The notes beneath the pieces were generated by a model, which was given only the letters and a program-made list of their open reading frames with translations, was not told where the DNA came from and did not search any database. 64,000 nucleotides of DNA from Muribaculaceae bacterium. GTDB taxonomy: Bacteria; Bacteroidota; Bacteroidia; Bacteroidales; Muribaculaceae. The stretch spans positions 62,001-126,000 of the forward strand of contig JAFLUA010000001.1 in the NCBI GenBank assembly GCA_022508985.1, written 5' to 3'. Of this stretch, positions 1 to 64,000 are shown in pieces (position 1 is the stretch's first letter; the number at the start of each line of letters is the position of its first letter). The translations under genes and the position numbers were made by a program.

Positions 1-713
1 AATGTGTCATAATCGAGCGTATCGCCTCGCGAACGCAATTCATCGTACATGTTGAGAGCTATCACCATGCTCATATCCATATCGATAAGCTCGGTGGTGA
101 GATAGAGATTGCGCTGCAAGTTAGATGAGTCGACAACGTTTATTATCACGTCGGGCATACTCTGTCGGAGGAATTGTCTCACATACATTTCCTCGGGAGA
201 ATAGCACGTTAGTGAGTAGGTGCCGGGCAAGTCGACTATATTAAACCGATAGCCCTTATATTTGAAATGGCCGTCTTTTGCATCTACCGTCACGCCGCTG
301 TAATTGCCCACGTGCTCTTTGGCCCCAGATGCTATATTGAAAAGCGATGTTTTGCCTGAATTGGGATTGCCTATAAGAGCTATCGTTATCAAATGGCTTT
401 CGTGATGATATCGACTCTGTAAGGCCGCGTCGGCACTATCGCCGGCACCATTCTCAACAATGGCCCCCTCGCTATGAAATACGGCTTCATCCGATTTCAC
501 AACATCGATAAGAGCCGCCTCCGATGCCCTCAGCGAAATTTCATATCCGAGTATGCTATATTTTATGGGATCTCTCAAAGGCGCATGCAACACCACAGTC
601 ACGGTGTGACCCTTGACAAATCCCATCTCCATAACACGCTTACGAAAAGCACCATGGCCATGTACTTTGACCACGATACCCGTTTCGCCTGTTTTGAGTT
701 CCGATAGCTTCAT
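1..713 (-). CDS. feoB: FeoA-FeoB fusion ferrous iron transporter, 5' part (3' end outside window)
   Basis: Translating the minus strand from ATG at 713 gives 237 codons that run off the left edge. Residues 1-75 are a FeoA-like SH3 domain (starts MKLSELKTGETGIV). After a linker comes the FeoB G domain with G1 GNPNSGKTS, a G2 threonine in GVTV, G3 DLPGTYS and G4 NMYD. FeoB is the GTP-dependent inner-membrane Fe(II) importer and FeoA its cytosolic partner. Fusion of the two is a known arrangement in Bacteroidota. The membrane domain is not in the window. Its divergent neighbour starts at 911. Confidence 0.95.
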   Translation of the reverse strand, partial: MKLSELKTGETGIVVKVHGHGAFRKRVMEMGFVKGHTVTVVLHAPLRDPIKYSILGYEISLRASEAALIDVVKSDEAVFHSEGAIVENGAGDSADAALQSRYHHESHLITIALIGNPNSGKTSLFNIASGAKEHVGNYSGVTVDAKDGHFKYKGYRFNIVDLPGTYSLTCYSPEEMYVRQFLRQSMPDVIINVVDSSNLQRNLYLTTELIDMDMSMVIALNMYDELRSRGDTLDYDT

Positions 714-736
714 CTTGGTGGCTTCTTTTGCGTGAG

Positions 737-767
737 CAAAGTTCGTAAAAAAACAGAAAATGTGCAA
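737..767 (-). promoter_or_regulatory. Probable promoter of feoAB (near-consensus -33/-7)
   Basis: On the minus strand, GAACTTTG (737-744) differs by one base from the Bacteroidota -7 consensus TAnnTTTG. A TTG lies exactly 20 bases upstream (765-767), the expected -33 spacing. It would give a leader of about 20 bases before the ATG at 713. No Fur-type box was recognised. Confidence 0.45.
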
Positions 768-881
768 TTATTTATATAGATTTTAAATAAGAAATGCCAT
801 ATTTTGTGTGGAAATCTGCATCTCTCGGACTCAAAAGACGAATTTTTAGGTGCAACTGATAGTGTTGTGCGAAAAAAATGC

Positions 882-889
882 TATATTTG
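882..889 (+). promoter_or_regulatory. -7 promoter box for the 911-7458 gene run
   Basis: TATATTTG matches the Bacteroidota -7 consensus TAnnTTTG and sits 21 bases before the ATG at 911. No convincing -33 TTTG is present at the normal 19-21 base spacing. Confidence 0.55.
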
Positions 890-910
890 TGGCATCAAGC
901 AAAGTGAAAA

Positions 911-2353
911 ATGATTACTGGTCGCAGAATATTAACACCATTGCTAATGGTATTGGCGTGCTGTGGGTATGCCTATCCGGCCGTCATTGATGATGCTCGG
1001 AGTTTGTATCAAGAGGGAGAATATGAAAAGGTGGTGAAAATTCTCGCTCCTGCAGTAAAGAAGACGCCAAAAGACGGCAATGTTACTTACTATCTCGGTG
1101 CGTCGCTATACGAGTTGGGTAATGCCGATGAGGCTGAAGCATATCTAACGGTGGCGCAAAGCCGTAATGTTGCCGATGCATCTCGTATATTGGCGCTGAT
1201 ATCCTTAGAGCGCTACGACCCGTCGGCCGCGCAATCTTACTGCGATAAGTGGGAAGAGTTGCTTAAAAAGCAGAAAAAAAGTGTGCCCGATGAGTTTAGT
1301 TCACTCAGCTCGAAAATTATCCAGATGCAGAATATGCTCGACAGGGTGGAACGTATAGAAATAATCGACACCCTACTTGTTGATAAAAATACCTTCTTTA
1401 AGGCGTATAGGCTCTCGTCGACAGCCGGGCGTCTACTGCCTGCCGATGCTCTAAGCAGTTTTGGTGCCGGCACCGATGCCGACCAGTTGTCGGTGGCATA
1501 TATCCCCGAAAACAGAAGCGAGTTACTGTGGGCGGCAGCTGAAGCAAATGGCCGTTTTGGCCTATATAGCGCTGATATCCTTGACGATGGTACAATCGAC
1601 CATACAACGCGTCTCGATGACTCTCTTGGCGATGGAGGCGACGCAATGTTTCCATTCCTGATGCCCGACGGCATGACGCTCTATTTTGCAAACAATGGCG
1701 ATAATACGCTCGGAGGATATGATATTTTCATGACGAGAAGAACAGATAGTGAAAATGGTAAAGAGTATTTTACGCCTCAAAACGTAGGCTTGCCATACAA
1801 CTCTCCCTACGATGATTATCTCTTGGCTATAGACGAGGCTTCGGGCCTTGGTTGGTGGGCTTCGGATAGAAATCAGATATCCGATAAGGTTACTATCTAC
1901 ATATTTGCACCATCGAAGATGCGTATCAATGCCGACCCCTCCGACCCTAACTTGCGCCAGTTGGCAAGTCTCGCGGATTTAGCGGTGACACAAAAAGAAG
2001 GAGTCGACTACAAGTCTTTGTTGGCCTCGCGGCTACCGGAAGAGACCGTTGCTGTCGTGGATATTAATATGTCGCCTAAATTTAGGCTCGATATGGGCAA
2101 TGGCAGGGTATATACAAAGCTTAGCGATTTCAGCAACGAAAGAGCTCGAATGGCTATGCTTGAAGTGCTATCGGCTGAGGTTACTCTGCGTAAACACCTC
2201 GAAGCCGAAAATCGTATGCGCGACCAATATCGGCGTGGCGACAAGACGGTGGCCGATGCTATACTTGCATCGGAACAACAAACCGATAAATTGCGCCAGC
2301 AGATTGCTACACAACGTAATACAGCAGTAAGATTAGAAACAAAAAACTCATAG
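911..2353 (+). CDS. TPR and PD40 (beta-propeller) repeat lipoprotein, PorE-like without an OmpA domain
   Basis: 480 aa. The N-terminus has a hydrophobic segment ending in VLAC (Cys17), so it is probably a lipoprotein; cleavage after AYA is the alternative. Residues about 27-100 form TPR-like helices (ARSLYQEGEYEKVVKIL, YYLGASLYELGNADEAEAYL). Residues about 245-330 contain a PD40/TolB-type blade motif (FPFLMPDG...LYFANNG...GGYDIFMTRR). The C-terminal about 60 residues are charged, helical and coiled-coil-like. TPR plus PD40 is also the architecture of the T9SS component PorE, but the OmpA-like peptidoglycan-binding domain is missing here. The stop is 3 bases before floA, so the two are co-transcribed. 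The exact role is unknown; an envelope scaffold is the best guess. Confidence 0.75.
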   Translation: MITGRRILTPLLMVLACCGYAYPAVIDDARSLYQEGEYEKVVKILAPAVKKTPKDGNVTYYLGASLYELGNADEAEAYLTVAQSRNVADASRILALISLERYDPSAAQSYCDKWEELLKKQKKSVPDEFSSLSSKIIQMQNMLDRVERIEIIDTLLVDKNTFFKAYRLSSTAGRLLPADALSSFGAGTDADQLSVAYIPENRSELLWAAAEANGRFGLYSADILDDGTIDHTTRLDDSLGDGGDAMFPFLMPDGMTLYFANNGDNTLGGYDIFMTRRTDSENGKEYFTPQNVGLPYNSPYDDYLLAIDEASGLGWWASDRNQISDKVTIYIFAPSKMRINADPSDPNLRQLASLADLAVTQKEGVDYKSLLASRLPEETVAVVDINMSPKFRLDMGNGRVYTKLSDFSNERARMAMLEVLSAEVTLRKHLEAENRMRDQYRRGDKTVADAILASEQQTDKLRQQIATQRNTAVRLETKNS

Positions 2354-2356
2354 AAT

Positions 2357-3340
2357 ATGGAACTCACAATTGCATTATTAATCATTGTTGCAGTAGTACT
2401 GCTTATCGTTTTTTTCTACTACTGCCCATTCTTTTTATGGATTTCGGCAAGAGTAAGCGGTGTGCGCATTTCGCTTATTCAGTTGGTGTTAATGAGAATA
2501 CGCCAGGTGCCGGCCAGCGTAATAGTAAGAGCACTCATAGAATCGCACAAAGCCGGCCTTAAAGATGTGTCGCGCGACGACCTTGAGGCTCACTACCTTG
2601 CCGGAGGCAACGTCGAAAGAGTTGTTCACGCCCTTGTGTCGGCTTCGAAAGCAAATATCGATCTCGGTTTCAAAATGGCTACGGCAATCGACCTCGCCGG
2701 CCGTGATGTTTTCCAAGCCGTTCAGATGAGTGTCAACCCTAAAGTTATTGATACGCCTCCTGTTACCGCTGTGGCGAAAGATGGTATTCAGCTCATCGCA
2801 AAAGCGCGTGTAACGGTTCGTGCCAACATACGCCAACTCGTTGGCGGCGCCGGTGAAGACACCGTGCTTGCTCGTGTAGGTGAAGGTATCGTTTCTTCGA
2901 TAGGCTCTTCTGAAAGCCATAAGCAGGTACTCGAAAATCCCGATTCAATATCCAAACTTGTATTGCGCAAAGGACTTGATTCAGGCACTGCTTTTGAAAT
3001 TTTGTCGATTGATATAGCCGATATCGATATAGGTCGCAACATCGGTGCCGCACTTCAGATTGACCAAGCTCAAGCCGATAAGAACATTGCTCAGGCCAAA
3101 GCTGAAGAGCGTCGTGCTATGGCTATCGCTCGCGAACAGGAAATGAAAGCCCTTGCGCAAGAAGCTCGCGCAAAAGTGATTGAAGCAGAATGTGAATTGC
3201 CAAAAGCTATGGCACAAGCATTCCTGTCGGGTAATCTTGGCATTATGGATTACTATAAGATGCGCAATATTGAGGCCGACACTAATATGCGTCAGTCGCT
3301 TGGTTCAATAACTTCGTCAACTCCTGAAATACGTCAATGA
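2357..3340 (+). CDS. floA: Flotillin-like protein FloA (functional membrane microdomain scaffold)
   Basis: 327 aa, the usual FloA length. An N-terminal hydrophobic hairpin (about residues 5-35) is followed by an SPFH-like domain ([34 protein letters not shown]). An Ala/Glu-rich coiled coil (about residues 235-285, [18 protein letters not shown]) mediates oligomerisation. FloA proteins organise lipid-raft-like membrane patches. In many bacteria floA follows an NfeD gene. Here the upstream partner is instead the TPR/PD40 lipoprotein, and the stop overlaps the cstA start (ATGA). Confidence 0.93.
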
Positions 3341-4785
3341 CAACTCTCCTTGTTTCGCTTGCAGTGCTCATAGGCGGATACTTTATCTATGGCCTGCTCG
3401 TTGAGAAAATAATTGGGATTGACCCCAAACGCCTCACTCCGGCTTATACGCGCCCCGATGGTATCGATTATATGCCCATGCCAACGTGGAAGGTATTCCT
3501 AATACAGTTCTTGAATATAGCCGGCCTTGGCCCTATATTCGGCGCTATTATGGGCGTCATGTATGGCCCGGCGGCGTTTATATGGATTGTAGCCGGCACT
3601 ATCTTTGGAGGTGCTGTTCACGATTTTATATCGGCAATGATGTCATTACGAAGCGAAGGCCAGTCGCTGCCCGAGCTCGTGGGACGCGAATTGGGCCCTG
3701 TGATTAAACAGGTGCTGAGGGTAACAGCCACGGCGTTGCTAATCTTGGTAGGTGCCGTTTTTGTGGTTACACCGGCATCGTTGCTCGCCGATATGACTCC
3801 TGAATGGGCTACGTCGGTTTTCTGGATTGCCATCATATTTATCTACTATATGTTGGCCACCTTGCTCCCTGTTGATAAACTTATAGGGCGCTTCTATCCT
3901 ATATTCGGTTTCGCGCTATTGTTTATGGCTGCAGGCTTGCTTTGTGTATTGTTATTTGGCGGCCATACTATCCCCGACGGCTTTATCGATGGCCTGTATA
4001 ACCGTCATGCTTCGGCCGATACGCACCCGATATTCCCGATGATGTTTGTTAGCATAGCATGTGGCGCTATATCAGGATTTCATGCAACACAATCGCCAAT
4101 GATGGCTCGTTGTATAAAGAATGAACGGTTGGCCCGCCCGGTGTTCTACGGAGCTATGGTTGCCGAGGGTATCGTAGCATTGATATGGGCAGCGGCCGCA
4201 ATAACTTTTACAGGCGGGTATGAGCAGCTATCGCAATATATGTCAACGCATACCGGCGCCGGTGCACTGGTGCAAGATATATCGGTGAGCTGGTTGGGTG
4301 TTGTCGGCGGTTTCCTTGCTTTGCTTGGTGTCATAGCCGCACCTATAACCACAGGCGATACGGCCTTGCGTTCGGCAAGACTTATTGTTGCCGATTTCTT
4401 GAATTTCACGCAAGATAAGCTTGGTAAACGGTTGCTCATTTCGATTCCGATATTTGTAATCACATTCGGCTTGATGATGATCGACTTCAATATACTGTGG
4501 CGCTATTTCGCTTGGTGTAACCAGACTCTTTCGGCCTTCACCCTCTGGGCTGCCACTGTATATCTGGCACGGCATAGAAAAGTATACATAATATGCCTCA
4601 TTCCGGCTGTATTTATGACTATCGTCGTTATAAGTTACATCCTATACGCCCCATCGCCTGAAGGTTTTGGCTTGCCAATGTATGCGGCTTTGGCAGTAGC
4701 AGGCACGGTAGCGGCGATATGCCTTATACTTTTCACCCGTTTTGTACTCAAGTTATCATCAAAGAAAGCAGATAGAATAGCGTGA
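3337..4785 (+). CDS. cstA: CstA family carbon-starvation transporter
   Basis: 482 aa, highly hydrophobic with a dozen or more predicted membrane segments. The CstA signatures are clear near the N-terminus ([17 protein letters not shown], then [19 protein letters not shown] and [11 protein letters not shown]). CstA proteins take up peptides or pyruvate during carbon limitation. The protein is much shorter than the roughly 700-residue E. coli CstA, which is common in Bacteroidota. The start overlaps the floA stop by 4 bases, implying translational coupling. The substrate cannot be read from sequence. Confidence 0.92.
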
Positions 4786-4798
4786 GGAATTCTATTGT

Positions 4799-5620
4799 AT
4801 GGATTTTAGAAAGATAATATCATCAACACGATGCTATAACTTTCATAGCCACACACAGTTTTGCGACGGGCGCGCCACAATGGAAGAAATGGCGCGCGCC
4901 GCTGTTTCATGCGGGATGATTCATTATGGCTTTACACCCCATAGCCCTATACCTATTGAGTCGCCGTGTAATATGAAGGCTTCCGATGTGGAAATTTTCT
5001 TAGCGGAAGTATCGCGATTGCAGAATATGTCAGAGTTTTCGACTTGTCGTTTTTACCGTGCAATGGAAATAGACTACCTGTCGCCTCAATGGGGGCCGGC
5101 AAATGATTATTTCCGTAGCCTCGACCTCGATTATAGCATCGGTTCGGTGCATTTTATACCATCGCAGACCGGTGAGCCGGTAGATATCGACGGAAATTTT
5201 GAAAACTTTAGCCGACGAATGAAACGATATTTCCGTGGTGATATCGATTATGTTGTCGACACCTTTTTTCGCCAGTCGTCAGAAATGATAAAAGCCGGTG
5301 GTTTTGATATCATAGGGCATTTCGATAAGATAGGTCAAAATGCATCGTATTATTCTCCGGGCATTGAAGATGGAATGCATTATCATGCTCTTGCCGACAG
5401 CATGGTAGAAATGATTATCGACCGCGACCTCATCGTAGAACTTAACACTAAGGCAAAGTCGGCTCATGGCCGTTTCTTCCCCGCTGAAAGGTATCTCAGA
5501 AAACTTGTCGATGCTGATATTACGATATTGGTAAACAGCGACGCCCATTATCCCGATACAGTCAATGCTTTACGCGATGAGGCATTACACCTTCTTGATG
5601 CATTAAAATGCGTAAGTTAG
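4799..5620 (+). CDS. PHP-domain phosphatase, histidinol-phosphatase (HisJ/HisK) family
   Basis: 273 aa. PHP metal-binding motifs are visible: NFHSHTQFCDG near residue 15, FTPHSP near residue 42, IGSVHF in the middle, GHFDKIG, and the late NSDAHYP. This matches the HisK-type histidinol phosphatase family, which makes L-histidinol. No other his gene is nearby, so a different phosphoester substrate is possible. It lies 13 bases after cstA, and its stop overlaps the start of the next gene by 13 bases. Confidence 0.82.
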   Translation: MDFRKIISSTRCYNFHSHTQFCDGRATMEEMARAAVSCGMIHYGFTPHSPIPIESPCNMKASDVEIFLAEVSRLQNMSEFSTCRFYRAMEIDYLSPQWGPANDYFRSLDLDYSIGSVHFIPSQTGEPVDIDGNFENFSRRMKRYFRGDIDYVVDTFFRQSSEMIKAGGFDIIGHFDKIGQNASYYSPGIEDGMHYHALADSMVEMIIDRDLIVELNTKAKSAHGRFFPAERYLRKLVDADITILVNSDAHYPDTVNALRDEALHLLDALKCVS

Positions 5621-7458
5621 AGTTGCTTGCTCCGGCACGAGATGCCGAAATAGGCCGAGTTGCGATCTTGGCAGGTGCCGATGCCGTGTATATCGGTGCT
5701 CCAGAGTTTGGCGCACGGGCGGCCGCGACAAACGACGTCGATGCTATAGCAAATCTCGTTGCCTTTGCGCATCGCTATCGCGCCAAAGTATATGTGACGC
5801 TGAATACCATACTCTACGACGACGAGCTCGAGCGCGCACAGCAACTCGTCTGGAAATTATATTCTATCGGAGTTGATGCTCTCATCGTGCAAGACATGGC
5901 ATATCTTGAGATGAGTTTGCCCCCCATAGCATTACACGCAAGCACACAATGCGATATCCGAACACCCGAAAAGGCGCGGCTATTAGCTCAGGCCGGTTTC
6001 TCGCAACTTGTTTTGCCGCGAGAGTTCTCGTTAGAACAGATTAAAGCATGTAAAGACGCGGCCGGAGTCCCTGTCGAAGTTTTTGTGCATGGTGCTTTGT
6101 GTGTTAGTTATAGTGGCGATTGCCAGGCAGGATATGTTGCGATGGGGCGTAGCGCCAATCGTGGCGAGTGTCCTCAAATGTGTCGTCTACCATACCTCTT
6201 GACCGATGCCGCTGGTAATGTTTTAGGGAACGAAAAACATTACCTGTCGTTGCGAGACCTTAACAGAATCGATTCTCTGCAACTTTTGATAGAAGCCGGG
6301 GCTTCTTCTTTCAAAATAGAAGGCCGACTTAAAGATACTCGCTATGTGGCAAATGTAACAGCGGCTTATTCACAGGCTCTAAACTCAATAATATCTGCAT
6401 CGGAAGGCCGGTATACTCGAGGTTCTGTCGGAAAAAGTGAATATGGCTTCGTGCCCGATGTTAATCGAACTTTTAATCGCGGATATACTAATTATTTTCT
6501 TCGAAAGCCAGACCATAAAGAAAGGATGGCTTCGCTTAATACTCCAAAATGGGTCGGAGCTCCGGTTGCTAAAGTGCTGTCGGTGAGTCGTAATGCCGAT
6601 TCGTTCAAAGTCGCTCTGTCGGCAGAATTAGCCAATGGCGACGGGTTCGGTTATTTTGATAAAGATGGCAGGTTTGTGGGCTTTAGATTAAACAAAATTG
6701 ATAAAGACACTCTTTATCCGGCCACGTCGCAGCCATTGCTTAGCGCTGGCACGGTATTATACCGCAATAACGACAAAGTTTTTTTTGAGTTACTCGATAG
6801 CCGCGATGCCTCGTGCCGACGGACTATAGCCGTAGATTTCGTTCTTAAAAATATCGATGAGGAGCGTTTTTCTATGTTGGCAGCCGATGCTCGGGGCTGC
6901 TCGGCCACTATAGTCGTAGAGTCGCCCTATCAACAAGCAAAAACGCCTCAAAACGATGCTCGTAAACGCATCTTGTCGCGATTGGGCGATACGATATATT
7001 CACTTCGCAGTGTCGACGACCGACTATCCGATAGATTTGTGTCGGCGTCTACGATGGCTGCTGCCCGTCGCGAGCTCATTGAGATGCTTGACGCAAATGC
7101 TGAAGCGGTGTATCACTATGAGAGGCGTGGCGTTTCACAACTTAACGAAGAGGCTTTTGAGCCTTGTCCGCCACTAACTTATCACGATAATGTGGCAAAT
7201 AAGCTATCTTTGAATTTTTATCGCCGACATGGCGCGAGAATCAGCCAAAAAGCTATCGAAGTTGAACGTAATAGAGATGGGGAAACAATTGTGATGACTA
7301 CAAAATACTGCATCCGGAGAGAGTTGGGCGCATGCCTTAAAGACCATTCGAGTGCAGCAAAACTGCCTGCCGAATTGTTCCTGCGCAACGCTTCGGGAGT
7401 TTACCGTATCGATTTCGACTGTGGCCGCTGTGGTATGTCGATTGTCAAAATTTCGTAG
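5608..7458 (+). CDS. U32 peptidase-family protein, RlhA/TrhP-like RNA hydroxylation factor
   Basis: 616 aa. It begins directly in the U32 fold (ELLAPARD, then GADAVYIGAPEFGARA). The U32 cysteine signature follows: C165, C172, C188 and C192 in VHGALCVSYSGDC and GECPQMCRL. These are candidate [4Fe-4S] ligands as in UbiU/V, TrhP and RlhA. The length and extra C-terminal domain resemble RlhA, which hydroxylates a 23S rRNA cytidine, more than the shorter TrhP. A second Cys cluster is at the C-terminus (DCGRCGMS). Despite the family name, a peptidase role is doubtful. The ATG lies inside the end of the PHP gene. No terminator hairpin was seen after it. Confidence 0.85.
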   Translation: MRKLELLAPARDAEIGRVAILAGADAVYIGAPEFGARAAATNDVDAIANLVAFAHRYRAKVYVTLNTILYDDELERAQQLVWKLYSIGVDALIVQDMAYLEMSLPPIALHASTQCDIRTPEKARLLAQAGFSQLVLPREFSLEQIKACKDAAGVPVEVFVHGALCVSYSGDCQAGYVAMGRSANRGECPQMCRLPYLLTDAAGNVLGNEKHYLSLRDLNRIDSLQLLIEAGASSFKIEGRLKDTRYVANVTAAYSQALNSIISASEGRYTRGSVGKSEYGFVPDVNRTFNRGYTNYFLRKPDHKERMASLNTPKWVGAPVAKVLSVSRNADSFKVALSAELANGDGFGYFDKDGRFVGFRLNKIDKDTLYPATSQPLLSAGTVLYRNNDKVFFELLDSRDASCRRTIAVDFVLKNIDEERFSMLAADARGCSATIVVESPYQQAKTPQNDARKRILSRLGDTIYSLRSVDDRLSDRFVSASTMAAARRELIEMLDANAEAVYHYERRGVSQLNEEAFEPCPPLTYHDNVANKLSLNFYRRHGARISQKAIEVERNRDGETIVMTTKYCIRRELGACLKDHSSAAKLPAELFLRNASGVYRIDFDCGRCGMSIVKIS

Positions 7459-7510
7459 TCGCCACAACCTTAGAGCTCTGTAATTGAAGATTAAAAGAGC
7501 CATTTACCTT

Positions 7511-7526
7511 CTTTGCATTTGCAAAG
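7511..7526. repeat. Perfect inverted repeat CTTTGCA-TT-TGCAAAG
   Basis: A 7+7 base inverted repeat with a 2-base spacer lies just upstream of the -33/-7 region of the 7619 gene. A related TTTGCAtataTTTGCAAA sequence follows at 7546-7563. It could be an operator, but coincidence in an A+T-rich promoter is possible. Confidence 0.4.
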
Positions 7527-7558
7527 TTTCGCTAATTAATATTTTTTGCATATATTTG
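7527..7558 (+). promoter_or_regulatory. Promoter of the surface-protein block
   Basis: A -33-like TTTC (7527-7530) is separated by 20 bases from TATATTTG (7551-7558), a full match to the -7 consensus TAnnTTTG. The predicted leader is about 55 bases before the ATG at 7619. Confidence 0.6.
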
Positions 7559-7618
7559 CAAAGAGTTTTACGCATTGCTCTGTCAATATGTTAAAACAGG
7601 AATGTAAAAAATATTAAT

Positions 7619-8935
7619 ATGAAACGGTTATTTACAACAGCCTTAGTTGCTGCAGTCATATCAATGGGCGTTTCAGCTCAGCAGTTCATCGTCTTATCGG
7701 AGGGTGGCGGCGATTATGGCAATTTTGCGCCGATGCATCTTTCTGCAGATGGCAAATATCTGTGTGGAAACACATTGGAATATCCATTTGTTACCGATTG
7801 GCAGAATGATAACGACATAGTCTATTTCAAAGACGCATCATTCTATGTGACGGGAGCCGAAGCACGTTGGGTCACTAATGAAGGCCTTGCTGTAGGCTAT
7901 GACGATAACGGTGGCTTGCTATTAGACTTTGCGACCGGTAAATATACCGTGGTAGAGCCTGTTGACGTCGATGCAGGCGTTAATCGTGTTATATGTGAGG
8001 CTATATCGGAAGACGGCTCTATTATTATAGGCACAGTCGAAGGCCTTGATTGGACTGAACAGCCTTATTATTGGGAGAATGGCGTAAAGAAAAAATTTGC
8101 GATACCTACTTCCGAAGAGGCTGGCTTCAAAGTAAATGGCGCTGTGCCCAAATTTATCAGCAAAGATGCAAGTGTCGTTGTCGGATTCCTCCTCGATGAA
8201 CTGGGAATGCGCCCAATGCTTATTTGGCATCGCCAAGACGACGGTGAGTATAAATACGACCTCGTTTTCAAAGATTATTTCCAATGGTCGTCGTGGGAGA
8301 ATGGCCCCGAAGGCGATAAACCCTACACTACATTTATGCCAATGGCTCTAAGCCCCGATGGAAAACTGGTGGCGATGTGTATACGCGAAAACGACGGCGT
8401 GTCGCTCTTTACTATTAAAAAAGTAGGTGTTTACGATATCGCAACGGGCGATTTGGAGGTGAGCACTCTCGATGGCGACCACGGCATCAACCCCGATATC
8501 GAAGCCGATTGTAATGCTACTGCCATTGCAAACGACGGCACAGTGATAGGATATGTGGGCGATTTAGACCGCCGTGCCTTCTTGATGCACCCCGAAGAAA
8601 TGCAGCCTTCGTTGCTATCGATGGAGTTTGATGAGTTTGAAAATCTATATAAATACGATTTATATCTGAGTCATACCGTATTTTCTATCTCGGAAGATGG
8701 AAGGTATATAACAGGTTCCGGGGCCACTTTCGATAACAGCGGATGGTATGCCGGAACCGAGGCTTACGTTCTCGATACGGCTAAAGGTATCGACTCGACG
8801 CCTTCGATAACAGTGAAAAAACAGGCTCAACCAGAGTATTATACTATCGAGGGGCGTAAACTGAATACCCCTTCAAAGGGCCTGAACATTATTAAAGATT
8901 CCGATGGAATAACTAAAAAGGTTTTGATAAAATAG
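7619..8935 (+). CDS. Secreted HAF-repeat-like beta-propeller protein with T9SS C-terminal sorting domain
   Basis: 438 aa. A signal peptide (MKRLFTTALVAAVISMGVSAQ) is followed by repeated motifs of the type 'ISEDGSIIIGT...YYWENG', resembling HAF-type extracellular beta-propeller repeats (ALSPDGKLVA and SISEDGRYITGSG are further copies). The last about 50 residues (YYTIEGRKLNTPSKGLNII...KKVLIK) fit the type A T9SS sorting domain: Y-x-x-G-R, then G-x-x-I, and a basic-hydrophobic end. It should be exported across the outer membrane and attached to the surface. Binding partner unknown. It is the first gene after the promoter at 7551. Confidence 0.75.
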   Translation: MKRLFTTALVAAVISMGVSAQQFIVLSEGGGDYGNFAPMHLSADGKYLCGNTLEYPFVTDWQNDNDIVYFKDASFYVTGAEARWVTNEGLAVGYDDNGGLLLDFATGKYTVVEPVDVDAGVNRVICEAISEDGSIIIGTVEGLDWTEQPYYWENGVKKKFAIPTSEEAGFKVNGAVPKFISKDASVVVGFLLDELGMRPMLIWHRQDDGEYKYDLVFKDYFQWSSWENGPEGDKPYTTFMPMALSPDGKLVAMCIRENDGVSLFTIKKVGVYDIATGDLEVSTLDGDHGINPDIEADCNATAIANDGTVIGYVGDLDRRAFLMHPEEMQPSLLSMEFDEFENLYKYDLYLSHTVFSISEDGRYITGSGATFDNSGWYAGTEAYVLDTAKGIDSTPSITVKKQAQPEYYTIEGRKLNTPSKGLNIIKDSDGITKKVLIK

Positions 8936-8977
8936 TTTGCGATAAAACTATCTCATCGGATTTAACTATCTACAATT

Positions 8978-9469
8978 ATGAAGAAAACATTTTTAGCTCT
9001 TGCATTATTGCTTCTGAATATTGCCTTTGTTGCAGAAGCTCAGTTGCCATCTGTTTCGCTTAAGACAATCGACGGCAAGACAATCGACACGGCAACATTG
9101 TCGAACGATGGCAAGCCGTTTATCATCGACTTTTTTGCTACATGGTGCAAACCATGTATCAGAGAGCTCAAAGCGATACAAGAAGTCTATGATGATTGGC
9201 AAGATGAAACAGGCGTAAAACTGATAGCAGTGTCGATTGATGAAGCTCAAAACATCAATAAAGTGAAGCCTCTTGTCGATAGCAACAGCTGGGATTATGA
9301 AGTTTTACTCGACCCTAACAGCGATTTCAAACGCGCGCTCGGCATCCAGATGATACCCTATACGCTGATAGTTGATGGGAAGGGTAATATTGTGTATAAA
9401 CACAACGGATATACCGATGGTGCTGAACAGGAGCTGATAGATATCGTAAGAGGACTGCTCGATAAATAA
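8978..9469 (+). CDS. TlpA/ResA-like periplasmic thioredoxin
   Basis: 163 aa with a signal peptide (cut after AEAQ). The thioredoxin fold carries the redox motif WCKPC (Cys57, Cys60), followed by a cis-Pro region IQMIPYTLIVDGKG. The family reduces or oxidises envelope thiols. It lies 8 bases before the DUF6029 gene and heads a run with two further thioredoxin-fold proteins (Omp28-like), pointing to a dedicated envelope redox function. Confidence 0.88.
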   Translation: MKKTFLALALLLLNIAFVAEAQLPSVSLKTIDGKTIDTATLSNDGKPFIIDFFATWCKPCIRELKAIQEVYDDWQDETGVKLIAVSIDEAQNINKVKPLVDSNSWDYEVLLDPNSDFKRALGIQMIPYTLIVDGKGNIVYKHNGYTDGAEQELIDIVRGLLDK

Positions 9470-9477
9470 AACACAGG

Positions 9478-11130
9478 ATGAAATTCGCATACAAACCCTG
9501 TAGATCTCTTTTGACGATTGTCGCGTTAGCGTCTTGCATCGTGCTCTCTGCGCAAGATGCAAAGAAGGTCGTGGTGAGCGGTAGCGTTCAGAGCGATATC
9601 CTTTTTCCACAAGAAGACCAGGCAATCGGAGCGATAGACTATAAAGAGTGGGCTCTCACCAACACCTATGCCGACGTGTCGTTGCGTAGCCGATATGTCG
9701 ATGCCGGTGCACGTTTTGAGTTCCTTCAGTTTCCGCTCCCGGGATTTGATGAAGACGGCTTCAAGGGGTGGGGCATAGGCAATATCTATGCCAAATTTCA
9801 CACCAAAAATTTTGCTCTCACTCTCGGTAATTTCTACGAGCAGTTTGGCTCCGGTTTTATTCTGCGCTCCTACGAAGAGCGTAGCCTTGGCCTCGACAAC
9901 TCTTTGCTCGGCGCTCATATTGCCGCCAAGCCCTTTAAAGGCGTTAGCGTTAAGGCACTATCTGGCTTCCAACGTCGTTATTGGAGCCTCAACAAGTCGC
10001 TAATATCCGGTGCTGATGTCGAGCTGAACTTTGAAGAATGGCTCAAAACGCTTCAAGATAATGGCACGTATCTCTCGCTTGGCGCATCTTATGTAAATAA
10101 GCACGAAGGCGATGAAGATATTATGTATGATGCGACCCACCGCTTGAATTTGCCTAAAAACGTGAATTCATTCGACCTTAGAGCGCGCCTCCAGAAAGGA
10201 GGGTTTAATATACTTGCCGAGTATGCTCGGAAAACGCAAGACCCCTCGTCGGACAACGGATATATCTATCGCAACGGATATGCGACGATGTTGTCGGCGT
10301 CATATTCACAAAAGGGCATGAGTGTCTTGTTACAGGCAAAACGTAGCGATAATATGACTAATCGCAGCCGCCGCAGCATGATAGGCCTATCGTCAAAACT
10401 AAATTTTTTGCCGCCATTTACAACCGATCATACCTACACCTTGGCTGCGCTTTATCCTTATGCAACCAATCCCGACGGCGAATGGGCATATCAAGCGGAG
10501 TTGGCATATAACTTCAAGCGCAAAACGCCTCTGGGTGGTAAATATGGCACGAATGTGAAAGTAAACTTCTCATATATTCGTTCTATAGAAAAAAATGCCA
10601 TCGATGGTGGTGTCCGCGGCAGTGACGGATACGGGTCTCCTTTCTGGAAATGGGGCGACACACGATATTATCAAGATTTCAACATTCAGTTAGAGAAAAA
10701 GATATCGAGTGCGTTCAAACTCAACTTGATGTATATGAACCAATACTATAACAAAACGGCCATAGAAGGGGAGGGCGGTGCTGTGCGCTCCAACATTTTT
10801 ATAGCCGAAGGTAAGTATACTATAAACAGGAAATTTACATTGAGAGGTGAAGCTCAGTATCTTGCCACAAAAGATGATGAAGGAGATTGGATCTTTGGAC
10901 TCCTCGAGTTGTCGATATTGCCTAACTGGATGGTTACTGTCTCCGATGAATATAATTGCGGAAAGACTAAGTTGCATTACTATTCGGCATTACTCACATT
11001 CAGCAAAGGTGCCCATCGCATTCAAGCCGGCTATGCCCGTACACGCGGAGGCTTTAATTGCTCCGGCGGCGTATGTCGTGAGGTAAAGCCCAGCAAAGGT
11101 TTTTCTATTTCGTATAACTATAATTTCTGA
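9478..11130 (+). CDS. DUF6029-family probable outer-membrane beta-barrel protein
   Basis: 550 aa. An N-terminal signal peptide ends at LSAQ. The rest is rich in alternating polar/aromatic strands (GNFYEQFGSGFILRSYEE, GGFNILAEYARKT, FSISYNYNF at the end). A terminal aromatic Phe is typical of outer-membrane barrels. It resembles the Bacteroidota family DUF6029, for which I know no defined function. Only 2 bases separate it from the Omp28-like lipoprotein gene, and 8 bases from the thioredoxin gene, so the three are almost certainly one operon. A channel or anchor for the redox proteins is an inference. Confidence 0.72.
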   Translation: MKFAYKPCRSLLTIVALASCIVLSAQDAKKVVVSGSVQSDILFPQEDQAIGAIDYKEWALTNTYADVSLRSRYVDAGARFEFLQFPLPGFDEDGFKGWGIGNIYAKFHTKNFALTLGNFYEQFGSGFILRSYEERSLGLDNSLLGAHIAAKPFKGVSVKALSGFQRRYWSLNKSLISGADVELNFEEWLKTLQDNGTYLSLGASYVNKHEGDEDIMYDATHRLNLPKNVNSFDLRARLQKGGFNILAEYARKTQDPSSDNGYIYRNGYATMLSASYSQKGMSVLLQAKRSDNMTNRSRRSMIGLSSKLNFLPPFTTDHTYTLAALYPYATNPDGEWAYQAELAYNFKRKTPLGGKYGTNVKVNFSYIRSIEKNAIDGGVRGSDGYGSPFWKWGDTRYYQDFNIQLEKKISSAFKLNLMYMNQYYNKTAIEGEGGAVRSNIFIAEGKYTINRKFTLRGEAQYLATKDDEGDWIFGLLELSILPNWMVTVSDEYNCGKTKLHYYSALLTFSKGAHRIQAGYARTRGGFNCSGGVCREVKPSKGFSISYNYNF

Positions 11131-11132
11131 AG

Positions 11133-11939
11133 ATGAAAGCGCATAATCTATTATATATCTTGCCGATAGCTGTCGTAGCTTTCATCATGCATGCGTGCGA
11201 CACCGTGGCCGAGGGCGACAGGCTCATATATGTGAAACCGGCCGAGGTTAACCGCAATGTCCTTATCGAAGATTTCACCGGCCAACGCTGTGTAAATTGT
11301 CCGGCAGCCTCGGCTGAAATTGAGAAATTGCAAGAAGAGTATGGCGATGATGTCGTTATCGCCGTAGGTATACACTCAGGTCCCTTCGGGCACCGAACAA
11401 CGATGTCGAGTGCTCGCCTGCCTCTTTGTACCGAGACCGGTGATGAGTATTACACTCATTGGGGGATAACATCGCAGCCCGGCGTGAAAATAAATCGCGG
11501 GGCTCCGGTCTACAACACCGCCGAATATGGAAGCATAGTATACAATGCCTTGCAGCAACATTCGCCGCTATCAATGGCGATCGACCTCGATTATAACTCC
11601 GAGTCGAGAACTTTGGCTGTCGATGTTGCGGCAAACACTAATAAAAATCTTAGCGGAAAGTTGCAGGTGTGGATTGTAGAAAATGGCGTTGTGGCGCAGC
11701 AGAGTATGGCCGACGGCTCGGTCAATAACGATTATGTGCACCAGCATGTGTTCCGGGCAAGCTTGACCAACGATATTTTCGGCGATGATATCACCGTTAA
11801 TGAGGGTTCGGAAAAACATGCAGCCTATAGTATTGCTCTCGACACGGAGTGGGTGGCCGAGAATACTGCCATTGTAGCTTTTATCAGCAACGATGCCGAC
11901 GGGGTGCTACAGGTTGTAAAGAAAGAATTTGAAAAATAA
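11133..11939 (+). CDS. Omp28-related lipoprotein with CVNC thioredoxin-like motif
   Basis: 268 aa. The lipobox MHAC puts the lipidated Cys at 22. Residues about 45-140 are a thioredoxin-like Omp28 domain: VLIEDFTGQRCVNCPAA with the CxxC pair Cys53/Cys56, then a conserved IHSGPFG. Omp28 was named from a P. gingivalis surface adhesin. There is no T9SS tail, so it is probably held by its lipid in the outer membrane. It is coupled to the DUF6029 gene upstream. Confidence 0.82.
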   Translation: MKAHNLLYILPIAVVAFIMHACDTVAEGDRLIYVKPAEVNRNVLIEDFTGQRCVNCPAASAEIEKLQEEYGDDVVIAVGIHSGPFGHRTTMSSARLPLCTETGDEYYTHWGITSQPGVKINRGAPVYNTAEYGSIVYNALQQHSPLSMAIDLDYNSESRTLAVDVAANTNKNLSGKLQVWIVENGVVAQQSMADGSVNNDYVHQHVFRASLTNDIFGDDITVNEGSEKHAAYSIALDTEWVAENTAIVAFISNDADGVLQVVKKEFEK

Positions 11940-11958
11940 TAATAGCAACACGATGTAT

Positions 11959-12597
11959 ATGAAAAAGTTATCTACGATTGTCTTTCTTATGTCAGTATGT
12001 GTGCTGTCGGCAGTCGCACAGTCCGACGACACTTTCTATTTTGTCGATGCCAATGGTAAAAAAGTTGCCGATGGCTCGACGATAACAGTCACCGACACCG
12101 AAGACGATGGCTTTGGCACTATGATTATGAAAACAGGCCTCTATATCAAGTCTGATAAGACAGGTTCGCTATATGCTTGTATGGCTTATAACATTCTTGA
12201 AATGCCTAACGGAGCTTTCCAAGTGTGTTTCCCCGAAAACTGCACTCAGGCTGATGAAGAGGGTAGCTATGAAACACCGGTAGGTGAAGTAAAGGTTAGC
12301 GATATCCAGGCTGAGTGGTTGGCCGATGATTATGGTATTGCTAAGGTTGAACTCCAGCCGAAAACATATCGCCACAATAACGTGACCAATGCTAACACTT
12401 TTGTCGGTAATGGCCCGAAAGTTACTGTTATTTTCGATTATTCCGACCCGGCCGGAATTAGCGGTGTTGAAGCTAACGGCAGCAAAGTGGTGGCACGTTA
12501 TTCCTTAGATGGCAGAGTGCTATCGCAGCCCGAAAATGGTATTAACATCGTGAAAACCGACGATGGCAAAGTGCGTAAAATAATGATTAAAAAGTGA
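11959..12597 (+). CDS. Small secreted protein with T9SS C-terminal sorting domain
   Basis: About 212 aa from the ATG at 11959 (MKKLSTIVFLMSVCVLSAVAQ is a clean signal peptide; ATG 11953 adds two residues, and a TTG at 11929 would overlap the previous gene). The body has a short beta-rich domain with no recognised family. The end (VVARYSLDGRVLSQPENGINIV...KIMIKK) is a T9SS type A tail nearly identical in pattern to the tails at 8935 and 14587. It lies between two Omp28-domain genes and is probably in the same operon. Confidence 0.75.
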   Translation: MKKLSTIVFLMSVCVLSAVAQSDDTFYFVDANGKKVADGSTITVTDTEDDGFGTMIMKTGLYIKSDKTGSLYACMAYNILEMPNGAFQVCFPENCTQADEEGSYETPVGEVKVSDIQAEWLADDYGIAKVELQPKTYRHNNVTNANTFVGNGPKVTVIFDYSDPAGISGVEANGSKVVARYSLDGRVLSQPENGINIVKTDDGKVRKIMIKK

Positions 12598-12604
12598 TAT
12601 AGGT

Positions 12605-14587
12605 ATGAAAAAACTTTTACTCGCTGCAGCTCTTGCTGCCTTTGGCTTTTTAGCTAATGCTCAGGTTGTCATTCCTGTGTATCAAGGTGATGGTGCACTA
12701 AAGTGTGCTAATGAAAAGATTGTACTAAACAAACAGATTTCGAAATTCAATGCACCTAAAAAAGTAGCATCTCTCGACGATGCTATGGTGTGGGGTTATT
12801 ACCTCGGTGATTTATCCGATGAAAATATCGGCGCTTCGGGTGTTCAAGCCCCGGCTACATACTATGTCGGTTATTATGTGCCCGGTAGTGGCGTGTTGAA
12901 AGGTGCCAGTATCGTTGGCATTAACTTGCCCGTTTTTACTGCCGAAAACATGACGGATGTTAGTGTTTGGATTTCGGAAGATCTCGAAACCGACGTCGTA
13001 AGCAAGGAGGTCAACGAAAAAACGCTTATCGACTTTGAGTTTAACGCAGTGGCTTTGGATGAGCCCTACAAAATACCCGCCGACGGCGTTTACGTTGGTG
13101 CTAAATTCACTATCAACGCGGTTTATTCCGAAGGTGATGCATATCCTATCCTTATGGAATCGGTCGACGAACCGGCAGAGTACTCTATGTTGCTCCGTTT
13201 CGTAGCATCAGGGCAAGACTCGGGATGGGATGATTACACCGACTATTTTAGCGCTCAATATGCTATGCAGCTGTTCTGCACCGACATGGCATTGAACGAA
13301 CGCGAAGCTTCCTTCCGCTCTGTAATGTCATCGTCAGTATTGCCAGGTGGAGAAGCTACTGTTCCCGCGGTGATTGCAAGCGATGGCTCCGAAGATATTA
13401 ATTCGATAGACTATATCGTTGAAATTAACGGTGTTAAGACTACATATCATCTCGACCTTAAAACGCCTATCGCAAAGGGCTTTAACAAGAAAGGCGAAGT
13501 AGACCTCACCTACACTGCTCCTGAAGAATATGGCGCATATACAGCCTTGTTCAGCATCGATAAAGTAAATGGCAAAGACAATGCCGCAAGTGATGAGAAA
13601 CTCTTGGTGGTTAATAAAGTGCTCACAAAGATTGTAGAGCGCTACACTGTCGTTGAAGAGTTCACTGGCACCGGCTGTGGATGGTGCCCTCGTGGCTGGT
13701 TTGGCATGGAGGCCCTCAAAGAGCAGAGAGAAAACTTTATCGGTATTGCTTTCCACCAATATAATTCAAGCGACCCGATGTATAACAGCGCTTATTTCCC
13801 GGCATATCAACTCGGTATAAGCGGTGCTCCGGGTTGTACGGTCGATCGTAAGTACCTTGGCGTTGACCCATACTACGGCAACACTTCTGGCACACCATTG
13901 GGAATAATCGACCTATTTGACTTCTGCAACGCTTTGCTCCCCGATGTCGACATTACTCTCACTGCCGACTTTAACGACGATATGTCGGAAGTTAATGTGG
14001 CGGCTGATGTTGAATATCTCACAAACGGCGACAAATACTCTATTGCCTATGTCCTCACTGCCGACAATATAACCGGTACAACAGCTATATGGAAGCAGGC
14101 CAACTACTTCGCCGACTATCCTCCGTCTAAATTTAACAACGATCCCAATCTTTCGCAATTCTGCCGTGGAGGTTCGATGGCTTCATCTTCATTGACACTT
14201 GTGTATAACGACGTAATGATAGGAAGCTCATACGGCACGTCCGGTGTGAACCGTGCACCTGCTCTTGACGGTGAAGTGAAAGCCGGTAATATTGTAAGTA
14301 ATAGTTACACTGTTGCCATGCCTACTAAAGCGGTCTTGAAAAAAGCTCTGGATTACGACAATATATATGCTATCGCTCTTGTGGTATCGAGCGACGGTGC
14401 CATCGCCAACGCTGCGCGTGTTAAAGTAGGTGGCGACCAAAATGGTGTTGAAAATGTTGTTACCGACGCTAACGCTGTCGAAGTAGCTCGCTTCAATATT
14501 GCAGGTCAGGTCATTTCGGCTCCACAGAAGGGTATTAACATTGTTAAGTACTCCAACGGTAAAACAGAAAAAGTAATAGTTCGATAA
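12605..14587 (+). CDS. Omp28-domain secreted protein with CGWC motif and T9SS sorting domain
   Basis: 660 aa. The signal peptide ends at ANAQ. Residues about 20-340 are beta-rich with CARDB/Ig-like character. Residues about 345-480 are an Omp28 thioredoxin-like domain (VVEEFTGTGCGWCPRGW, Cys358 and Cys361). The tail (VARFNIAGQVISAPQKGINIV...EKVIVR) is a T9SS sorting domain. It is the surface-exported counterpart of the 11133 lipoprotein. It starts 7 bases after the preceding gene and is followed by a strong terminator at 14607. Confidence 0.8.
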   Translation: MKKLLLAAALAAFGFLANAQVVIPVYQGDGALKCANEKIVLNKQISKFNAPKKVASLDDAMVWGYYLGDLSDENIGASGVQAPATYYVGYYVPGSGVLKGASIVGINLPVFTAENMTDVSVWISEDLETDVVSKEVNEKTLIDFEFNAVALDEPYKIPADGVYVGAKFTINAVYSEGDAYPILMESVDEPAEYSMLLRFVASGQDSGWDDYTDYFSAQYAMQLFCTDMALNEREASFRSVMSSSVLPGGEATVPAVIASDGSEDINSIDYIVEINGVKTTYHLDLKTPIAKGFNKKGEVDLTYTAPEEYGAYTALFSIDKVNGKDNAASDEKLLVVNKVLTKIVERYTVVEEFTGTGCGWCPRGWFGMEALKEQRENFIGIAFHQYNSSDPMYNSAYFPAYQLGISGAPGCTVDRKYLGVDPYYGNTSGTPLGIIDLFDFCNALLPDVDITLTADFNDDMSEVNVAADVEYLTNGDKYSIAYVLTADNITGTTAIWKQANYFADYPPSKFNNDPNLSQFCRGGSMASSSLTLVYNDVMIGSSYGTSGVNRAPALDGEVKAGNIVSNSYTVAMPTKAVLKKALDYDNIYAIALVVSSDGAIANAARVKVGGDQNGVENVVTDANAVEVARFNIAGQVISAPQKGINIVKYSNGKTEKVIVR

Positions 14588-14606
14588 TTAGTATACTATA
14601 AAATGT

Positions 14607-14645
14607 CAGCGCGCCGGATTTTCTCCGGCGCGCTGTCGTTTATTT
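14607..14645 (+). terminator. Strong intrinsic terminator after the Omp28 module
   Basis: A perfect 12-bp G+C-rich stem (CAGCGCGCCGGA / TCCGGCGCGCTG, 14607-14618 and 14624-14635) has a 5-base loop TTTTC. It is followed by a T-rich stretch (TCGTTTATTTT). It closes the operon ending at 14587. Confidence 0.9.
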
Positions 14646-14657
14646 TGGCTGAAAGTG

Positions 14658-14688
14658 TTGCATTTTGAGTATTAAATCGTTAAATTTG
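14658..14688 (+). promoter_or_regulatory. Promoter of the 1469-residue adhesin-like gene
   Basis: TTG (14658-14660), 20-base spacer, then TAAATTTG (14681-14688), a full match to the Bacteroidota -33/-7 pattern. It gives a leader of about 45 bases before the ATG at 14738. Confidence 0.65.
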
Positions 14689-14737
14689 CGGAAAATTACC
14701 ACAAAAGCATATATATATCAATTATTAACTACATATT

Positions 14738-17700
14738 ATGGTCTTATCTAAATCTAATCGCTTTATTGCATTGATCTTGGTTTTCTGCATGAGCTTTTTA
14801 GCTTCGTACGCGCAGGAAATTAAAGAGGAGAAAAATCCCTATGACGGAAAGGCCTTTAAGGAGCTTAGAATGAAAGCCGGTAAGAAGCGCTCAAAAGGAG
14901 CTTCGGTTTTCAGCGCACCTAAAAACGCTCCATCTAAAAAGGCACCACAAAAAAGTAAGTATGTAGGCGATGGCCCCTTTGAATTCGGCGTCAGCCTTGT
15001 TTATGCCTATGATATCGATATGGGAATCTACTCTCTATCCGACGTAGGCATTTTCACTGAAGTTGCGATAGGCTGGCTCTACGATGCTTCTTATGGTGGC
15101 ATTAAGAGCGACGGAAAATATTTTGTCGCCTTCAACAATGGGCCCACTTTCTATAATGTGCTTTTCGATGCCATAACGTGGAAACAGATTAAAGGTATCG
15201 ACACTGCGAGCATCACCACTTTCTCTTCGGCTCTGGCTGAAGACCCCACCGACGGCACTATTTACGGCTGTTTCTTGAGTGCTAATGGCGAAGACCTCGA
15301 ATTCGGTACTTTGGATATCAACGAGTTCAAGCGTACGTCAACCATCTGTACACTCGATATGCAATGGGAAGCCGCTTCATTCGACGAAAATGGCACTCTC
15401 TATGTTTTGCTCGGCGACGGCACCCTCAATACCGTAGATAAGACGACAGGTAAGCATACTCTTGTAGGGCAGACCGGCATCCCGATGCTATATCTTTCTA
15501 CAGGTATTATCCATCACCGCGATGGCAAGTTCTATTATATTTCGTGTACCGACGACAACAGCAAACTTTACACCATCAACCTTAAAACAGCCGAGGCTGA
15601 GGAGTTGATGGATTTCGGCGAAGATATGCAGATGCGCGGTATGTTTGTTGGCGAGCCTCTCGCCGACGACAAAGCACCCTTTGCACCGTCGTACCCCGTT
15701 TTGGAATTTGATAAGGGCGCGATCGAAGGTTATGTGTCGTTTACATCTCCCGACAAGCTTTACGATGGCTCGCAACCTTCAGGCAACCTCACTTGGCACC
15801 TCTATCGCACCGATAATGAAGTGGCGTCAGGCTCCACCGAGTGGGGGCGTGACGAACGTGTGCCTTTTGCCGTGCCTCGTGCCGGTTTCTATCGCGTTTC
15901 GGTTGCTGTCTCTAACGACGTTGGCCTAAGCCCCATGGCTACAATACGCTGCTATATAGGCAACGACTTCCCGAAAGCACCGGCTAAAGTTTCGCTCGAA
16001 CGTGAGGGTAATAAAAATATTCTCAACTGGACTGCCGTTACCGAAGGTGCTAACGGATCATATGTCGACCCCGAAGCTATTACTTACAAAGTTTATCGTT
16101 ATCCCGATAATAGCGTGATTGCCGATGGCCTCACCACAACTACCTATACCGACATCGTGGAAGAACCCGGCAACACTACAGTATATCGTTATGCTATCAC
16201 TGCTACTTTCGATGGCCGAGAGGGCGACCCCATCATCAGTGAAGATTTAATGCTCGGAGCTTTGCGTCTTCCTTTCTTCGAAGATTTTACATCGGCAAAT
16301 GCTGCTGAGAAATTTAAGGTGATAGATGCCAATGGCGACGGTCGCACATGGGAACATAGCCGCCAGAATAGCGGTATGTTTAACCCGTATTGCAACGACG
16401 GATACATGGACGACTGGCTGGTTACGCCTCCTGTATATATGGAAGCGGGCCGCCGTTATTCAATCTCCTTCGATGCTTGGGAGTCGTTCTTGCAACGCGG
16501 CAATAAAGAACGTGTGGCTGCTTATATCGGCATGTCGCCAACACCAAATGGTATGAATCACGTGATAGTAGAGCCTACTGTGGTTGCCGAGCGTGTAAAT
16601 CTCGGCGGCGACTTCGTGCCTACCGAGTCGGGCTCTTACTATTTTGGTATTCATGGCTGTAGCGACCCCAAAGAATTCTATCTATATGTGTCGAATATTA
16701 GCATTGAAGACGGTGTTTTCGACAACTCTCCCGCTCGCGGCGAAATGACTGTCCTGCCCGACTATAACTGCGAAAACAAGGCTACTATCAGCATCGTCGC
16801 TCCAACGCTCGATGTTACAGGCCACCCCCTCACCGCTCTCACTAAGATTATTGTGAAGCGCGACGGCGACACTCAAGTTTTTGAGAAATTGAATCCGCAA
16901 CCGGGTGAGTCGCTCGAATTCATCGACGAAGTGCCCGCTCCAGGCTACTATACTTATTCTCTTGTAGCCTTTATTGAATCGGGCGCCGGAAAAATACTCG
17001 AGGTGCGCAACCACATCGGCATGAACCTTCCAGGAGCTCCTACCAACGTTGCTATAAAAGAAATAGAGAATAGCGGAAAGGTAGAAATTACGTGGGAAGC
17101 TCCCGAAGGCGACAATGATGGCAACCCGATGAACCCCGACCTTCTTTCGTATTCGATATTCGACTTTGAAAACGACGAAATAGCGGCATATCTCACCGGT
17201 TATAAATACACCTATCAGGCTACAAGCAGTGCACGTCAAGAATTTGTTCTGTTCTACGTTCATGCCGAGAGTGATGCCGGCCTAAACGAATATAAATTTG
17301 GCACAACGCCCCTCACAGCGGTGGGCACGCCATACACTATCCCCTACAGCGAATCGTTCTCTAACGGCACTTTGGGCTCGCAATGGGCTCAGGGTGGTGT
17401 AGGCGACTGGTCGATTATAGCCAGCTCTAACGACCCTAACACCGACTCGCAAGATGGCGACAATGGCATGGTGTGCTGGACGCCAACGTCGTATGGCACG
17501 ACGACTACCGGCCGTTTCTTCTCCGGCAAAATTAGCCTCGTAGGTGCCGAATCGCCAGCTCTATCATTCTATTACTATGCCGATGCCGAGTCCGACGGTT
17601 CATTCGAAGTTACGGTGCGCAACCTCACCGAAGGCGGTGTGGCACAACCTGTGGCTTCCTTCAAGATTGCCGATGGCGATGGCTGGACTCCCGTTGTCGT

Positions 17701-19147
17701 TAACCTTGAAGATTATAAAGGATTTAACGTAGAAGTTGGTATCACAGCCGACCGCGGAACAGGTACTCGCGTCATGTTGTTCGATAATTTCCGCATCCTT
17801 AACATGGTCCCCGACAACCTATCGGCCGAAGCTTTCAGCGTGCCTCGTAATGTTTATGCCGGCGAACCGGTAAACGCAAATGTTCGTGTAACAAACCTCG
17901 GAAGTAATAATGCCGACGACTTTACCGTTTCGCTCTACTGCAACCGTCAGAAGGTGGCACAGTCGGAATCGCTGTCGCTCGAAGCCGGAAAGAGCGTAGA
18001 CGTTGTACTCGAATACAAGACAACGCCTTTCAGCGAGTCTCTTCTCACTTGCTATGCCGAAATAAACTATGAACGCGACTCCGACACAAGCGATAATACT
18101 ACAACGAGAGCTACCGTCGACGTTCTCGAATCGCCATACCCCGCTGTGAAGAATCTCCAACGCGTCGATGGCGACAAGCCGGCTATGAAATGGGAAACTC
18201 CCGATTTGACCGACCAGTCGGCAGAAAGAGTCACCGACGACTTCGAAGACTATGTATCGTTCGACCTCAACCCCGTTGGTAAATGGACATTTATCGATAT
18301 GGATGGCTCGCCTACATACGCTATCAGCAAAGTGAACTTCCCCAACAATGGCGCACGCATGGCGTATCTCGTATTCGACTCTTCGTGGAACGGCCTTGGC
18401 AAGGGATATGACGCTTATTCGGGAACCAAATATATGGCATCGATGGCATCGACTATCGGCTATAACGACGACTGGATGATTTCGCCCGTCCTTAGCGGCG
18501 ATGCGCAGACGGTATCGTTCTATGCTCGAAGCTATACCGACGCTTACAACCTCGAGGCTTTCCGTTTCATGATTTCTTCTACAGGTAACAACCCCGAAGA
18601 CTTCGAAGAAGTTGAACTCGTTGTTAACGTTCCGATAACCTGGACCCGTTATATGTATGCGCTGCCCGAAGGCACTAAGTACTTTGCTATACGTTGCGTT
18701 TCGCAAGACAGCTTCATATTTATGGTCGACGACGTTACATACACTCCGCAGTCGCCATTGGTAGGGCTCGAACTCAACGGCTACAACGTATATCGTGAAG
18801 GAGAACAGATCGGCACCCCTAAGGCTGAAACCTTTGTCGATGAAAATCCCCTCGCAGGCTCGGCTACTTATCACGTAACGGTGCAATACAACAAAGGCGA
18901 ATCGGTCCTCTCCGAGGCCCTATTGATTGAATATACCGGTGTCGATAACGCTATTGCAGCTAATGTCGAGCTTGAAGTATCGGGCCGCACAGTAACAGTG
19001 CGCAATGCCGATGGCAACAACGTTAATATCTACAGCGTCGATGGCGTGCTTCAATTTGCCGCAACCGGAGACTGCTCAACGACCCTCGCCCCAGGCATAT
19101 ATTTAGTCACCGTTGGTGAAAAAACAGAAAAAATTCTAATTTACTAA
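14738..19147 (+). CDS. Giant modular surface protein with three choice-of-anchor J (cleaved-adhesin-type) modules and T9SS tail
   Basis: 1469 aa. A signal peptide ends near SYAQ. Residues about 75-330 look like a beta-propeller (repeated 'DGKFYYIS', 'GTLYVLLGDGTL'). An Fn3-like domain lies near 415-500 (NILNWTAV...YKVYRYPD). Choice-of-anchor J modules start near residues 510 (LPFFEDF...DDWLVTPPV), 869 (PYSESFSNGTLG) and 1167 (DDFEDYVSF...DDWMISPV). A CARDB domain lies near 1027-1130 (VYAGEPVNANVRVTNLGS). The last about 70 residues end in EKILIY, a T9SS sorting tail. Choice-of-anchor J modules occur in gingipain/HagA adhesins of P. gingivalis. No protease domain is seen, so adhesion or glycan binding is likely. 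The next gene starts 11 bases later. Confidence 0.82.
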   Translation: MVLSKSNRFIALILVFCMSFLASYAQEIKEEKNPYDGKAFKELRMKAGKKRSKGASVFSAPKNAPSKKAPQKSKYVGDGPFEFGVSLVYAYDIDMGIYSLSDVGIFTEVAIGWLYDASYGGIKSDGKYFVAFNNGPTFYNVLFDAITWKQIKGIDTASITTFSSALAEDPTDGTIYGCFLSANGEDLEFGTLDINEFKRTSTICTLDMQWEAASFDENGTLYVLLGDGTLNTVDKTTGKHTLVGQTGIPMLYLSTGIIHHRDGKFYYISCTDDNSKLYTINLKTAEAEELMDFGEDMQMRGMFVGEPLADDKAPFAPSYPVLEFDKGAIEGYVSFTSPDKLYDGSQPSGNLTWHLYRTDNEVASGSTEWGRDERVPFAVPRAGFYRVSVAVSNDVGLSPMATIRCYIGNDFPKAPAKVSLEREGNKNILNWTAVTEGANGSYVDPEAITYKVYRYPDNSVIADGLTTTTYTDIVEEPGNTTVYRYAITATFDGREGDPIISEDLMLGALRLPFFEDFTSANAAEKFKVIDANGDGRTWEHSRQNSGMFNPYCNDGYMDDWLVTPPVYMEAGRRYSISFDAWESFLQRGNKERVAAYIGMSPTPNGMNHVIVEPTVVAERVNLGGDFVPTESGSYYFGIHGCSDPKEFYLYVSNISIEDGVFDNSPARGEMTVLPDYNCENKATISIVAPTLDVTGHPLTALTKIIVKRDGDTQVFEKLNPQPGESLEFIDEVPAPGYYTYSLVAFIESGAGKILEVRNHIGMNLPGAPTNVAIKEIENSGKVEITWEAPEGDNDGNPMNPDLLSYSIFDFENDEIAAYLTGYKYTYQATSSARQEFVLFYVHAESDAGLNEYKFGTTPLTAVGTPYTIPYSESFSNGTLGSQWAQGGVGDWSIIASSNDPNTDSQDGDNGMVCWTPTSYGTTTTGRFFSGKISLVGAESPALSFYYYADAESDGSFEVTVRNLTEGGVAQPVASFKIADGDGWTPVVVNLEDYKGFNVEVGITADRGTGTRVMLFDNFRILNMVPDNLSAEAFSVPRNVYAGEPVNANVRVTNLGSNNADDFTVSLYCNRQKVAQSESLSLEAGKSVDVVLEYKTTPFSESLLTCYAEINYERDSDTSDNTTTRATVDVLESPYPAVKNLQRVDGDKPAMKWETPDLTDQSAERVTDDFEDYVSFDLNPVGKWTFIDMDGSPTYAISKVNFPNNGARMAYLVFDSSWNGLGKGYDAYSGTKYMASMASTIGYNDDWMISPVLSGDAQTVSFYARSYTDAYNLEAFRFMISSTGNNPEDFEEVELVVNVPITWTRYMYALPEGTKYFAIRCVSQDSFIFMVDDVTYTPQSPLVGLELNGYNVYREGEQIGTPKAETFVDENPLAGSATYHVTVQYNKGESVLSEALLIEYTGVDNAIAANVELEVSGRTVTVRNADGNNVNIYSVDGVLQFAATGDCSTTLAPGIYLVTVGEKTEKILIY

Positions 19148-19158
19148 ATTTATACACT

Positions 19159-21393
19159 ATGAAATGCTTTAATAAATTATTGCTGACCATTAGTCTTGCA
19201 TTCTCATGTCTTGGAATGTCGGCAGCCATTCCCGTATATCTCACAATCGACCCGGCTCCAGGCTCGACAGTTGAGTCAATATCTACATTCACTATCAAGT
19301 CGACGATGTATGAAGAATTTTGGGTGTTAGGGACATCTCAAGGAAAGATATTAATTGATGGTGAAGTGGTTAAATTTACATCCAAGCCTCTTGATACGGC
19401 TCGTACAGGTTTAATCTTCACCATCACCGAACCTATCACCGAGCCTGGTGAGCACGAGATAACTTTTCTGGAAGGTGTTTATATCTTCGATGAAGATGAA
19501 ACTGTAAACTATGAATTTACCTTCAGCTACACCGTATCTGGAGAAACGACAGAACCTGAAGTTCAAGATCCAAAAGACATCCCAAATACATATATAGTAA
19601 CACCGACTCCCGGTTCGACTGTGACAGAATTAACAACTATTACTGTTACTTCTACTGTCGATGACCTCTCAGCGCCATATTCAAATGCTAAACTTTTTAT
19701 CAATGAAGAAGAAGTAGCATTTGAAGGTAGCGTAAGCAATAATGTAATTACTTATAGCCTTACTACTCCGATAACGGAAACCGGACGTTATGTCGTTCGC
19801 ATTCCTGTAAACTCATTTGATATTGATGATTGGGGCGAAGAAACCAACGAACCATTTGAATTTGTAGTCTATGTTGAAGCAGAGAAGGAACCTGTGCCAA
19901 GCGTAGGCGAAATACCCGATTATCTAACAATAGAACCGACTCCAGGCTCGACAGTTGAATCTATCTCTACATTCACTATCTCATCGACTGTTCATGATAA
20001 TTTCTGGATTAGAGCTGGATGGGACACTAAATTATTGATTGATAATGAGGTCGTTGCTTTTACGTCTAAACCACTCGACACTCAACGCACGGGATTGGTA
20101 TTCATGATCACAGAGCCTATAAACAAAGAAGGAGAACACACAATTACCTTGCTTGACGGCATCTACCAATATACAAGTGATAACATTCTAAATGAAGCTT
20201 TCAGCTTTACTCTAACCGTGGGTAGTGATGTTCCAGCGCCTGCAGAGACGATTATCCCGGCGACATATTCTGTCGTGCCGGAGCCAAATTCGATTGTCAC
20301 AGAAATTTCAAAAATTACTATAACATCGACAGTTGACGATTATTTCTTTGTGCTTCGTTCTGCTAAAGTGTTAATTGATGAAGAGAGCGTTGCGTTTAAA
20401 ACTGAAATAACCGGCAATTCAGATAATGTTATCGAGATTACACTTGAAACTCCGATAGTTGAAGAAGGTGTACATACTATTAATATACCTGCTAATTCAT
20501 TTGAGTACGGCGATGAATATGATACAGTAGGCGAATTCAAATTTAGCTTGATTGTAAAGGCAGAAGAACCCGAACCAGATCCTGAGATTATTCCTCGTTC
20601 TTATAGCGTAACCCCCGAACCTGGCTCGACAGTCGCTGAAATTAAGACTATTACCCTTACTACAATATCATCAGACTATATTAATGCCCCAAGTTTAACT
20701 GGCGCTCTTAAAATTGGTACTGATATAGATAACCTTCAGACAGTTGCATATACAGTTGCAATTACTCCAGATGGAAAAACATTGACTTATACTTTGGTTT
20801 CTCCGATCACTGAAGATGGTCGCTATTTCGTTAAGATTCCTTCTGGTTCATTTGATATTGATGAATGGGGAGAAGAAACCAACAACCCGTTCGAATTCGT
20901 ACTCTATGTTGAGGCAGAAGAAATAGAAGATCCGGAAATTATCCCCAGCTCTTACAGTGTAGAGCCTACTCCGGGTTCGACTGTATCAGAAATTAAGACT
21001 ATTAGCCTCACTTCAACGGTAGATTATCCTTCAAGACCGTATACTACCGCAAAACTTTATATCAACGAAGAACCTGTTGAGTTTACCGGCAGCGCAAGTG
21101 GTCATACAGTAACATACACACTAACAACTCCGATAACAGAGACCGGCCGCTATGTAGTGCGTATTCCCGCATCATCATTCGATACCGATGAAGACTGGGA
21201 TGAGACCAACGACCTGTTCGAGTTTGTACTCTATGTTGACTCCACAACTAAGTTGATCGATGAGGTGGTTAGCGCCGACAATGCTAAACGTGAAATCTAC
21301 AATATCCAGGGCGTTCGCGTAGAAAATGTGCAACCCGGCAATATATATATCATTCGCCAGGGCGGTAAATCAACAAAAGTTCTTGTTAAATAA
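19159..21393 (+). CDS. Secreted repeat protein with six tandem beta domains and T9SS sorting tail
   Basis: 744 aa. The signal peptide ends near GMSAA. Six modules of about 105-120 residues each begin with the pattern 'IP-x-Y-x-V-x-P-x-PGST' at about residues 24, 140, 251, 365, 477 and 594. The last about 45 residues (REIYNIQGVRVENVQPGNIYII...KVLVK) form a T9SS tail. The repeats have an Ig-like beta pattern and are probably a stalk or adhesin. Codon use is visibly more A+T-rich than in the gene before it. It is probably co-transcribed with the 14738 gene and terminated at 21416. Confidence 0.78.
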   Translation: MKCFNKLLLTISLAFSCLGMSAAIPVYLTIDPAPGSTVESISTFTIKSTMYEEFWVLGTSQGKILIDGEVVKFTSKPLDTARTGLIFTITEPITEPGEHEITFLEGVYIFDEDETVNYEFTFSYTVSGETTEPEVQDPKDIPNTYIVTPTPGSTVTELTTITVTSTVDDLSAPYSNAKLFINEEEVAFEGSVSNNVITYSLTTPITETGRYVVRIPVNSFDIDDWGEETNEPFEFVVYVEAEKEPVPSVGEIPDYLTIEPTPGSTVESISTFTISSTVHDNFWIRAGWDTKLLIDNEVVAFTSKPLDTQRTGLVFMITEPINKEGEHTITLLDGIYQYTSDNILNEAFSFTLTVGSDVPAPAETIIPATYSVVPEPNSIVTEISKITITSTVDDYFFVLRSAKVLIDEESVAFKTEITGNSDNVIEITLETPIVEEGVHTINIPANSFEYGDEYDTVGEFKFSLIVKAEEPEPDPEIIPRSYSVTPEPGSTVAEIKTITLTTISSDYINAPSLTGALKIGTDIDNLQTVAYTVAITPDGKTLTYTLVSPITEDGRYFVKIPSGSFDIDEWGEETNNPFEFVLYVEAEEIEDPEIIPSSYSVEPTPGSTVSEIKTISLTSTVDYPSRPYTTAKLYINEEPVEFTGSASGHTVTYTLTTPITETGRYVVRIPASSFDTDEDWDETNDLFEFVLYVDSTTKLIDEVVSADNAKREIYNIQGVRVENVQPGNIYIIRQGGKSTKVLVK
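19228..21240 (+). repeat. Six-copy protein-coding tandem repeat (two subtypes)
   Basis: The copies fall into an A type (1 and 3: STFTI...FTSKPLDT-x-RTGL) and a B type (2, 5, 6: ...ITE-x-GRYxVxIP-x-SFD-x-D...). Copy 4 is intermediate, giving A-B-A-B'-B-B. DNA identity is high between parts of copies 1 and 3 and between 2, 5 and 6, which could support recombination-driven copy changes. Confidence 0.7.
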
Positions 21394-21415
21394 GTAATTA
21401 AGAATTTCTAATCAT

Positions 21416-21456
21416 AAAGAGGGTCCTGAGCCTTTGAGGCGCGGGGCCCTCTTTTT
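21416..21456 (+). terminator. Intrinsic terminator after the repeat protein
   Basis: AAGAGGGTCC (21417-21426) pairs with GGGCCCTCTT (21444-21453), with one G-T wobble, followed by TTTTT. A second small hairpin ACGCCG-CTA-CGGCGT lies at 21465-21479. Confidence 0.8.
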
Positions 21457-21546
21457 GGATAATGACGCCGCTACGGCGTGGCACAATGAGAGCAGTAGGG
21501 TAAAATGCCGACAAAAATCTTATTTGCATTATTCGCTCTAAATCGT

Positions 21547-21554
21547 TAACTTTG
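21547..21554 (+). promoter_or_regulatory. -7 promoter box of the HU-CCDC81/SPOR gene
   Basis: TAACTTTG is the commonest Bacteroidota -7 form. Transcription should start near 21558. The upstream ATG at 21559 would then be leaderless, while ATG 21598 gets a 40-base leader containing AGGAGG. This argues for the downstream start. Confidence 0.65.
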
Positions 21555-21597
21555 TAGCATGGAAAGGAGGCTAAACGAAAGCCTCGATAATGGTAAG

Positions 21598-22566
21598 ATG
21601 TTGATATTTCGACATATAGCACACTTGTTGTGGGCCGATGGACACGTTGCAGTCTCCGGCCTCGGGCTATTTTCGACCGTTAACTTATCGGCAAATGTCG
21701 GCGATGAAGAAGTGTCGTCGCCTACGACGTCGGTAGTATTTGACGCCACGGCCGAGATATCGTCGTCGGCGCTTGTCGACTCTGTGATGCGTCAACAACA
21801 GATATCGTCAGCTCAAGCCAACGGCTTGATTAACAGTGATGTTAGGTCGATTCAGGGCGAGCTTTCGCGTGGCGAAAAGGTAAATATTCCCGGCGTCGGC
21901 ACGATTTATGTCGACGAGCCTACGGGTGCTATCGCCTTTGCCTCGGCATCCAATTTTTTCGCTTCATCGTGGCTCAAGAGTGTTGCCGCCCATCCGATAC
22001 AAACAGCCGATCTTGTTGATGTTGTGGCCGACAAAGAAGCGGTAGAGCGCGAACGTCGGCGCGAAATATTTGCACGTTCGCTCCGCAAAACAGCCTCAAG
22101 TGCTGCTGCCATTGCCGTCTTTGCCCTATTAGTGTTTGTGGCCTCACAGATACCTCTCAGAAAAGATAATAAAGTGAGGATGGCCTCTATAGGTGTTGAA
22201 TCACTTACCACAACGGCCGATGATATCAGCGTTACGACAGCGCCTAATACTATTCCAACTCTTGTTTTGCTTGTCAATACTCCCGACGATGGCACGGCAC
22301 CGGCGAAGAAGCGTAGCCCCAAAAAACAAGGCGTGCTAAGCGCCGACCGCTATTGCCTTGTGGTGGCATCGTTTGCATCGCGCGAAGACGCCGAGCGATA
22401 TCTTGCCTCCAACCGGAGTGCCGATTATCCGCTTACAATACTCGATAGCGGTGGTTATTGGCGTATATTTGCCATGACGGCTCCTACTATCAATGATTTA
22501 TCGTCGATGGCAAGCAACTCTAATGTTTACGAGCAATATCCCTCGGCGTGGATTTGCCATAGATAG
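21598..22566 (+). CDS. HU-CCDC81 and SPOR domain membrane protein (peptidoglycan-binding)
   Basis: 322 aa from ATG 21598 (MLIFRHIAHLLWADGHVAVSGLGLF); an alternative ATG at 21559 adds 13 residues. An N-terminal HU-CCDC81-type domain is followed by a transmembrane helix near residues 165-185 (AAAIAVFALLVFVASQI). The C-terminal SPOR domain (DRYCLVVASFASREDAERYL...GYWRIFA) typically binds denuded glycan strands at the septum. This is a Bacteroidota-specific architecture linked to cell division or envelope remodelling. It starts its own transcript at the promoter at 21547. Confidence 0.85.
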   Translation: MLIFRHIAHLLWADGHVAVSGLGLFSTVNLSANVGDEEVSSPTTSVVFDATAEISSSALVDSVMRQQQISSAQANGLINSDVRSIQGELSRGEKVNIPGVGTIYVDEPTGAIAFASASNFFASSWLKSVAAHPIQTADLVDVVADKEAVERERRREIFARSLRKTASSAAAIAVFALLVFVASQIPLRKDNKVRMASIGVESLTTTADDISVTTAPNTIPTLVLLVNTPDDGTAPAKKRSPKKQGVLSADRYCLVVASFASREDAERYLASNRSADYPLTILDSGGYWRIFAMTAPTINDLSSMASNSNVYEQYPSAWICHR

Positions 22567-22585
22567 CATTTAACACCCATACATA

Positions 22586-23140
22586 ATGAAAGAATTGCAC
22601 GATTTGCTTCTTGAGCGCCATAGCATTAGGCGTTACACGGGCGAACCTGTCGACCCTGAGCATGTCAAACTAATCCTCGAAGCGGCTTTGTTGGCGCCTA
22701 CATCGAAGAATGCCCGTTCGTGGCAGTTTGTTGTTGTCGACGATAGAGACACCTTGATGCGTCTGTCGGATTGCAAACCTGCCTATGCTACTTCGGTTAA
22801 AGATGCCACCTTTGCTGTCGTTGTAACGTCCGACCCCGAGAAGAGCGAAGCTTACATCGAAGATGCGTCGGTAGCAGCCGCTTTCATGCATCTGCAGGCT
22901 GCGGCTCTTGGTGTTGGCTCCTGTTGGGTTCAGGTACGCGGCCGGCAAGATGCTATGGGCGAATCGTCGGAACTATCAGTACGCGAGATACTTGGAATAC
23001 CCGATAATATGTCGGTGCTTTGCATTATGACATTCGGATATCCGGCCGAGACAAGGCGTCCTGTCGACCCCTCCAAACTTCTCTGGGAAAAAGTGCACAT
23101 CGGCGCTTGGCGAGGTGATGACACAAACGCCGACGGGTGA
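22586..23140 (+). CDS. Nitroreductase-family FMN oxidoreductase
   Basis: 184 aa. It has the FMN-binding nitroreductase start (RHSIRRYTGEPV) and LLAPTSKNARSWQFVVV, then the LQAAALGVGSCWV helix. These are small NAD(P)H-dependent flavoproteins acting on nitroaromatics, quinones or similar. The true substrate is unknown. Its stop TGA overlaps the ATG of the next gene (TGATG), suggesting coupling. Confidence 0.88.
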   Translation: MKELHDLLLERHSIRRYTGEPVDPEHVKLILEAALLAPTSKNARSWQFVVVDDRDTLMRLSDCKPAYATSVKDATFAVVVTSDPEKSEAYIEDASVAAAFMHLQAAALGVGSCWVQVRGRQDAMGESSELSVREILGIPDNMSVLCIMTFGYPAETRRPVDPSKLLWEKVHIGAWRGDDTNADG

Positions 23141-23925
23141 TGAAATCGTTCGATGGCAACGTTGTTATTGTTGGCGCAGGTAATGTTGCCACTCATCTGT
23201 CGCGCGCACTGGCAAAATCGCTTAAGGCTGTCATCAGCCGTAAACTCGACCATGCCCGTGCCTTAGCCCTCCCGATAGGTGTCGATGCTTACGACGATTT
23301 CGCTGTAATTGAGCGGTTGAAGCCCGATTTTATCATAATAAGTATTGCAGATAATGGTATCTGTGATGTTGTCGATTCAATAGGACATCTCACGTATGAG
23401 CCCATTGTGGTGCACACCTCAGGCACCGTTCCCAAAGAGATTTTGAGCCCTATAAGTTCACGCATCGGCGTTTTATATCCATTGCAGACATTTTCAGCGG
23501 GCAGTGCCGTCGACGTGTCGTCGGTACCTTTCTTTACCGAGGCCACAAATGCGGCCGATTGGGAGGTGGTAGATAGTGTGGCTGCTTTATTGTCGCCGCG
23601 AGTATGGCATGCCGATGCCGAGCATCGTCGCGCCTTACATATTGCCGGTGTTTTTACATCGAATTTTACTAATATACTTCTCGAAAAAGTCGAGCAGGTG
23701 TTGACAGGAGCAGGCTACTCGCTCGACATCGTACAGCCGTTAATGCAGGCTACTGTCGATAAGGCTTTTGCGATAGGCCCTCATAATGCGCAGACAGGGC
23801 CGGCCCGACGTGGCGACTTCGATGTGTTGAAAGCCCAATACGAAGCGCTTCCCGACGACTTAAAACCGGCTTACGCGGCGCTTACAAAGCTCATTTTAGA
23901 ATCACACAATATTAGTCATGAGTAA
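23140..23925 (+). CDS. Rossmann-like plus DUF2520 domain protein
   Basis: 261 aa from ATG 23140 (a GTG at 23137 also reads in frame). An N-terminal NAD(P)-type Rossmann motif (VVIVGAGNVATHLSRAL) and a DUF2520 C-terminal helical domain (HIAGVFTSNFTNILL) resemble ketopantoate reductase/6PGDH-like dehydrogenases. No substrate is established. Its end overlaps kdsC-like by 8 bases. The DUF2520-kdsC-maf order is conserved in the phylum. Confidence 0.85.
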   Translation: MKSFDGNVVIVGAGNVATHLSRALAKSLKAVISRKLDHARALALPIGVDAYDDFAVIERLKPDFIIISIADNGICDVVDSIGHLTYEPIVVHTSGTVPKEILSPISSRIGVLYPLQTFSAGSAVDVSSVPFFTEATNAADWEVVDSVAALLSPRVWHADAEHRRALHIAGVFTSNFTNILLEKVEQVLTGAGYSLDIVQPLMQATVDKAFAIGPHNAQTGPARRGDFDVLKAQYEALPDDLKPAYAALTKLILESHNISHE

Positions 23926-24442
23926 GATTAACTACGATTTGTCAAAGATTCGCGGCGTCGCTTTCGATGTCGACGGCGTGCTCTCGCCGGCTACAATTCC
24001 TATGGCTGATAATGGAGCCCCTATTCGCATGGCTAATCTTAAAGATGGTTATGCTATCAGCCGCGCTAATAAAAAAGGGATAAAGTTAGCGATAATATCG
24101 GGTGCCGATGCACAGTCGATAGTCGGACGTTTTACCTTGCTCGGCTTAAAAGATATCTACCTATCGGTGGCCGATAAATTGCCTGTTTTGAAGCAATGGA
24201 TGCGCGACAACGACTTAAACCCCGAGGAGGTAGCTTATGTTGGCGATGATATCCCCGATTTGCAGGCCCTGTTGTATTGCGGGCTGCCCGTTGCTCCTCG
24301 CGATGCCGCCGTTGAAGTGAAGAGTGTAGCCAAATATATAACGGGTGTCGAGGGCGGACATGGTGTGGCTCGTGAACTCCTTGAAGAAGTCCTCAAAGCG
24401 CAAGACCTTTGGATATCGAATAATAACGAATACGCATGGTAG
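23918..24442 (+). CDS. KdsC-type HAD phosphatase (KDO-8-phosphate phosphatase family)
   Basis: 174 aa. The HAD motif I is FDVDGVLS, motif II is AIISGAD, and motif IV is YVGDDIPD. KdsC releases phosphate from KDO-8-P in lipopolysaccharide core synthesis. The small cap-less size fits the tetrameric KdsC group. Related phosphatases act on other sugar phosphates, so the symbol is withheld. It overlaps maf by 7 bases. Confidence 0.88.
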   Translation: MSKINYDLSKIRGVAFDVDGVLSPATIPMADNGAPIRMANLKDGYAISRANKKGIKLAIISGADAQSIVGRFTLLGLKDIYLSVADKLPVLKQWMRDNDLNPEEVAYVGDDIPDLQALLYCGLPVAPRDAAVEVKSVAKYITGVEGGHGVARELLEEVLKAQDLWISNNNEYAW

Positions 24443-25071
24443 AGTTTAACCCTCTCGGGCGCCTTGTGCCACCGCTTCCGGCACCGCAGTACAGCGATGT
24501 CGACATATTGTTAGCCTCGAATTCGCCGCGCCGTCGCGAGTTGCTCGGCTTGATTGTACCGCATTTCGAAGTGGCGCCCTCGAAAGAGATAGAGGAATCG
24601 TACCCACCTACAATTGCGCCCGACGATGTGCCGGCTTTTTTATCACAACTTAAGGCAAGTGCTTATAAATCGGACATTAAGGCCGGACAACTTCTCATCA
24701 CCGCCGACACGGTGGTGATTCTCGATGGCAAAATAATGGGGAAACCGCAAGGCTGCGACGAAGCTATTGAAATGGTGAGGGCTCTCGCCGGCCGTACACA
24801 CACTGTGGTTACAGGTGTTACTCTGTCGTCGCTTTCAGGAAAAAGAAACGACACTTTTTCCGAGAAGACAGACGTGACTTTCGCCGAGCTGACCGACGAA
24901 GAAATCGAGCAATATGTATTGCGGTTTAAGCCTTACGACAAGGCCGGTGCCTACGGTATCCAAGAGTGGGTCGGTGCGGCCGCGATACAAGGCATAGCGG
25001 GATGCTTCTATAATGTAATGGGACTTCCGCTACACGCCCTCTATACGCACCTTAAAGAGTTTTTCAGATAA
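24436..25071 (+). CDS. maf: Maf-family nucleoside triphosphate pyrophosphatase
   Basis: 211 aa. The Maf signature is near residue 28 (LLASNSPRRRELL), with catalytic TADTVV and GKPQG further on and YDKAGAYGIQEW near the C-terminus. It hydrolyses dTTP/UTP or modified nucleotides to monophosphates, and Maf homologues affect septation. About 25 residues precede the domain. The gene converges on rarA with only 3 bases between stops. Confidence 0.93.
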   Translation: MVEFNPLGRLVPPLPAPQYSDVDILLASNSPRRRELLGLIVPHFEVAPSKEIEESYPPTIAPDDVPAFLSQLKASAYKSDIKAGQLLITADTVVILDGKIMGKPQGCDEAIEMVRALAGRTHTVVTGVTLSSLSGKRNDTFSEKTDVTFAELTDEEIEQYVLRFKPYDKAGAYGIQEWVGAAAIQGIAGCFYNVMGLPLHALYTHLKEFFR

Positions 25072-25074
25072 AAT

Positions 25075-26355
25075 TTATTTTGAATCTTTGCCCCAACGAG
25101 CGTTGTGCCGTTGCCGCATACCGTCTTCCGACGGGTTGTCGCATGGGTGCCAGAACTGCATCCCGGCTATTTCATCGGGTCGAAATTGTTGTGCCACGAA
25201 GTTGTCGGGATAGTCGTGAGCATATTTGTAGTTTTTGCCGTAGTCGAGATTTTTCATAAGCGACGTAGGAGCGTTTCGCAGGTGTAAAGGCACCGGCAGG
25301 TTGCCCGAGCGCTCCACTTCGGCCAGCGCGGCGTCGATGGCCATATATGCCGAATTGCTCTTTGGCGATTGAGCTAAATAGATGGCGCACTCCGATAGCG
25401 GAATACGGCCTTCGGGCATGCCTATCTTCTGAATTACTGAGAAAGTAGCGTCGGCAAGTAACAGTGCGTTAGGGTTGGCTAACCCTATATCTTCGGCCGC
25501 TAAAATGACAAGGCGACGAGCTATGAACTCGGGGTCTTCGCCTCCGGCAATCATACGAGCGAGCCAATAGACGGCGGCATCGGGGTCGCTACCTCTAATG
25601 CTCTTGATAAAGGCTGATACGATATCGTAGTGCATCTCGCCGTTTTTGTCGTAAGCCTGAGGATTTTCTTGTAGTCGCTCTGTTATTACGCGGTCGTTTA
25701 TCACGATGTCTTCGCCTATCGGAGTCGATTGCTCAAGGAGGTCTAAGATGTTGAGCAACTTACGAGCGTCGCCACCGGCGTAGCGGAAAAGAGCTGCCGT
25801 CTGTTCTACTCTTACCGAGGCTTGCGATAAAATCTCATCTTCGCTTATGGCTCGTTGCAGCAGTACCTGCAGGTCGCTTTCTTCGAGCGGTTTTAGCGTA
25901 TATACTTGAGCTCTCGACAGAAGCGGCCTAATGACTTCAAACGACGGGTTTTCGGTCGTTGCCCCTATGAGCGTTACCGTACCGTTCTCGACAGCTCCGA
26001 GAAGGCTGTCTTGCTGGCTTTTGCTGAAACGGTGGATTTCATCTATAAACAATATCGGCCTACCTGTTGAGAACATACCGGCGGCCTCTTTTTGTGCTCG
26101 GTCGATAACCTCTCGCACGTCTTTGACCCCCGATGTTACTGCCGATAGAGTGAAAAACGCACTTTGTGTAGTGTTGGCTATAATCTTTGCCAATGTTGTT
26201 TTGCCAACCCCGGGAGGCCCCCACAGAATAAACGATGCAATCTTACCCGAATTTATCATACGGCGTATGATGCCATTAGGCCCAACAAGATGTTGTTGTC
26301 CTATATAATCGTCGAGATTCTGCGGGCGCAACCTTTCAGCTAATGGGGCGGGCAT
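25075..26355 (-). CDS. rarA: Replication-associated recombination protein A (RarA/MgsA AAA+ ATPase)
   Basis: 426 aa. Clamp-loader-like AAA+ ATPase: Walker A GPPGVGKTT at residues 46-54, Walker B LFIDEIHR, sensor 1 IGATTENPSF. The C-terminal region includes the MgsA tetramerisation domain (GSDPDAAVYWLARM). It acts at stalled forks with SSB. It is the last gene of a yihY-ridA-rarA minus-strand run. Confidence 0.95.
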   Translation of the reverse strand: MPAPLAERLRPQNLDDYIGQQHLVGPNGIIRRMINSGKIASFILWGPPGVGKTTLAKIIANTTQSAFFTLSAVTSGVKDVREVIDRAQKEAAGMFSTGRPILFIDEIHRFSKSQQDSLLGAVENGTVTLIGATTENPSFEVIRPLLSRAQVYTLKPLEESDLQVLLQRAISEDEILSQASVRVEQTAALFRYAGGDARKLLNILDLLEQSTPIGEDIVINDRVITERLQENPQAYDKNGEMHYDIVSAFIKSIRGSDPDAAVYWLARMIAGGEDPEFIARRLVILAAEDIGLANPNALLLADATFSVIQKIGMPEGRIPLSECAIYLAQSPKSNSAYMAIDAALAEVERSGNLPVPLHLRNAPTSLMKNLDYGKNYKYAHDYPDNFVAQQFRPDEIAGMQFWHPCDNPSEDGMRQRHNARWGKDSK

Positions 26356-26372
26356 TTCGGTGTGTTATATGG

Positions 26373-26747
26373 TTAGCGTAGTGCTATAACTTCGATTTCA
26401 ACTAATACGCCTTTGGGTAGTTCGCGTACTGCTACGGCCGAGCGAGCAGGGTAGGGCTCGGTGAAAACATTGCCGTACACTTCGTTCATGGCACCAAAAT
26501 TAGCCATATCGGAGAGAAATACGGTAGTCTTTACAACGTTGGCAACGCTAAGGCCGGCAGCGTCGAGGATAGCGCATACGTTGGCCAGCGCTTGCTTGGT
26601 CTGTGCTTCTATTCCTTCAGGTATTTCGCCTGTTGCAGGGTTGATAGGAATTTGGCCTGATGCATAAACAAAAGAGCCGGTATCAATCGCTTGGCTATAC
26701 GGGCCGATGGCGCCCGGTGCCGATGTTGTGGCAATTACTTTTTTCAT
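26373..26747 (-). CDS. ridA: RidA-family enamine/imine deaminase
   Basis: 124 aa, the standard size. It hydrolyses reactive 2-aminoacrylate and related enamines. Hallmarks are YASGQIPINP, GGL-like loop AAGLSVANVVKTTVFL, and PARSAVAV with the substrate-binding Arg. It lies 17 bases upstream of rarA in the same direction. Confidence 0.94.
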   Translation of the reverse strand: MKKVIATTSAPGAIGPYSQAIDTGSFVYASGQIPINPATGEIPEGIEAQTKQALANVCAILDAAGLSVANVVKTTVFLSDMANFGAMNEVYGNVFTEPYPARSAVAVRELPKGVLVEIEVIALR

Positions 26748-26771
26748 ATCTGTTAGTTTTTTTTGTGGTTA

Positions 26772-28133
26772 TTACTTTTCGATTTTAATTGACGAAATAG
26801 GCGTTTTGTCGGCTAAGGCCATGAAGTTATTTTCAAGGTCTTCGAATGTCAGCCGTATGTTGGGGAATTTCTCATTGAATTCAGGCACAAAATCGGCAGT
26901 GCCAAGGTTATATAAACGCGAGGCGAGACTGCCAACGGTAAGCGTTGCCGGGTCGGTGGACAGTTGGAAGCCGTAGGTGTCTTTTTCGTCGGCCATTACC
27001 ACGTGGCTCACGATGCCTGCAGCCACGAGCCTATCGGTAATGTCGGTAACGAGGCGCGCTGGCAGATTGTAGTAATTCATCAAGTCGCGCGCGGTGACGG
27101 GTGTCGCTCCGGCGATGAAGCGATGTGTTATAATTGCGGTGATAGCCACGCTTACCATAGCTTCGTAGCGTGTGGAGATACCGCTCACTTCTCGCGCCAG
27201 ATTAAAGGCAAATACGTTTTGCGATGAGTAGCATACAACGGCGCCGGCCAAGCAAATTACCCACACAAACTGAATCCACAACAGCAATAGTGGCAGGAAG
27301 GCAAACGACCCGTAGATGGCATTGTAGCGCGTAACATATAGTGTGCCGGTAACAAATAGCCATTGGAGAATCAGAAATCCCGTTCCGGCGATAATACCCG
27401 ACACAAAGGCATTTTTGAACTTTACTTTAGTGTTGGGGATAAGCATATACACTGCCGTGAAAAATAGGAATGTGACGAGATATTTCGCGGCTTCGAGTGT
27501 CATGCTTATTACGGGCGTGAGGAATTTGAGGTGGAAGAGCGAACTTATCGTTGAGCTCAACAATACGGAGATACCGCCCACACAAAGCATCAAGATTGGG
27601 AGTATGAGTAAGGTTGCTGTGTAGTCGCTTATCTTACGCCAAATGCTGCGGCCGCTTTTCTGCCCCCATATATAGTTGAAGGTGTCTTCGACATTGCTTA
27701 GCAGGGAGATGAGAGTCCATAGTAGAAAAACGATACCTACACCTAAAAAGACGCCGCCGGTCATTTGCGACAGATAGGAGTCGACAAAATTAAGGGCATA
27801 CGATATCGCCACTTGTTGTGCCGGAAAGATATGAAATAGCTCTTCTTGCAATATATGTTGCATATCGAAGCCGCGGCCTATGGCAAGCAGCAGGGCGAGG
27901 GCCGGCACAATGGCGAGCATGGTGCGATAGGTCATGGCGCAGGCTTGAGTCTGTATATCGCGATTGAGAAAAGAATTAACCGAGAGGTTGGCTATCCTCA
28001 ATAGATTAATCCAGCCTTTGCGTCGCGGGTCGCTCCAGATGCCGTTGTTAACATAGTCCCACAGCCGCATCAATTTTGTTTTGAGGCGTCCAATAGCACC
28101 ATCGGCATTTATTTTGTCGCTATCGTTTGTCAT
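26772..28133 (-). CDS. YihY/BrkB-family inner-membrane protein
   Basis: 453 aa from ATG 28133 (MTNDSDKI). An upstream TTG at 28163 lies inside the -7 box and is rejected. Six or so membrane helices follow after residue 60, with the YihY features QTQACAMTYRTMLAIVPALALLLA and the GVFLGVGIVFLLW helix. An extended hydrophilic C-terminal winged-helix-like domain (PARLVTDITDRLVAAGIVS) is typical of Bacteroidota members. Function unknown; it is not a proven RNase. It is first in the yihY-ridA-rarA operon. Confidence 0.87.
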   Translation of the reverse strand: MTNDSDKINADGAIGRLKTKLMRLWDYVNNGIWSDPRRKGWINLLRIANLSVNSFLNRDIQTQACAMTYRTMLAIVPALALLLAIGRGFDMQHILQEELFHIFPAQQVAISYALNFVDSYLSQMTGGVFLGVGIVFLLWTLISLLSNVEDTFNYIWGQKSGRSIWRKISDYTATLLILPILMLCVGGISVLLSSTISSLFHLKFLTPVISMTLEAAKYLVTFLFFTAVYMLIPNTKVKFKNAFVSGIIAGTGFLILQWLFVTGTLYVTRYNAIYGSFAFLPLLLLWIQFVWVICLAGAVVCYSSQNVFAFNLAREVSGISTRYEAMVSVAITAIITHRFIAGATPVTARDLMNYYNLPARLVTDITDRLVAAGIVSHVVMADEKDTYGFQLSTDPATLTVGSLASRLYNLGTADFVPEFNEKFPNIRLTFEDLENNFMALADKTPISSIKIEK

Positions 28134-28160
28134 TGTGATAATGGCATATTGAATGTACCA

Positions 28161-28168
28161 CAAAGTTA
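28161..28168 (-). promoter_or_regulatory. -7 promoter box of yihY-ridA-rarA
   Basis: On the minus strand this reads TAACTTTG. It lies 28 bases upstream of the chosen ATG at 28133. Confidence 0.6.
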
Positions 28169-28213
28169 CGCATTTATTGCTAATTATCGAAAATTAATGC
28201 GAGAAAGAGTTTG

Positions 28214-28242
28214 ATAAAAAAAGTGCCCCCGAAGAGGCACTC
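28214..28242 (-). terminator. Intrinsic terminator with UUCG loop, end of the choloylglycine-hydrolase transcript
   Basis: On the minus strand AGTGCCTC-TTCG-GGGGCACT forms an 8-bp stem (one G-U pair) closed by a C-G around a TTCG tetraloop. TTTTTTT follows directly. It lies 29 bases after the stop at 28271. Confidence 0.92.
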
Positions 28243-28270
28243 TATCATTGTCGACAATAAGTCGTATTTT

Positions 28271-29311
28271 TTAATACATAGGAGTGAATCCTGCTGTTTT
28301 TTCGAGGTATTGGTTGGCCAATCCTGTAATGTTGTGTTTTTTTACGGTGTCGAATTTCAAAATCGATGCTCCTTCACGCAAGTCGATTTGACGAAGGTCT
28401 ATCCAAAAATCACCTGTTTCATCGGCAAACTTGAAGTAATATTTTCCACCGGTGGCATCGGCTACAGAGCGCCATTGAGTTGATGATACGTTAGGCTCGC
28501 CGGGTAGTTCATATCCGTAAGGCACGCTTACCGTTCCCATAATGCTCTCAAGCGAGCCGAGAGCCTGTGCATAGTCGAAGTCGGTGGGCACGTGGTTGAT
28601 GAAGAACGATGCTCTCACATAGCGGTCGGCGCTTCTAACGGAGCCCGGTAGCATATTAACGCCGCCGACAGCTGTCCAATAGTTGTTGATAGCACTCATC
28701 TGAGGATGAGCAGGGTCGTTGGTAAGTACTTTGAGGTCTTTGCCGCGATATGTTTTTAATTGGCCGTCGTTATACTCCATAATAAGAGTGTCGCCGGTGG
28801 TGTCGGTGATAGCCCAGTGTAGGGCCGAGACGGTGCCCCCGTCGAATGTTTTACCGGAGATGGCATATCTGTTTCCGTCGAGCCATGTTGCCACTTCGTC
28901 GACGCTGGCAAAATTATCGAGGAAGTAGCTCACAAGCATCGACAGACTCATTATAGGCTTATTGCCGTCGGTGAGAGAGGCTTCTTCGTAGATTGCCGTT
29001 TTGCAGAAGAGACCGTTCATGACGAGCCCTTTTTCATTCATTCCCTCGGTAACGCCGCCGTCATAGCTTACGGCTAATACCGACCCATATTTCGATGTCC
29101 ATGTCAAATTAGGGCCGTCGGGCATACTCATCTTAGCGACACCGCGCGGATATACATAAATGTTGGTGGGGATAGGGGTGCGCCAATCGAGCGTGCGCCC
29201 TACGAGTACGTATCCTTTATCGCCTGCATATACTACGCGCGAGCAAGCCTCGGCTGCGGTCCACGATGTTACGGCTAATAAAGCCGCTGCAATTAATTTC
29301 AATGTTTTCAT
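28271..29311 (-). CDS. Secreted choloylglycine hydrolase-family (C59) linear amide hydrolase; bile salt hydrolase or penicillin V acylase type
   Basis: 346 aa. A signal peptide ends immediately before Cys23 (AEA|CSR), the N-terminal nucleophile. Other conserved residues are visible: the Arg and Asp in VGRTLDW, the Asn in VLTNDPAHP, and the Arg in GSVRSADRY. The family hydrolyses conjugated bile salts, penicillin V or N-acyl amides. Substrate preference cannot be told. Signal-peptide removal would expose the catalytic Cys directly. It ends at the TTCG terminator at 28214 and follows mltG by 72 bases. Confidence 0.9.
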   Translation of the reverse strand: MKTLKLIAAALLAVTSWTAAEACSRVVYAGDKGYVLVGRTLDWRTPIPTNIYVYPRGVAKMSMPDGPNLTWTSKYGSVLAVSYDGGVTEGMNEKGLVMNGLFCKTAIYEEASLTDGNKPIMSLSMLVSYFLDNFASVDEVATWLDGNRYAISGKTFDGGTVSALHWAITDTTGDTLIMEYNDGQLKTYRGKDLKVLTNDPAHPQMSAINNYWTAVGGVNMLPGSVRSADRYVRASFFINHVPTDFDYAQALGSLESIMGTVSVPYGYELPGEPNVSSTQWRSVADATGGKYYFKFADETGDFWIDLRQIDLREGASILKFDTVKKHNITGLANQYLEKTAGFTPMY

Positions 29312-29383
29312 AATTCAGTTCGTTTATCGATTTTGATATAATAACGAACCAGGTATTGAAATTGTTCGATTTGCTTCTAAAAA

Positions 29384-30400
29384 TTATTTTATGCCGCGTT
29401 CGTTTAGTGCGCGGTGATATCGTGCGGCGTTGATGCGATGTGTTGCGTAAGTCTCGGCAAAATCGTGATACCCAGAGAAATCGCTTCGTGCACACATATA
29501 CAGGTATTTGTGTAACGGGGCATCGAGCACGGCATCTAAAGTCGTCGCTTCAACAATGCGGATGGGGCCGGGAGGCAAGCCCTTGTGGGTATATGTGTTA
29601 TAAGGCGAATCGATTTTCAAGAGACTTCCGCTTATTCTTTTCAGTGAGAAGTCTTTGGCGGCAAATTTTATAGTAGGGTCGGCTTGAAGCATCATGCCGT
29701 CGTTCAAACGGTTGAGGTAGAGTCGAGCCACGATTGGGCGCTCATCGGCTCGATTAGTCTCTTCTTCTACTATCGACGCAAGGGTGTGAACTTGTACCGG
29801 CGTAAGCCCCAGCGTTTTAGCTTTAGCTCGGCGTTGCTCGTTCCAGAAATTATTGCGGTGCGACAGTAGGGTATTGACGATGTTTTCCGGCTTTGCAGTC
29901 CAGAAGAATTCGTAAGTGTTAGGCAAAAATGCGGCCGAATATTGTGTAGCACGAAAACCGGCTGCCGGTAGAATGCTATCGAGGCTATTCATAAACGAGG
30001 CCGAATCACACTCCAAAACTTGCCCTATGCGCCCTGCTAAATCGGTTATAAGTCGCATATTGTTGAAGGTGAGCCGCACCGGGTTTTGCCGACCTTTAGC
30101 TATTGCCCGTGCTATGCGAAAAGCCTTGTCGCCTTTATTAACTAAGAAGGAGCCGTGAGCGAGGCTTGGTGTTCCGCCTTGCAGAGCCCATAACGATGCC
30201 ACTTTGTTGCCAAAACTATCGCCAAGGCTTGCTTTTATTTTATTTTTAACATCGTCAGCCGTGGCATCGTGTGCGATTTCTATCCGCACGGCCTCGCCGT
30301 CGTATGGCGTCAGCACGTAAAATCTTACAAAACAATAAGAACAGATGGCTATTATAGCAATAACTGCGAGAGTGCCTCGTATAAGTTTTTTTAGTCTCAT
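29384..30400 (-). CDS. mltG: Endolytic murein transglycosylase MltG
   Basis: 338 aa. N-terminal membrane anchor near residues 8-28, then the YceG-like domain with the catalytic Glu in ASIVEEETNRADERP, and DSPYNTYTHKGLPPGPI near the C-terminus. MltG cleaves nascent glycan strands and limits their length. It begins 4 bases after the AI-2E-family gene, so the two share a transcript. Confidence 0.93.
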   Translation of the reverse strand: MRLKKLIRGTLAVIAIIAICSYCFVRFYVLTPYDGEAVRIEIAHDATADDVKNKIKASLGDSFGNKVASLWALQGGTPSLAHGSFLVNKGDKAFRIARAIAKGRQNPVRLTFNNMRLITDLAGRIGQVLECDSASFMNSLDSILPAAGFRATQYSAAFLPNTYEFFWTAKPENIVNTLLSHRNNFWNEQRRAKAKTLGLTPVQVHTLASIVEEETNRADERPIVARLYLNRLNDGMMLQADPTIKFAAKDFSLKRISGSLLKIDSPYNTYTHKGLPPGPIRIVEATTLDAVLDAPLHKYLYMCARSDFSGYHDFAETYATHRINAARYHRALNERGIK

Positions 30401-30404
30401 CGGC

Positions 30405-31577
30405 TTATTCCGGCTTGGTTCCTTCTTTTTGTTCGAGAGGCGGAGTGTCGCATTGTTGCAACATCAAATTTTCGCTGTCTTCTCGGCTTTTGATATATAA
30501 ATCGTAGTAGGCCAGAAGCAGGGTAGTGAGCGGCAAGGCTATTATAAGGCCGATAAAGCCTAACAAGGTGCCCCACACCGATAGCGACAGTAGTATTATG
30601 GCAGGATTGAGCCCCATGGCTTTTCCCATGATACGCGGTGTCAGCACCAAATCTTGTATGCATTGAACGGCAACATACACTGCCATACATTCCCACCATA
30701 TTCTCCAGAAATCGACGCCGCCTTCTACCGAGTAAACGAGACATAGCAGCGTTGTAGGTATAAGAGATATCAACTGAAGGTAGGGTACCATGTTAAGAAT
30801 GCCGATAAAAAGACCTAAAATAATGGCCATCGGTAGCTTTATAATGCAGAAACCGATACAGAACATTATTCCAACACAAAAAGCGACGAGAGCTTGTCCG
30901 CGGAAATAATGGTTCATCGAAGTTTTTACGTCGTTGCCTATTTTGAAGACGATGTCGCGATATTTGGGCGGCACCATGCGACGGAAGCCCTTCAACAGAC
31001 GTTCGTAGTCGAGCATGATAAACACTACATACAGCAGCACGATAAACCAGTTGAATATGCCGAGAACCACGTCGTAGCCACCGGCTATAAATGAGGCTAT
31101 GGCGTTGAATATAGTGCGAATGTCTTGGTGGGTGAGTTGGCGATAGATATTCTCGAAATCGATATTATTACGCAGGTACTCATGCAGTGTGGGCGGGATG
31201 AAAGGTATGTCGGAGCCCATCTCGGAATAACTCCTCACGAAATTTGCCACCTGATGCATTTCGTTTATTATAGTGGGCACCAAAAACATACCTATGGCTG
31301 TCATTACAAGCACACACTCAAAGAGAGTCATAAATATAGGCAGCCATCGCTTGTTTACTCGTAACAATCGCTTGTTATATTGCACGAATGGCTCTAAGAG
31401 ATAAGCGATTAGCCATGCCACTAAGAATGGCAGCAATACTGATTTCAATAGCCCGATAAGCCATATTACAACGGCAATGATAGCCACACTTATTAAGATG
31501 CGAACTACGCGGTCGAATGTAAATGGCCGACCGACTGGCGCCCCCGGCTGCTGAGTTGTTGCTTGCTTTTCGCTCAT
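30405..31577 (-). CDS. AI-2E family (PerM-like) membrane transporter
   Basis: 390 aa with seven or eight membrane segments. An N-terminal pair (IAVVIWLIGLLKSVLLPFLVAWLIAYLL, with a conserved PFV) and the C-terminal LTPRIMGKAMGLNPAIILLSL signature are typical of the family. Members export AI-2 or act as Na+/H+ antiporters; the substrate is unknown here. A 44-base hairpin sits 22 bases upstream of its start. Confidence 0.88.
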   Translation of the reverse strand: MSEKQATTQQPGAPVGRPFTFDRVVRILISVAIIAVVIWLIGLLKSVLLPFLVAWLIAYLLEPFVQYNKRLLRVNKRWLPIFMTLFECVLVMTAIGMFLVPTIINEMHQVANFVRSYSEMGSDIPFIPPTLHEYLRNNIDFENIYRQLTHQDIRTIFNAIASFIAGGYDVVLGIFNWFIVLLYVVFIMLDYERLLKGFRRMVPPKYRDIVFKIGNDVKTSMNHYFRGQALVAFCVGIMFCIGFCIIKLPMAIILGLFIGILNMVPYLQLISLIPTTLLCLVYSVEGGVDFWRIWWECMAVYVAVQCIQDLVLTPRIMGKAMGLNPAIILLSLSVWGTLLGFIGLIIALPLTTLLLAYYDLYIKSREDSENLMLQQCDTPPLEQKEGTKPE

Positions 31578-31598
31578 AAAGAATATGTTATTTGCTCT

Positions 31599-31642
31599 GA
31601 GGGCTCTGAAAACTCAGAGTGTTCAGAGTTCTCAGAGCCCTC
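31599..31642. promoter_or_regulatory. Long hairpin between the NagB-PIG-L gene and the AI-2E gene
   Basis: GAGGGCTCTGA (31599-31609) pairs perfectly with TCAGAGCCCTC (31632-31642). Inside, AACTC (31611-31615) pairs with GAGTT (31626-31630) after one mismatch. The loop is AGAGTGTTCA. It begins 6 bases past the stop at 31649 and ends 22 bases before the ATG at 31577. Neither strand has a T-run after it, so it may be a 3'-end processing stem, attenuator or leader element. Confidence 0.7.
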
Positions 31643-31648
31643 TCTCCA

Positions 31649-33625
31649 TTAAAGCGGTTTATACTCTACAAAGGCTTCCATGGCTTCGTAGGAAGCGAGG
31701 CCAAGTTTCTCGTAAAGTTGTGCTGTAGCGCGGTTACGCTCTTCGGCTCGCTGCCAGAACAGACGGTCGTCGTTTCCAAGGAAAGGAGCGTTTTCCATCT
31801 GGCTCTGGTGCTTTAAGATCGAGTTGCGTTTCGAGCGCAATTCTTCGGGACTGATAGGCACCGCCATTTCAATGTGGTCGATTTCCCATTCAGCCCAAGC
31901 GCCGCGGTACATCCAGATGCGGCAGTCGTCGAGCCATGCTTCGCCTTTGAGTTCGTCGATAGCAGCGAAAACGGCGTCGGTACATACCTTGTGAGTTCCA
32001 TGCGGGTCGGCGAGGTCGCCGGCAACGAAAATCTGGTGAGGCTTAACGTCTTGTAGCAGTTTTTTAACGATATCGACGTCGCGTTGTGCTAAATCGCCTT
32101 TCTTTATCGCGCCTGTTTCGTAGAATGGCAAGCGCAAGAAGTGGATATTACCGGGTTTGACGCCAATGTAGTTGCATGCTATTGTGGCCTCGGCCTGGCG
32201 TATCATAGTCTTGATTTCGCGTATGTCGGCGCTGTCCATGTCACCGGGGTTCTTCTTGCTGACAAAATCGCTAACCTCTTGAGACAGCTTCTTGTAAGCG
32301 CTATCTTCAAAGCCAAAGATTGGCGCAATCTTATCCATCATGAGGAAGTAGCGCATCATGTCTTCATCGCCGACAGCAATGTTACCCGACGTTTCGTAAG
32401 CAACGTGTACGTCGTGTTTCTGGTCAACGAGGCGTTTGAAGGTTCCGCCCATCGAAATTACGTCGTCGTCGGGGTGCGGAGAGAAAATAACCACACGCTT
32501 GGGATATGGCTTGGCGCGCTCGGGGCGATAAGTGTCGTCGGCGTCGGGTTTACCACCGGGCCATCCGGTGATGGTGTGCTGCAACTCGTTGAATACTTTG
32601 ATGTTTACATTGTATGCCGAGCCATAGAGAGCCAATAATTCGCCAAGGCCCCAGTTGTTGTAATCGAGGTTGGTGAGCTTAAGGATGGGCTTGTTTGTCT
32701 TATGACATAGCCAAACGATGGCGCGACGAATCAGCTTGTCGTCCCACTCGCAAGAGGTAACTTTCCATGGCTGAGAGATGCGTGTCAATAGTTCGGCACC
32801 ACTGAGGTCGGTAACGACCTTTACGTGCGGGTGACTTTGTAACAAAGAAGCGGGCACCGACGATGAAGCATCTTCTTCAACGGTGCGACGGATTATTTCG
32901 GAGTTGTTTTCACCCCAAGCGATAGCAAGCACACGGCGTGCCGACGCTATATTGGCAATGCCAAGCGTGATTGCATTGGCAGGCACGTCGCTATCTTTGT
33001 AGTCGTTTGTAAGGTTTTGGCGAGTGCCGTCGCCTAGAAGAACAAGGCGGCAGTAGCTCGAAGCGGGCGTCCCGGGTTCGTTAAAAGCGATTGCACCTGT
33101 TGGCGCTATCTCGCAGAGCGCAACGTCGATACCACCTTCGTTGGCGATAGACTCTTCGTAGGCCTGGCAATATTCATACATCGTCTCCTTTGTAATCGCC
33201 GGATTGATAGAGCGAATATTTTCGGGCTTGATGTCGATATGATTTAGGAAGACTTCCGAAAGACGACGTCGCGTCGACGGCCTCTCGGCATCGAGAGGGA
33301 AGAATTCCGATATGTTGAATGCAACAACATCTTTGAATGAAACTTTGCCCTCTTTGTGCAACTTTATCAAAGAGGCATATACACGATGCGTGCTGACGCC
33401 TGCGCCCAAGGCTAATACGCATTTGCCTTTCTGAGCAACGTAACGCTTGATATAACGCGCTATTTCTCCGGCGATGAAATCGGCACCGTCGTCGGCGGTC
33501 TCAAAAATACGTGTATAAATTTTTTCTTCACGTCGTATAGCGGCGAGTTCAATTTCCGTATCCGGATTGTAATATTTTTTCGGGATACGGGTCAATTTAA
33601 TCTGGCTACTGAGGTCTGTTTTCAT
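31649..33625 (-). CDS. NagB-like domain fused to PIG-L (LmbE) deacetylase domain
   Basis: 658 aa. Residues about 35-290 resemble glucosamine-6-phosphate deaminase (AFNEPGTPASS). The NagB catalytic positions are altered: the usual NMDEY reads NISEF, and the usual NDGHIAFNEP reads PTGAIAFNEP, so the Asp, Asp and His are replaced. Residues about 370-600 are a PIG-L deacetylase domain with the zinc motif FSPHPDDD and the later DPHGTH. This fusion is known in Bacteroidales and is often annotated nagB. Here the N-terminal half may be inactive or a sensor, while the C-terminal half looks able to deacetylate an N-acetylglucosamine-type substrate. It is monocistronic or first in a run with its own promoter. 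Confidence 0.85.
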   Translation of the reverse strand: MKTDLSSQIKLTRIPKKYYNPDTEIELAAIRREEKIYTRIFETADDGADFIAGEIARYIKRYVAQKGKCVLALGAGVSTHRVYASLIKLHKEGKVSFKDVVAFNISEFFPLDAERPSTRRRLSEVFLNHIDIKPENIRSINPAITKETMYEYCQAYEESIANEGGIDVALCEIAPTGAIAFNEPGTPASSYCRLVLLGDGTRQNLTNDYKDSDVPANAITLGIANIASARRVLAIAWGENNSEIIRRTVEEDASSSVPASLLQSHPHVKVVTDLSGAELLTRISQPWKVTSCEWDDKLIRRAIVWLCHKTNKPILKLTNLDYNNWGLGELLALYGSAYNVNIKVFNELQHTITGWPGGKPDADDTYRPERAKPYPKRVVIFSPHPDDDVISMGGTFKRLVDQKHDVHVAYETSGNIAVGDEDMMRYFLMMDKIAPIFGFEDSAYKKLSQEVSDFVSKKNPGDMDSADIREIKTMIRQAEATIACNYIGVKPGNIHFLRLPFYETGAIKKGDLAQRDVDIVKKLLQDVKPHQIFVAGDLADPHGTHKVCTDAVFAAIDELKGEAWLDDCRIWMYRGAWAEWEIDHIEMAVPISPEELRSKRNSILKHQSQMENAPFLGNDDRLFWQRAEERNRATAQLYEKLGLASYEAMEAFVEYKPL

Positions 33626-33707
33626 TTAATAGTCGTCCTATTATATTTGTATTAGAGTTATTTATCGTTTATCAACGGGTTTCGCACCCACTGCCTTATT
33701 TTCTATG

Positions 33708-33715
33708 CAAAATTA
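33708..33715 (-). promoter_or_regulatory. -7 promoter box of the NagB-PIG-L gene
   Basis: Minus-strand TAATTTTG fits TAnnTTTG. The leader to the ATG at 33625 would be about 80 bases. It is divergent from the queA-like promoter at 33778. Confidence 0.5.
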
Positions 33716-33777
33716 AGCAATTATTCGGAATTAGACACATTGCGCGAGCCAAATTTTTCTTTGTACTTGCTTTTAAT

Positions 33778-33785
33778 TATCTTTG
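33778..33785 (+). promoter_or_regulatory. -7 promoter box of the 33798-36895 operon
   Basis: TATCTTTG fits TAnnTTTG and ends 12 bases before the ATG at 33798, giving a very short leader (about 9 bases; about 18 if ATG 33807 is used). Confidence 0.6.
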
Positions 33786-33797
33786 TAAAAATTTTTG

Positions 33798-35033
33798 ATG
33801 TCTGTAATGAATCCGCGCGATTTACGAATCGAAGAATATAATTACCCGCTACCCGACGAGCGCATAGCCAAGCACCCGTTGGCTAAGCGCGATGCTTGCA
33901 AGTTGTTGGTGTACGGTTCGTCGTCGATATCCGATCATATCTTCAGCGAGTTGCCGACACTTTTGCCCTCCGATGCGATGCTGGTATATAACAATACGCG
34001 AGTTATAAATGCTCGCTTGCGTTTTTTCAAATCGACAGGTGCTCTTATCGAGATTTTCTGCCTCGAGCCCTGCCGCCCATCGGATTATGAGCAGGCTTTT
34101 TCCTCGACTGGGTCATGCACATGGCAATGTCTGGTTGGTAATTCGAAAAAATGGAAAGACGGCGACCTTAAAATGGAGGTATCGACTCGTCGTGGCACAA
34201 CCATTCTCACGGCCCGACGCGAACCTGTGCCCACAGCCGACGACAAGTCGCAGGCCATAGCGTTTGAGTGGGATAATGCGACGCTGAGTTTTTCTGACAT
34301 AATTTCGGTAGTAGGAGAGATACCAATTCCGCCATATCTAAATAGGAAGTCGGAAGATAGCGATGCTGTCGACTATCAAACTGTCTACAGCCATATCGAC
34401 GGCTCTGTTGCGGCACCGACAGCCGGTCTGCATTTTACTAATGAATTGCTCGAGGCTCTCATAATGCGCGGCATAGTGCGGCACGAAGTTACTCTGCATG
34501 TGGGTGCAGGCACATTCCGCCCCGTTAAATCGGACAATATCGGTGAACACGACATGCACTCCGAGTATATCGCTGTTGACCGAGATTTCATTGCCGAGCT
34601 GGCCGACAGCGTAGGCAAACGCCCTATTGTTGCCGTTGGCACTACGTCGGTGAGGACTCTCGAGAGTCTATATCACATAGGGTGCCTCATCTTGAGGAAT
34701 GAGTGGAAAGGCGAGCTGCCTCAATGGACTCCATACGACATTACTGCCGAGTGTGAAGTATCTGCTTCAGAGGCCCTCAAAGCGATTGTTGCGACGCTCG
34801 ACGATAATGGCGACAACACGCTTATCGCTCGCACCAAAATAATAATAGCACCGGGATATAAATATCGTATAGTCGGTGCTATGATTACGAATTTCCACCA
34901 GCCACAATCGACGCTATTACTGCTCGTATCGGCATTTATAGGCGATGATTGGCGGCGTATTTATACTCATGCACTTGATAAGAACTACCGTTTTTTAAGT
35001 TACGGTGATGCTTGTCTTTTATTCTGTCAATAA
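33798..35033 (+). CDS. QueA-family S-adenosylmethionine:tRNA ribosyltransferase-isomerase, long paralogue
   Basis: 411 aa from ATG 33798 (ATG 33807, MNPRDLRIEEY, is a good alternative). QueA transfers and isomerises the ribose of SAM onto preQ1-tRNA to make epoxyqueuosine. Motifs match the classical enzyme closely: NNTRVINARL, GEIPIPPYL, AAPTAGLHF, LHVGAGTFRPV, HDMHSEY, VGTTSVRTLES, TNFHQPQSTL, FLSYGDA. It is about 60 residues longer than E. coli QueA, with an insertion between the GTTSVRTLES and APGYKY motifs. A second, diverged QueA is at 53512. The gene is 9 bases upstream of the acyltransferase-family gene. Confidence 0.85.
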   Translation: MSVMNPRDLRIEEYNYPLPDERIAKHPLAKRDACKLLVYGSSSISDHIFSELPTLLPSDAMLVYNNTRVINARLRFFKSTGALIEIFCLEPCRPSDYEQAFSSTGSCTWQCLVGNSKKWKDGDLKMEVSTRRGTTILTARREPVPTADDKSQAIAFEWDNATLSFSDIISVVGEIPIPPYLNRKSEDSDAVDYQTVYSHIDGSVAAPTAGLHFTNELLEALIMRGIVRHEVTLHVGAGTFRPVKSDNIGEHDMHSEYIAVDRDFIAELADSVGKRPIVAVGTTSVRTLESLYHIGCLILRNEWKGELPQWTPYDITAECEVSASEALKAIVATLDDNGDNTLIARTKIIIAPGYKYRIVGAMITNFHQPQSTLLLLVSAFIGDDWRRIYTHALDKNYRFLSYGDACLLFCQ

Positions 35034-35042
35034 TTCAATACT

Positions 35043-36122
35043 ATGAAAACTCGACTTCTATTTTTTGCATTAGCAACAATGGCAACGGCTTATACAGCCG
35101 ATGCGTGCACTTCGATGATAGTATCGGCCGATGCAACAGTCGACGGTCGTCCTATATTGTGGAAGCACCGCGACACTTCTGCAAGTAATAATTTTTTATA
35201 TCGCGTTGAAAATCCCGGCGAGATAGGTTATGTGGCTCTGTTCAATGGTTCTGACAAATTGTGCCTCGACGAGGCTTGGATGGGAATGAACGATGAGGGG
35301 TTTGCCATCATGAACACCGCTTCATATAATCTGCCCCCGAATGCCCACGACTGGATCGACCGCGAAGGCATCGTTATGGCTAAAGCTCTTGCTACGTGCC
35401 GCACCGTCGACGATTTCGAAACTCTTCTCATAGCCTTGCCCAAGCCCTTGGGTGTGTGTGCCAACTTTGGCGTTATCGATGCCAATGGCGATGGAGCTTA
35501 TTTTGAGGCCGATGATTATAATTATACGCGATTTAATTTATCGGATTCGCCAAATGGAGTACTCATCAGAACGAACTATTCCTATAGCGGTGTCCCCGAC
35601 AAAGGTATGGGATATATCCGACATAAAAATACCGAAGTGCTCCTTGCCACACAGATCGAAAAGAAGTGTCTCACTCCTGCATCGCTTACTGAAGGCGTAA
35701 GTCGCTCATTCTATAACTCATTGTTAGATGTTGATGCCGCTGCCGGTAGCGAACATTGGGCTGTCGATCAAGATTTCGTGCCGCGTCGTATATCTACCGC
35801 CTCGATTGCCATTGAAGGTCTCAAAAAAGGCGAAAGCCCTGAAAATATGATAATGTGGGCCAACGTTGCATATCCTCCGTGTTCGCATGTCGAAGCCGTA
35901 ACCTTAAACCATATCCCCGGTGATTTGCTCCCTCTTGATGAGGATTGTGCCTATAGCAATGCCGGACTCCAAGCCGATAAACTTAAGGCTCAGGTATTCC
36001 CCATCACTCGCGGTAGTGGTAAAAACTATGTAAACCTTGATGCCGTGCGCGCTATTTCGGAAGAGCAATATCAAATTTCACTTGAAGAATACGCCAAGGG
36101 GCAACAGCTGCGTAAGAAATAA
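35043..36122 (+). CDS. Secreted C45/C69-like N-terminal nucleophile hydrolase (acyl-CoA:6-APA acyltransferase-like)
   Basis: 359 aa. The signal peptide ends just before Cys22 (ADA|CTSMIVS), and the following DGRPILWKHRD matches the autocatalytic Cys-type Ntn families related to isopenicillin N acyltransferase and C45 peptidases. A central FGVIDANGDGAYFEADD block and IRTNY are consistent with the family. The likely activity is amide or peptide hydrolysis in the periplasm; the substrate is unknown. As in the choloylglycine-family enzyme at 28271, the nucleophile is positioned for exposure by signal peptidase. It lies in an operon with the queA-like gene upstream and a glycosyltransferase downstream. 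Confidence 0.75.
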   Translation: MKTRLLFFALATMATAYTADACTSMIVSADATVDGRPILWKHRDTSASNNFLYRVENPGEIGYVALFNGSDKLCLDEAWMGMNDEGFAIMNTASYNLPPNAHDWIDREGIVMAKALATCRTVDDFETLLIALPKPLGVCANFGVIDANGDGAYFEADDYNYTRFNLSDSPNGVLIRTNYSYSGVPDKGMGYIRHKNTEVLLATQIEKKCLTPASLTEGVSRSFYNSLLDVDAAAGSEHWAVDQDFVPRRISTASIAIEGLKKGESPENMIMWANVAYPPCSHVEAVTLNHIPGDLLPLDEDCAYSNAGLQADKLKAQVFPITRGSGKNYVNLDAVRAISEEQYQISLEEYAKGQQLRKK

Positions 36123-36130
36123 GATAAGCA

Positions 36131-36895
36131 ATGGATAAGGTGCCCGACACACCATTATTTGCAATAATAACAGTATGTTTCAATGCAACGGCTACAATAG
36201 CACGTACGTTGCAGAGTGTCGACTCTCAAAGTTTCGGCGATTATGAACATCTTATAGTAGATGGGGCTTCGAGAGACGGCACTCTCGATATTGTGAAAGC
36301 AATGCCAAACCCTCGTCGGCGCGTTATCTCAGAGCCCGATAAGGGAATTTACGATGCGATGAATAAGGGTATCGACGCCACGAGCGGCAAGTATCTGATA
36401 TTTTTGAATGCCGGCGACAAGTTTCACTCTTCTGATACTTTGTCTGTAATCGCTCAAGCAATTCAACAGGGCGGCTCTCCCGGTGTTGTTTATGGCCAAA
36501 CGATAATTGTCGACAACGAAGGAGCGTTTGTGTCGCAACGTCACTTACAGGCACCTGAGAACCTCACGGTTGAAAGTTTTGCCGACGGTATGCTTGTGTG
36601 TCATCAAGCTTTTGTGGCATCGAGAGATGTCGCAGGGCACTATAACCTCAAATATCGTTTTTCGGCCGACTACGATTGGTGTATACGTTGCCTGCAACAG
36701 TCGACATCGAATGTCGGTCTGCACGAAACGGTCTTAATAGATTACCTGAGCGAAGGAGCTACTACACAGAATTTTTATAAATCGCTGCGTGAGCGGTTCG
36801 TCATAATGGCCCATTATTATGGCTTTGTTGCCACCGCATTGCGGCACGTTCGCTTTTTAGCCCGTTGGCGCAAGCGGCGTAATACTAATCGGTAG
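36131..36895 (+). CDS. Glycosyltransferase family 2
   Basis: 254 aa. GT-A fold: FAIITVCFNATATIARTLQSV, then HLIVDGASRDGT, ISEPDKGIYDAMNKGI and the metal-binding acidic NAGDKF. It resembles the WcaA/Bacteroides capsule-type transferases that add a sugar to a surface glycan. It begins 8 bases after the hydrolase gene and converges on the 36905 gene. No other polysaccharide gene is near, so the acceptor is unknown. Confidence 0.87.
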   Translation: MDKVPDTPLFAIITVCFNATATIARTLQSVDSQSFGDYEHLIVDGASRDGTLDIVKAMPNPRRRVISEPDKGIYDAMNKGIDATSGKYLIFLNAGDKFHSSDTLSVIAQAIQQGGSPGVVYGQTIIVDNEGAFVSQRHLQAPENLTVESFADGMLVCHQAFVASRDVAGHYNLKYRFSADYDWCIRCLQQSTSNVGLHETVLIDYLSEGATTQNFYKSLRERFVIMAHYYGFVATALRHVRFLARWRKRRNTNR

Positions 36896-36904
36896 AACCG
36901 AACG

Positions 36905-37861
36905 TCAACTCACAACGTTTATAGGCTTGCCGTCGATATAGGCTTGCACATTGGTAAATGCTATGTTGAGAAGTCGCTCACGCGCTTCTGTCGACGCCCA
37001 TGCTATGTGCGGCGTAATAAAACAGTTTCGAGCGGTAAGCAAGGGGCAATCTTTACGCGGCGGTTCGTTAACGAGAACATCCAGGCCGGCGCCAAAAATG
37101 CGGCCCTCGTTGAGGGCGTTGGCAAGGGCTTGCTCATCGACTATCTGGCCACGTGATGCGTTCAGTAATATTGCCGATGGTTTCATCAACGACAATCGGC
37201 GGCTATCAACCATCTGCTTTGTATCGGGTGTGAGCGGGCAATGCAAACTAATGACGTCGCACGAGGCAAAAAGCTCGTCGAGTTCCATCTTTGCATAGCC
37301 TGAAGGCAAGTCATTTGCCGCTTTCGAAGTGTATAAGGCGACTTTCATACCAAAACCGGCGGCAATTTTTGCTACCGCTTGCCCTATATTTCCAAAACCC
37401 ACTATGCCAAATGTCTTGCCGGCAAGTTCGGGCCATTCACCATCGCGATATGTGAAATCTTCGCAGGCGCTCCACTTGCCTTTTGATATCTCGGTAGCAT
37501 AGGTCTCAACCCTGTTTGCTATCGCCAGCAAAAGGGCAAATGTGAGTTGTGCAACCGACTGAGTGCTATATGCCGGTATGTTGCACACGGTGATGCAGGC
37601 CTTACGTGCCGCTTCGATATCTACAACATTAAAGCCTGTGGCAAGTACACCAATATATCGCAGGTCGGGTAGTGCAGCTATTGCGCGGGCATCAATAACG
37701 ACTTTATTTGTAAGGACTATCGCAGCACCTTTGGCATGAGGCACAACTTGGTCGGGTGAGGTGCGGTCGTATATTTCAAACTCGGCTATGTTGTTAAAAC
37801 GAGCCCAACGCGGGTCGTCTTTAGGATATAGAGTATATCCGTCGAGGCATACTATTTTCAT
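36905..37861 (-). CDS. D-2-hydroxyacid dehydrogenase (glycerate/hydroxypyruvate reductase type)
   Basis: 318 aa. NAD-binding GFGNIGQAVAKIAAGFGM, the catalytic Arg in LNASRGQIVDE, Glu in VLVNEPP and His in ITPHIAW are all present. No ACT domain, so it is not a regulated SerA. Hydroxypyruvate to glycerate is the closest fit and would link to the glycerate kinase at the right edge, but other 2-ketoacids are possible. A hairpin separates it from prs upstream. Confidence 0.87.
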   Translation of the reverse strand: MKIVCLDGYTLYPKDDPRWARFNNIAEFEIYDRTSPDQVVPHAKGAAIVLTNKVVIDARAIAALPDLRYIGVLATGFNVVDIEAARKACITVCNIPAYSTQSVAQLTFALLLAIANRVETYATEISKGKWSACEDFTYRDGEWPELAGKTFGIVGFGNIGQAVAKIAAGFGMKVALYTSKAANDLPSGYAKMELDELFASCDVISLHCPLTPDTKQMVDSRRLSLMKPSAILLNASRGQIVDEQALANALNEGRIFGAGLDVLVNEPPRKDCPLLTARNCFITPHIAWASTEARERLLNIAFTNVQAYIDGKPINVVS

Positions 37862-37928
37862 GGTGTAAACTTACTTTGATTAAACCTCAAGGCCTTTAAT
37901 TTGCAGATGTTATTCAATGCCATGAGTA

Positions 37929-37955
37929 GTGCCTCAAAAAAGTGTTTTGAGGCAC
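37929..37955 (-). terminator. Hairpin downstream of prs, terminator-like
   Basis: A perfect 11-bp stem GTGCCTCAAAA / TTTTGAGGCAC with a 5-base loop lies 17 bases after the prs stop. On the minus strand the T-run falls inside the right arm rather than after it, so termination efficiency is uncertain. It may alternatively stabilise the prs 3' end. Confidence 0.6.
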
Positions 37956-37971
37956 ACTCAAGCATTATATC

Positions 37972-38913
37972 TTAGATAAGGTATTGTGAAGAAATCGATT
38001 GGTTGGAGTGTACGCGACGTATCGTATCGGCAAACAGACGGGCAACCGAAAGAATAGTACATTTCGTACATCCTTTTGTATATGGTATCGAATTGGTAAA
38101 AATCATCTCAGTGAGTCCACAATTTTCAACGCGTTCGGTGGCGGGGTCGCTCATAATGGCATGAGAGCACAGAGCTCTAACTGTCTTAGCGCCGTTTTCC
38201 AACATTAGATTTGCAGCCTTAGTGATAGTGCCGGCAGTGTCGACCATATCGTCGAGGAGTATCACGTTTTTGTCTTTGACATCACCTATTACAGTCATTT
38301 TTGCCACAACGTTGGCTTTCGCGCGTTGTTTGTGGCATAGTACGAGGGGTACATCGAAGAATTTTGCATAGTTGTTAGCACGTTTCGCACCGCCCACGTC
38401 GGGGGTTGCGATGGCCATATCAGGTAATTTCAGGCTTTCGATGTAGGGGATAAATACCGACGAAGCATAGAGGTGGTCGACGGGTATGTCGAAGAACCCT
38501 TGAATCTGGTCGGCATGGAGGTCCATCGTAATAACGCGGTCGGCACCGGCCGTCTCGAGCATATTGGCCACGAGCTTTGCTGCTATCGACACACGCGGTT
38601 TATCTTTGCGGTCTTGACGGGCCCAACCGAAGTAGGGTATAACGGCAGCAACTGACTTTGCCGATGCACGCTTAGCGGCATCTATCATAAGCAAAAGCTC
38701 CATGAGGTTGTCGCTGTTGGGGAATGTGCTTTGCACCAGGTAAACTTCACAACCGCGCACCGATTCTTCGAAAGAAACTTCAAATTCGCCATCGGCGAAA
38801 TACTCGATTTTCATTGAGCCGAGTTCTACACCGAGTTCTTTACAGATTTCTTCGGCCATGTAACGCGATTTTGTGCCGCAGAACACTTTGAAAGGGGTAA
38901 GAGATGAATCCAT
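37972..38913 (-). CDS. prs: Ribose-phosphate pyrophosphokinase (PRPP synthetase)
   Basis: 313 aa, the usual length. ATP-binding and regulatory flexible-loop elements (FGWARQDRKDKPRVSI), the metal-binding MDLHADQIQGFF and the PRPP loop VILLDDMVDTAGT are intact. It makes PRPP for nucleotide, NAD and histidine/tryptophan synthesis. It follows the GH13 gene by 14 bases. Confidence 0.96.
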   Translation of the reverse strand: MDSSLTPFKVFCGTKSRYMAEEICKELGVELGSMKIEYFADGEFEVSFEESVRGCEVYLVQSTFPNSDNLMELLLMIDAAKRASAKSVAAVIPYFGWARQDRKDKPRVSIAAKLVANMLETAGADRVITMDLHADQIQGFFDIPVDHLYASSVFIPYIESLKLPDMAIATPDVGGAKRANNYAKFFDVPLVLCHKQRAKANVVAKMTVIGDVKDKNVILLDDMVDTAGTITKAANLMLENGAKTVRALCSHAIMSDPATERVENCGLTEMIFTNSIPYTKGCTKCTILSVARLFADTIRRVHSNQSISSQYLI

Positions 38914-38927
38914 TGAGATTTTGAGTT

Positions 38928-40628
38928 TTATGAATTTGTATGTTTTATAGTCTTAAGTTTCCATATTACAGCGCCATGGGCCGGAACAAATGCTTCGAAA
39001 GGCCGTAATGGCGATAATTCTTTATAGGCCTTAGTGGCGGAGAGCATTTCTATGGCCGCATTGTCGGTGATCTCTCCTATTTGGAGGCACTCAAAGGCAT
39101 GGGACGGTATGTTGACGGCAATATCGCAATCGATGTTGTCGAAGTTGGCGATGATAACGAGAACAGTATCGCCATAATGTCTCAAAAAAGCATAGTGGCG
39201 GTAAGGGTTGAAGCGCGCATTGTAATAGTTGACATACATCAAGTCGAAAAATCCACCACGCGAAATAGCCTGCTCATCGTTGCATAAACGCAAAACGCGG
39301 CTGTAGATATCGCGCAATGCTTTTTCATTATCTGAAAGATAACCGTCGCAACACCCCTCGTTTAGCCATCGGCGCACCGAGGCTACACTCCAATAATCGA
39401 AAATGGTGGTACGGCCGTCATAACCGCTATATCCCTCAGCGTCGGCGCCCGGCTCGCCTAATTCCTGTCCGAAATAAATCATCATAGGGCCTCGCGACAT
39501 TAGTGCACTTACTACAAGGGAGGGCAGTACGTGCATGGCATCACCGGAGTAGAACGACGACGCAAAACGTTGCTCGTCGTGGTTCTCGAGGAAGTTTAAC
39601 ATATGGTCGTTAATACCGTCGACAGCTTGCCAACAACCTGTTATAGCCGATGCCGGCGCACGATTTGTTTCGACAGCGCGTAATGTGTCGTAGAGATTGA
39701 CCTTATCGTAGAGATAGTCAAAACCGCTTTCGATAAATGGTCGGTATAATGCTACGTCATATATTTCGGCAATGAACTTAATGTTGGGAGCCACGCTTCT
39801 AACAGCATCGATGGCCGTGCGCCAAAATTCAAGCGGCACCATGTGCGCCATATCACAACGGAAGCCGTCAATTCCCTTCGAGGCCCAAAACTTGAGTATT
39901 TCTATCATTTTAACCCAAGTGTCGGGCATGGGTGAGAAATGCGTTGCCCCATTGCTGTAGTCGATGCCGTAGTTTAATTTGACTGTTTCGTACCAGTCGT
40001 CTTTACCCGGCGAGGCATAAAAGCAATCGTTGCCTGAGGCCTTTGCCGGGAATTCGACGTAGGCCTCATCACCACTTCCAAGGTCGAGGTCGGGCGAAAA
40101 TTGCTGATATGTTATGTAGTAAAAATTATTATCGGGTGCAAAAAAGACATTCGTGTTATCGTTTGAGCCAAAGTCGTCGACACCTGCGGGTTTTGCGTCG
40201 GAGTGATATTGTCGGCCGACATGGTTGGGCACGAAGTCGATTATAACGTTAAGGCCTGCGCGATGCGTCCTCTCTACCAACGCCTCGAACTCGGCCATGC
40301 GGTGCGGGACATCAACGGCAAGATCGGGGTCGATGTCGTAATAATCGGTAATGGCGTAGGGACTTCCGGCTTTTCCTTTTACGATGTGGCAATTGTGCGG
40401 TGCAATGCCATAAGCGCTATAATCGGGCGTATGAGCATGCTCTATCACGCCGGTATACCATATATGTGTGGCACCAAGATTCTTTATGGAATTTAGGATG
40501 TGGTCGCTTATGTCGTTAAGTTTTCCCGAGCCGTTTTGCTGTATTGACCCTCCCACAATAGGCGCGGCACAATAATTGGTAAACAGGCGCGGTAGGAGTT
40601 GATATATTACAGGCTTCACGGTTTGCAT
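38928..40628 (-). CDS. Glycoside hydrolase family 13 alpha-amylase-type enzyme
   Basis: 566 aa without a signal peptide, so cytoplasmic. GH13 regions I-IV are readable: DFVPNHVG, GFRCDMAHM (nucleophile Asp), FIAEIYD (acid/base Glu), and FLENHDEQR (transition-state Asp). It should cleave alpha-glucans such as glycogen or imported malto-oligosaccharides; a trehalose- or sucrose-type activity is not excluded. The C-terminal beta domain ends with VPAHGAVIWKLK. It lies between patatin and prs on one transcript. Confidence 0.88.
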   Translation of the reverse strand: MQTVKPVIYQLLPRLFTNYCAAPIVGGSIQQNGSGKLNDISDHILNSIKNLGATHIWYTGVIEHAHTPDYSAYGIAPHNCHIVKGKAGSPYAITDYYDIDPDLAVDVPHRMAEFEALVERTHRAGLNVIIDFVPNHVGRQYHSDAKPAGVDDFGSNDNTNVFFAPDNNFYYITYQQFSPDLDLGSGDEAYVEFPAKASGNDCFYASPGKDDWYETVKLNYGIDYSNGATHFSPMPDTWVKMIEILKFWASKGIDGFRCDMAHMVPLEFWRTAIDAVRSVAPNIKFIAEIYDVALYRPFIESGFDYLYDKVNLYDTLRAVETNRAPASAITGCWQAVDGINDHMLNFLENHDEQRFASSFYSGDAMHVLPSLVVSALMSRGPMMIYFGQELGEPGADAEGYSGYDGRTTIFDYWSVASVRRWLNEGCCDGYLSDNEKALRDIYSRVLRLCNDEQAISRGGFFDLMYVNYYNARFNPYRHYAFLRHYGDTVLVIIANFDNIDCDIAVNIPSHAFECLQIGEITDNAAIEMLSATKAYKELSPLRPFEAFVPAHGAVIWKLKTIKHTNS

Positions 40629-40635
40629 GGCTTCC

Positions 40636-41514
40636 TTAGCGTTTGTTGACTCGTTTGTGTGATAGTTCCGACAGCATTGGCGGCTCTGCTTTTGGGTTCC
40701 ATAACCCTGCCTCTTTCAATGCTTTCCGGGTATGTATATATCCACTCAGAAAAACTTTCTTTATGTTTTTTAGGTCGAAGACAGCCATATTGGCAATTTC
40801 GGGCGTCTCAACCGATACATCGCATAAGTCCATATCGGTAGTTTGGTTTGCTTTCGCCATAAGGTTATAAGTGCGAAGAGCTACTTCTACTATCGATTTT
40901 GGCTTTTTAGTGGTCTGTATTAGAGGACTCACGTTTACGCCTATTAAAGTTTCACATTTATCTCTGATAATCCATGCCGGATGATTGCGCAACACACCGC
41001 CATCGACATAGTTAACGCCATCGATATCGACCGGGCGGAATACGATGGGTATCGAGCATGAGGCAATAAGGCGTGGCCCTATTTCACCGGTAGAGAAGGC
41101 AACCGGCTCGCCGTGGTCGAGGTCGGTAGCACCAAGATATGTGGGTATTTCGAGGTCTTCAAGGCTTTTTTTATCGCCAAGGACATTCATGACAAACGAT
41201 TTGAATTTGTCGATTTTCATAAAACCGCCATTGCCGAAACTTAGTTCGGCAAAGTCTCGAAATCCTGTCGAGGCGAAAATTTCGGCCATTTCCAATGGCT
41301 TGATGCCCGAGGCATACATTACCGCTATCACCGAGCCGGCGCTCACACCGGCTAATACATCGGGCTTGAGACCGGCTTCTTCGATGGCCATTAACGCTCC
41401 GGCATGAGCGAAGCCACGTGCGCCGCCACCGCTAAGAGCAACGCCCAAACGGTATTGCTTGGCCGATGCAACCGGAGCCGCTGATGTGTTAGCTGTCGCC
41501 TTTGTTGAGTCCAT
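40636..41514 (-). CDS. Patatin-like phospholipase (RssA-type)
   Basis: 292 aa. The oxyanion loop LSGGGARGFAHAGAL, nucleophile elbow GVSAGS and DGG dyad (YVDGGVLRNHPA) are all present, so it is predicted to be active on acyl lipids. No signal peptide; there is a short 20-residue Ala/Ser-rich N-terminus. It has its own promoter at 41541 and reads into the GH13 gene 7 bases later. Confidence 0.9.
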   Translation of the reverse strand: MDSTKATANTSAAPVASAKQYRLGVALSGGGARGFAHAGALMAIEEAGLKPDVLAGVSAGSVIAVMYASGIKPLEMAEIFASTGFRDFAELSFGNGGFMKIDKFKSFVMNVLGDKKSLEDLEIPTYLGATDLDHGEPVAFSTGEIGPRLIASCSIPIVFRPVDIDGVNYVDGGVLRNHPAWIIRDKCETLIGVNVSPLIQTTKKPKSIVEVALRTYNLMAKANQTTDMDLCDVSVETPEIANMAVFDLKNIKKVFLSGYIHTRKALKEAGLWNPKAEPPMLSELSHKRVNKR

Positions 41515-41540
41515 GTCTGACCGGATGCGCTTTTATGTCG

Positions 41541-41571
41541 CAAAATTAGTCAGAAAAAATAGATTGTTCAA
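41541..41571 (-). promoter_or_regulatory. Promoter of patatin-GH13-prs
   Basis: Minus-strand TAATTTTG (41541-41548) is preceded by TTG (41569-41571) at exactly 20 bases, the expected -33/-7 arrangement. The leader to ATG 41514 is about 25 bases. Confidence 0.7.
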
Positions 41572-41611
41572 TTTTTTATCTATGATTTTATCAACAATTT
41601 TACCCAATGGC

Positions 41612-41659
41612 ACAATAAAATTTGTGGGAGAAAGAAACCGGACGATTTCTCTCTCCCAC
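41612..41659 (-). terminator. Intrinsic terminator after dnaJ
   Basis: A 14-bp stem with one mismatch (GTGGGAGAGAGAAA on the minus strand, right arm TTTCTTTCTCCCAC) and an 8-base loop. It is followed by AAATTTTATTG on the minus strand. It lies 27 bases past the dnaJ stop. Confidence 0.8.
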
Positions 41660-41685
41660 GCTATGTGTTAAATGTTGTGTGTCGC

Positions 41686-42840
41686 TTAATCGAATATGTG
41701 TTTTAGCTTGGAGAATATGCGGCGGCTGTCGCTGTCGGATGGCTTAATGTTTGGGGCATCTTTAAGAGCTTCGAATGTCTCTTTTTGTTGTGCGGTTAGT
41801 TTTTCGGGAACGAAAACCATAATGTTTATCAACTCATCGCCGGTGCCGCCATTTTCGTTGTCTCGGAGGCCTTTTCCGCGTAGCCGTAATACCTTGCCGG
41901 GTTGTGTGCCGGCCGGGATATTTACTTTTGCCTTACCTGTTATTGTAGGAACTTCGACAGAACCGCCGAGAACGGCCGTTGGGATGTCGAGCATGAGATT
42001 ATATATCACATCGGCACCATCGCGTATAAGCTCGGGGTGCTTTATTTCTTCGACTACGACAAGCAAGTCGCCGGGCACGCCACCACCTTTAGGGTAATTG
42101 CCTTTGCCTCGAAGAGCAAAAGTTTGGCCATCGGTGGCGCCTGCCGGTATTGTGAATGTCACTTCTTGGTCGCGGCGTGTCACCCCGTCGCCGTTACAAT
42201 GCGGGCAACGCTCGGTAATTTTACGGCCACTGCCATTACAGTCGGGGCACTCCGATATGGTATTCTGAATACCAAAGACTGTTCGCTGCTGCATTGTGAT
42301 ATGTCCTTGTCCTTGGCAACGAGGACAAGTGGTGAATGCTGTGCCATCTTTCGCACCGTTGCCTTTGCAATGGTCGCACTGGACGTAGGTGGGTACTCTC
42401 AATGTTTTAGTAGTGCCCTTTGCAATATCCTCGAGTGTGAGTTTTACTCGTATACGCATATCGCCACCGCGTTTTTGCCGTGGTTGACGGCGACCACCGC
42501 CGCCAAAACCACCGAAGTCGAAGCCGCCGAATTCTTGAGCAAAGCGGTTGAGGATATCGTTTATATCAAAGCCGCCCGAGCTATAGAACCCGCCGCCACC
42601 GCCAAAGCCGGACTGGCCCATAGAGTGTCCGTACTGGTCGTAGAGTTGTTTTTTCTTCTCATCGCTAAGCACGTCATAGGCTTCGGCCGCTTCCTTAAAA
42701 CGCTCTTCGGCTTCTTTGTCGCCCGGGTTGCGGTCGGGGTGATTTTCTATCGCTTTTTTGCGGTAGGCTTTTTTTATCTGTTCTTGTGTAGCGTTGCGGT
42801 CGACGCCCAACACTTCATAGTAGTCTCTTTTTTGCTCCAT
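41686..42840 (-). CDS. dnaJ: Chaperone protein DnaJ
   Basis: 384 aa. J domain with the HPD motif (NHPDRNPGD), a Gly/Phe region (about residues 75-125), and four CxxCxGxG zinc-finger repeats ([32 protein letters not shown]). Full-length and intact. It is co-transcribed with grpE 17 bases upstream and closed by the terminator at 41612. Confidence 0.97.
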
Positions 42841-42857
42841 ATCTTCGACTATGATTA

Positions 42858-43442
42858 TTATTCACCCACAACGACTTTAGCGTGTCGGAGAACTTTGTCG
42901 TTAAGCATATATCCTTTTTGCGTGGTATCTATAATCATACCCTTAAGATCTTCGTTCGGCGCCGGAATTGTAGCGATAGCTTCGTGGATATCGGCATCAA
43001 ATGCTGCTCCGGTGCTTTGCATTTCCTTCACTCCGTTGCTCTCAAGATACTTGATAAACTTGTTGTAGATGAGCTCCATGCCTTCGCGAATGGTGCCATT
43101 GTCGGCGCTGTCGGCAGTAGCGGCAAGTCCGCGCTCGAAGTCGTCGACAATAGGAAGAAGTCCTAAGAGGACACGTTCTGCGGCGTTCTTAAGCAGGTCG
43201 GCTTTTTCACGCGTTACGCGTTTGCGGTAGTTGTCAAACTCTGCCATTAAAAAAAGATATTCTTTCTTTTCTTTTTCAACTTCGGCGAGAGCTTCGGCAA
43301 GATTATTTTGTAGCTTTTCTTCTTCGCTGAGCTCTTCTACGGTGTCGTCGATGTTATCGGCAACTGTTTGTGTATCGGGAGCTTCGTCCTGAATTTCAGG
43401 TGAATAATTTTCTATATCTTGTTTTTTATTGTCTTTGCTCAT
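42858..43442 (-). CDS. grpE: Nucleotide exchange factor GrpE
   Basis: 194 aa. An acidic N-terminal tail (residues 1-45) leads to a coiled coil ([31 protein letters not shown]) and the GrpE head ending in [15 protein letters not shown]. It exchanges ADP on DnaK; dnaK itself is not in the window. No CIRCE element was seen in the 115 bases upstream. Confidence 0.96.
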
Positions 43443-43557
43443 ATTCTTTTATGTTTTTATGAATTGGGTATATACAAAAATGCTGCCAAAATGTGTTAAA
43501 TTGGCCGATTTTTTATAAATATAACAACATAAAGCAGATTTTCGTTTGCTTTTATTC

Positions 43558-44412
43558 TTAAAAATTAATTTGAGTGACAAAACATTGGAAGTCCTTAAAT
43601 TGCGAGATGGCCTCTTCTGCCAAATTGACACTCTCAAATAGCGCGTAGACGGCAGCACCCGAGCCACTCATAGCGCTGTATAACGAACCGCTGCATTGAC
43701 TTAACTTGTTGAGTGTATGCTTTATTTGTGGTCTTAAAGCAAAGATAGACGGCTCAAAATCGTTTACAATGCCGCACGAGTGCCATTCTGGGATTGGGCG
43801 TGATAATAAATCTATTAATTTCAATCCATCGGGCATTTCATGGGGTGTGATTCCTTGATATGCTTCTTTTGTCGATACTGCCTCGGCTGTCGGTTTTACA
43901 ATGGCAATGGCGAGCCCGTTCAGTTGCGGCACATTGACCGGTGAGAGAATGTCGCCGATACCCTCTACAAGCATAGGGCTATTGTATATAAAAAAAGGAC
44001 AGTCGGCGCCAACAGTTGCAGCAATAGACGCCAAAACCTCTGTCGGCAAAGCAAGCTCGAAAATGTCGTTAACACACTTGAGAGCAAAAGAAGCATCGGC
44101 TGAGCCTCCACCAAGGCCGGCACCATCGGGTATGGCTTTGTGAAGGTGAATATCGAGAGGGGGAAGGCTTTTCTCCAAATATTTCTCCAACGCTTTGATT
44201 GCTTTGATAACGAGATTTTTCTCCTGAGGGCACCCTCCGAGAGTAGACCCTGTCAATGTGAAAGACCCTGTCGGGCTTTTAGCCGGAACAATCTCAAGTA
44301 TGTCGCACCATCCAACAGGCACAAATAGCGATTCAATGTCGTGATATCCATCAGAGCGTTTCCTTAAAACTCGCAACCCGATGTTGATTTTAGCATTTGG
44401 AAAAACAACCAT
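43558..44412 (-). CDS. ispE: 4-diphosphocytidyl-2-C-methyl-D-erythritol kinase
   Basis: 284 aa from ATG 44412 (MVVFPNAKINIGLRV). An in-frame ATG at 44526 lies upstream of a good -7 box (44430) and its extra residues do not resemble IspE, so it is rejected. GHMP kinase motif PDGAGLGGGSADASF and the C-terminal AMSGSGAAVYALF are present. IspE is the fourth step of the MEP isoprenoid pathway. Confidence 0.95.
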   Translation of the reverse strand: MVVFPNAKINIGLRVLRKRSDGYHDIESLFVPVGWCDILEIVPAKSPTGSFTLTGSTLGGCPQEKNLVIKAIKALEKYLEKSLPPLDIHLHKAIPDGAGLGGGSADASFALKCVNDIFELALPTEVLASIAATVGADCPFFIYNSPMLVEGIGDILSPVNVPQLNGLAIAIVKPTAEAVSTKEAYQGITPHEMPDGLKLIDLLSRPIPEWHSCGIVNDFEPSIFALRPQIKHTLNKLSQCSGSLYSAMSGSGAAVYALFESVNLAEEAISQFKDFQCFVTQINF

Positions 44413-44429
44413 ATTGATTAATTTTGATG

Positions 44430-44437
44430 CAAAGGTA
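44430..44437 (-). promoter_or_regulatory. -7 promoter box of ispE
   Basis: Minus-strand TACCTTTG fits TAnnTTTG. It lies 18 bases upstream of the ispE ATG, and about 115 bases from the divergent nadC box. Confidence 0.65.
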
Positions 44438-44552
44438 CAAATTATTTTGCATTGAATGGTTTGTGTGATAGTATGCGATGTGTAAAGATGGTGTTTTGCG
44501 TAGATTACGTGCAGATTACCGCTCAACGTTTTAATCTTTCGTAAAAATTTTG

Positions 44553-44560
44553 TATTTTTG
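44553..44560 (+). promoter_or_regulatory. -7 promoter box of nadC
   Basis: TATTTTTG fits TAnnTTTG and ends 20 bases before the ATG at 44581. Confidence 0.6.
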
Positions 44561-44580
44561 TCGAAATAAAACTGTTGTAT

Positions 44581-45435
44581 ATGAAAACTAAAGAAGAACT
44601 GATAGACGCATTACTTGACCTCGCTTTTGCCGAAGATATTGGCGACGGCGACCATACTACTTTAAGTACTATCGGTGCCGATGCCCGTGGGCGCCAACAT
44701 CTGCTCATCAAAGAGGAGGGTATTTTAGCCGGCGTCGATATTGCCAAGATGGTATTCGATAAATTTGATTCTTCGTTGAAAATGACGGTTATGATACCCG
44801 ACGGGAGCCATGTTAAGCCCGGCGATATAGCATTTGTAGTCGAGGGCCCCGTTCGCTCTTTGTTGCAGACCGAACGCATCATGCTCAACATAATGCAGCG
44901 TATGAGCGGTATAGCAACGGTTACACATCGTTACCAAAGCCGCCTCGAAGGTTTGAACTGCAAGGTGTTAGATACACGAAAGACGACCCCCGGCCTTCGT
45001 ATGCTCGAAAAAGAGGCGGTGAAGATAGGGGGCGGATGCAATCATCGCATCGGCCTGTTCGATATGATTCTTATCAAAGATAATCATGTAGATTTTGCAG
45101 GAGGTATTACACATGCCGTGAACTCGGCAAAAGAATATTGCCGCAAGAATAATAAAGACTTGCGTATTGAAGTTGAAGTGCGAAATACCGACGAGATACG
45201 CGAAGCTATATCTGTTGGTGTAGACCGCATAATGCTCGATAATTTTACACCTGAGCGTACGGCCGACGCTGTGCGTATTATCAGGGCCGAAGGCCCCGGG
45301 ATAGAAATAGAATCGAGTGGTGGTATTACACTCGACACCTTGCGGGCTTATGGCGAAGCAGGAGTCGATTTCATATCGGTTGGAGCGCTTACGCACTCTG
45401 TTAAAGGCTTGGATATGAGCTTTAAGGCATGCTAA
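44581..45435 (+). CDS. nadC: Nicotinate-nucleotide pyrophosphorylase (quinolinate phosphoribosyltransferase)
   Basis: 284 aa from ATG 44581 (a TTG at 44575 is also in frame). NadC converts quinolinate and PRPP to nicotinate mononucleotide in de novo NAD synthesis. Signatures are RKTTPGLRMLEKEAVKIGGGCNHR, LIKDNHV and IEIESSGGITLDTL. nadA and nadB are not in the window. Confidence 0.96.
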   Translation: MKTKEELIDALLDLAFAEDIGDGDHTTLSTIGADARGRQHLLIKEEGILAGVDIAKMVFDKFDSSLKMTVMIPDGSHVKPGDIAFVVEGPVRSLLQTERIMLNIMQRMSGIATVTHRYQSRLEGLNCKVLDTRKTTPGLRMLEKEAVKIGGGCNHRIGLFDMILIKDNHVDFAGGITHAVNSAKEYCRKNNKDLRIEVEVRNTDEIREAISVGVDRIMLDNFTPERTADAVRIIRAEGPGIEIESSGGITLDTLRAYGEAGVDFISVGALTHSVKGLDMSFKAC

Positions 45436-45481
45436 AGCCGCTATGTTTTACATGAAATATCGCCATGTGCGAAAAAATAAC

Positions 45482-45489
45482 TAACTTTG
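45482..45489 (+). promoter_or_regulatory. -7 promoter box of the 45512 gene
   Basis: TAACTTTG, the classic Bacteroidota form, ends 22 bases before the ATG at 45512. Confidence 0.65.
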
Positions 45490-45511
45490 CAAAAGTATAA
45501 ATAGAACAGTT

Positions 45512-46261
45512 ATGAAAAATATCGTATCATTATTAGTAGCATTTATTCTTGGTGCCGGAGCATCGGTGGCACAATATATGTGCGTAGAACAAGGCACTGT
45601 ACTTATCTATACAGAGACAGCCGACAGAGACGGCAAAGAAGAAGTCGCCGACCATGCCTCAACAGTAGTGTCGGCGTCGACAGATGAAGCGGGTGTTGTA
45701 AGTGTTAAAGTAGAAGACATCCGCATACTTCCCGGCACAAATTTCGGCGAAATTAAAGATTATAGCTATTATGCCTACAACCCGACCACCGGAAATACGC
45801 TCCACACCTTGATTACAGCTGATGATTACAAAGAATCGTTTGTTTCTATGATGGTTGAAGGGGCTCGCAATGCCGGACAGTTTGTAAGTGATAGCGATAT
45901 ATCCGAACTTAAAGACAACATAAAGGTTAAAGGTGAAATCAGTCTTGATTTGCCGGCAGAGCCGACCAAAGATGCGAAAATCCCGAATAAAACTATGAAA
46001 ATGTCGATAGGAGAACAGTCAATGTCGATGAATCTCTGGGAGGGCAAGTATCTCGGCTTTGAGGATGTTGAAACACCCGCGGGCAAATTTGAAAATTGCA
46101 TAAAGGTGTCGTTTACAATTAAAACAACAACTCCTATGCAATCTGAAAAAACATATTGCACAGCGTGGTATGCTAAAGGTGTCGGACTCGTTAAATCGGT
46201 CGACGCTGATAAAAAAGGCAAAGTGATATCGGAAGACATACTAAAGGAAATTAAAAAATAA
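45512..46261 (+). CDS. Secreted TapB/DUF3108-like protein
   Basis: 249 aa with signal peptide cut after VAQ. A beta-rich body ends with VETPAGKFENCIKVSFTI...YCTAWYAKGVGLVKS, the pattern of TapB/DUF3108-type envelope proteins (a barrel surface protein whose precise role is unknown). Two Cys in that C-terminal half could form a disulfide. It is monocistronic between its own promoter and a terminator at 46276. Confidence 0.7.
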   Translation: MKNIVSLLVAFILGAGASVAQYMCVEQGTVLIYTETADRDGKEEVADHASTVVSASTDEAGVVSVKVEDIRILPGTNFGEIKDYSYYAYNPTTGNTLHTLITADDYKESFVSMMVEGARNAGQFVSDSDISELKDNIKVKGEISLDLPAEPTKDAKIPNKTMKMSIGEQSMSMNLWEGKYLGFEDVETPAGKFENCIKVSFTIKTTTPMQSEKTYCTAWYAKGVGLVKSVDADKKGKVISEDILKEIKK

Positions 46262-46275
46262 AGGTAAAATAGGAG

Positions 46276-46306
46276 AGGGGCGGATGATAGAAGTCCGCCC
46301 TTTCAT
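46276..46306 (+). terminator. Intrinsic terminator after the 45512 gene
   Basis: GGGCGGA (46278-46284) pairs with TCCGCCC (46294-46300) around a 9-base loop, followed by TTTCATTT. Confidence 0.8.
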
Positions 46307-46333
46307 TTAGTTTGCAATTAAATCCAATAGAGA

Positions 46334-48130
46334 ATGCAGAAAATACGCAATATTGCTATTATAGCTCACGTCGACCACGGCAAGACAACCCTTGTTGACA
46401 AGATGTTGCTTGCCGGACATCTCTTTCGTGAAAACCAAAACACAGGTGAATTAATACTTGACAACAACGACCTTGAACGTGAGCGTGGCATTACAATACT
46501 ATCTAAGAACGTATCGATTGATTATAAGGATTATAAAATAAATATAATCGACACACCCGGGCACGCCGATTTTGGTGGCGAGGTAGAAAGAGTGCTGAAT
46601 ATGGCTGATGGGTGTCTGTTGCTTGTCGATGCCTTTGAAGGCCCTATGCCTCAGACGCGTTTTGTCCTCCAAAAAGCAATTGAAATTGGCCTTAAACCGG
46701 TGGTGGTTATCAACAAAGTAGATAAGCCTAATTGCCGTCCTGAAGAGGTTCAGGAAATGGTGTTTGATCTCATGTTTAGTCTCGATGCAACGGAGGAGCA
46801 ACTCGATTTCCCGACGCTCTATGGCTCGGCAAAGCAAGGATGGATGAGCACCGATTGGAAAGTGCCGACCGACAATATCCTTCCCTTACTCGATGCTATC
46901 ATAGAGTATATACCGGGGCCGGAAGAAAATCCCGGCGACAGTCAGATGCTTATAACATCGCTGGATTATTCTCAATATGTAGGACGTATAGCTATTGGCC
47001 GTGTACATCGTGGTAAACTTTTAGAAGGGCAGGAGATAGGCTTGTGCCTTCGCGATGGTACGGTTACGCGTCAGAAGATAAAGGAACTTCATACATTTGA
47101 AGGGATGTCGCGCAAAAAGGTTAAAGAAGTTAATAATGGCGATATTTGCGCCCTTGTCGGTATTGAAGGTTTTGAAATTGGTGATACCGTCACTTTGTAC
47201 GATAATCCCGAGCCCCTGCCGCGTATTGCTATCGATGAACCTACCATGTCGATGACATTTACTATCAACGACAGCCCTTTCTTCGGCCAAGATGGCAAGT
47301 ATGTTACGTCGCGACATATTGGCGATCGACTTACGGCAGAGCTCGACCGTAATTTAGCCCTCAGAGTGGAGAAGGGTAACAAAGAAGATGTATGGACGGT
47401 GTATGGCCGTGGTGTATTACACTTGTCGGTCCTTATCGAAACGATGCGCCGCGAAGGGTATGAATTACAAGTAGGGCAGCCTCAAGTTATAGTTAAAGAA
47501 ATAGACGGCCGCAAATGCGAACCTGTAGAACTTCTTACCATTAATGTGCCCGAAGACTGCTCGTCGAAAATGATTGACATGGTAACGCGGCGCAAAGGTG
47601 AACTCATTGCGATGAATGTTAAAAACGACCGTGTGCAACTCGAGTTTTATATTCCGTCGCGTGGTATTATTGGTTTGCGTAGCAATGTATTGACGGCCTC
47701 GGCCGGTGAAGCCATTATGGCTCATCGTTTTCATGAGTATCAGCCCTGGAAAGGCGACATAGAAAGGCGTACCAACGGGTCGCTTATAGCTGTGGAGTCG
47801 GGCACTGCATATGCTTATGCAATAGATAAACTGCAAGACCGCGGGCGATTCTTTATTTTCCCGCAAGAGGAGGTGTATGCAGGTCAAGTCGTAGGAGAAA
47901 ATGCCAAAGACAACGATATCCCTGTAAACGTCACCAAGAGCAAAAAACTTACCAATATGCGCGCGTCGGGCGCCGATGACAAGGCTCGCATCGTGCCGCC
48001 TATTGTGTTCAGCCTTGAAGAAGCACTCGAGTATATCAAAGAAGATGAATACGTCGAAGTGACTCCGCATCATATACGTTTGCGTAAAATTATACTTGAC
48101 GAAACAGAGCGCAAGCGCGCAAATAGATAA
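46334..48130 (+). CDS. typA: Translational GTPase TypA/BipA
   Basis: 598 aa. G1 AHVDHGKTT at residues 11-19, G2 near RERGITI, G3 [10 protein letters not shown]4 NKVDK, followed by elongation-factor-like domains and the BipA C-terminal region ([20 protein letters not shown]...). It acts in ribosome assembly and stress response. It starts 27 bases after the preceding terminator and runs 11 bases before folP, so folP probably shares its transcript. Confidence 0.97.
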
Positions 48131-48141
48131 TATAACTGTCG

Positions 48142-49005
48142 ATGATACCTTTCTCTTTTAACATACATGGCAGGCTGGTCGAATTCGACCAGCCCGCCGT
48201 TATGGGTATCATCAATGTGACCGACGACTCTTTTTACGACGGCTCCCGAGCCATTACCAAAGCCGAAATAGCAGCAAAAGCAGCGGAAATGCTTGAGCAA
48301 GGCACTGATATAATAGATATTGGGGCCTGTTCGACGCGCCCGGGCTCGTCGCCGGTATCGAAAGACGTTGAGCTTGAGAGACTCGAAAAAGCTATTGCGG
48401 CGGTGCGCGATGCGGTTGGCGACAAGGCTATTCTGTCGGTAGATACTTTTAGAGCGGAAGTAGCAAAAAAGGCCGTTGCCGAGTGGGGGGCCGATATGGT
48501 GAATGATATCTCGGGCGGAACTCTCGACAACGATATGTTTTCAACGGTAGCAACGCTTAAATGTCCTTATGTGTTGATGCACATGCGTGGTACACCCGAA
48601 ACGATGCAGTCGAATACGGCATACGATAATGTTACTGTCGATGTTATTAAAGAATTGAGTTTTAGAGTGTCGCGCCTTAGAGACATAGGGGTGGCCGATA
48701 TTATCGTTGACCCCGGGTTCGGTTTTTCGAAAACACTTGAGCAAAACTATGAATTGCTATGCAATATCGAAGCATTCAAGATTTTGGAGTGCCCGATACT
48801 TGTCGGAGTCTCTCGTAAGTCGATGATAACTCGATTGTTAGATATAAAGGCTGAGGAGGCGGCAATCCCGACGGCAATACTCGGTGCATATGCCTTAGAG
48901 CATGGAACATCGATATTGAGAGTGCACGATGTTGCCTTAGCATCTCAAACAGTTAAATTGTTAAACGCAATAAATCACGATATGATATGTTCGCAATCGG
49001 TATAA
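48142..49005 (+). CDS. folP: Dihydropteroate synthase
   Basis: 287 aa. The DHPS signature GIINVTDDSFYDGSR is near residue 23, then IGACSTRPGSS, VDTFRAEVAKKA, NDISGG and VDPGFGFSKTLEQN. It makes the pteroate precursor of folate and is the sulfonamide target. Codons 10-18 contain a long palindrome (48168-48197). The 3' end overlaps cdaA by 19 bases. Confidence 0.96.
   Translation: MIPFSFNIHGRLVEFDQPAVMGIINVTDDSFYDGSRAITKAEIAAKAAEMLEQGTDIIDIGACSTRPGSSPVSKDVELERLEKAIAAVRDAVGDKAILSVDTFRAEVAKKAVAEWGADMVNDISGGTLDNDMFSTVATLKCPYVLMHMRGTPETMQSNTAYDNVTVDVIKELSFRVSRLRDIGVADIIVDPGFGFSKTLEQNYELLCNIEAFKILECPILVGVSRKSMITRLLDIKAEEAAIPTAILGAYALEHGTSILRVHDVALASQTVKLLNAINHDMICSQSV
48168..48197. promoter_or_regulatory. 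Near-perfect 30-base palindrome in the folP start region
   Basis: GGCTGGTCGAA / TTCGACCAGCC (48172-48193) is a perfect 22-base palindrome. It is extended by GGC (48168-48170) and GCC (48195-48197) with one A/C mismatch. As RNA it makes a 9-bp stem with AAUU loop, 38-63 bases after the typA stop and 26-55 bases into folP. Possible roles are a dimeric-repressor operator, a translational or attenuator hairpin, or coincidence. Confidence 0.6.
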
Positions 49006-49769
49006 AAGATATTATAGACATATTGCTATTTGCGGTATTGCTTTTTTATGTGTATCGCTTGATGAAGGAGTCGGGCACCATTAATATTTTTTATGGTGTG
49101 CTGGCATTTGTAGTGGTGTGGGTGTTGGCATCAGAAATATTCGATATGCGGCTCATCGGCACCATCCTCGACAAGTTTATGGCAATAGGCCTTATAATTT
49201 TGGTGATACTTTTCCAAGAGCCAATGAAACGCTTCCTTGTAGCCGTTGGCTCTCAGCGTCGTTGGAGATTATTGCGCAAATTATTTCATCACCATGCGCA
49301 GAGCGATGGCATAGAGGCTCTCGCATGGGTCATGCCAATAGTGTATGCATGTATGAATATGGCTAAAAGCAAAACAGGAGCACTTATTGTAATAGAGCAA
49401 GATGTGCCACTCGAGTCTTACTCAGCTTCAGGCGATGTCATAGATGCAAATATCAACACCCGTTTGATTGAGAATATCTTTTTTAAGAATTCTCCCTTGC
49501 ACGATGGTGCAATGATTGTATCGAAGAACCGCATAGTAGCTGCCGGATGTATATTGCCGGTGAGTCACGATAGTAATGTGCCACGCACGCTCGGCCTACG
49601 GCATCGCTCGGCCCTTGGTATAGCGCAAGCATCCGATGCTGTGGCAGTTGTGGTATCGGAAGAGACCGGCAAGATATCAATAGCGCATAAAGGAAAACTC
49701 ACAACCGGAATTACCACTACAGAATTGGAGCATAGGCTAAATGCTATTGCAATAACATCGGCTAAATAA
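48987..49769 (+). CDS. cdaA: Diadenylate cyclase CdaA (DisA_N domain, c-di-AMP synthase)
   Basis: 260 aa. Three N-terminal transmembrane helices (about residues 8-75) are followed by the DAC domain with LHDGAMIV and the GLRHRSALG motif, so both catalytic signatures are intact. It condenses two ATP into c-di-AMP, an osmolyte and cell-wall signal. folP-cdaA coupling (19-base overlap) is seen here and in other Bacteroidota. The next gene is a degenerate MreB-like protein. Confidence 0.95.
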   Translation: MFAIGIKDIIDILLFAVLLFYVYRLMKESGTINIFYGVLAFVVVWVLASEIFDMRLIGTILDKFMAIGLIILVILFQEPMKRFLVAVGSQRRWRLLRKLFHHHAQSDGIEALAWVMPIVYACMNMAKSKTGALIVIEQDVPLESYSASGDVIDANINTRLIENIFFKNSPLHDGAMIVSKNRIVAAGCILPVSHDSNVPRTLGLRHRSALGIAQASDAVAVVVSEETGKISIAHKGKLTTGITTTELEHRLNAIAITSAK

Positions 49770-49842
49770 CGTCGGCTATAGATCAACCATCTAAAAATGA
49801 GGTTGATATGGGGAGCTTGTAGCGAATTTCATCAAAAAATTA

Positions 49843-50589
49843 ATGTATTGGAGTAGTGCTATGCTTAAAATATATGCATCGGATGAACGATTAATCGTCT
49901 ATGATGATAATGAAAGAATTTGGGATACTTTTCCGGGGGTTGTGAGTGAAAATAATAGACCTGTTGATTTTATACTCTCTGAAAATGAATTAGACAATTC
50001 AAGCCGAAGGATTGTACGTCCTTTTAAGGGTGGTGTTATTTCGAGTTATGTTGATGCGGAGTGGTTGTTAAGAAAAGCTATAAGACAAAGCAAAAAACTT
50101 AGACCACTTTGTAGAATTGCGGTTAATCCCGGTAGTGGCGGAATTGAACTGAGAGCTATGCAGGATTGGTATCACAAATGGTATAATAAACAATTACCGG
50201 AGCTTGTTTACGAACCAATAGCCTTCTTGAAGGGCTTAGATTTATATGAAGGAGTTGTCCTAACTCAAAGAGCTTCGATGATTGAGCTATCGATTGTGCG
50301 CGAGAATGAAATAATCGAATATAAGAGCAGCTATTTTAATTTAGATTGTAACTGCAGGGATGTAAATCAAGAAAACCATTATATTGAAAAAATTATAAAA
50401 AGAATTGTAAACGAGTGTAATAACCTTGATTGTTCCTTGCCAATTTATTTTACCTCATACAAAGAATTATACGAGTTGTCAGATAACGATTTTGACCAAT
50501 ATCAAATAAAAAGAATTGATTATGATAACTTCTGTATGAATATAATTAATGGGTTGGGATCAGACAGCATCCCATTAGTTTTGGAATAA
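49843..50589 (+). CDS. Degenerate MreB-like (actin-fold) protein, probably not a normal ATPase
   Basis: 248 aa (ATG 49861, MLKIYASDERL, is an alternative start). It reads like the first two-thirds of MreB: IYASDERLIVYDD...FPGVV at the N-terminus; IVRPFKGGVI (57-66, cf. MreB IRPL.DGVIADF); CRIAVNPGSGGIELRAM (90-106, cf. ICVPSG.TEVE.RAV); LVYEPIAFLKGL (121-132, cf. LIEEPMAAAIGAGL); VVLTQRASMIELSIV (138-152, cf. MVVDIGGGTTEVAVI). The phosphate-binding glycines and the DxGT motif are gone and the C-terminal domain is short. The DNA is visibly A+T-rich compared with cdaA and ftsX. A pseudo-actin scaffold is an inference; family DUF3822 was considered and does not fit. Confidence 0.6.
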   Translation: MYWSSAMLKIYASDERLIVYDDNERIWDTFPGVVSENNRPVDFILSENELDNSSRRIVRPFKGGVISSYVDAEWLLRKAIRQSKKLRPLCRIAVNPGSGGIELRAMQDWYHKWYNKQLPELVYEPIAFLKGLDLYEGVVLTQRASMIELSIVRENEIIEYKSSYFNLDCNCRDVNQENHYIEKIIKRIVNECNNLDCSLPIYFTSYKELYELSDNDFDQYQIKRIDYDNFCMNIINGLGSDSIPLVLE

Positions 50590-50685
50590 CAATCAACATA
50601 GAAATGCGACTACACTTTAAATGTTAAAAGAGTATAAATCGCAAAACGAATGTCGCCGAGACTTTATTTATCCGATATTATTAAG

Positions 50686-50693
50686 TAATTTTG
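50686..50693 (+). promoter_or_regulatory. -7 promoter box of the ftsX-DUF3098-uppP-truB-queA cluster
   Basis: TAATTTTG fits TAnnTTTG. The start is predicted near 50697, giving a leader of about 50 bases before ATG 50750. Confidence 0.6.
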
Positions 50694-50749
50694 CGCGATT
50701 TTAGGCTTGCTATGCACTTGCGTGTATGTCGCATTATATAAATATATCG

Positions 50750-51625
50750 ATGGCAGATAAAAAATCTCGGCGTATATCTACATTAGGCTCCCGGCTCACA
50801 TCGCTTATTAGCGTTGCGCTCGTTCTTGTATTATTGGCCACAGCTGCACTGATAGCTCTTACAGGCAAAAATCTAACAGACGATTTGCGGCGCAATTTAG
50901 GTTTTATAGTAAAGATGGAGCGAGAATGTAATCCATCCGATGTTAATATTCTCGGTAAGGCTTTGCACTCTCATCCAGCGGTGCGAGAATTGGCGTATTC
51001 TTCGGCAGATGACATACTTGCAGAAGAGAGCGAGTATCTTGGCGAAGAAATCGGTAACCTGGTTGACTCCAATCCCTATTCGTCGGAATTCGATGTAAAA
51101 GTAAAGCCTGAGTATTCAACGCCCGACAGTATAAATTCGCTTGTTAAGAGATTTGAACAGTTTCAAGGTGTAAGTGAGATTGTTACCGAGAGTGCGGTAA
51201 TAGAAGGCGTAGATGCGTCGCTAAAACGACTATCGACAATATTGCTGTGTGTGGCAGTTATCCTTTTAATCGTGTCGATAGCATTGATTAACAATACGAT
51301 AAGTCTCTCGATTTATTCGAGGCGTTTTGTGATACACACCATGAAGCTCGTTGGTGCCACCGCATCGTTTATACGTAGACCTTTTCTTAAGGCCGGTGCC
51401 GTTAATGGTCTGTTTGCAGGCATTTTAGCTTCGTTGGTGCTTGTTGCGATAAGATTCTACGCATCTACCATTGACCCTATACTTGAGCAGGCTTTGCCCT
51501 GGGCGAGTGTTGCTATAATATGTGCTGGAATAATCTTAATAGGAATGGCGATATGCTTGCTCACGGCAGTATTTGCAACAAACCGCTATCTCAAGGCCTC
51601 TTATGACGAAATGTTCTTAAAGTAA
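50750..51625 (+). CDS. ftsX: Cell division protein FtsX
   Basis: 291 aa from ATG 50750 (MADKKSRRISTLGSRL); ATG 50726 is 8 residues upstream. One N-terminal transmembrane helix, a large extracytoplasmic domain (about residues 55-155), and three C-terminal helices form the FtsX fold (INNTISLSIYSRRFVIHTMKLVGAT). FtsX works with the ATPase FtsE to control peptidoglycan hydrolases; ftsE is elsewhere. It leads a conserved Bacteroidota cluster. Confidence 0.92.
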   Translation: MADKKSRRISTLGSRLTSLISVALVLVLLATAALIALTGKNLTDDLRRNLGFIVKMERECNPSDVNILGKALHSHPAVRELAYSSADDILAEESEYLGEEIGNLVDSNPYSSEFDVKVKPEYSTPDSINSLVKRFEQFQGVSEIVTESAVIEGVDASLKRLSTILLCVAVILLIVSIALINNTISLSIYSRRFVIHTMKLVGATASFIRRPFLKAGAVNGLFAGILASLVLVAIRFYASTIDPILEQALPWASVAIICAGIILIGMAICLLTAVFATNRYLKASYDEMFLK

Positions 51626-51631
51626 ATATAG

Positions 51632-51904
51632 ATGAAAAACACTGTAAAACAGGAACGTGAACAGCAGAGCTCTTCTCTGCCATTGCAAAAAGGAAATTTT
51701 ATAGCCATGGCATGTGCCGGGCTGATGATTGTTGTAGGGTTTCTTCTTATGCTTGGTGGGAGCTCAACAGTAGAGCAATTCAATCATGACATATTCAGTA
51801 CAACACGTATCGTTGTTGGCCCATTCATAGCCTTTATGGGCTTCGTGCTAATGGCAATTGCCATAATTATTAATCCTAAACATCTGCCTTTCGGTAAAAA
51901 ATAA
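51632..51904 (+). CDS. DUF3098 small membrane protein
   Basis: 90 aa. A hydrophilic N-terminus is followed by two membrane helices (IAMACAGLMIVVGFLLMLGG; VVGPFIAFMGFVLMAIAIII) and a conserved NPKHLP-like end. The function is unknown, but the gene sits between ftsX and uppP in many Bacteroidota, suggesting an envelope role. It starts 6 bases after ftsX. Confidence 0.88.
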   Translation: MKNTVKQEREQQSSSLPLQKGNFIAMACAGLMIVVGFLLMLGGSSTVEQFNHDIFSTTRIVVGPFIAFMGFVLMAIAIIINPKHLPFGKK

Positions 51905-51906
51905 CG

Positions 51907-52764
51907 ATGAGTATTTTTGAAGCGCTCGTATTAGGTGTAGTGCAAGGTCTTGCCGAATACCTTCCGATTAGTTCGTCGGGGCACCTGGAAGTTTTTAGAG
52001 AAATTCTTGGACTTGACTTGACCGGTGCCGAGAGTTTGCAGTTTGATGTCATGCTGCACGTAGCAACCGTGTTGAGTACAATCGTGATATTGTGGCGAGA
52101 ATTTGTCCCCTTATGCAAATCGTTTTTCACATTTAAGCGAGATGATAATTTTACATACGTATGTAAAATATTGGTGTCGTGCATTCCGATAGCAATTGTG
52201 GGTGTGTTCTTTAAAGATACTATAGAATCTTTTTTTGGTAGAGATTTGACCCTGGTAGGCGTATGTTTATGCATAACGGCAGCTTTACTGGCCTTTTCCT
52301 ACTTCTTCCGCACACGTCCGTATGACGCCAACCGCTTGACCGGCAATGTCTATCGTCCTCGCAATATATCTTATATAGACGCATTCATAATTGGATGCTC
52401 ACAGGCTGTAGCTGTGCTCCCCGGCCTTTCCCGTTCGGGCACAACGATAGCGACGGGCCTCCTTATAGGCAATAAACGAGAGCAAGTTGCTCAATTTTCA
52501 TTTTTCATGGTGATAATTCCAATTCTTGGCGAAGCACTTCTCGATGTTAAAAAGATGCTTGGCGACGATGTTGTGGCAGGAGCCGCTGATACGGCTGTTG
52601 GACTTCTGCCTCTTCTTGTCGGATTTATAGCCGCTTTCATCGTAGGGTGCCTGGCATGTAAGTGGATGCTATCAATCGTGAAGAAAGGTAAGCTTGTGTG
52701 GTTTGCCGTCTACTGTCTCATCGTGGGTATTATATGCATAGCCAAAGGGTTTAATTTGTTCTGA
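51907..52764 (+). CDS. uppP: Undecaprenyl-diphosphate phosphatase UppP (BacA)
   Basis: 285 aa, eight or so membrane helices. The two catalytic motifs are EYLPISSSGHL near residue 18 and GLSRSGTTI near residue 178. It regenerates the undecaprenyl phosphate lipid carrier for peptidoglycan and glycan synthesis and confers bacitracin tolerance. It starts 2 bases after the DUF3098 gene. Confidence 0.96.
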   Translation: MSIFEALVLGVVQGLAEYLPISSSGHLEVFREILGLDLTGAESLQFDVMLHVATVLSTIVILWREFVPLCKSFFTFKRDDNFTYVCKILVSCIPIAIVGVFFKDTIESFFGRDLTLVGVCLCITAALLAFSYFFRTRPYDANRLTGNVYRPRNISYIDAFIIGCSQAVAVLPGLSRSGTTIATGLLIGNKREQVAQFSFFMVIIPILGEALLDVKKMLGDDVVAGAADTAVGLLPLLVGFIAAFIVGCLACKWMLSIVKKGKLVWFAVYCLIVGIICIAKGFNLF

Positions 52765-52781
52765 ATATACTATCCCTACAC

Positions 52782-53486
52782 ATGAATTTCATAAGTGGAG
52801 AAATATTGTATATCGACAAACCTCTTGGATGGACATCATTCGATGCTGTTAAGCGTCTGAGGGGTGCATTGACACGTCGCCTTGGCCTTAAAAAAATTAA
52901 GGTAGGCCATGCGGGTACGCTCGATCCACTTGCCACTGGAGTGATGATATTATGCACCGGAAAGGCTACAAAGCGTATCGACGACTTGCAGGCCGGCGTC
53001 AAGGAATATATAGCCACGATAGCCTTAGGCGCTACAACACCGTCGTTCGACCTTGAAACAGAGATTGATGCCACATATCCGACAGAGCATATAACGGAAC
53101 AGCTCGTACGAGACACGCTGAAAACGTTTGTAGGAAGAATTGAACAAGTTCCACCGGCTTATTCTGCTTGTAAAATAGATGGTAAGCGAGCTTATAGCCT
53201 TGCGCGCAAAGGCCGTGAGGTTGAACTTAAACCCAAAATTCTTGTTATAGACGAGCTGGAACTATTGTCGTTCTCACCCAAAGTCCTGGAAGTAAGAGTT
53301 GTATGTAGCAAAGGTACATATATTAGAGCGCTAGCAAGAGATATAGGCATAGCGCTAAATAGCGGTGCTCATCTTACAGCGCTGCGACGCACCAGAGTAG
53401 GTGATATAACAATAGAAAAGTGCCTTTCGGTGCAGCAGGCGGCCGAACTGATACGCACCGTAGAAATAGAAATGCCGCAAGATTAA
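52782..53486 (+). CDS. truB: tRNA pseudouridine(55) synthase TruB
   Basis: 234 aa. Conserved KPLGWTSFDAVKRLRG, catalytic Asp motif GHAGTLDPLATGV, and later CSKGTYIRALARDIG. It makes the near-universal U55 pseudouridine in the T-loop. The C-terminal PUA domain of longer homologues is missing, a common Bacteroidota form. It precedes queA by 25 bases. Confidence 0.96.
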   Translation: MNFISGEILYIDKPLGWTSFDAVKRLRGALTRRLGLKKIKVGHAGTLDPLATGVMILCTGKATKRIDDLQAGVKEYIATIALGATTPSFDLETEIDATYPTEHITEQLVRDTLKTFVGRIEQVPPAYSACKIDGKRAYSLARKGREVELKPKILVIDELELLSFSPKVLEVRVVCSKGTYIRALARDIGIALNSGAHLTALRRTRVGDITIEKCLSVQQAAELIRTVEIEMPQD

Positions 53487-53511
53487 TAAGAAATAGAAAT
53501 AAATAATAGAT

Positions 53512-54564
53512 ATGAAACTCTCAAAGTTCAAATTCAACCTTCCCGAAGAACTTATCGCTAAATATCCTACACCCGACCGCGACGATGCGCGCATGATGGT
53601 CGTAAATCGTAAAACAGGAGAAATATCACACCATATTTTCAGCGATATTCTTGGTTTTTTCAATGACCAAGACGTTATGGTCTTTAATGACACTCTGGTG
53701 TTCCCGGCTCTTCTCTATGGCAACAAAGAGAAAACGGGCGCGCGTATCGAAGTGTTTCTCCTTCGCGAACTCAACGCCGATAATAAGTTGTGGGATGTGT
53801 TGGTTGAACCGGCTCGTAAAATACGTATAGGAAATAAACTCTATTTCGGCGACGACGAGTCGATGGTCGCTGAGGTAATAGATAATACGACATCGCGAGG
53901 CCGTACTTTGCGCTTCTTATACGATGGGCCTCACGATGAATTCAAACGAGACCTATTTGCTCTTGGCATGACTCCGCTGCCTCCCTATATCAAGCGCGAC
54001 CCCGAGCCCGACGATGCTAAGAATTACCAATGTATCTTTGCTGAAAAAGAGGGCGCTGTTGTCGCTCCCGCTGCCGGTCTGCACTTTTCGCGAAGCCTTC
54101 TTACACGATTGCAAATCAAAGGTGTGAAGAAAGCATTCGTTACCGTACATAGCGGCTTGGGCGCTTTCCGTGAAATAGATGTTGAAGATCTTACAAAGCA
54201 TCGTATGGATTCTGAGCAAATGATTGCTACGCCTGAATTAGTGGAGACGGTAAACGCCGCTCGTGATGGTGGCCACAGAGTGTGTGCCGTTGGCACTTCG
54301 GTGTTGCGTGCTATTGCAACAGCCGAAAGCATGGGTGGACATATGAAGACATACGACGGTTGGACTAATAAGTTTATCTTCCCGCCATACGATTTCACGG
54401 TAGCTACCGATTTTGTTACAAATTTCCATATGCCTTACTCAACTATGCTCATGATGTCGGCTGCTTTTGGTGGCTACGACTTGATAATGGAGGCATACCG
54501 CACTGCAATTAAAGAAGGGTATCGCTTCGGATGCTATGGTGATGCCATGCTTGTGATAGGCTAA
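53512..54564 (+). CDS. QueA-family tRNA ribosyltransferase-isomerase, cluster paralogue with altered motifs
   Basis: 350 aa, the normal QueA length. The fold is clear ([52 protein letters not shown]), but key signatures differ from the classical ones: HVGAGTF reads HSGLGAF, MHSEY reads MDSEQ, and GTTSVRSLES reads [10 protein letters not shown]. The other paralogue at 33798 keeps the classical forms. The locus next to truB is where queA is normally annotated in the phylum, so which copy makes epoxyqueuosine is open. Confidence 0.85.
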
Positions 54565-54600
54565 GAACGATTTATAATAAGGCTGTTTTCATCGATAAGG

Positions 54601-54631
54601 CAATAATAATGAAAAAAGTTCGTTATTATTG
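54601..54631 (+). promoter_or_regulatory. A+T-rich hairpin covering the porT ribosome-binding region
   Basis: CAATAATAA (54601-54609) and TTATTATTG (54623-54631) form a perfect 9-bp inverted repeat with a 13-base loop, plus one G-T pair. It ends 3 bases before the porT ATG, so it could mask translation initiation. Confidence 0.6.
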
Positions 54632-54635
54632 TTGA
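54609..54635 (+). other. Possible 8-codon upstream ORF (MKKVRYYC) overlapping the porT start
   Basis: ATG at 54609 starts an 8-codon reading frame that ends in TGA (54633-54635). The TGA shares its A with the porT ATG (TGATG). The ORF occupies the hairpin at 54601-54631, which is the arrangement expected of translational coupling. It is too short to judge by sequence alone. Confidence 0.35.
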
Positions 54636-55357
54636 TGAAGTACTTGAAGACATTAATTCTATTTTTATTGGCTGGTATTGCAATAGTAATGCCGGCCTAT
54701 TCTCGTACTTTTAACGATAAAATATTAAATCGACCCTATGCCGATATGCGAAAATGGCATCTTGGCTTTTCGGTGGGCATGTATACTTCCGATTTGCTAT
54801 TTAAGCATAACGGATATATAACCGAAGAAGGTGAAGAATGGCGCATCGATCAGCCTGATTATCAACCCGGATTTTGTGTTAATGGCTTGTTTGATTTACG
54901 GCTTAATAACTATTTTTCGTTGCGTATTTCTCCGGGCATGTATTTCGGAAGCCGTAATGTGTCGATGCGAGAGGTCGAAACTGCAGCTGTGCAGCGTCAA
55001 AATGTAAAGTCAACATTTATAGTATTGCCCGTTGATGTAAAATATGCCGCTGCGCGCTATCGTAATTCGCGTCCTTACATCGTAGGTGGCATTCTTCCGG
55101 TTTTTGATGTAACAAAAAAGAGAAGCGATATATTTCAATTGCAATCGGGCGATGTATATCTTTCGGTCGGTTTTGGTTGCGATTTTTATCTGCCATATTT
55201 CAAGCTTAATCCTGAAATAAAGTTCTGCTTTGGCCTGAGCGATGTACTCATTCATGATCGCCCCGACCTCGAAGATGACCCTTTGAAGTATAAGTTTACG
55301 CAGTCGCTATCAAAAGTGACTTCCAATATGGTAGTCCTAACCTTCTATTTCGAATAA
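54635..55357 (+). CDS. porT: Type IX secretion system protein PorT
   Basis: 240 aa from ATG 54635 (MKYLKTLILFLLAGIAIVMPAYS, a signal peptide; the in-frame TTG codons before it are rejected). The body looks like a small outer-membrane beta-barrel (FDLRLNNYFSLRISPGMYFGSRN; ending VTSNMVVLTFYFE with terminal aromatic residues). PorT/SprT is required for gingipain secretion in P. gingivalis. It is directly followed, 4 bases later, by porP, so it is in the T9SS operon. Confidence 0.85.
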   Translation: MKYLKTLILFLLAGIAIVMPAYSRTFNDKILNRPYADMRKWHLGFSVGMYTSDLLFKHNGYITEEGEEWRIDQPDYQPGFCVNGLFDLRLNNYFSLRISPGMYFGSRNVSMREVETAAVQRQNVKSTFIVLPVDVKYAAARYRNSRPYIVGGILPVFDVTKKRSDIFQLQSGDVYLSVGFGCDFYLPYFKLNPEIKFCFGLSDVLIHDRPDLEDDPLKYKFTQSLSKVTSNMVVLTFYFE

Positions 55358-55361
55358 AACA

Positions 55362-56354
55362 ATGAAGCTCAAAACGCTAATATTGTCGATATCAATTGTT
55401 CTATTCTCAGCTTTTTGCGTAAAAGGGCAGAGCGATGTGCAATTGGCGCAGTATTATGAAGTGCCGTCGTTTTACAATCCTTCTGCAATAGGTAATACCG
55501 ATTATATCCGCATCCGCGGTGGGGCGCGATTGCAATGGCTGGGTATCGAGAATGCACCACAAAGTTTTGTGGGCGTTGCCGATATGCCCTTTAAGCTTTT
55601 AGAGAAGCGATTTGCTGTCGGTGTCGAAATTGCACAAGAAAGTATAGGCCTATATCAAACGCTCAATGCCGGCGCACAGATAGCTTATAAATTGCGCAAA
55701 TGGGGTGGGCTGTGGAGTGTAGGTCTACAAGTGGGTCTCTACGACCAATCTTTCAAGGGCTCGGAAGTGTATCTGCCCGATGACGACGACTATCACCAGA
55801 GTGTTGATGATGCTATCCCTACATCAGATATACATGGCACAGCCCTTGACTTGGCTGCAGGTATATGGTATGAGCATCCGCGCTTCTATGCAGGCCTGTC
55901 GTGTACTCACCTTACATCTCCAACGATTACGATGAATGCTGAAAATGCATCGGGGGGCAGCGAAACATCAAGCGACCGAAAATACCAGTTTCAAGCTCGC
56001 CGAACATTATATTTCACAGCCGGATGCAATATTCCGATAGAAAATACGTTATTTGAAATAGCACCATCTGTTTTAGTTAAATCCGATTTCGGTTTTACGA
56101 CAGGTGAATTGACGGCTCGCGCCAGATATCGCAAACTACTTTCTTTTGGTGTTGGATATCGATGGAACGATGCCGTGATAGCCACAGTCGCTGCCGAAGT
56201 GAAGAACTTTTACATAGGTTATAGCTACGAATATGCTACTACGGCCATAAGGGCCGCATCGTCGGGTAGCCATGAACTATTTATAGGATATAGCCTTAAA
56301 CTCGATTTATCGGATAAAAATCGAAACAGACATAAAAGTGTAAGGCTGATGTAG
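55362..56354 (+). CDS. porP: Type IX secretion system membrane protein PorP/SprF family
   Basis: 330 aa. A signal peptide ending near KGQS and the family start motif QYYEVPSFYNPSAIG are followed by barrel strands. Family members are outer-membrane proteins; PorP works with the PorK-PorN ring, and SprF assists secretion of specific cargo. It is 51 bases upstream of porK. Confidence 0.9.
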   Translation: MKLKTLILSISIVLFSAFCVKGQSDVQLAQYYEVPSFYNPSAIGNTDYIRIRGGARLQWLGIENAPQSFVGVADMPFKLLEKRFAVGVEIAQESIGLYQTLNAGAQIAYKLRKWGGLWSVGLQVGLYDQSFKGSEVYLPDDDDYHQSVDDAIPTSDIHGTALDLAAGIWYEHPRFYAGLSCTHLTSPTITMNAENASGGSETSSDRKYQFQARRTLYFTAGCNIPIENTLFEIAPSVLVKSDFGFTTGELTARARYRKLLSFGVGYRWNDAVIATVAAEVKNFYIGYSYEYATTAIRAASSGSHELFIGYSLKLDLSDKNRNRHKSVRLM

Positions 56355-56404
56355 CCTTTTTGAAGCAGTTTTTTTTTATAAGAAAGATATAGAATAAGAA
56401 AAAT

Positions 56405-57856
56405 ATGAAGAAAACCAAGCGGATATTATTTTCGTGTATGGCAGTAGCTCTACTTGTATCGTGTGCAGCCGGTGGTGGCCGCTTATCGGCAGGTGGGGAA
56501 GTAACAGGAGTCGGAGGCCCGTCGTGGGCAGAGCCTACTCCCTATGGGATGGTGCTTATCGACCGTGGCTCTATGAAGGTAGGCGTTAGTAATGCCGATT
56601 CTTTATGGAATCTTGAAGCAAATGCTCGTGGTATTTCAGTTGATGGGTTTTGGATGGATGAAACCGAAATCACAAATGCCAAATACAAGCAATTTGTCTT
56701 TTGGGTTCGCGATTCCATTATCCGCGAGCGTCTTGCCGATCCTGCTTATGGCGGTAATGAAGATTTTAAGATAGAAGAAGACCGCGAAGGTAATCCGGTG
56801 ACACCTCATCTTAATTGGAATAAAGCTATCCCTTGGCGTAACCCCAACGAAGACGAGCTGCGGGCCATCGAAAGTGTGTATCGCACAAATCCGATTACCG
56901 GAGTACGTGAACTTGATGGCGAGCAACTTAACTATCGCTATGAAGTATATAACCATACAGAAGCAGCCAAACGTCGCAACCGCCTCGACCCGAAGCGCCG
57001 TGAATATAATACCGACAAGGCTACTCCTACCCAATCGCCTGTTATATCGAAAGATACAGCATATATAAACGATGAGGGCGAAATCGTACGTCAAACCATA
57101 TCACGAGTTCTTACGGGCGACTACGATTTTGTGAATACATATATCGTGAATGTGTATCCCGACACCACCGCTTGGGTCAACGACTTTGAGAACGCTTACA
57201 ACGAGCCTTATGTGAGAATGTACTTTGCGCATGGTGGTTATTCCGATTATCCTGTTGTGGGCGTGAGCTGGGAGCAAGCAACAGCTTTTGCTAATTGGCG
57301 CACCGATTTCCTTCGTCGCTCGTTAGGTCGAGAGGGTATCTATGTAGAGCCTTATCGCTTGCCCACAGAAGCCGAATGGGAATTTGCCGCACGTGCCGGC
57401 ATTGATGATAATCCATATCCATGGGATGGCGATCTTACCATGAGTGACGATAAAGGTTGCTTTTATGCCAATTTCAAGCCAATGGAAGGCAATTACGTTA
57501 AAGACGGGCATGTTATCACATCACGTGTCGGCACTTATGCGCCCAACGACTTTGGTCTATATGATATGGCAGGTAATGTGAGCGAATGGACCTCGACCGC
57601 TTACACCGAGAGTGTCGGTCGTCTCACCTCTGATCTCAATCCCGATTACAGATATAATGCCGCCGTTGAAGACCCATACAAGATGAAGCGTAAAATAATA
57701 CGTGGCGGCTCTTGGAAAGATGTTGCTCACAATGTGCGTTCCGACCTCAGAATGTGGGAATATCAGAATGAACAGCGCTCGTATATAGGATTCCGCTGCG
57801 TGCGTACTCAAATAGGATTTGCCAAAGGGCAGAAACAGAAAAACAGAAAACGCTAA
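56405..57856 (+). CDS. porK: T9SS ring lipoprotein PorK/GldK
   Basis: 483 aa. The lipobox LVSC gives lipidated Cys20. The formylglycine-generating-enzyme-like (SUMF1) fold is readable (MVLIDRGSMKVG; MDETEITNAKYKQF; YRLPTEAEWEFAAR; NVSEWTSTAY; RGGSWKD). GldK/PorK forms the large periplasmic ring with PorN. It is expected to act structurally, not as an enzyme. It is 37 bases upstream of porL. Confidence 0.94.
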   Translation: MKKTKRILFSCMAVALLVSCAAGGGRLSAGGEVTGVGGPSWAEPTPYGMVLIDRGSMKVGVSNADSLWNLEANARGISVDGFWMDETEITNAKYKQFVFWVRDSIIRERLADPAYGGNEDFKIEEDREGNPVTPHLNWNKAIPWRNPNEDELRAIESVYRTNPITGVRELDGEQLNYRYEVYNHTEAAKRRNRLDPKRREYNTDKATPTQSPVISKDTAYINDEGEIVRQTISRVLTGDYDFVNTYIVNVYPDTTAWVNDFENAYNEPYVRMYFAHGGYSDYPVVGVSWEQATAFANWRTDFLRRSLGREGIYVEPYRLPTEAEWEFAARAGIDDNPYPWDGDLTMSDDKGCFYANFKPMEGNYVKDGHVITSRVGTYAPNDFGLYDMAGNVSEWTSTAYTESVGRLTSDLNPDYRYNAAVEDPYKMKRKIIRGGSWKDVAHNVRSDLRMWEYQNEQRSYIGFRCVRTQIGFAKGQKQKNRKR

Positions 57857-57893
57857 ACTATTACCATATCTTCTGTAAATATTAAAGTTTATT

Positions 57894-58835
57894 ATGGGAA
57901 AAGTTCAACAATATAAGAGCGGCATAAGTGCCTTTATCGGTAGCGAAAAGGGCCAACGCTTTTTCAATTTTGCATATAGTATTGGTGCTGCTATCGTTAT
58001 ATGGGGTGCCTTGTTCAAGATTCTTCACCTCCCCGGAGGTAACGTGCTCCTATCTATCGGTATGGGTACCGAGGTCTTAATGTTTATCCTTACTGCTTTC
58101 GATCGTCCTCCGAAAGAATATAAGTGGGAAGAAGTTTTTCCTGCGCTTAAAGGTGATGAGTCGATAGAAGACGGTCAGATTACCGGCACGGTAGTGCCAG
58201 GTGTTACTGAAGGCCAGGCCCGCCGAACAGTAGGGCTACCGGATAATATCGATCTAACGCCTGAAGACAGCCGCTCATTGAGTGATAGCATTGCTAAAAT
58301 GGCGGCCGCTGCCGACCAGTTGGCACGAATGTCGGAACTGACATGCGCCACACAGCAATATCTCGACCAGATGTCGACAATAGCCAACGATATGCAACAA
58401 TTACATGCTACTACAGCAGCGCTCAATGAAGTATCATCTGTGCTCCTCGATAGTTATCGGGCTATCACTGAAAACTCTGCCGAAATATCTCAGAGCTCAC
58501 AAGGTTATGTTGAGCAAATGCAGGCTCTCCATCGTAATATCGGTGGTCTCAACACCATATATGAATTGCAATTACGCAGCGTGTCTTCGCAAATCGATTC
58601 TATTGACCGCGTAAATCGTGGAATAAAAGACATACGCGATATGTATGAAAAATCGGTAACTCAAAGTGCACGCTATTGTGAAGAAACAGAGCGTATGGCT
58701 CGTTATATTGAGCAACTCAATGGCGTATACGAGAAGATGATTACGGCAATGACAATAAACATGTGCCGCCCGATGATGAATCCACAGGCAAATAGTGGAG
58801 AGCAAGCAACAAATCCGTTCGATATCTCTAAATAA
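57894..58835 (+). CDS. porL: T9SS motor protein PorL/GldL
   Basis: 313 aa. Two N-terminal membrane helices (about residues 20-70) with the conserved LFKILHLPGGN loop and a membrane-embedded Glu in GMGTEVLMF. A long cytoplasmic helical domain follows (residues 95-300). PorL and PorM form the proton-driven rotary motor of T9SS. The Glu is the residue expected to take part in proton conduction. PorM starts 7 bases later. Confidence 0.95.
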   Translation: MGKVQQYKSGISAFIGSEKGQRFFNFAYSIGAAIVIWGALFKILHLPGGNVLLSIGMGTEVLMFILTAFDRPPKEYKWEEVFPALKGDESIEDGQITGTVVPGVTEGQARRTVGLPDNIDLTPEDSRSLSDSIAKMAAAADQLARMSELTCATQQYLDQMSTIANDMQQLHATTAALNEVSSVLLDSYRAITENSAEISQSSQGYVEQMQALHRNIGGLNTIYELQLRSVSSQIDSIDRVNRGIKDIRDMYEKSVTQSARYCEETERMARYIEQLNGVYEKMITAMTINMCRPMMNPQANSGEQATNPFDISK

Positions 58836-58842
58836 AAAATAG

Positions 58843-60408
58843 ATGGGAGCTAACGGCACAAAACAATCACCGCGCCAGAAGATGATAAACTTGATGTATA
58901 TCGTCTTAACGGCTATGCTTGCCCTTAATGTGTCGAGCGATGTCCTCGATGGCTTCACGCAAGTTCACGATGGCCTTAATCGCTCTAATTCCAACTTCGA
59001 GACGAGAAATTCATCGATATATAGCCAATTACAGAGTTTTGCGGAAAAGAATCCTGAGAAGGGCCGTCAGTGGCTCGATAAGGCCACCGAAGTGCGCAAT
59101 GTTACGTCGGCTCTTTATGGTTATGTCGATTCTCTTAAATTGCGAATAGTAAAGAAAGCCGATGGCGCTAATGGGTCGCCCGCCAATATTAAAAACCGCG
59201 ACGATCTCGAAGCTGCCGCTGTGATAATGTTGGCACCCGGGACTCTTCGCGGCCGTGATTTGAGGTTGCGTATCGACGATTATCGTGGCTATGTGTCGTC
59301 GATGATACCCGACACACTAAAGCGCCACACCATAGAGGAAGCATTGTCGACAGCCCCCATTGTTCGCTCGGGTACTCTTGCTCCTCAACTTTGGGAAGAG
59401 GCAAAATTTGACCAGCAACCTGTTGTGGCAGCAGTAACACTCCTTTCTAAATTGCAGAGCGATATCTTATATGCCGAAGGAGAAGTGTTAGCGTCTCTAC
59501 TGTCGCAAGTCGATGCCGGTGATTTGCGCGTTAATGAACTTAATGCCTATGTTATGCCTCAATCACGATTGGTAATGCGCGGTGGAAAATATTCAGCCAA
59601 TATAGTATTGGCAGCTGTTGACACTACGCAGCGTCCACGAGTGTATATTGAAGGAAAGCCCCTCGATAATTCTTACGGGTTATATGAAATAAGCACAGGC
59701 GCTACAGGCAATTTTGACTATACCGGTTGGCTTGAGGTGAGTCACGACGATGGCACTACGACAAGGCACGATTTCCGCTCGTCGTATACCGTAATTGAGC
59801 CTATGGCAACAGTATCGGCCACTCTTATGAATGTGCTATATGCCGGTATAAATAACCCGGTGAGTATTTCCGTGCCGGGCGTAGCTATGGGCGACATCTC
59901 GGCAGCTATGACAAACGGCACCCTCGTGCGCGACGGCGACCATTGGGTGGCAAAGCCTCAGACCGTAGGGCAAGATGCCGTGATAACTGTCACTGCAAAT
60001 ATGGACGGACACTCTGTGCCTATGGCTGCCACAACGTTTAGAGTTAGAAAATTGCCCGATCCGACACCTTTCATCGCTTTCAGGGATGCACAAGGGAATA
60101 CCGACCATTATCGTGGCGGTAAGCCTTTCGCGAAGTCGTTATTGATGGCTTCGCCCGGCCTTGAGGCAGCTATTGACGACGGTCTGTTGGATACACCATT
60201 TACTGTGATAAGCTTCGAAACAGTTTTCTTCGATTCGTCGGGTAATGCTTTGCCCGAGGTTAGTGATGGATCACAATTCTCACAACGCCAAAAATCGCAA
60301 TTCCAGCGCCTCGCCCGTGGAAAACGTTTCTTCATCTCGAGAATTAAGGCTAAAGGTCCCGATGGTATAACGCGCGATCTATCGCCGATGGAAGTTATTG
60401 TAAACTAA
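58843..60408 (+). CDS. porM: T9SS motor protein PorM/GldM
   Basis: 521 aa. A short cytoplasmic N-terminus (SPRQKMINLMYIV, with an Arg before the single membrane helix) leads to a long periplasmic region of four domains: helical near residues 35-215, then Ig-like beta domains (VRDGDHWVAKPQTVGQDAVITVTANMDGHS). PorM spans the periplasm and passes the motor torque to the PorK-PorN ring. Confidence 0.95.
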   Translation: MGANGTKQSPRQKMINLMYIVLTAMLALNVSSDVLDGFTQVHDGLNRSNSNFETRNSSIYSQLQSFAEKNPEKGRQWLDKATEVRNVTSALYGYVDSLKLRIVKKADGANGSPANIKNRDDLEAAAVIMLAPGTLRGRDLRLRIDDYRGYVSSMIPDTLKRHTIEEALSTAPIVRSGTLAPQLWEEAKFDQQPVVAAVTLLSKLQSDILYAEGEVLASLLSQVDAGDLRVNELNAYVMPQSRLVMRGGKYSANIVLAAVDTTQRPRVYIEGKPLDNSYGLYEISTGATGNFDYTGWLEVSHDDGTTTRHDFRSSYTVIEPMATVSATLMNVLYAGINNPVSISVPGVAMGDISAAMTNGTLVRDGDHWVAKPQTVGQDAVITVTANMDGHSVPMAATTFRVRKLPDPTPFIAFRDAQGNTDHYRGGKPFAKSLLMASPGLEAAIDDGLLDTPFTVISFETVFFDSSGNALPEVSDGSQFSQRQKSQFQRLARGKRFFISRIKAKGPDGITRDLSPMEVIVN

Positions 60409-60428
60409 GTTCATTCTTTATCGACAAT

Positions 60429-61556
60429 ATGAATAGAATAATAAAAACAGCACTCGCAGCAACTGCAATTATATGTTGTAGCGCAATGTCATTTGCTCAA
60501 GACGATAGCAATGGTGTCGTTCGTCGTCGTACTGCCGATCGTAATGCACCCAAGCAGCAAGATGGTACGGTGGTTACGGAGCGTATGCAGAGCTTTTTCA
60601 GCAACGATGATTCGAGCATCACCGATGCCGATAAACAATGGATGAGGGTTATATATCGCTCTCTCGACGTCGATAAAGATAAAAACGGACCATTGTATTT
60701 CCCTGAGGAACCTATTGACGGACAAGAAAATCTTTTCCGCATAATAATGCGACTCCTTGCCGCAAATACTATTCCGGCATATGAATACCTCGATGGTCGT
60801 GAAATTTTTACAGAGCAGTATCGCATCAAAACACGCGATGTCCTCGACCGCTTTTATATACCATACACCGAGGCTAAAGGCTCTACAGAGAAGAATCCGC
60901 GTTTTACTATCGATGAAAATGACGTGCCCACAAATGAGGTCCTCTCTTATTATATAGTGGAGCGTTGGGAATACGACACTCGCAACAATCGCCTCAATCC
61001 TATTGTAGAAGCAATATGTCCGGTGCTTCACCGTGCCGGCGATTTTGGCGGCGATGCGTTAAAATATCCCATGTTTTGGGTGAAATTTACCGACTTAAGA
61101 CCGTATCTTGCCGCCCAGACAATTTTCGTGGATGACGATAACAACTTGCCAACATGTACCTACGATGATTTCTTCACCCTCACCATGTATGATGGCGATA
61201 TTTATAAAACGCGTAATTTGAAAAACAAGTCGATGGTGCAGTTATATTCCGATCCCGACGACCTCAAAAGAGCTCAAGATAGTATTCAAAGCCGCCTCGA
61301 CGATTTCGAAAAGAAATTGTGGGTGCCTTCTCGCGAAGAAGTGATTGCGGCACGTGAGGCGCGTGAAGCTCTCGAAGCCGGACGTGATAGCTCGGCTGTT
61401 GTTGAAAAATCAACACCGAAAACGTCAAGGACACGAGCTACGAGTCGCTCTACTAAAAGTTCGACAAAGACAAAAGAAGTGAAGGCGAAGACTCCTAAAC
61501 AGTCGTCGCAATCGTCTAACTCCGGTGCTACACGTTCGGTGCGCCGTCGCAAATAA
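60429..61556 (+). CDS. porN: T9SS ring protein PorN/GldN
   Basis: 375 aa. A signal peptide ends near SFAQ. The PorN core follows (DKQWMRVIYRSLDVDKDKNGPLYFPEEP; ENLFRIIMRLLAAN; YYIVERWEYDTRNNR). The last about 60 residues are a low-complexity Lys/Arg/Ser/Thr tail (TSRSTKSSTKTKEVKAKTPK). PorN completes the ring with the PorK lipoprotein. It is the last gene of the operon, closed by the terminator at 61580. Confidence 0.94.
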   Translation: MNRIIKTALAATAIICCSAMSFAQDDSNGVVRRRTADRNAPKQQDGTVVTERMQSFFSNDDSSITDADKQWMRVIYRSLDVDKDKNGPLYFPEEPIDGQENLFRIIMRLLAANTIPAYEYLDGREIFTEQYRIKTRDVLDRFYIPYTEAKGSTEKNPRFTIDENDVPTNEVLSYYIVERWEYDTRNNRLNPIVEAICPVLHRAGDFGGDALKYPMFWVKFTDLRPYLAAQTIFVDDDNNLPTCTYDDFFTLTMYDGDIYKTRNLKNKSMVQLYSDPDDLKRAQDSIQSRLDDFEKKLWVPSREEVIAAREAREALEAGRDSSAVVEKSTPKTSRTRATSRSTKSSTKTKEVKAKTPKQSSQSSNSGATRSVRRRK

Positions 61557-61579
61557 GAATTCTATTCTTTTTTGATAGT

Positions 61580-61620
61580 AAAGCGGGTGTCGTTTTTTTG
61601 CGCCCGCTTTCGTTGTTTCT
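61580..61620 (+). terminator. Intrinsic terminator of the T9SS operon
   Basis: AAAGCGGG (61580-61587) pairs with CCCGCTTT (61603-61610), extended by a wobble and a G-C pair, and is followed by CGTTGTTTCTT. It lies 23 bases past the porN stop. Confidence 0.8.
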
Positions 61621-61668
61621 TAGCATGACGCAATATTATCGCGGTGCTGATATTAACAGAAAAATTAC

Positions 61669-61676
61669 TAAATTTG
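61669..61676 (+). promoter_or_regulatory. -7 promoter box of the 61775 gene
   Basis: TAAATTTG fits TAnnTTTG. It implies a leader of about 95 bases before the ATG at 61775, longer than most in this window; no riboswitch was recognised in it. Confidence 0.55.
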
Positions 61677-61774
61677 TAGCCATAGAATAATATATTTCTG
61701 TCACTTAAGTGTTGCGCAGAAAAACAAAAGGCATGACTTTAACTTATAGCAGCGCGTATACCGATTAGTAGAGA

Positions 61775-62323
61775 ATGAGAGTTATTACTTTAGACGAAGC
61801 CTTGTTAAGGCAGCACTGCAAAGTGTTGCAAGAGCAGATTGAAGCTATGTATCACCCCGATTTGATTATCGGAATAGCTACAGGCGGCGTTAAGGTTGCT
61901 GAATATATGTTTGGTGATGTGCCGCATATAACCGTTACATGCCGAAGGCCTTCTACAAAGACAAAAGAAAACGCCGAGGGGGTGATGTGCATTGTGCGTT
62001 GCCTACCGGTGTCGGTGAGAAATTTCATGAGGATGGTTGAGGCATTTATCATGCGTATAAGAAAAAAAGAACAAGTATTATCAGTCGAGTTTTTAGAGGA
62101 GGCGATGCCTGAAGCTAAACGTGTGCTTGTTGTTGATGATGCAGTAGATAGCGGCCGCACTCTCAAAAGCGTCCTTGAGGCTTTGAATGGCGGGCCTGAA
62201 GTACGCTCTGCCACAATAACTATTACAACATCTTCGCCATACGTTGCGCCTGATTATTATCTGTATAACGATAAAACGCTCATAAGATTTCCATGGTCGA
62301 AAGATTATCGTCACGAAGAATAG
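61775..62323 (+). CDS. Type I phosphoribosyltransferase of unknown substrate
   Basis: 182 aa. A PRTase fold with the PRPP loop VLVVDDAVDSGRT near residue 114 and an upstream IIGIATGGVKVAEYM. It lacks the longer sequence of known purine or pyrimidine enzymes, and I do not recognise a specific base. The ATG is chosen as the first in frame. Its end overlaps the HAD gene by 31 bases, so the two are translated together. Confidence 0.75.
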   Translation: MRVITLDEALLRQHCKVLQEQIEAMYHPDLIIGIATGGVKVAEYMFGDVPHITVTCRRPSTKTKENAEGVMCIVRCLPVSVRNFMRMVEAFIMRIRKKEQVLSVEFLEEAMPEAKRVLVVDDAVDSGRTLKSVLEALNGGPEVRSATITITTSSPYVAPDYYLYNDKTLIRFPWSKDYRHEE

Positions 62324-62925
62324 TAGTTGTCGATTTCGATGGCACTCTAATAGATGGTAATTCCTTACATATTTATATAAGGCTGGCTCTTCGTCGTGTC
62401 GGTTTTATAAAGCGAGTGCGCATCATTTTGTGGCTAATCCTCAGAAAGTTACATCTCGTAAGTCATAAACAAATGAAATTTGCAGTATTGAGCATTATAC
62501 CTCAATCAGAAAGCTTGCGAAAAGACTTTGTCAATGCCATAGAGCGCACAAAAAACGGTGTAGTAGCTCGGATTATCGAGAAATACAGAAGTAGCGGGGC
62601 TGATATCATTCTGGCGACAGCCGCCGCCGATTTTTACATACCATGGGTGTGGGACGGCGATTATGTGGCAACCCGTCTTGGAGATAATCCCACAAAAGAG
62701 GAGTGTCGTGCTGAAGAGAAAGTAGTAGCTGTGCGGCGTTATATGAGGCCCGATGACGTCCTTGAGGCAGTGATAACCGATCACATCGATGATTTACCCT
62801 TGCTTTTGGTCGGTGCAAGAAACAACATCTTGGTAAATCCGTCGGATATGTTAATTCGAGAACTTGTTGCTCACGGAGTGTCGTGGCACGATGCTCGCGA
62901 ATTCGCGCAGAGCGATATAGTTTAA
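62293..62925 (+). CDS. HAD-IB family phosphatase
   Basis: 210 aa. Motif I VVVDFDGTLIDGNS near residue 12, motif II LATAAADFY, and late VITDHIDDLPLL (motif III/IV region). HAD-IB members dephosphorylate small metabolites such as phosphoserine; the substrate is unknown. The start ATG lies 31 bases inside the PRTase gene. It converges on the glycerate kinase, with a 4-base overlap of the two stop codons. Confidence 0.85.
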   Translation: MVERLSSRRIVVVDFDGTLIDGNSLHIYIRLALRRVGFIKRVRIILWLILRKLHLVSHKQMKFAVLSIIPQSESLRKDFVNAIERTKNGVVARIIEKYRSSGADIILATAAADFYIPWVWDGDYVATRLGDNPTKEECRAEEKVVAVRRYMRPDDVLEAVITDHIDDLPLLLVGARNNILVNPSDMLIRELVAHGVSWHDAREFAQSDIV

Positions 62926-64000
62926 TACAGTTTAGCTATCAACTCCGCCGTACGCTCAATATTACGCTTGGCAATATCGGGCTTCATGGCCTCTTCTATG
63001 CTTGTCGCCGGGTCGTTTATACAATAAAGGCCATCAAACCCCGCATCGGTAAGTAGTTCGCGGTCTCTAATAATTCCGCCTAAGGCAACGACCGGCACAC
63101 CTGCAGTTTTCGCGCGGCGAAGTACACCATAGGCTGCTTTCCCCATAAGTGTTTGGCTGTCGATGCATCCTTCGCCGGTAATTATCAAATCGGCATCGGC
63201 GATTAGAGTGTTGAAGTCGGCAATGTCGAGTATCACGTCTATCCCCGACTTAAGCTCAGCTCCAAGATAAGCGACAAAAGCGGCGCCAACACCACCGGCA
63301 GCGCCCGCTCCGTTAATACCCGATACGTTACAACCTGTAAATTCTTGCGTTATGGCCGCAAAATTGCGAAGGCCTAAATCGAGTCGCTCTGTCATTGCCG
63401 CATCCGCACCTTTCTGTGGCGCGAAGATATATGCAGCGCCATTAGGCCCGTAGAGAGGATTTTGCACGTCGCAAGCTACTGTGAAATGGGCCTCGGTGAG
63501 CTTGGGATGGATATTGGAATTGTCAACGCTAACAATGTCGATGAGTCCTTTCCCACCGGGTGAAACTGTAGCTCCGCAGTTATCTAAGAAACGATAGCCA
63601 AGGGCTGACAACATGCCAATACCTGCGTCGTTAGTGGCGCTTCCCCCGATACCAATAATGAATTGTCGACATCCCTTGTCGAGAGCATCGGCGATAATCT
63701 CGCCGAGCCCGTAGGTGTCGGTAATCCAGGGGTTGCGATCTGTCGATGGCACAAGCGTGAGACCACTTGTCGACGACAGCTCGATGTAGGCTGTTGATTT
63801 ATATGTTGCGTATTCAGCTTCTATCTCTTTACGTAAAGGGTTGCGTACCAAGCAATGATGTGTCGTGCATCGGGGGTGGAGCAACGCGGCAAGCGTACCC
63901 TCGCCACCGTCGGCGATATTTACTTTCTCAACTTGGCAGTGGGGAAGTACTCGCTTGATGCCACGTTCACAACATGAAGCAACGTCGGCAGAGTTGAGCG
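62922..64000 (-). CDS. Glycerate kinase (GlxK type), 5' end outside window
   Basis: The frame stays open to the right edge; reading back from 63884 gives ...SADVASCCERGIKRVLPHCQ and VNIADGGEGTLAALL, the classical N-terminal glycerate kinase pattern, so any start at 63884 is false. Further motifs are FIIGIGGSATNDAGIGMLSALG and GINGAGAAGGVGAAFVAYLGAEL. It phosphorylates D-glycerate to 2- or 3-phosphoglycerate. The D-2-hydroxyacid dehydrogenase at 36905 could supply glycerate, but that link is inferred. Only the first few residues are missing. Confidence 0.92.
   Translation of the reverse strand, partial: LNSADVASCCERGIKRVLPHCQVEKVNIADGGEGTLAALLHPRCTTHHCLVRNPLRKEIEAEYATYKSTAYIELSSTSGLTLVPSTDRNPWITDTYGLGEIIADALDKGCRQFIIGIGGSATNDAGIGMLSALGYRFLDNCGATVSPGGKGLIDIVSVDNSNIHPKLTEAHFTVACDVQNPLYGPNGAAYIFAPQKGADAAMTERLDLGLRNFAAITQEFTGCNVSGINGAGAAGGVGAAFVAYLGAELKSGIDVILDIADFNTLIADADLIITGEGCIDSQTLMGKAAYGVLRRAKTAGVPVVALGGIIRDRELLTDAGFDGLYCINDPATSIEEAMKPDIAKRNIERTAELIAKLY

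Follow-up and report, generated by a model that had tools for sequence, protein, structure and literature searches.

A probable envelope thiol-redox gene cluster around a PorA-family protein in Bacteroidota

The closest described relatives of the gene cluster reported here are in P. gingivalis, in which PorA (PGN_0123/PG2172) acts upstream of PorXY-SigP and has been described alone, as a protein confined to Porphyromonas; its immunoprecipitation identified OmpA, PorV, and a methyltransferase, and not PG2173 or PG2174 (PMC7712824). PMC9722745 names PG2173 as an Omp28 lipoprotein and PG2172 as PorA, and PMC4335976 has PG2174 as an uncharacterised vesicle protein. The numbering fits the order TlpA-DUF6029-Omp28-PorA as PG2175–PG2172, in which PG2174 would be the DUF6029 protein and PG2175 the TlpA protein. 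HBP35 (PG0616), a T9SS-exported surface thioredoxin, has a thioredoxin fold, a CxxC motif, and a sorting domain in common with the Omp28-like protein of the cluster, although the latter is longer, being extended at the N-terminus, and its gene adjoins one for a PorA-like protein. HBP35 catalyses the reduction of insulin by DTT via its two active-site cysteines (PMC2907840); it can complement the dsbA mutation of E. coli as well, and proteins of this kind are thus capable of oxidation too.

In the CcdA-Etrx-MsrAB2 pathway of S. pneumoniae (PMC3914529), too, thioredoxin-fold lipoproteins at the surface receive electrons from a carrier in the inner membrane, but there is no outer membrane to cross and no barrel. 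In Shewanella, electrons exit via the Mtr outer-membrane system and reduce external disulfides, but the carriers are haem cytochromes rather than thiols, and DsbD is attributed to cytochrome maturation (PMC10986466). The trypsin-recruiting protein 00502 of Paraprevotella clara is likewise Omp28-related, with a WD40-like N-terminus and T9SS export, and 00503–00508 are dispensable for trypsin degradation (PMC9477747). No system with the composition described below was found in open-licence papers; what appears to be new, judging from sequence comparison, is that the PorA family, previously reported only from Porphyromonas, belongs to a conserved redox cluster across many Bacteroidota.

The five genes and their cysteine pairs

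The window, which is the whole 64,000-nucleotide stretch of DNA analysed, contains five genes at 8978–14587, all on the forward strand, with successive gaps of 8, 2, 13, and 7 bases from the TlpA gene to the Omp28-like gene. The small-protein gene, which follows the 13-base gap, would have a gap of 19 if started at its next ATG, and a TTG further upstream, at 11929, is likewise open for it. A hairpin terminator of 12 pairs, scored on both strands, closes the cluster at 14607–14635. The earlier note had described this tight packing with gaps of 2–19 bases, a terminator at 14607, and three CxxC motifs (WCKPC, CVNC, and CGWC), all of which we find where it placed them.

The first gene (8978–9469) encodes a TlpA/ResA-like periplasmic thiol-disulfide oxidoreductase. 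It reaches the AhpC-TSA/Redoxin fold score (78.3 bits, cut-off 26) and has a WCxxC motif (WCKPC, C57–C60, codons at 9146–9157), it reaches no NCBIfam cut-off, and its profile (A4) matches PDB 2m72, which we take to be PG_2175, with E=8.5e-73. The CxxC is kept in 133 of 134 TlpA proteins of the module. The second gene (9478–11130) is a clear DUF6029 member (PF19494, 618 bits, cut-off 27, E=1.6e-185, residues 12–550), whose product is a probable outer-membrane beta-barrel ending in a phenylalanine (F550) that is invariant across the 61 sequences of alignment A2. In the stretch before its last strand lies a C-x4-C pair, C528-SGGV-C533 (11059–11076), with both cysteines in all 38 sequences compared and the pair present at 40/40 loci of the order and 27/29 of the phylum; we infer that it faces outward. 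The third gene (11133–11939) encodes an Omp28 outer-membrane lipoprotein (NF033782, 270 bits, cut-off 150, E=1.3e-80), with a lipobox cysteine, C22, that is invariant in alignment A5 and a CVNC motif (codons at 11289–11300); all 136 Omp28 lipoproteins of the module have the CxxC.

The small protein encoded at 11953–12597, with a sorting-like C-terminal tail, had been taken for a generic T9SS cargo, and it is instead a member of the PorA family. A PorA-family profile (A7) matches the PorA N-domain structure 6kjk with E=3.1e-6; the profile that contains the protein of the window (A3) reaches only E=0.035 against 6kjk, and the two profiles are joined by hhalign with E=1.6e-33, the homology spanning nearly the whole length of the N-domain. 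Because the small protein is a PorA relative, the published PorXY-SigP signalling (PMC7712824) is the first function to consider, and the cluster may feed this pathway; the genome of the window encodes a PglZ-domain protein, a possible PorX. A C-x4-C pair (codons at 12226–12243) is well conserved, its two cysteines being kept in 68 and 70 of 76 PorA-like sequences (from which those labelled TlpA were excluded), and in 36 aligned relatives the only invariant columns are the two cysteines and the first mature residue. A structure model (pLDDT 89.5) places this pair, C92/C97, where strands 88–92 and 97–100 border a tight hairpin turn.

The fifth gene (12605–14587) encodes an HBP35-related thioredoxin-fold protein, also with a sorting-like C-terminal tail, whose CGWC motif (codons at 13676–13687) has its cysteines C358/C361 in 17/17 relatives; its profile matches the HBP35 structure 5y1a with E=4.9e-9. 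The earlier note called it a T9SS-exported Omp28 protein. Kinship with Omp28 stands, since its profile (A6) and that of the Omp28 lipoproteins (A5) align with E=4e-29, but it falls below the curated cut-offs (20.2 of 34.9 bits in Pfam and 29.8 of 150 in NCBIfam), and we therefore refer to it only as Omp28-like.

Conservation of the gene order and surface location

We searched 198 genomes of the order, of which 112 have a DUF6029 gene and 86 do not, counting as adjacent a match within 1.5 kb, with TlpA upstream on the same strand and the Omp28 lipoprotein downstream. Among the matches listed, TlpA is upstream in 103 of the 112 genomes, Omp28 downstream in 88, and both in 85; in these 85 the gap between TlpA and DUF6029 is 8–562 bases (median 82) and that between DUF6029 and Omp28 is 2–335 bases (median 38). 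The grouping exceeds chance, which bears out the suggestion that the genes belong together; the earlier note had named a DUF6029 gene never adjoining Omp28 or TlpA genes as counting against it, and this is not the pattern found. Among the named loci, the best 80 of 582, TlpA adjoins in 77 and Omp28 in 78, with a PorA-like gene also at the locus in 71. At the 29 phylum loci, DUF6029 adjoins TlpA 19 times and Omp28 22 times, and L156, L177, and L179 have neither beside it. Within the order, the seven most distant DUF6029 genomes have TlpA and no adjacent Omp28 match, and five others (G057, G070, G077, G174, and G181) have neither beside DUF6029, the best matches lying elsewhere in the genome. 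Outside of the Prevotella-like loci, only a minority of cores adjoin a PorA gene (8 of 40 order loci).

Surface location via T9SS, as the earlier note proposed, is only partly sustained. The small and Omp28-like proteins of the window do not reach the sorting domain TIGR04183/PF18962, whereas a small-protein relative at L035 does; from the C-terminal motif and such relatives both tails are putatively T9SS sorting tails. However, the core is found in three genomes with no SprA/Sov match, and T9SS mutants of P. gingivalis still display PorA on their surface (PMC7712824). T9SS dependence was also considered as the key to the module and set aside: SprA is present in 109/112 DUF6029 genomes versus 78/86 others (p=0.06), and with matches in 187/198 genomes of the order it hardly discriminates.

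Redox evidence and candidate mechanisms

A near-invariant cysteine pair is present in every one of the five products, those of DUF6029 and PorA having escaped the earlier note. Its proposal of a redox role is further supported by gene fusions and by DsbD joining the cluster, while no result of this analysis points to adhesin folding as the purpose. A single lipoprotein is an Omp28-PorA-Omp28 fusion in L046 (genome G059, to which L170 also belongs), and PorA is fused to the Omp28-like protein in L079, L084, L109, L113, and L121; two other fusion candidates (L067 and L077) were dropped, as the PorA match was weak or inside the sorting tail. G059 has no SprA match and no PglZ (PorX-like) match, and PorXY signalling thus cannot be the only role. 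Four families have DsbD in the cluster. At L033, L047, L070, L071, L140, and L152 the DsbD gene shares the strand of the cluster and lies within or next to it; L033, L047, and L152 exceed the cut-offs for both DsbD_N and DsbD_TM, and L070 that for DsbD_TM. DsbD_TM is found in 191/198 genomes and VKOR in 12/198, the genome of the window not among the latter; on the oxidising side the search covered VKOR, and an oxidising alternative is thereby only partly excluded. We are largely confident that the cluster is a genuine thiol-redox unit of the envelope, centred on PorA.

The best single mechanism, to which we give a little under an even chance, is an outward reductive relay from DsbD to TlpA, to DUF6029 and Omp28, and on to PorA at the surface. 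DsbD would carry electrons through the inner membrane and periplasmic TlpA would take them from DsbD; the DUF6029 barrel and the Omp28 lipoprotein would form an outer-membrane station from which dithiol-disulfide exchange passes outward, with the surface Omp28-like thioredoxin (HBP35-like) and PorA as terminal partners. The cell would in this way set the redox state of the PorA hairpin pair, which could report surface conditions. The relay supposes exchange among the cysteine pairs, an outward flow of electrons, and transfer across the outer membrane; an extracellular loop of a closed barrel is out of reach for TlpA, except where the loop folds inward or Omp28 forms a bridge.

It is somewhat unlikely, though the strongest of the alternatives, that the genes form a maturation unit, in which the work of TlpA (with DsbD) and Omp28 would be limited to forming or correcting disulfides in DUF6029, PorA, and their partners en route to the outer membrane, with no redox traffic over that membrane afterwards. 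DsbC and LptE serve the maturation of LptD disulfides in such a manner. In favour of this reading, structural disulfides are often placed, like the PorA pair, at tight hairpin turns; no gene adjoins DUF6029 more constantly than that for TlpA (103/112), which is what a dedicated folding catalyst would lead one to expect; and complementation of E. coli dsbA by HBP35 (PMC2907840) is in keeping with such a role. However, this leaves unexplained both the two further thioredoxin-fold proteins with intact CxxC motifs at the outer membrane or surface (136/136 and 17/17) and the fusions of thioredoxin-fold proteins to PorA, and the neighbouring DsbD points to reduction, with VKOR, the oxidising partner searched for, rare.

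It is improbable that DUF6029 and Omp28 provide a T9SS-independent surface route for PorA and pass its state inward to PorY, and equally so that TlpA holds PorA reduced and export-competent. The co-occurrence of PorA and DUF6029 is strong, the PorA N-domain being present in 91/112 DUF6029 genomes versus 6/86 without DUF6029, and at least 29 genomes have the two within 10 kb of each other, variously oriented. But the grouping of DUF6029 with TlpA or Omp28 extends beyond the range of PorA (distant members, and G113 and G126 among the 112 genomes, which have no PorA match), no export function is known for DUF6029, and PorA is bound by PorV (PMC7712824). We give very little credence to DUF6029 being a polysaccharide secretion porin with incidental redox genes: Wzi-type barrels near OPX genes are reported to resemble it (PMC9603273), but among the families covered by profile its usual neighbours are thioredoxin-fold genes, and its conserved cysteine pair would have no role.

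A broader form of the outward relay, possible if less likely than not, is a thiol conduit free of haem and flavin, DsbD-TlpA-DUF6029-Omp28, that would bring reducing equivalents to the surface and control the redox state of surface thioredoxins and PorA-family signal proteins; it would operate in over half of the genomes sampled in the order, and elsewhere in the phylum. Thiol-borne transfer of electrons across the outer membrane, if it occurs, would be a new route for the extracellular chemistry of anaerobes, with the disulfides of host mucins, immunoglobulins, and proteases as possible targets. PorA, moreover, has been seen as a Porphyromonas oddity; if it is part of a conserved redox operon, its surface route and its link to the PorY sensor become testable by single deletions in commensals.

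Neighbouring and related proteins

Three Paraprevotella loci (L114, L123, and L125) have, divergent from the TlpA of the module, a 1258–1270 aa protein with an Omp28 part, in one full-length copy per genome. Palleniella muris (L072), presumably the Prevotella muris listed as a carrier in the study of the trypsin-recruiting protein, has no match to this long protein in its genome. The idea that the cluster corresponds to P. clara 00502–00509 was rejected: the long Omp28 neighbour fits, but there is no match in P. muris, and the identities between L114 and L123 (80% for TlpA, 74% for DUF6029, 51% for Omp28, 34% for the PorA-like protein, 39% for the gene after it, and 38% for the long Omp28) do not clearly follow the thresholds in PMC9477747.

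RecA matches of DUF6029 in the PDB were discarded, covering only 34–50 residues of fused-RecA constructs. An ORF of 325–350 aa upstream of TlpA was considered as a member. Of 22 such ORFs, 11 are mutually homologous; one was scanned and is a mannose-6-phosphate isomerase (TIGR00218 over cut-off), thus an ordinary neighbour. In the window, the gene for a HAF-repeat (propeller-like) protein with a sorting-like tail (7619–8935, forward strand; TIGR02913, 27.1 bits, cut-off 22.65) ends 42 bases upstream of the TlpA gene; such a protein is in the matching place only in L072 and L073 of the loci read, and is a possible extra member of the cluster.

Gene layout and conserved neighbourhood

Reading of the window's ORFs bears out the five-gene arrangement described in an earlier note: genes for TlpA (8978-9469), DUF6029 (9478-11130), an Omp28 lipoprotein (11133-11939), a small protein (11953-12597) and an Omp28-like protein of 660 residues (12605-14587) lie on the forward strand with gaps of 8, 2, 13 (or 19) and 7 bases; at 14607-14635 there is a hairpin of 12 pairs. 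In domain scans the first product is a TlpA/ResA-like thioredoxin fold, DUF6029 scores 618 bits and the Omp28 lipoprotein 270 bits; the 660-residue protein has a sub-threshold Omp28 match, and the small protein has no domain above cut-off. Elsewhere in the window are T9SS core genes (54629-61556: an OMP_b-brl_2 beta-barrel protein, PorP/SprF, a PorK-like FGE domain, GldL/PorL, GldM/PorM and GldN/PorN) and two QueA-type genes (33795-35033 and 53512-54564; Queuosine_synth, 329 and 404 bits), one of which is probably a divergent paralogue.

DUF6029 is present in 112 of 198 genomes of the order (G-numbers), and its linkage to TlpA and Omp28 exceeds chance. Among the matches listed for the three families, and within 1.5 kb, 103 of the 112 have a same-strand TlpA gene upstream, 88 have the Omp28 lipoprotein gene downstream, 85 have both and six have neither; in one of these six (G113), direct reading of the locus places Omp28 beside DUF6029. 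The genes are dispersed in G057, G070, G077, G174 and G181, as the best TlpA and Omp28 matches are on other contigs, except for the G181 Omp28, which is on the opposite strand 4.7 kb from DUF6029.

Three sets of DUF6029 loci (L-numbers) were also read. In the named set, which is the best 80 of 582 and comes nearly all from Prevotellaceae, Muribaculaceae and other Bacteroidales, TlpA is upstream in 77/80 and Omp28 downstream in 78/80, with a PorA-like gene in 71, a further Omp28 domain in 58, and all five in 57. The order set, 40 of the 112 loci hand-picked with wide flanks and including four distant members, has TlpA in 38, Omp28 in 36, a PorA-like gene in 8 and a further Omp28 domain in 15. 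In the phylum set (29 loci, each read with flanks of 1.5 kb), TlpA adjoins DUF6029 in 19 and Omp28 in 22; gene order is variable (L173 reads TlpA-DUF6029-PorA), DUF6029-Omp28 occurs without an adjacent TlpA in L158, L160, L166, L174-L176 and L178, and L156, L177 and L179 have neither neighbour. A mannose-6-phosphate isomerase gene recurs upstream of TlpA in several families (for example L036, L052-L055 and L058-L060), and its homologue is common to 11 order-level loci, one of which was scanned. In Hoylesella loescheii (L088, 10602-12287) a gene for an M6 peptidase of the immune inhibitor A type lies between the Omp28 and PorA-like genes.

The small protein as a PorA relative

Profile comparison indicates that the small protein is PorA-like. 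Alignment of 36 relatives of the window's protein leaves just three invariant columns: Q23, which stands at the predicted signal cleavage site, and two cysteines. A broader set of 22 likewise has three, the same two cysteines and a glycine. Against the crystal structure of the PorA N-domain (6kjk, chain residues 10-136) the broad-set profile scores E=3.1e-6, and hhalign joins it to the window's own set at E=1.6e-33; used by itself, the window's set reaches no better than E=0.035 against 6kjk, and its cysteine pair falls opposite that of PorA. A confident predicted model (pLDDT 89.5) puts this pair at the turn of a beta-hairpin.

The PorA N-domain is matched in 69 of the 80 named loci (the best 80 of 582), 12/40 order loci and 15/29 phylum loci. 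Among the matches listed, it occurs in at least 91 of the 112 genomes with DUF6029 and at least six of the 86 without (Fisher p=7e-28, uncorrected for kinship), where absences are upper bounds and 6 of the 91 contributed sequences to the PorA profile. Five of the six genomes with PorA but without DUF6029 belong to a genus that holds a DUF6029-bearing genome, and in at least 29 genomes PorA and DUF6029 are no more than 10 kb apart, with PorA on either side and on either strand. In L100, L102, L103, L112, L115 and L117, the C terminus of the PorA-like protein carries DVNGDGEVNIADVNAVID-type stretches, a candidate dockerin-like end in place of a sorting tail. PMC7712824 reports that PorA homologues are confined to Porphyromonas at BLAST E<1e-4, that PorXY-SigP signalling requires PorA, and that T9SS mutants still carry PorA at the surface. 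Neighbouring P. gingivalis locus numbers are given to Omp28 (PG2173) and PorA (PG2172) in PMC9722745.

In G059, a single 697-residue lipoprotein frame comprises Omp28 (9-273), PorA (301-442, CAGGQC) and a second Omp28 (481-697, CGYC), an order that matches that of the separate genes elsewhere; PorA and the long Omp28 protein are also fused in L079, L084, L109, L113 and L121. A protein of 1258-1270 residues with an Omp28 part adjoins the module in L114, L123, L125, L134 and L088; that of L123 also has choice-of-anchor J and, by eye, a propeller-like N-terminus, and in Paraprevotella this protein is possibly the trypsin-recruiting 00502. At G186:C19:26000-33500 and in G082:C179 the module is adjoined by long proteins in which PorA-like and Omp28-like stretches recur.

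Cysteine pairs and thioredoxin-fold relations

The CxxC is kept in 133 of 134 module TlpAs, the exception (L106) being cut by a contig end, and one is present in 136/136 Omp28 lipoproteins; C358 and C361 of the Omp28-like protein are kept in 17/17. The conserved cysteines of DUF6029 (C528 and C533 in the window) form a C-x-GGVC-R motif immediately before the last strand, and are found in 38/38 sequences (37 loci and the window), 40/40 order loci including four distant members, 27/29 phylum loci, where the two misses are split or truncated frames, and 80/80 named loci (the best 80 of 582), a count that is partly built in because one locus search pattern contains the motif. The final strand of an outer-membrane barrel returns to the periplasm, and the cysteine loop should therefore face outward in the predicted barrel.

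Profiles of Omp28-like and Omp28 proteins match at E=4e-29, Omp28 and TlpA at E=3e-5 (probability 73), and Omp28-like and TlpA at E=7e-5 (probability 64), with CxxC aligned to CxxC in all three comparisons. Among 112 Omp28 lipoproteins with a recognised lipobox, 61 percent have D or E at +2 after the lipid cysteine; acidic residues here resemble surface-export signals. The Omp28-like profile also matches HBP35, which P. gingivalis sends to its surface through T9SS. According to PMC2907840, HBP35 catalyses insulin reduction by DTT, an activity that the C48S C51S double mutant lacks, and can also complement a dsbA mutant of E. coli.

Redox interpretation and electron source

It is highly probable that the cluster is one functional thiol-redox unit. 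Searches of open-licence papers listed no described system of this gene composition. As to mechanism, we tentatively prefer an outward reductive relay over pure disulfide maturation or a PorA export or receptor device; the conserved companions would furnish one redox step per compartment, outward to surface thioredoxin-fold proteins. What speaks most strongly for the relay is that surface or near-surface proteins with a thioredoxin fold and an intact active site require a redox partner, which the companions would supply; free thiols in the surroundings could be an alternative partner, and we know of no physical path through DUF6029, which is part of the strongest argument against. Elsewhere, pneumococcal surface thioredoxins are supplied from the inner membrane (PMC3914529), and Shewanella reduces extracellular disulfides via haem conduits (PMC10986466). 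Thiol exchange at the outer membrane is real, since disulfides between proteins are used by components of T9SS and of gliding, where SprF and PorG each pair with GldK (PMC12635249).

Pure disulfide maturation seems less likely than the relay, and a PorA export or receptor device is quite improbable. PorXY cannot be the sole purpose of the cluster, because G059 (99 percent complete) retains the core with no match found to SprA or PglZ (PorX-like).

For the preferred relay, the candidate electron source is DsbD. DsbD_TM is found in 191/198 genomes; VKOR is found in 12/198 and not in the window's genome. Across 149 loci scanned, DsbD lies on the same strand in or beside the cluster in four families and four positions: 3' of the Omp28-like gene (L070, L071 and L140), after Omp28 (L033), upstream (L047), and directly after DUF6029 (L152). 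Pfam confirms DsbD_TM in L033, L047, L070 and L152, and DsbD_N is above cut-off in L033, L047 and L152. By rough estimate from one to three copies per genome, about 0.3 loci with DsbD would be expected by chance. In L112, DsbD is on the opposite strand.
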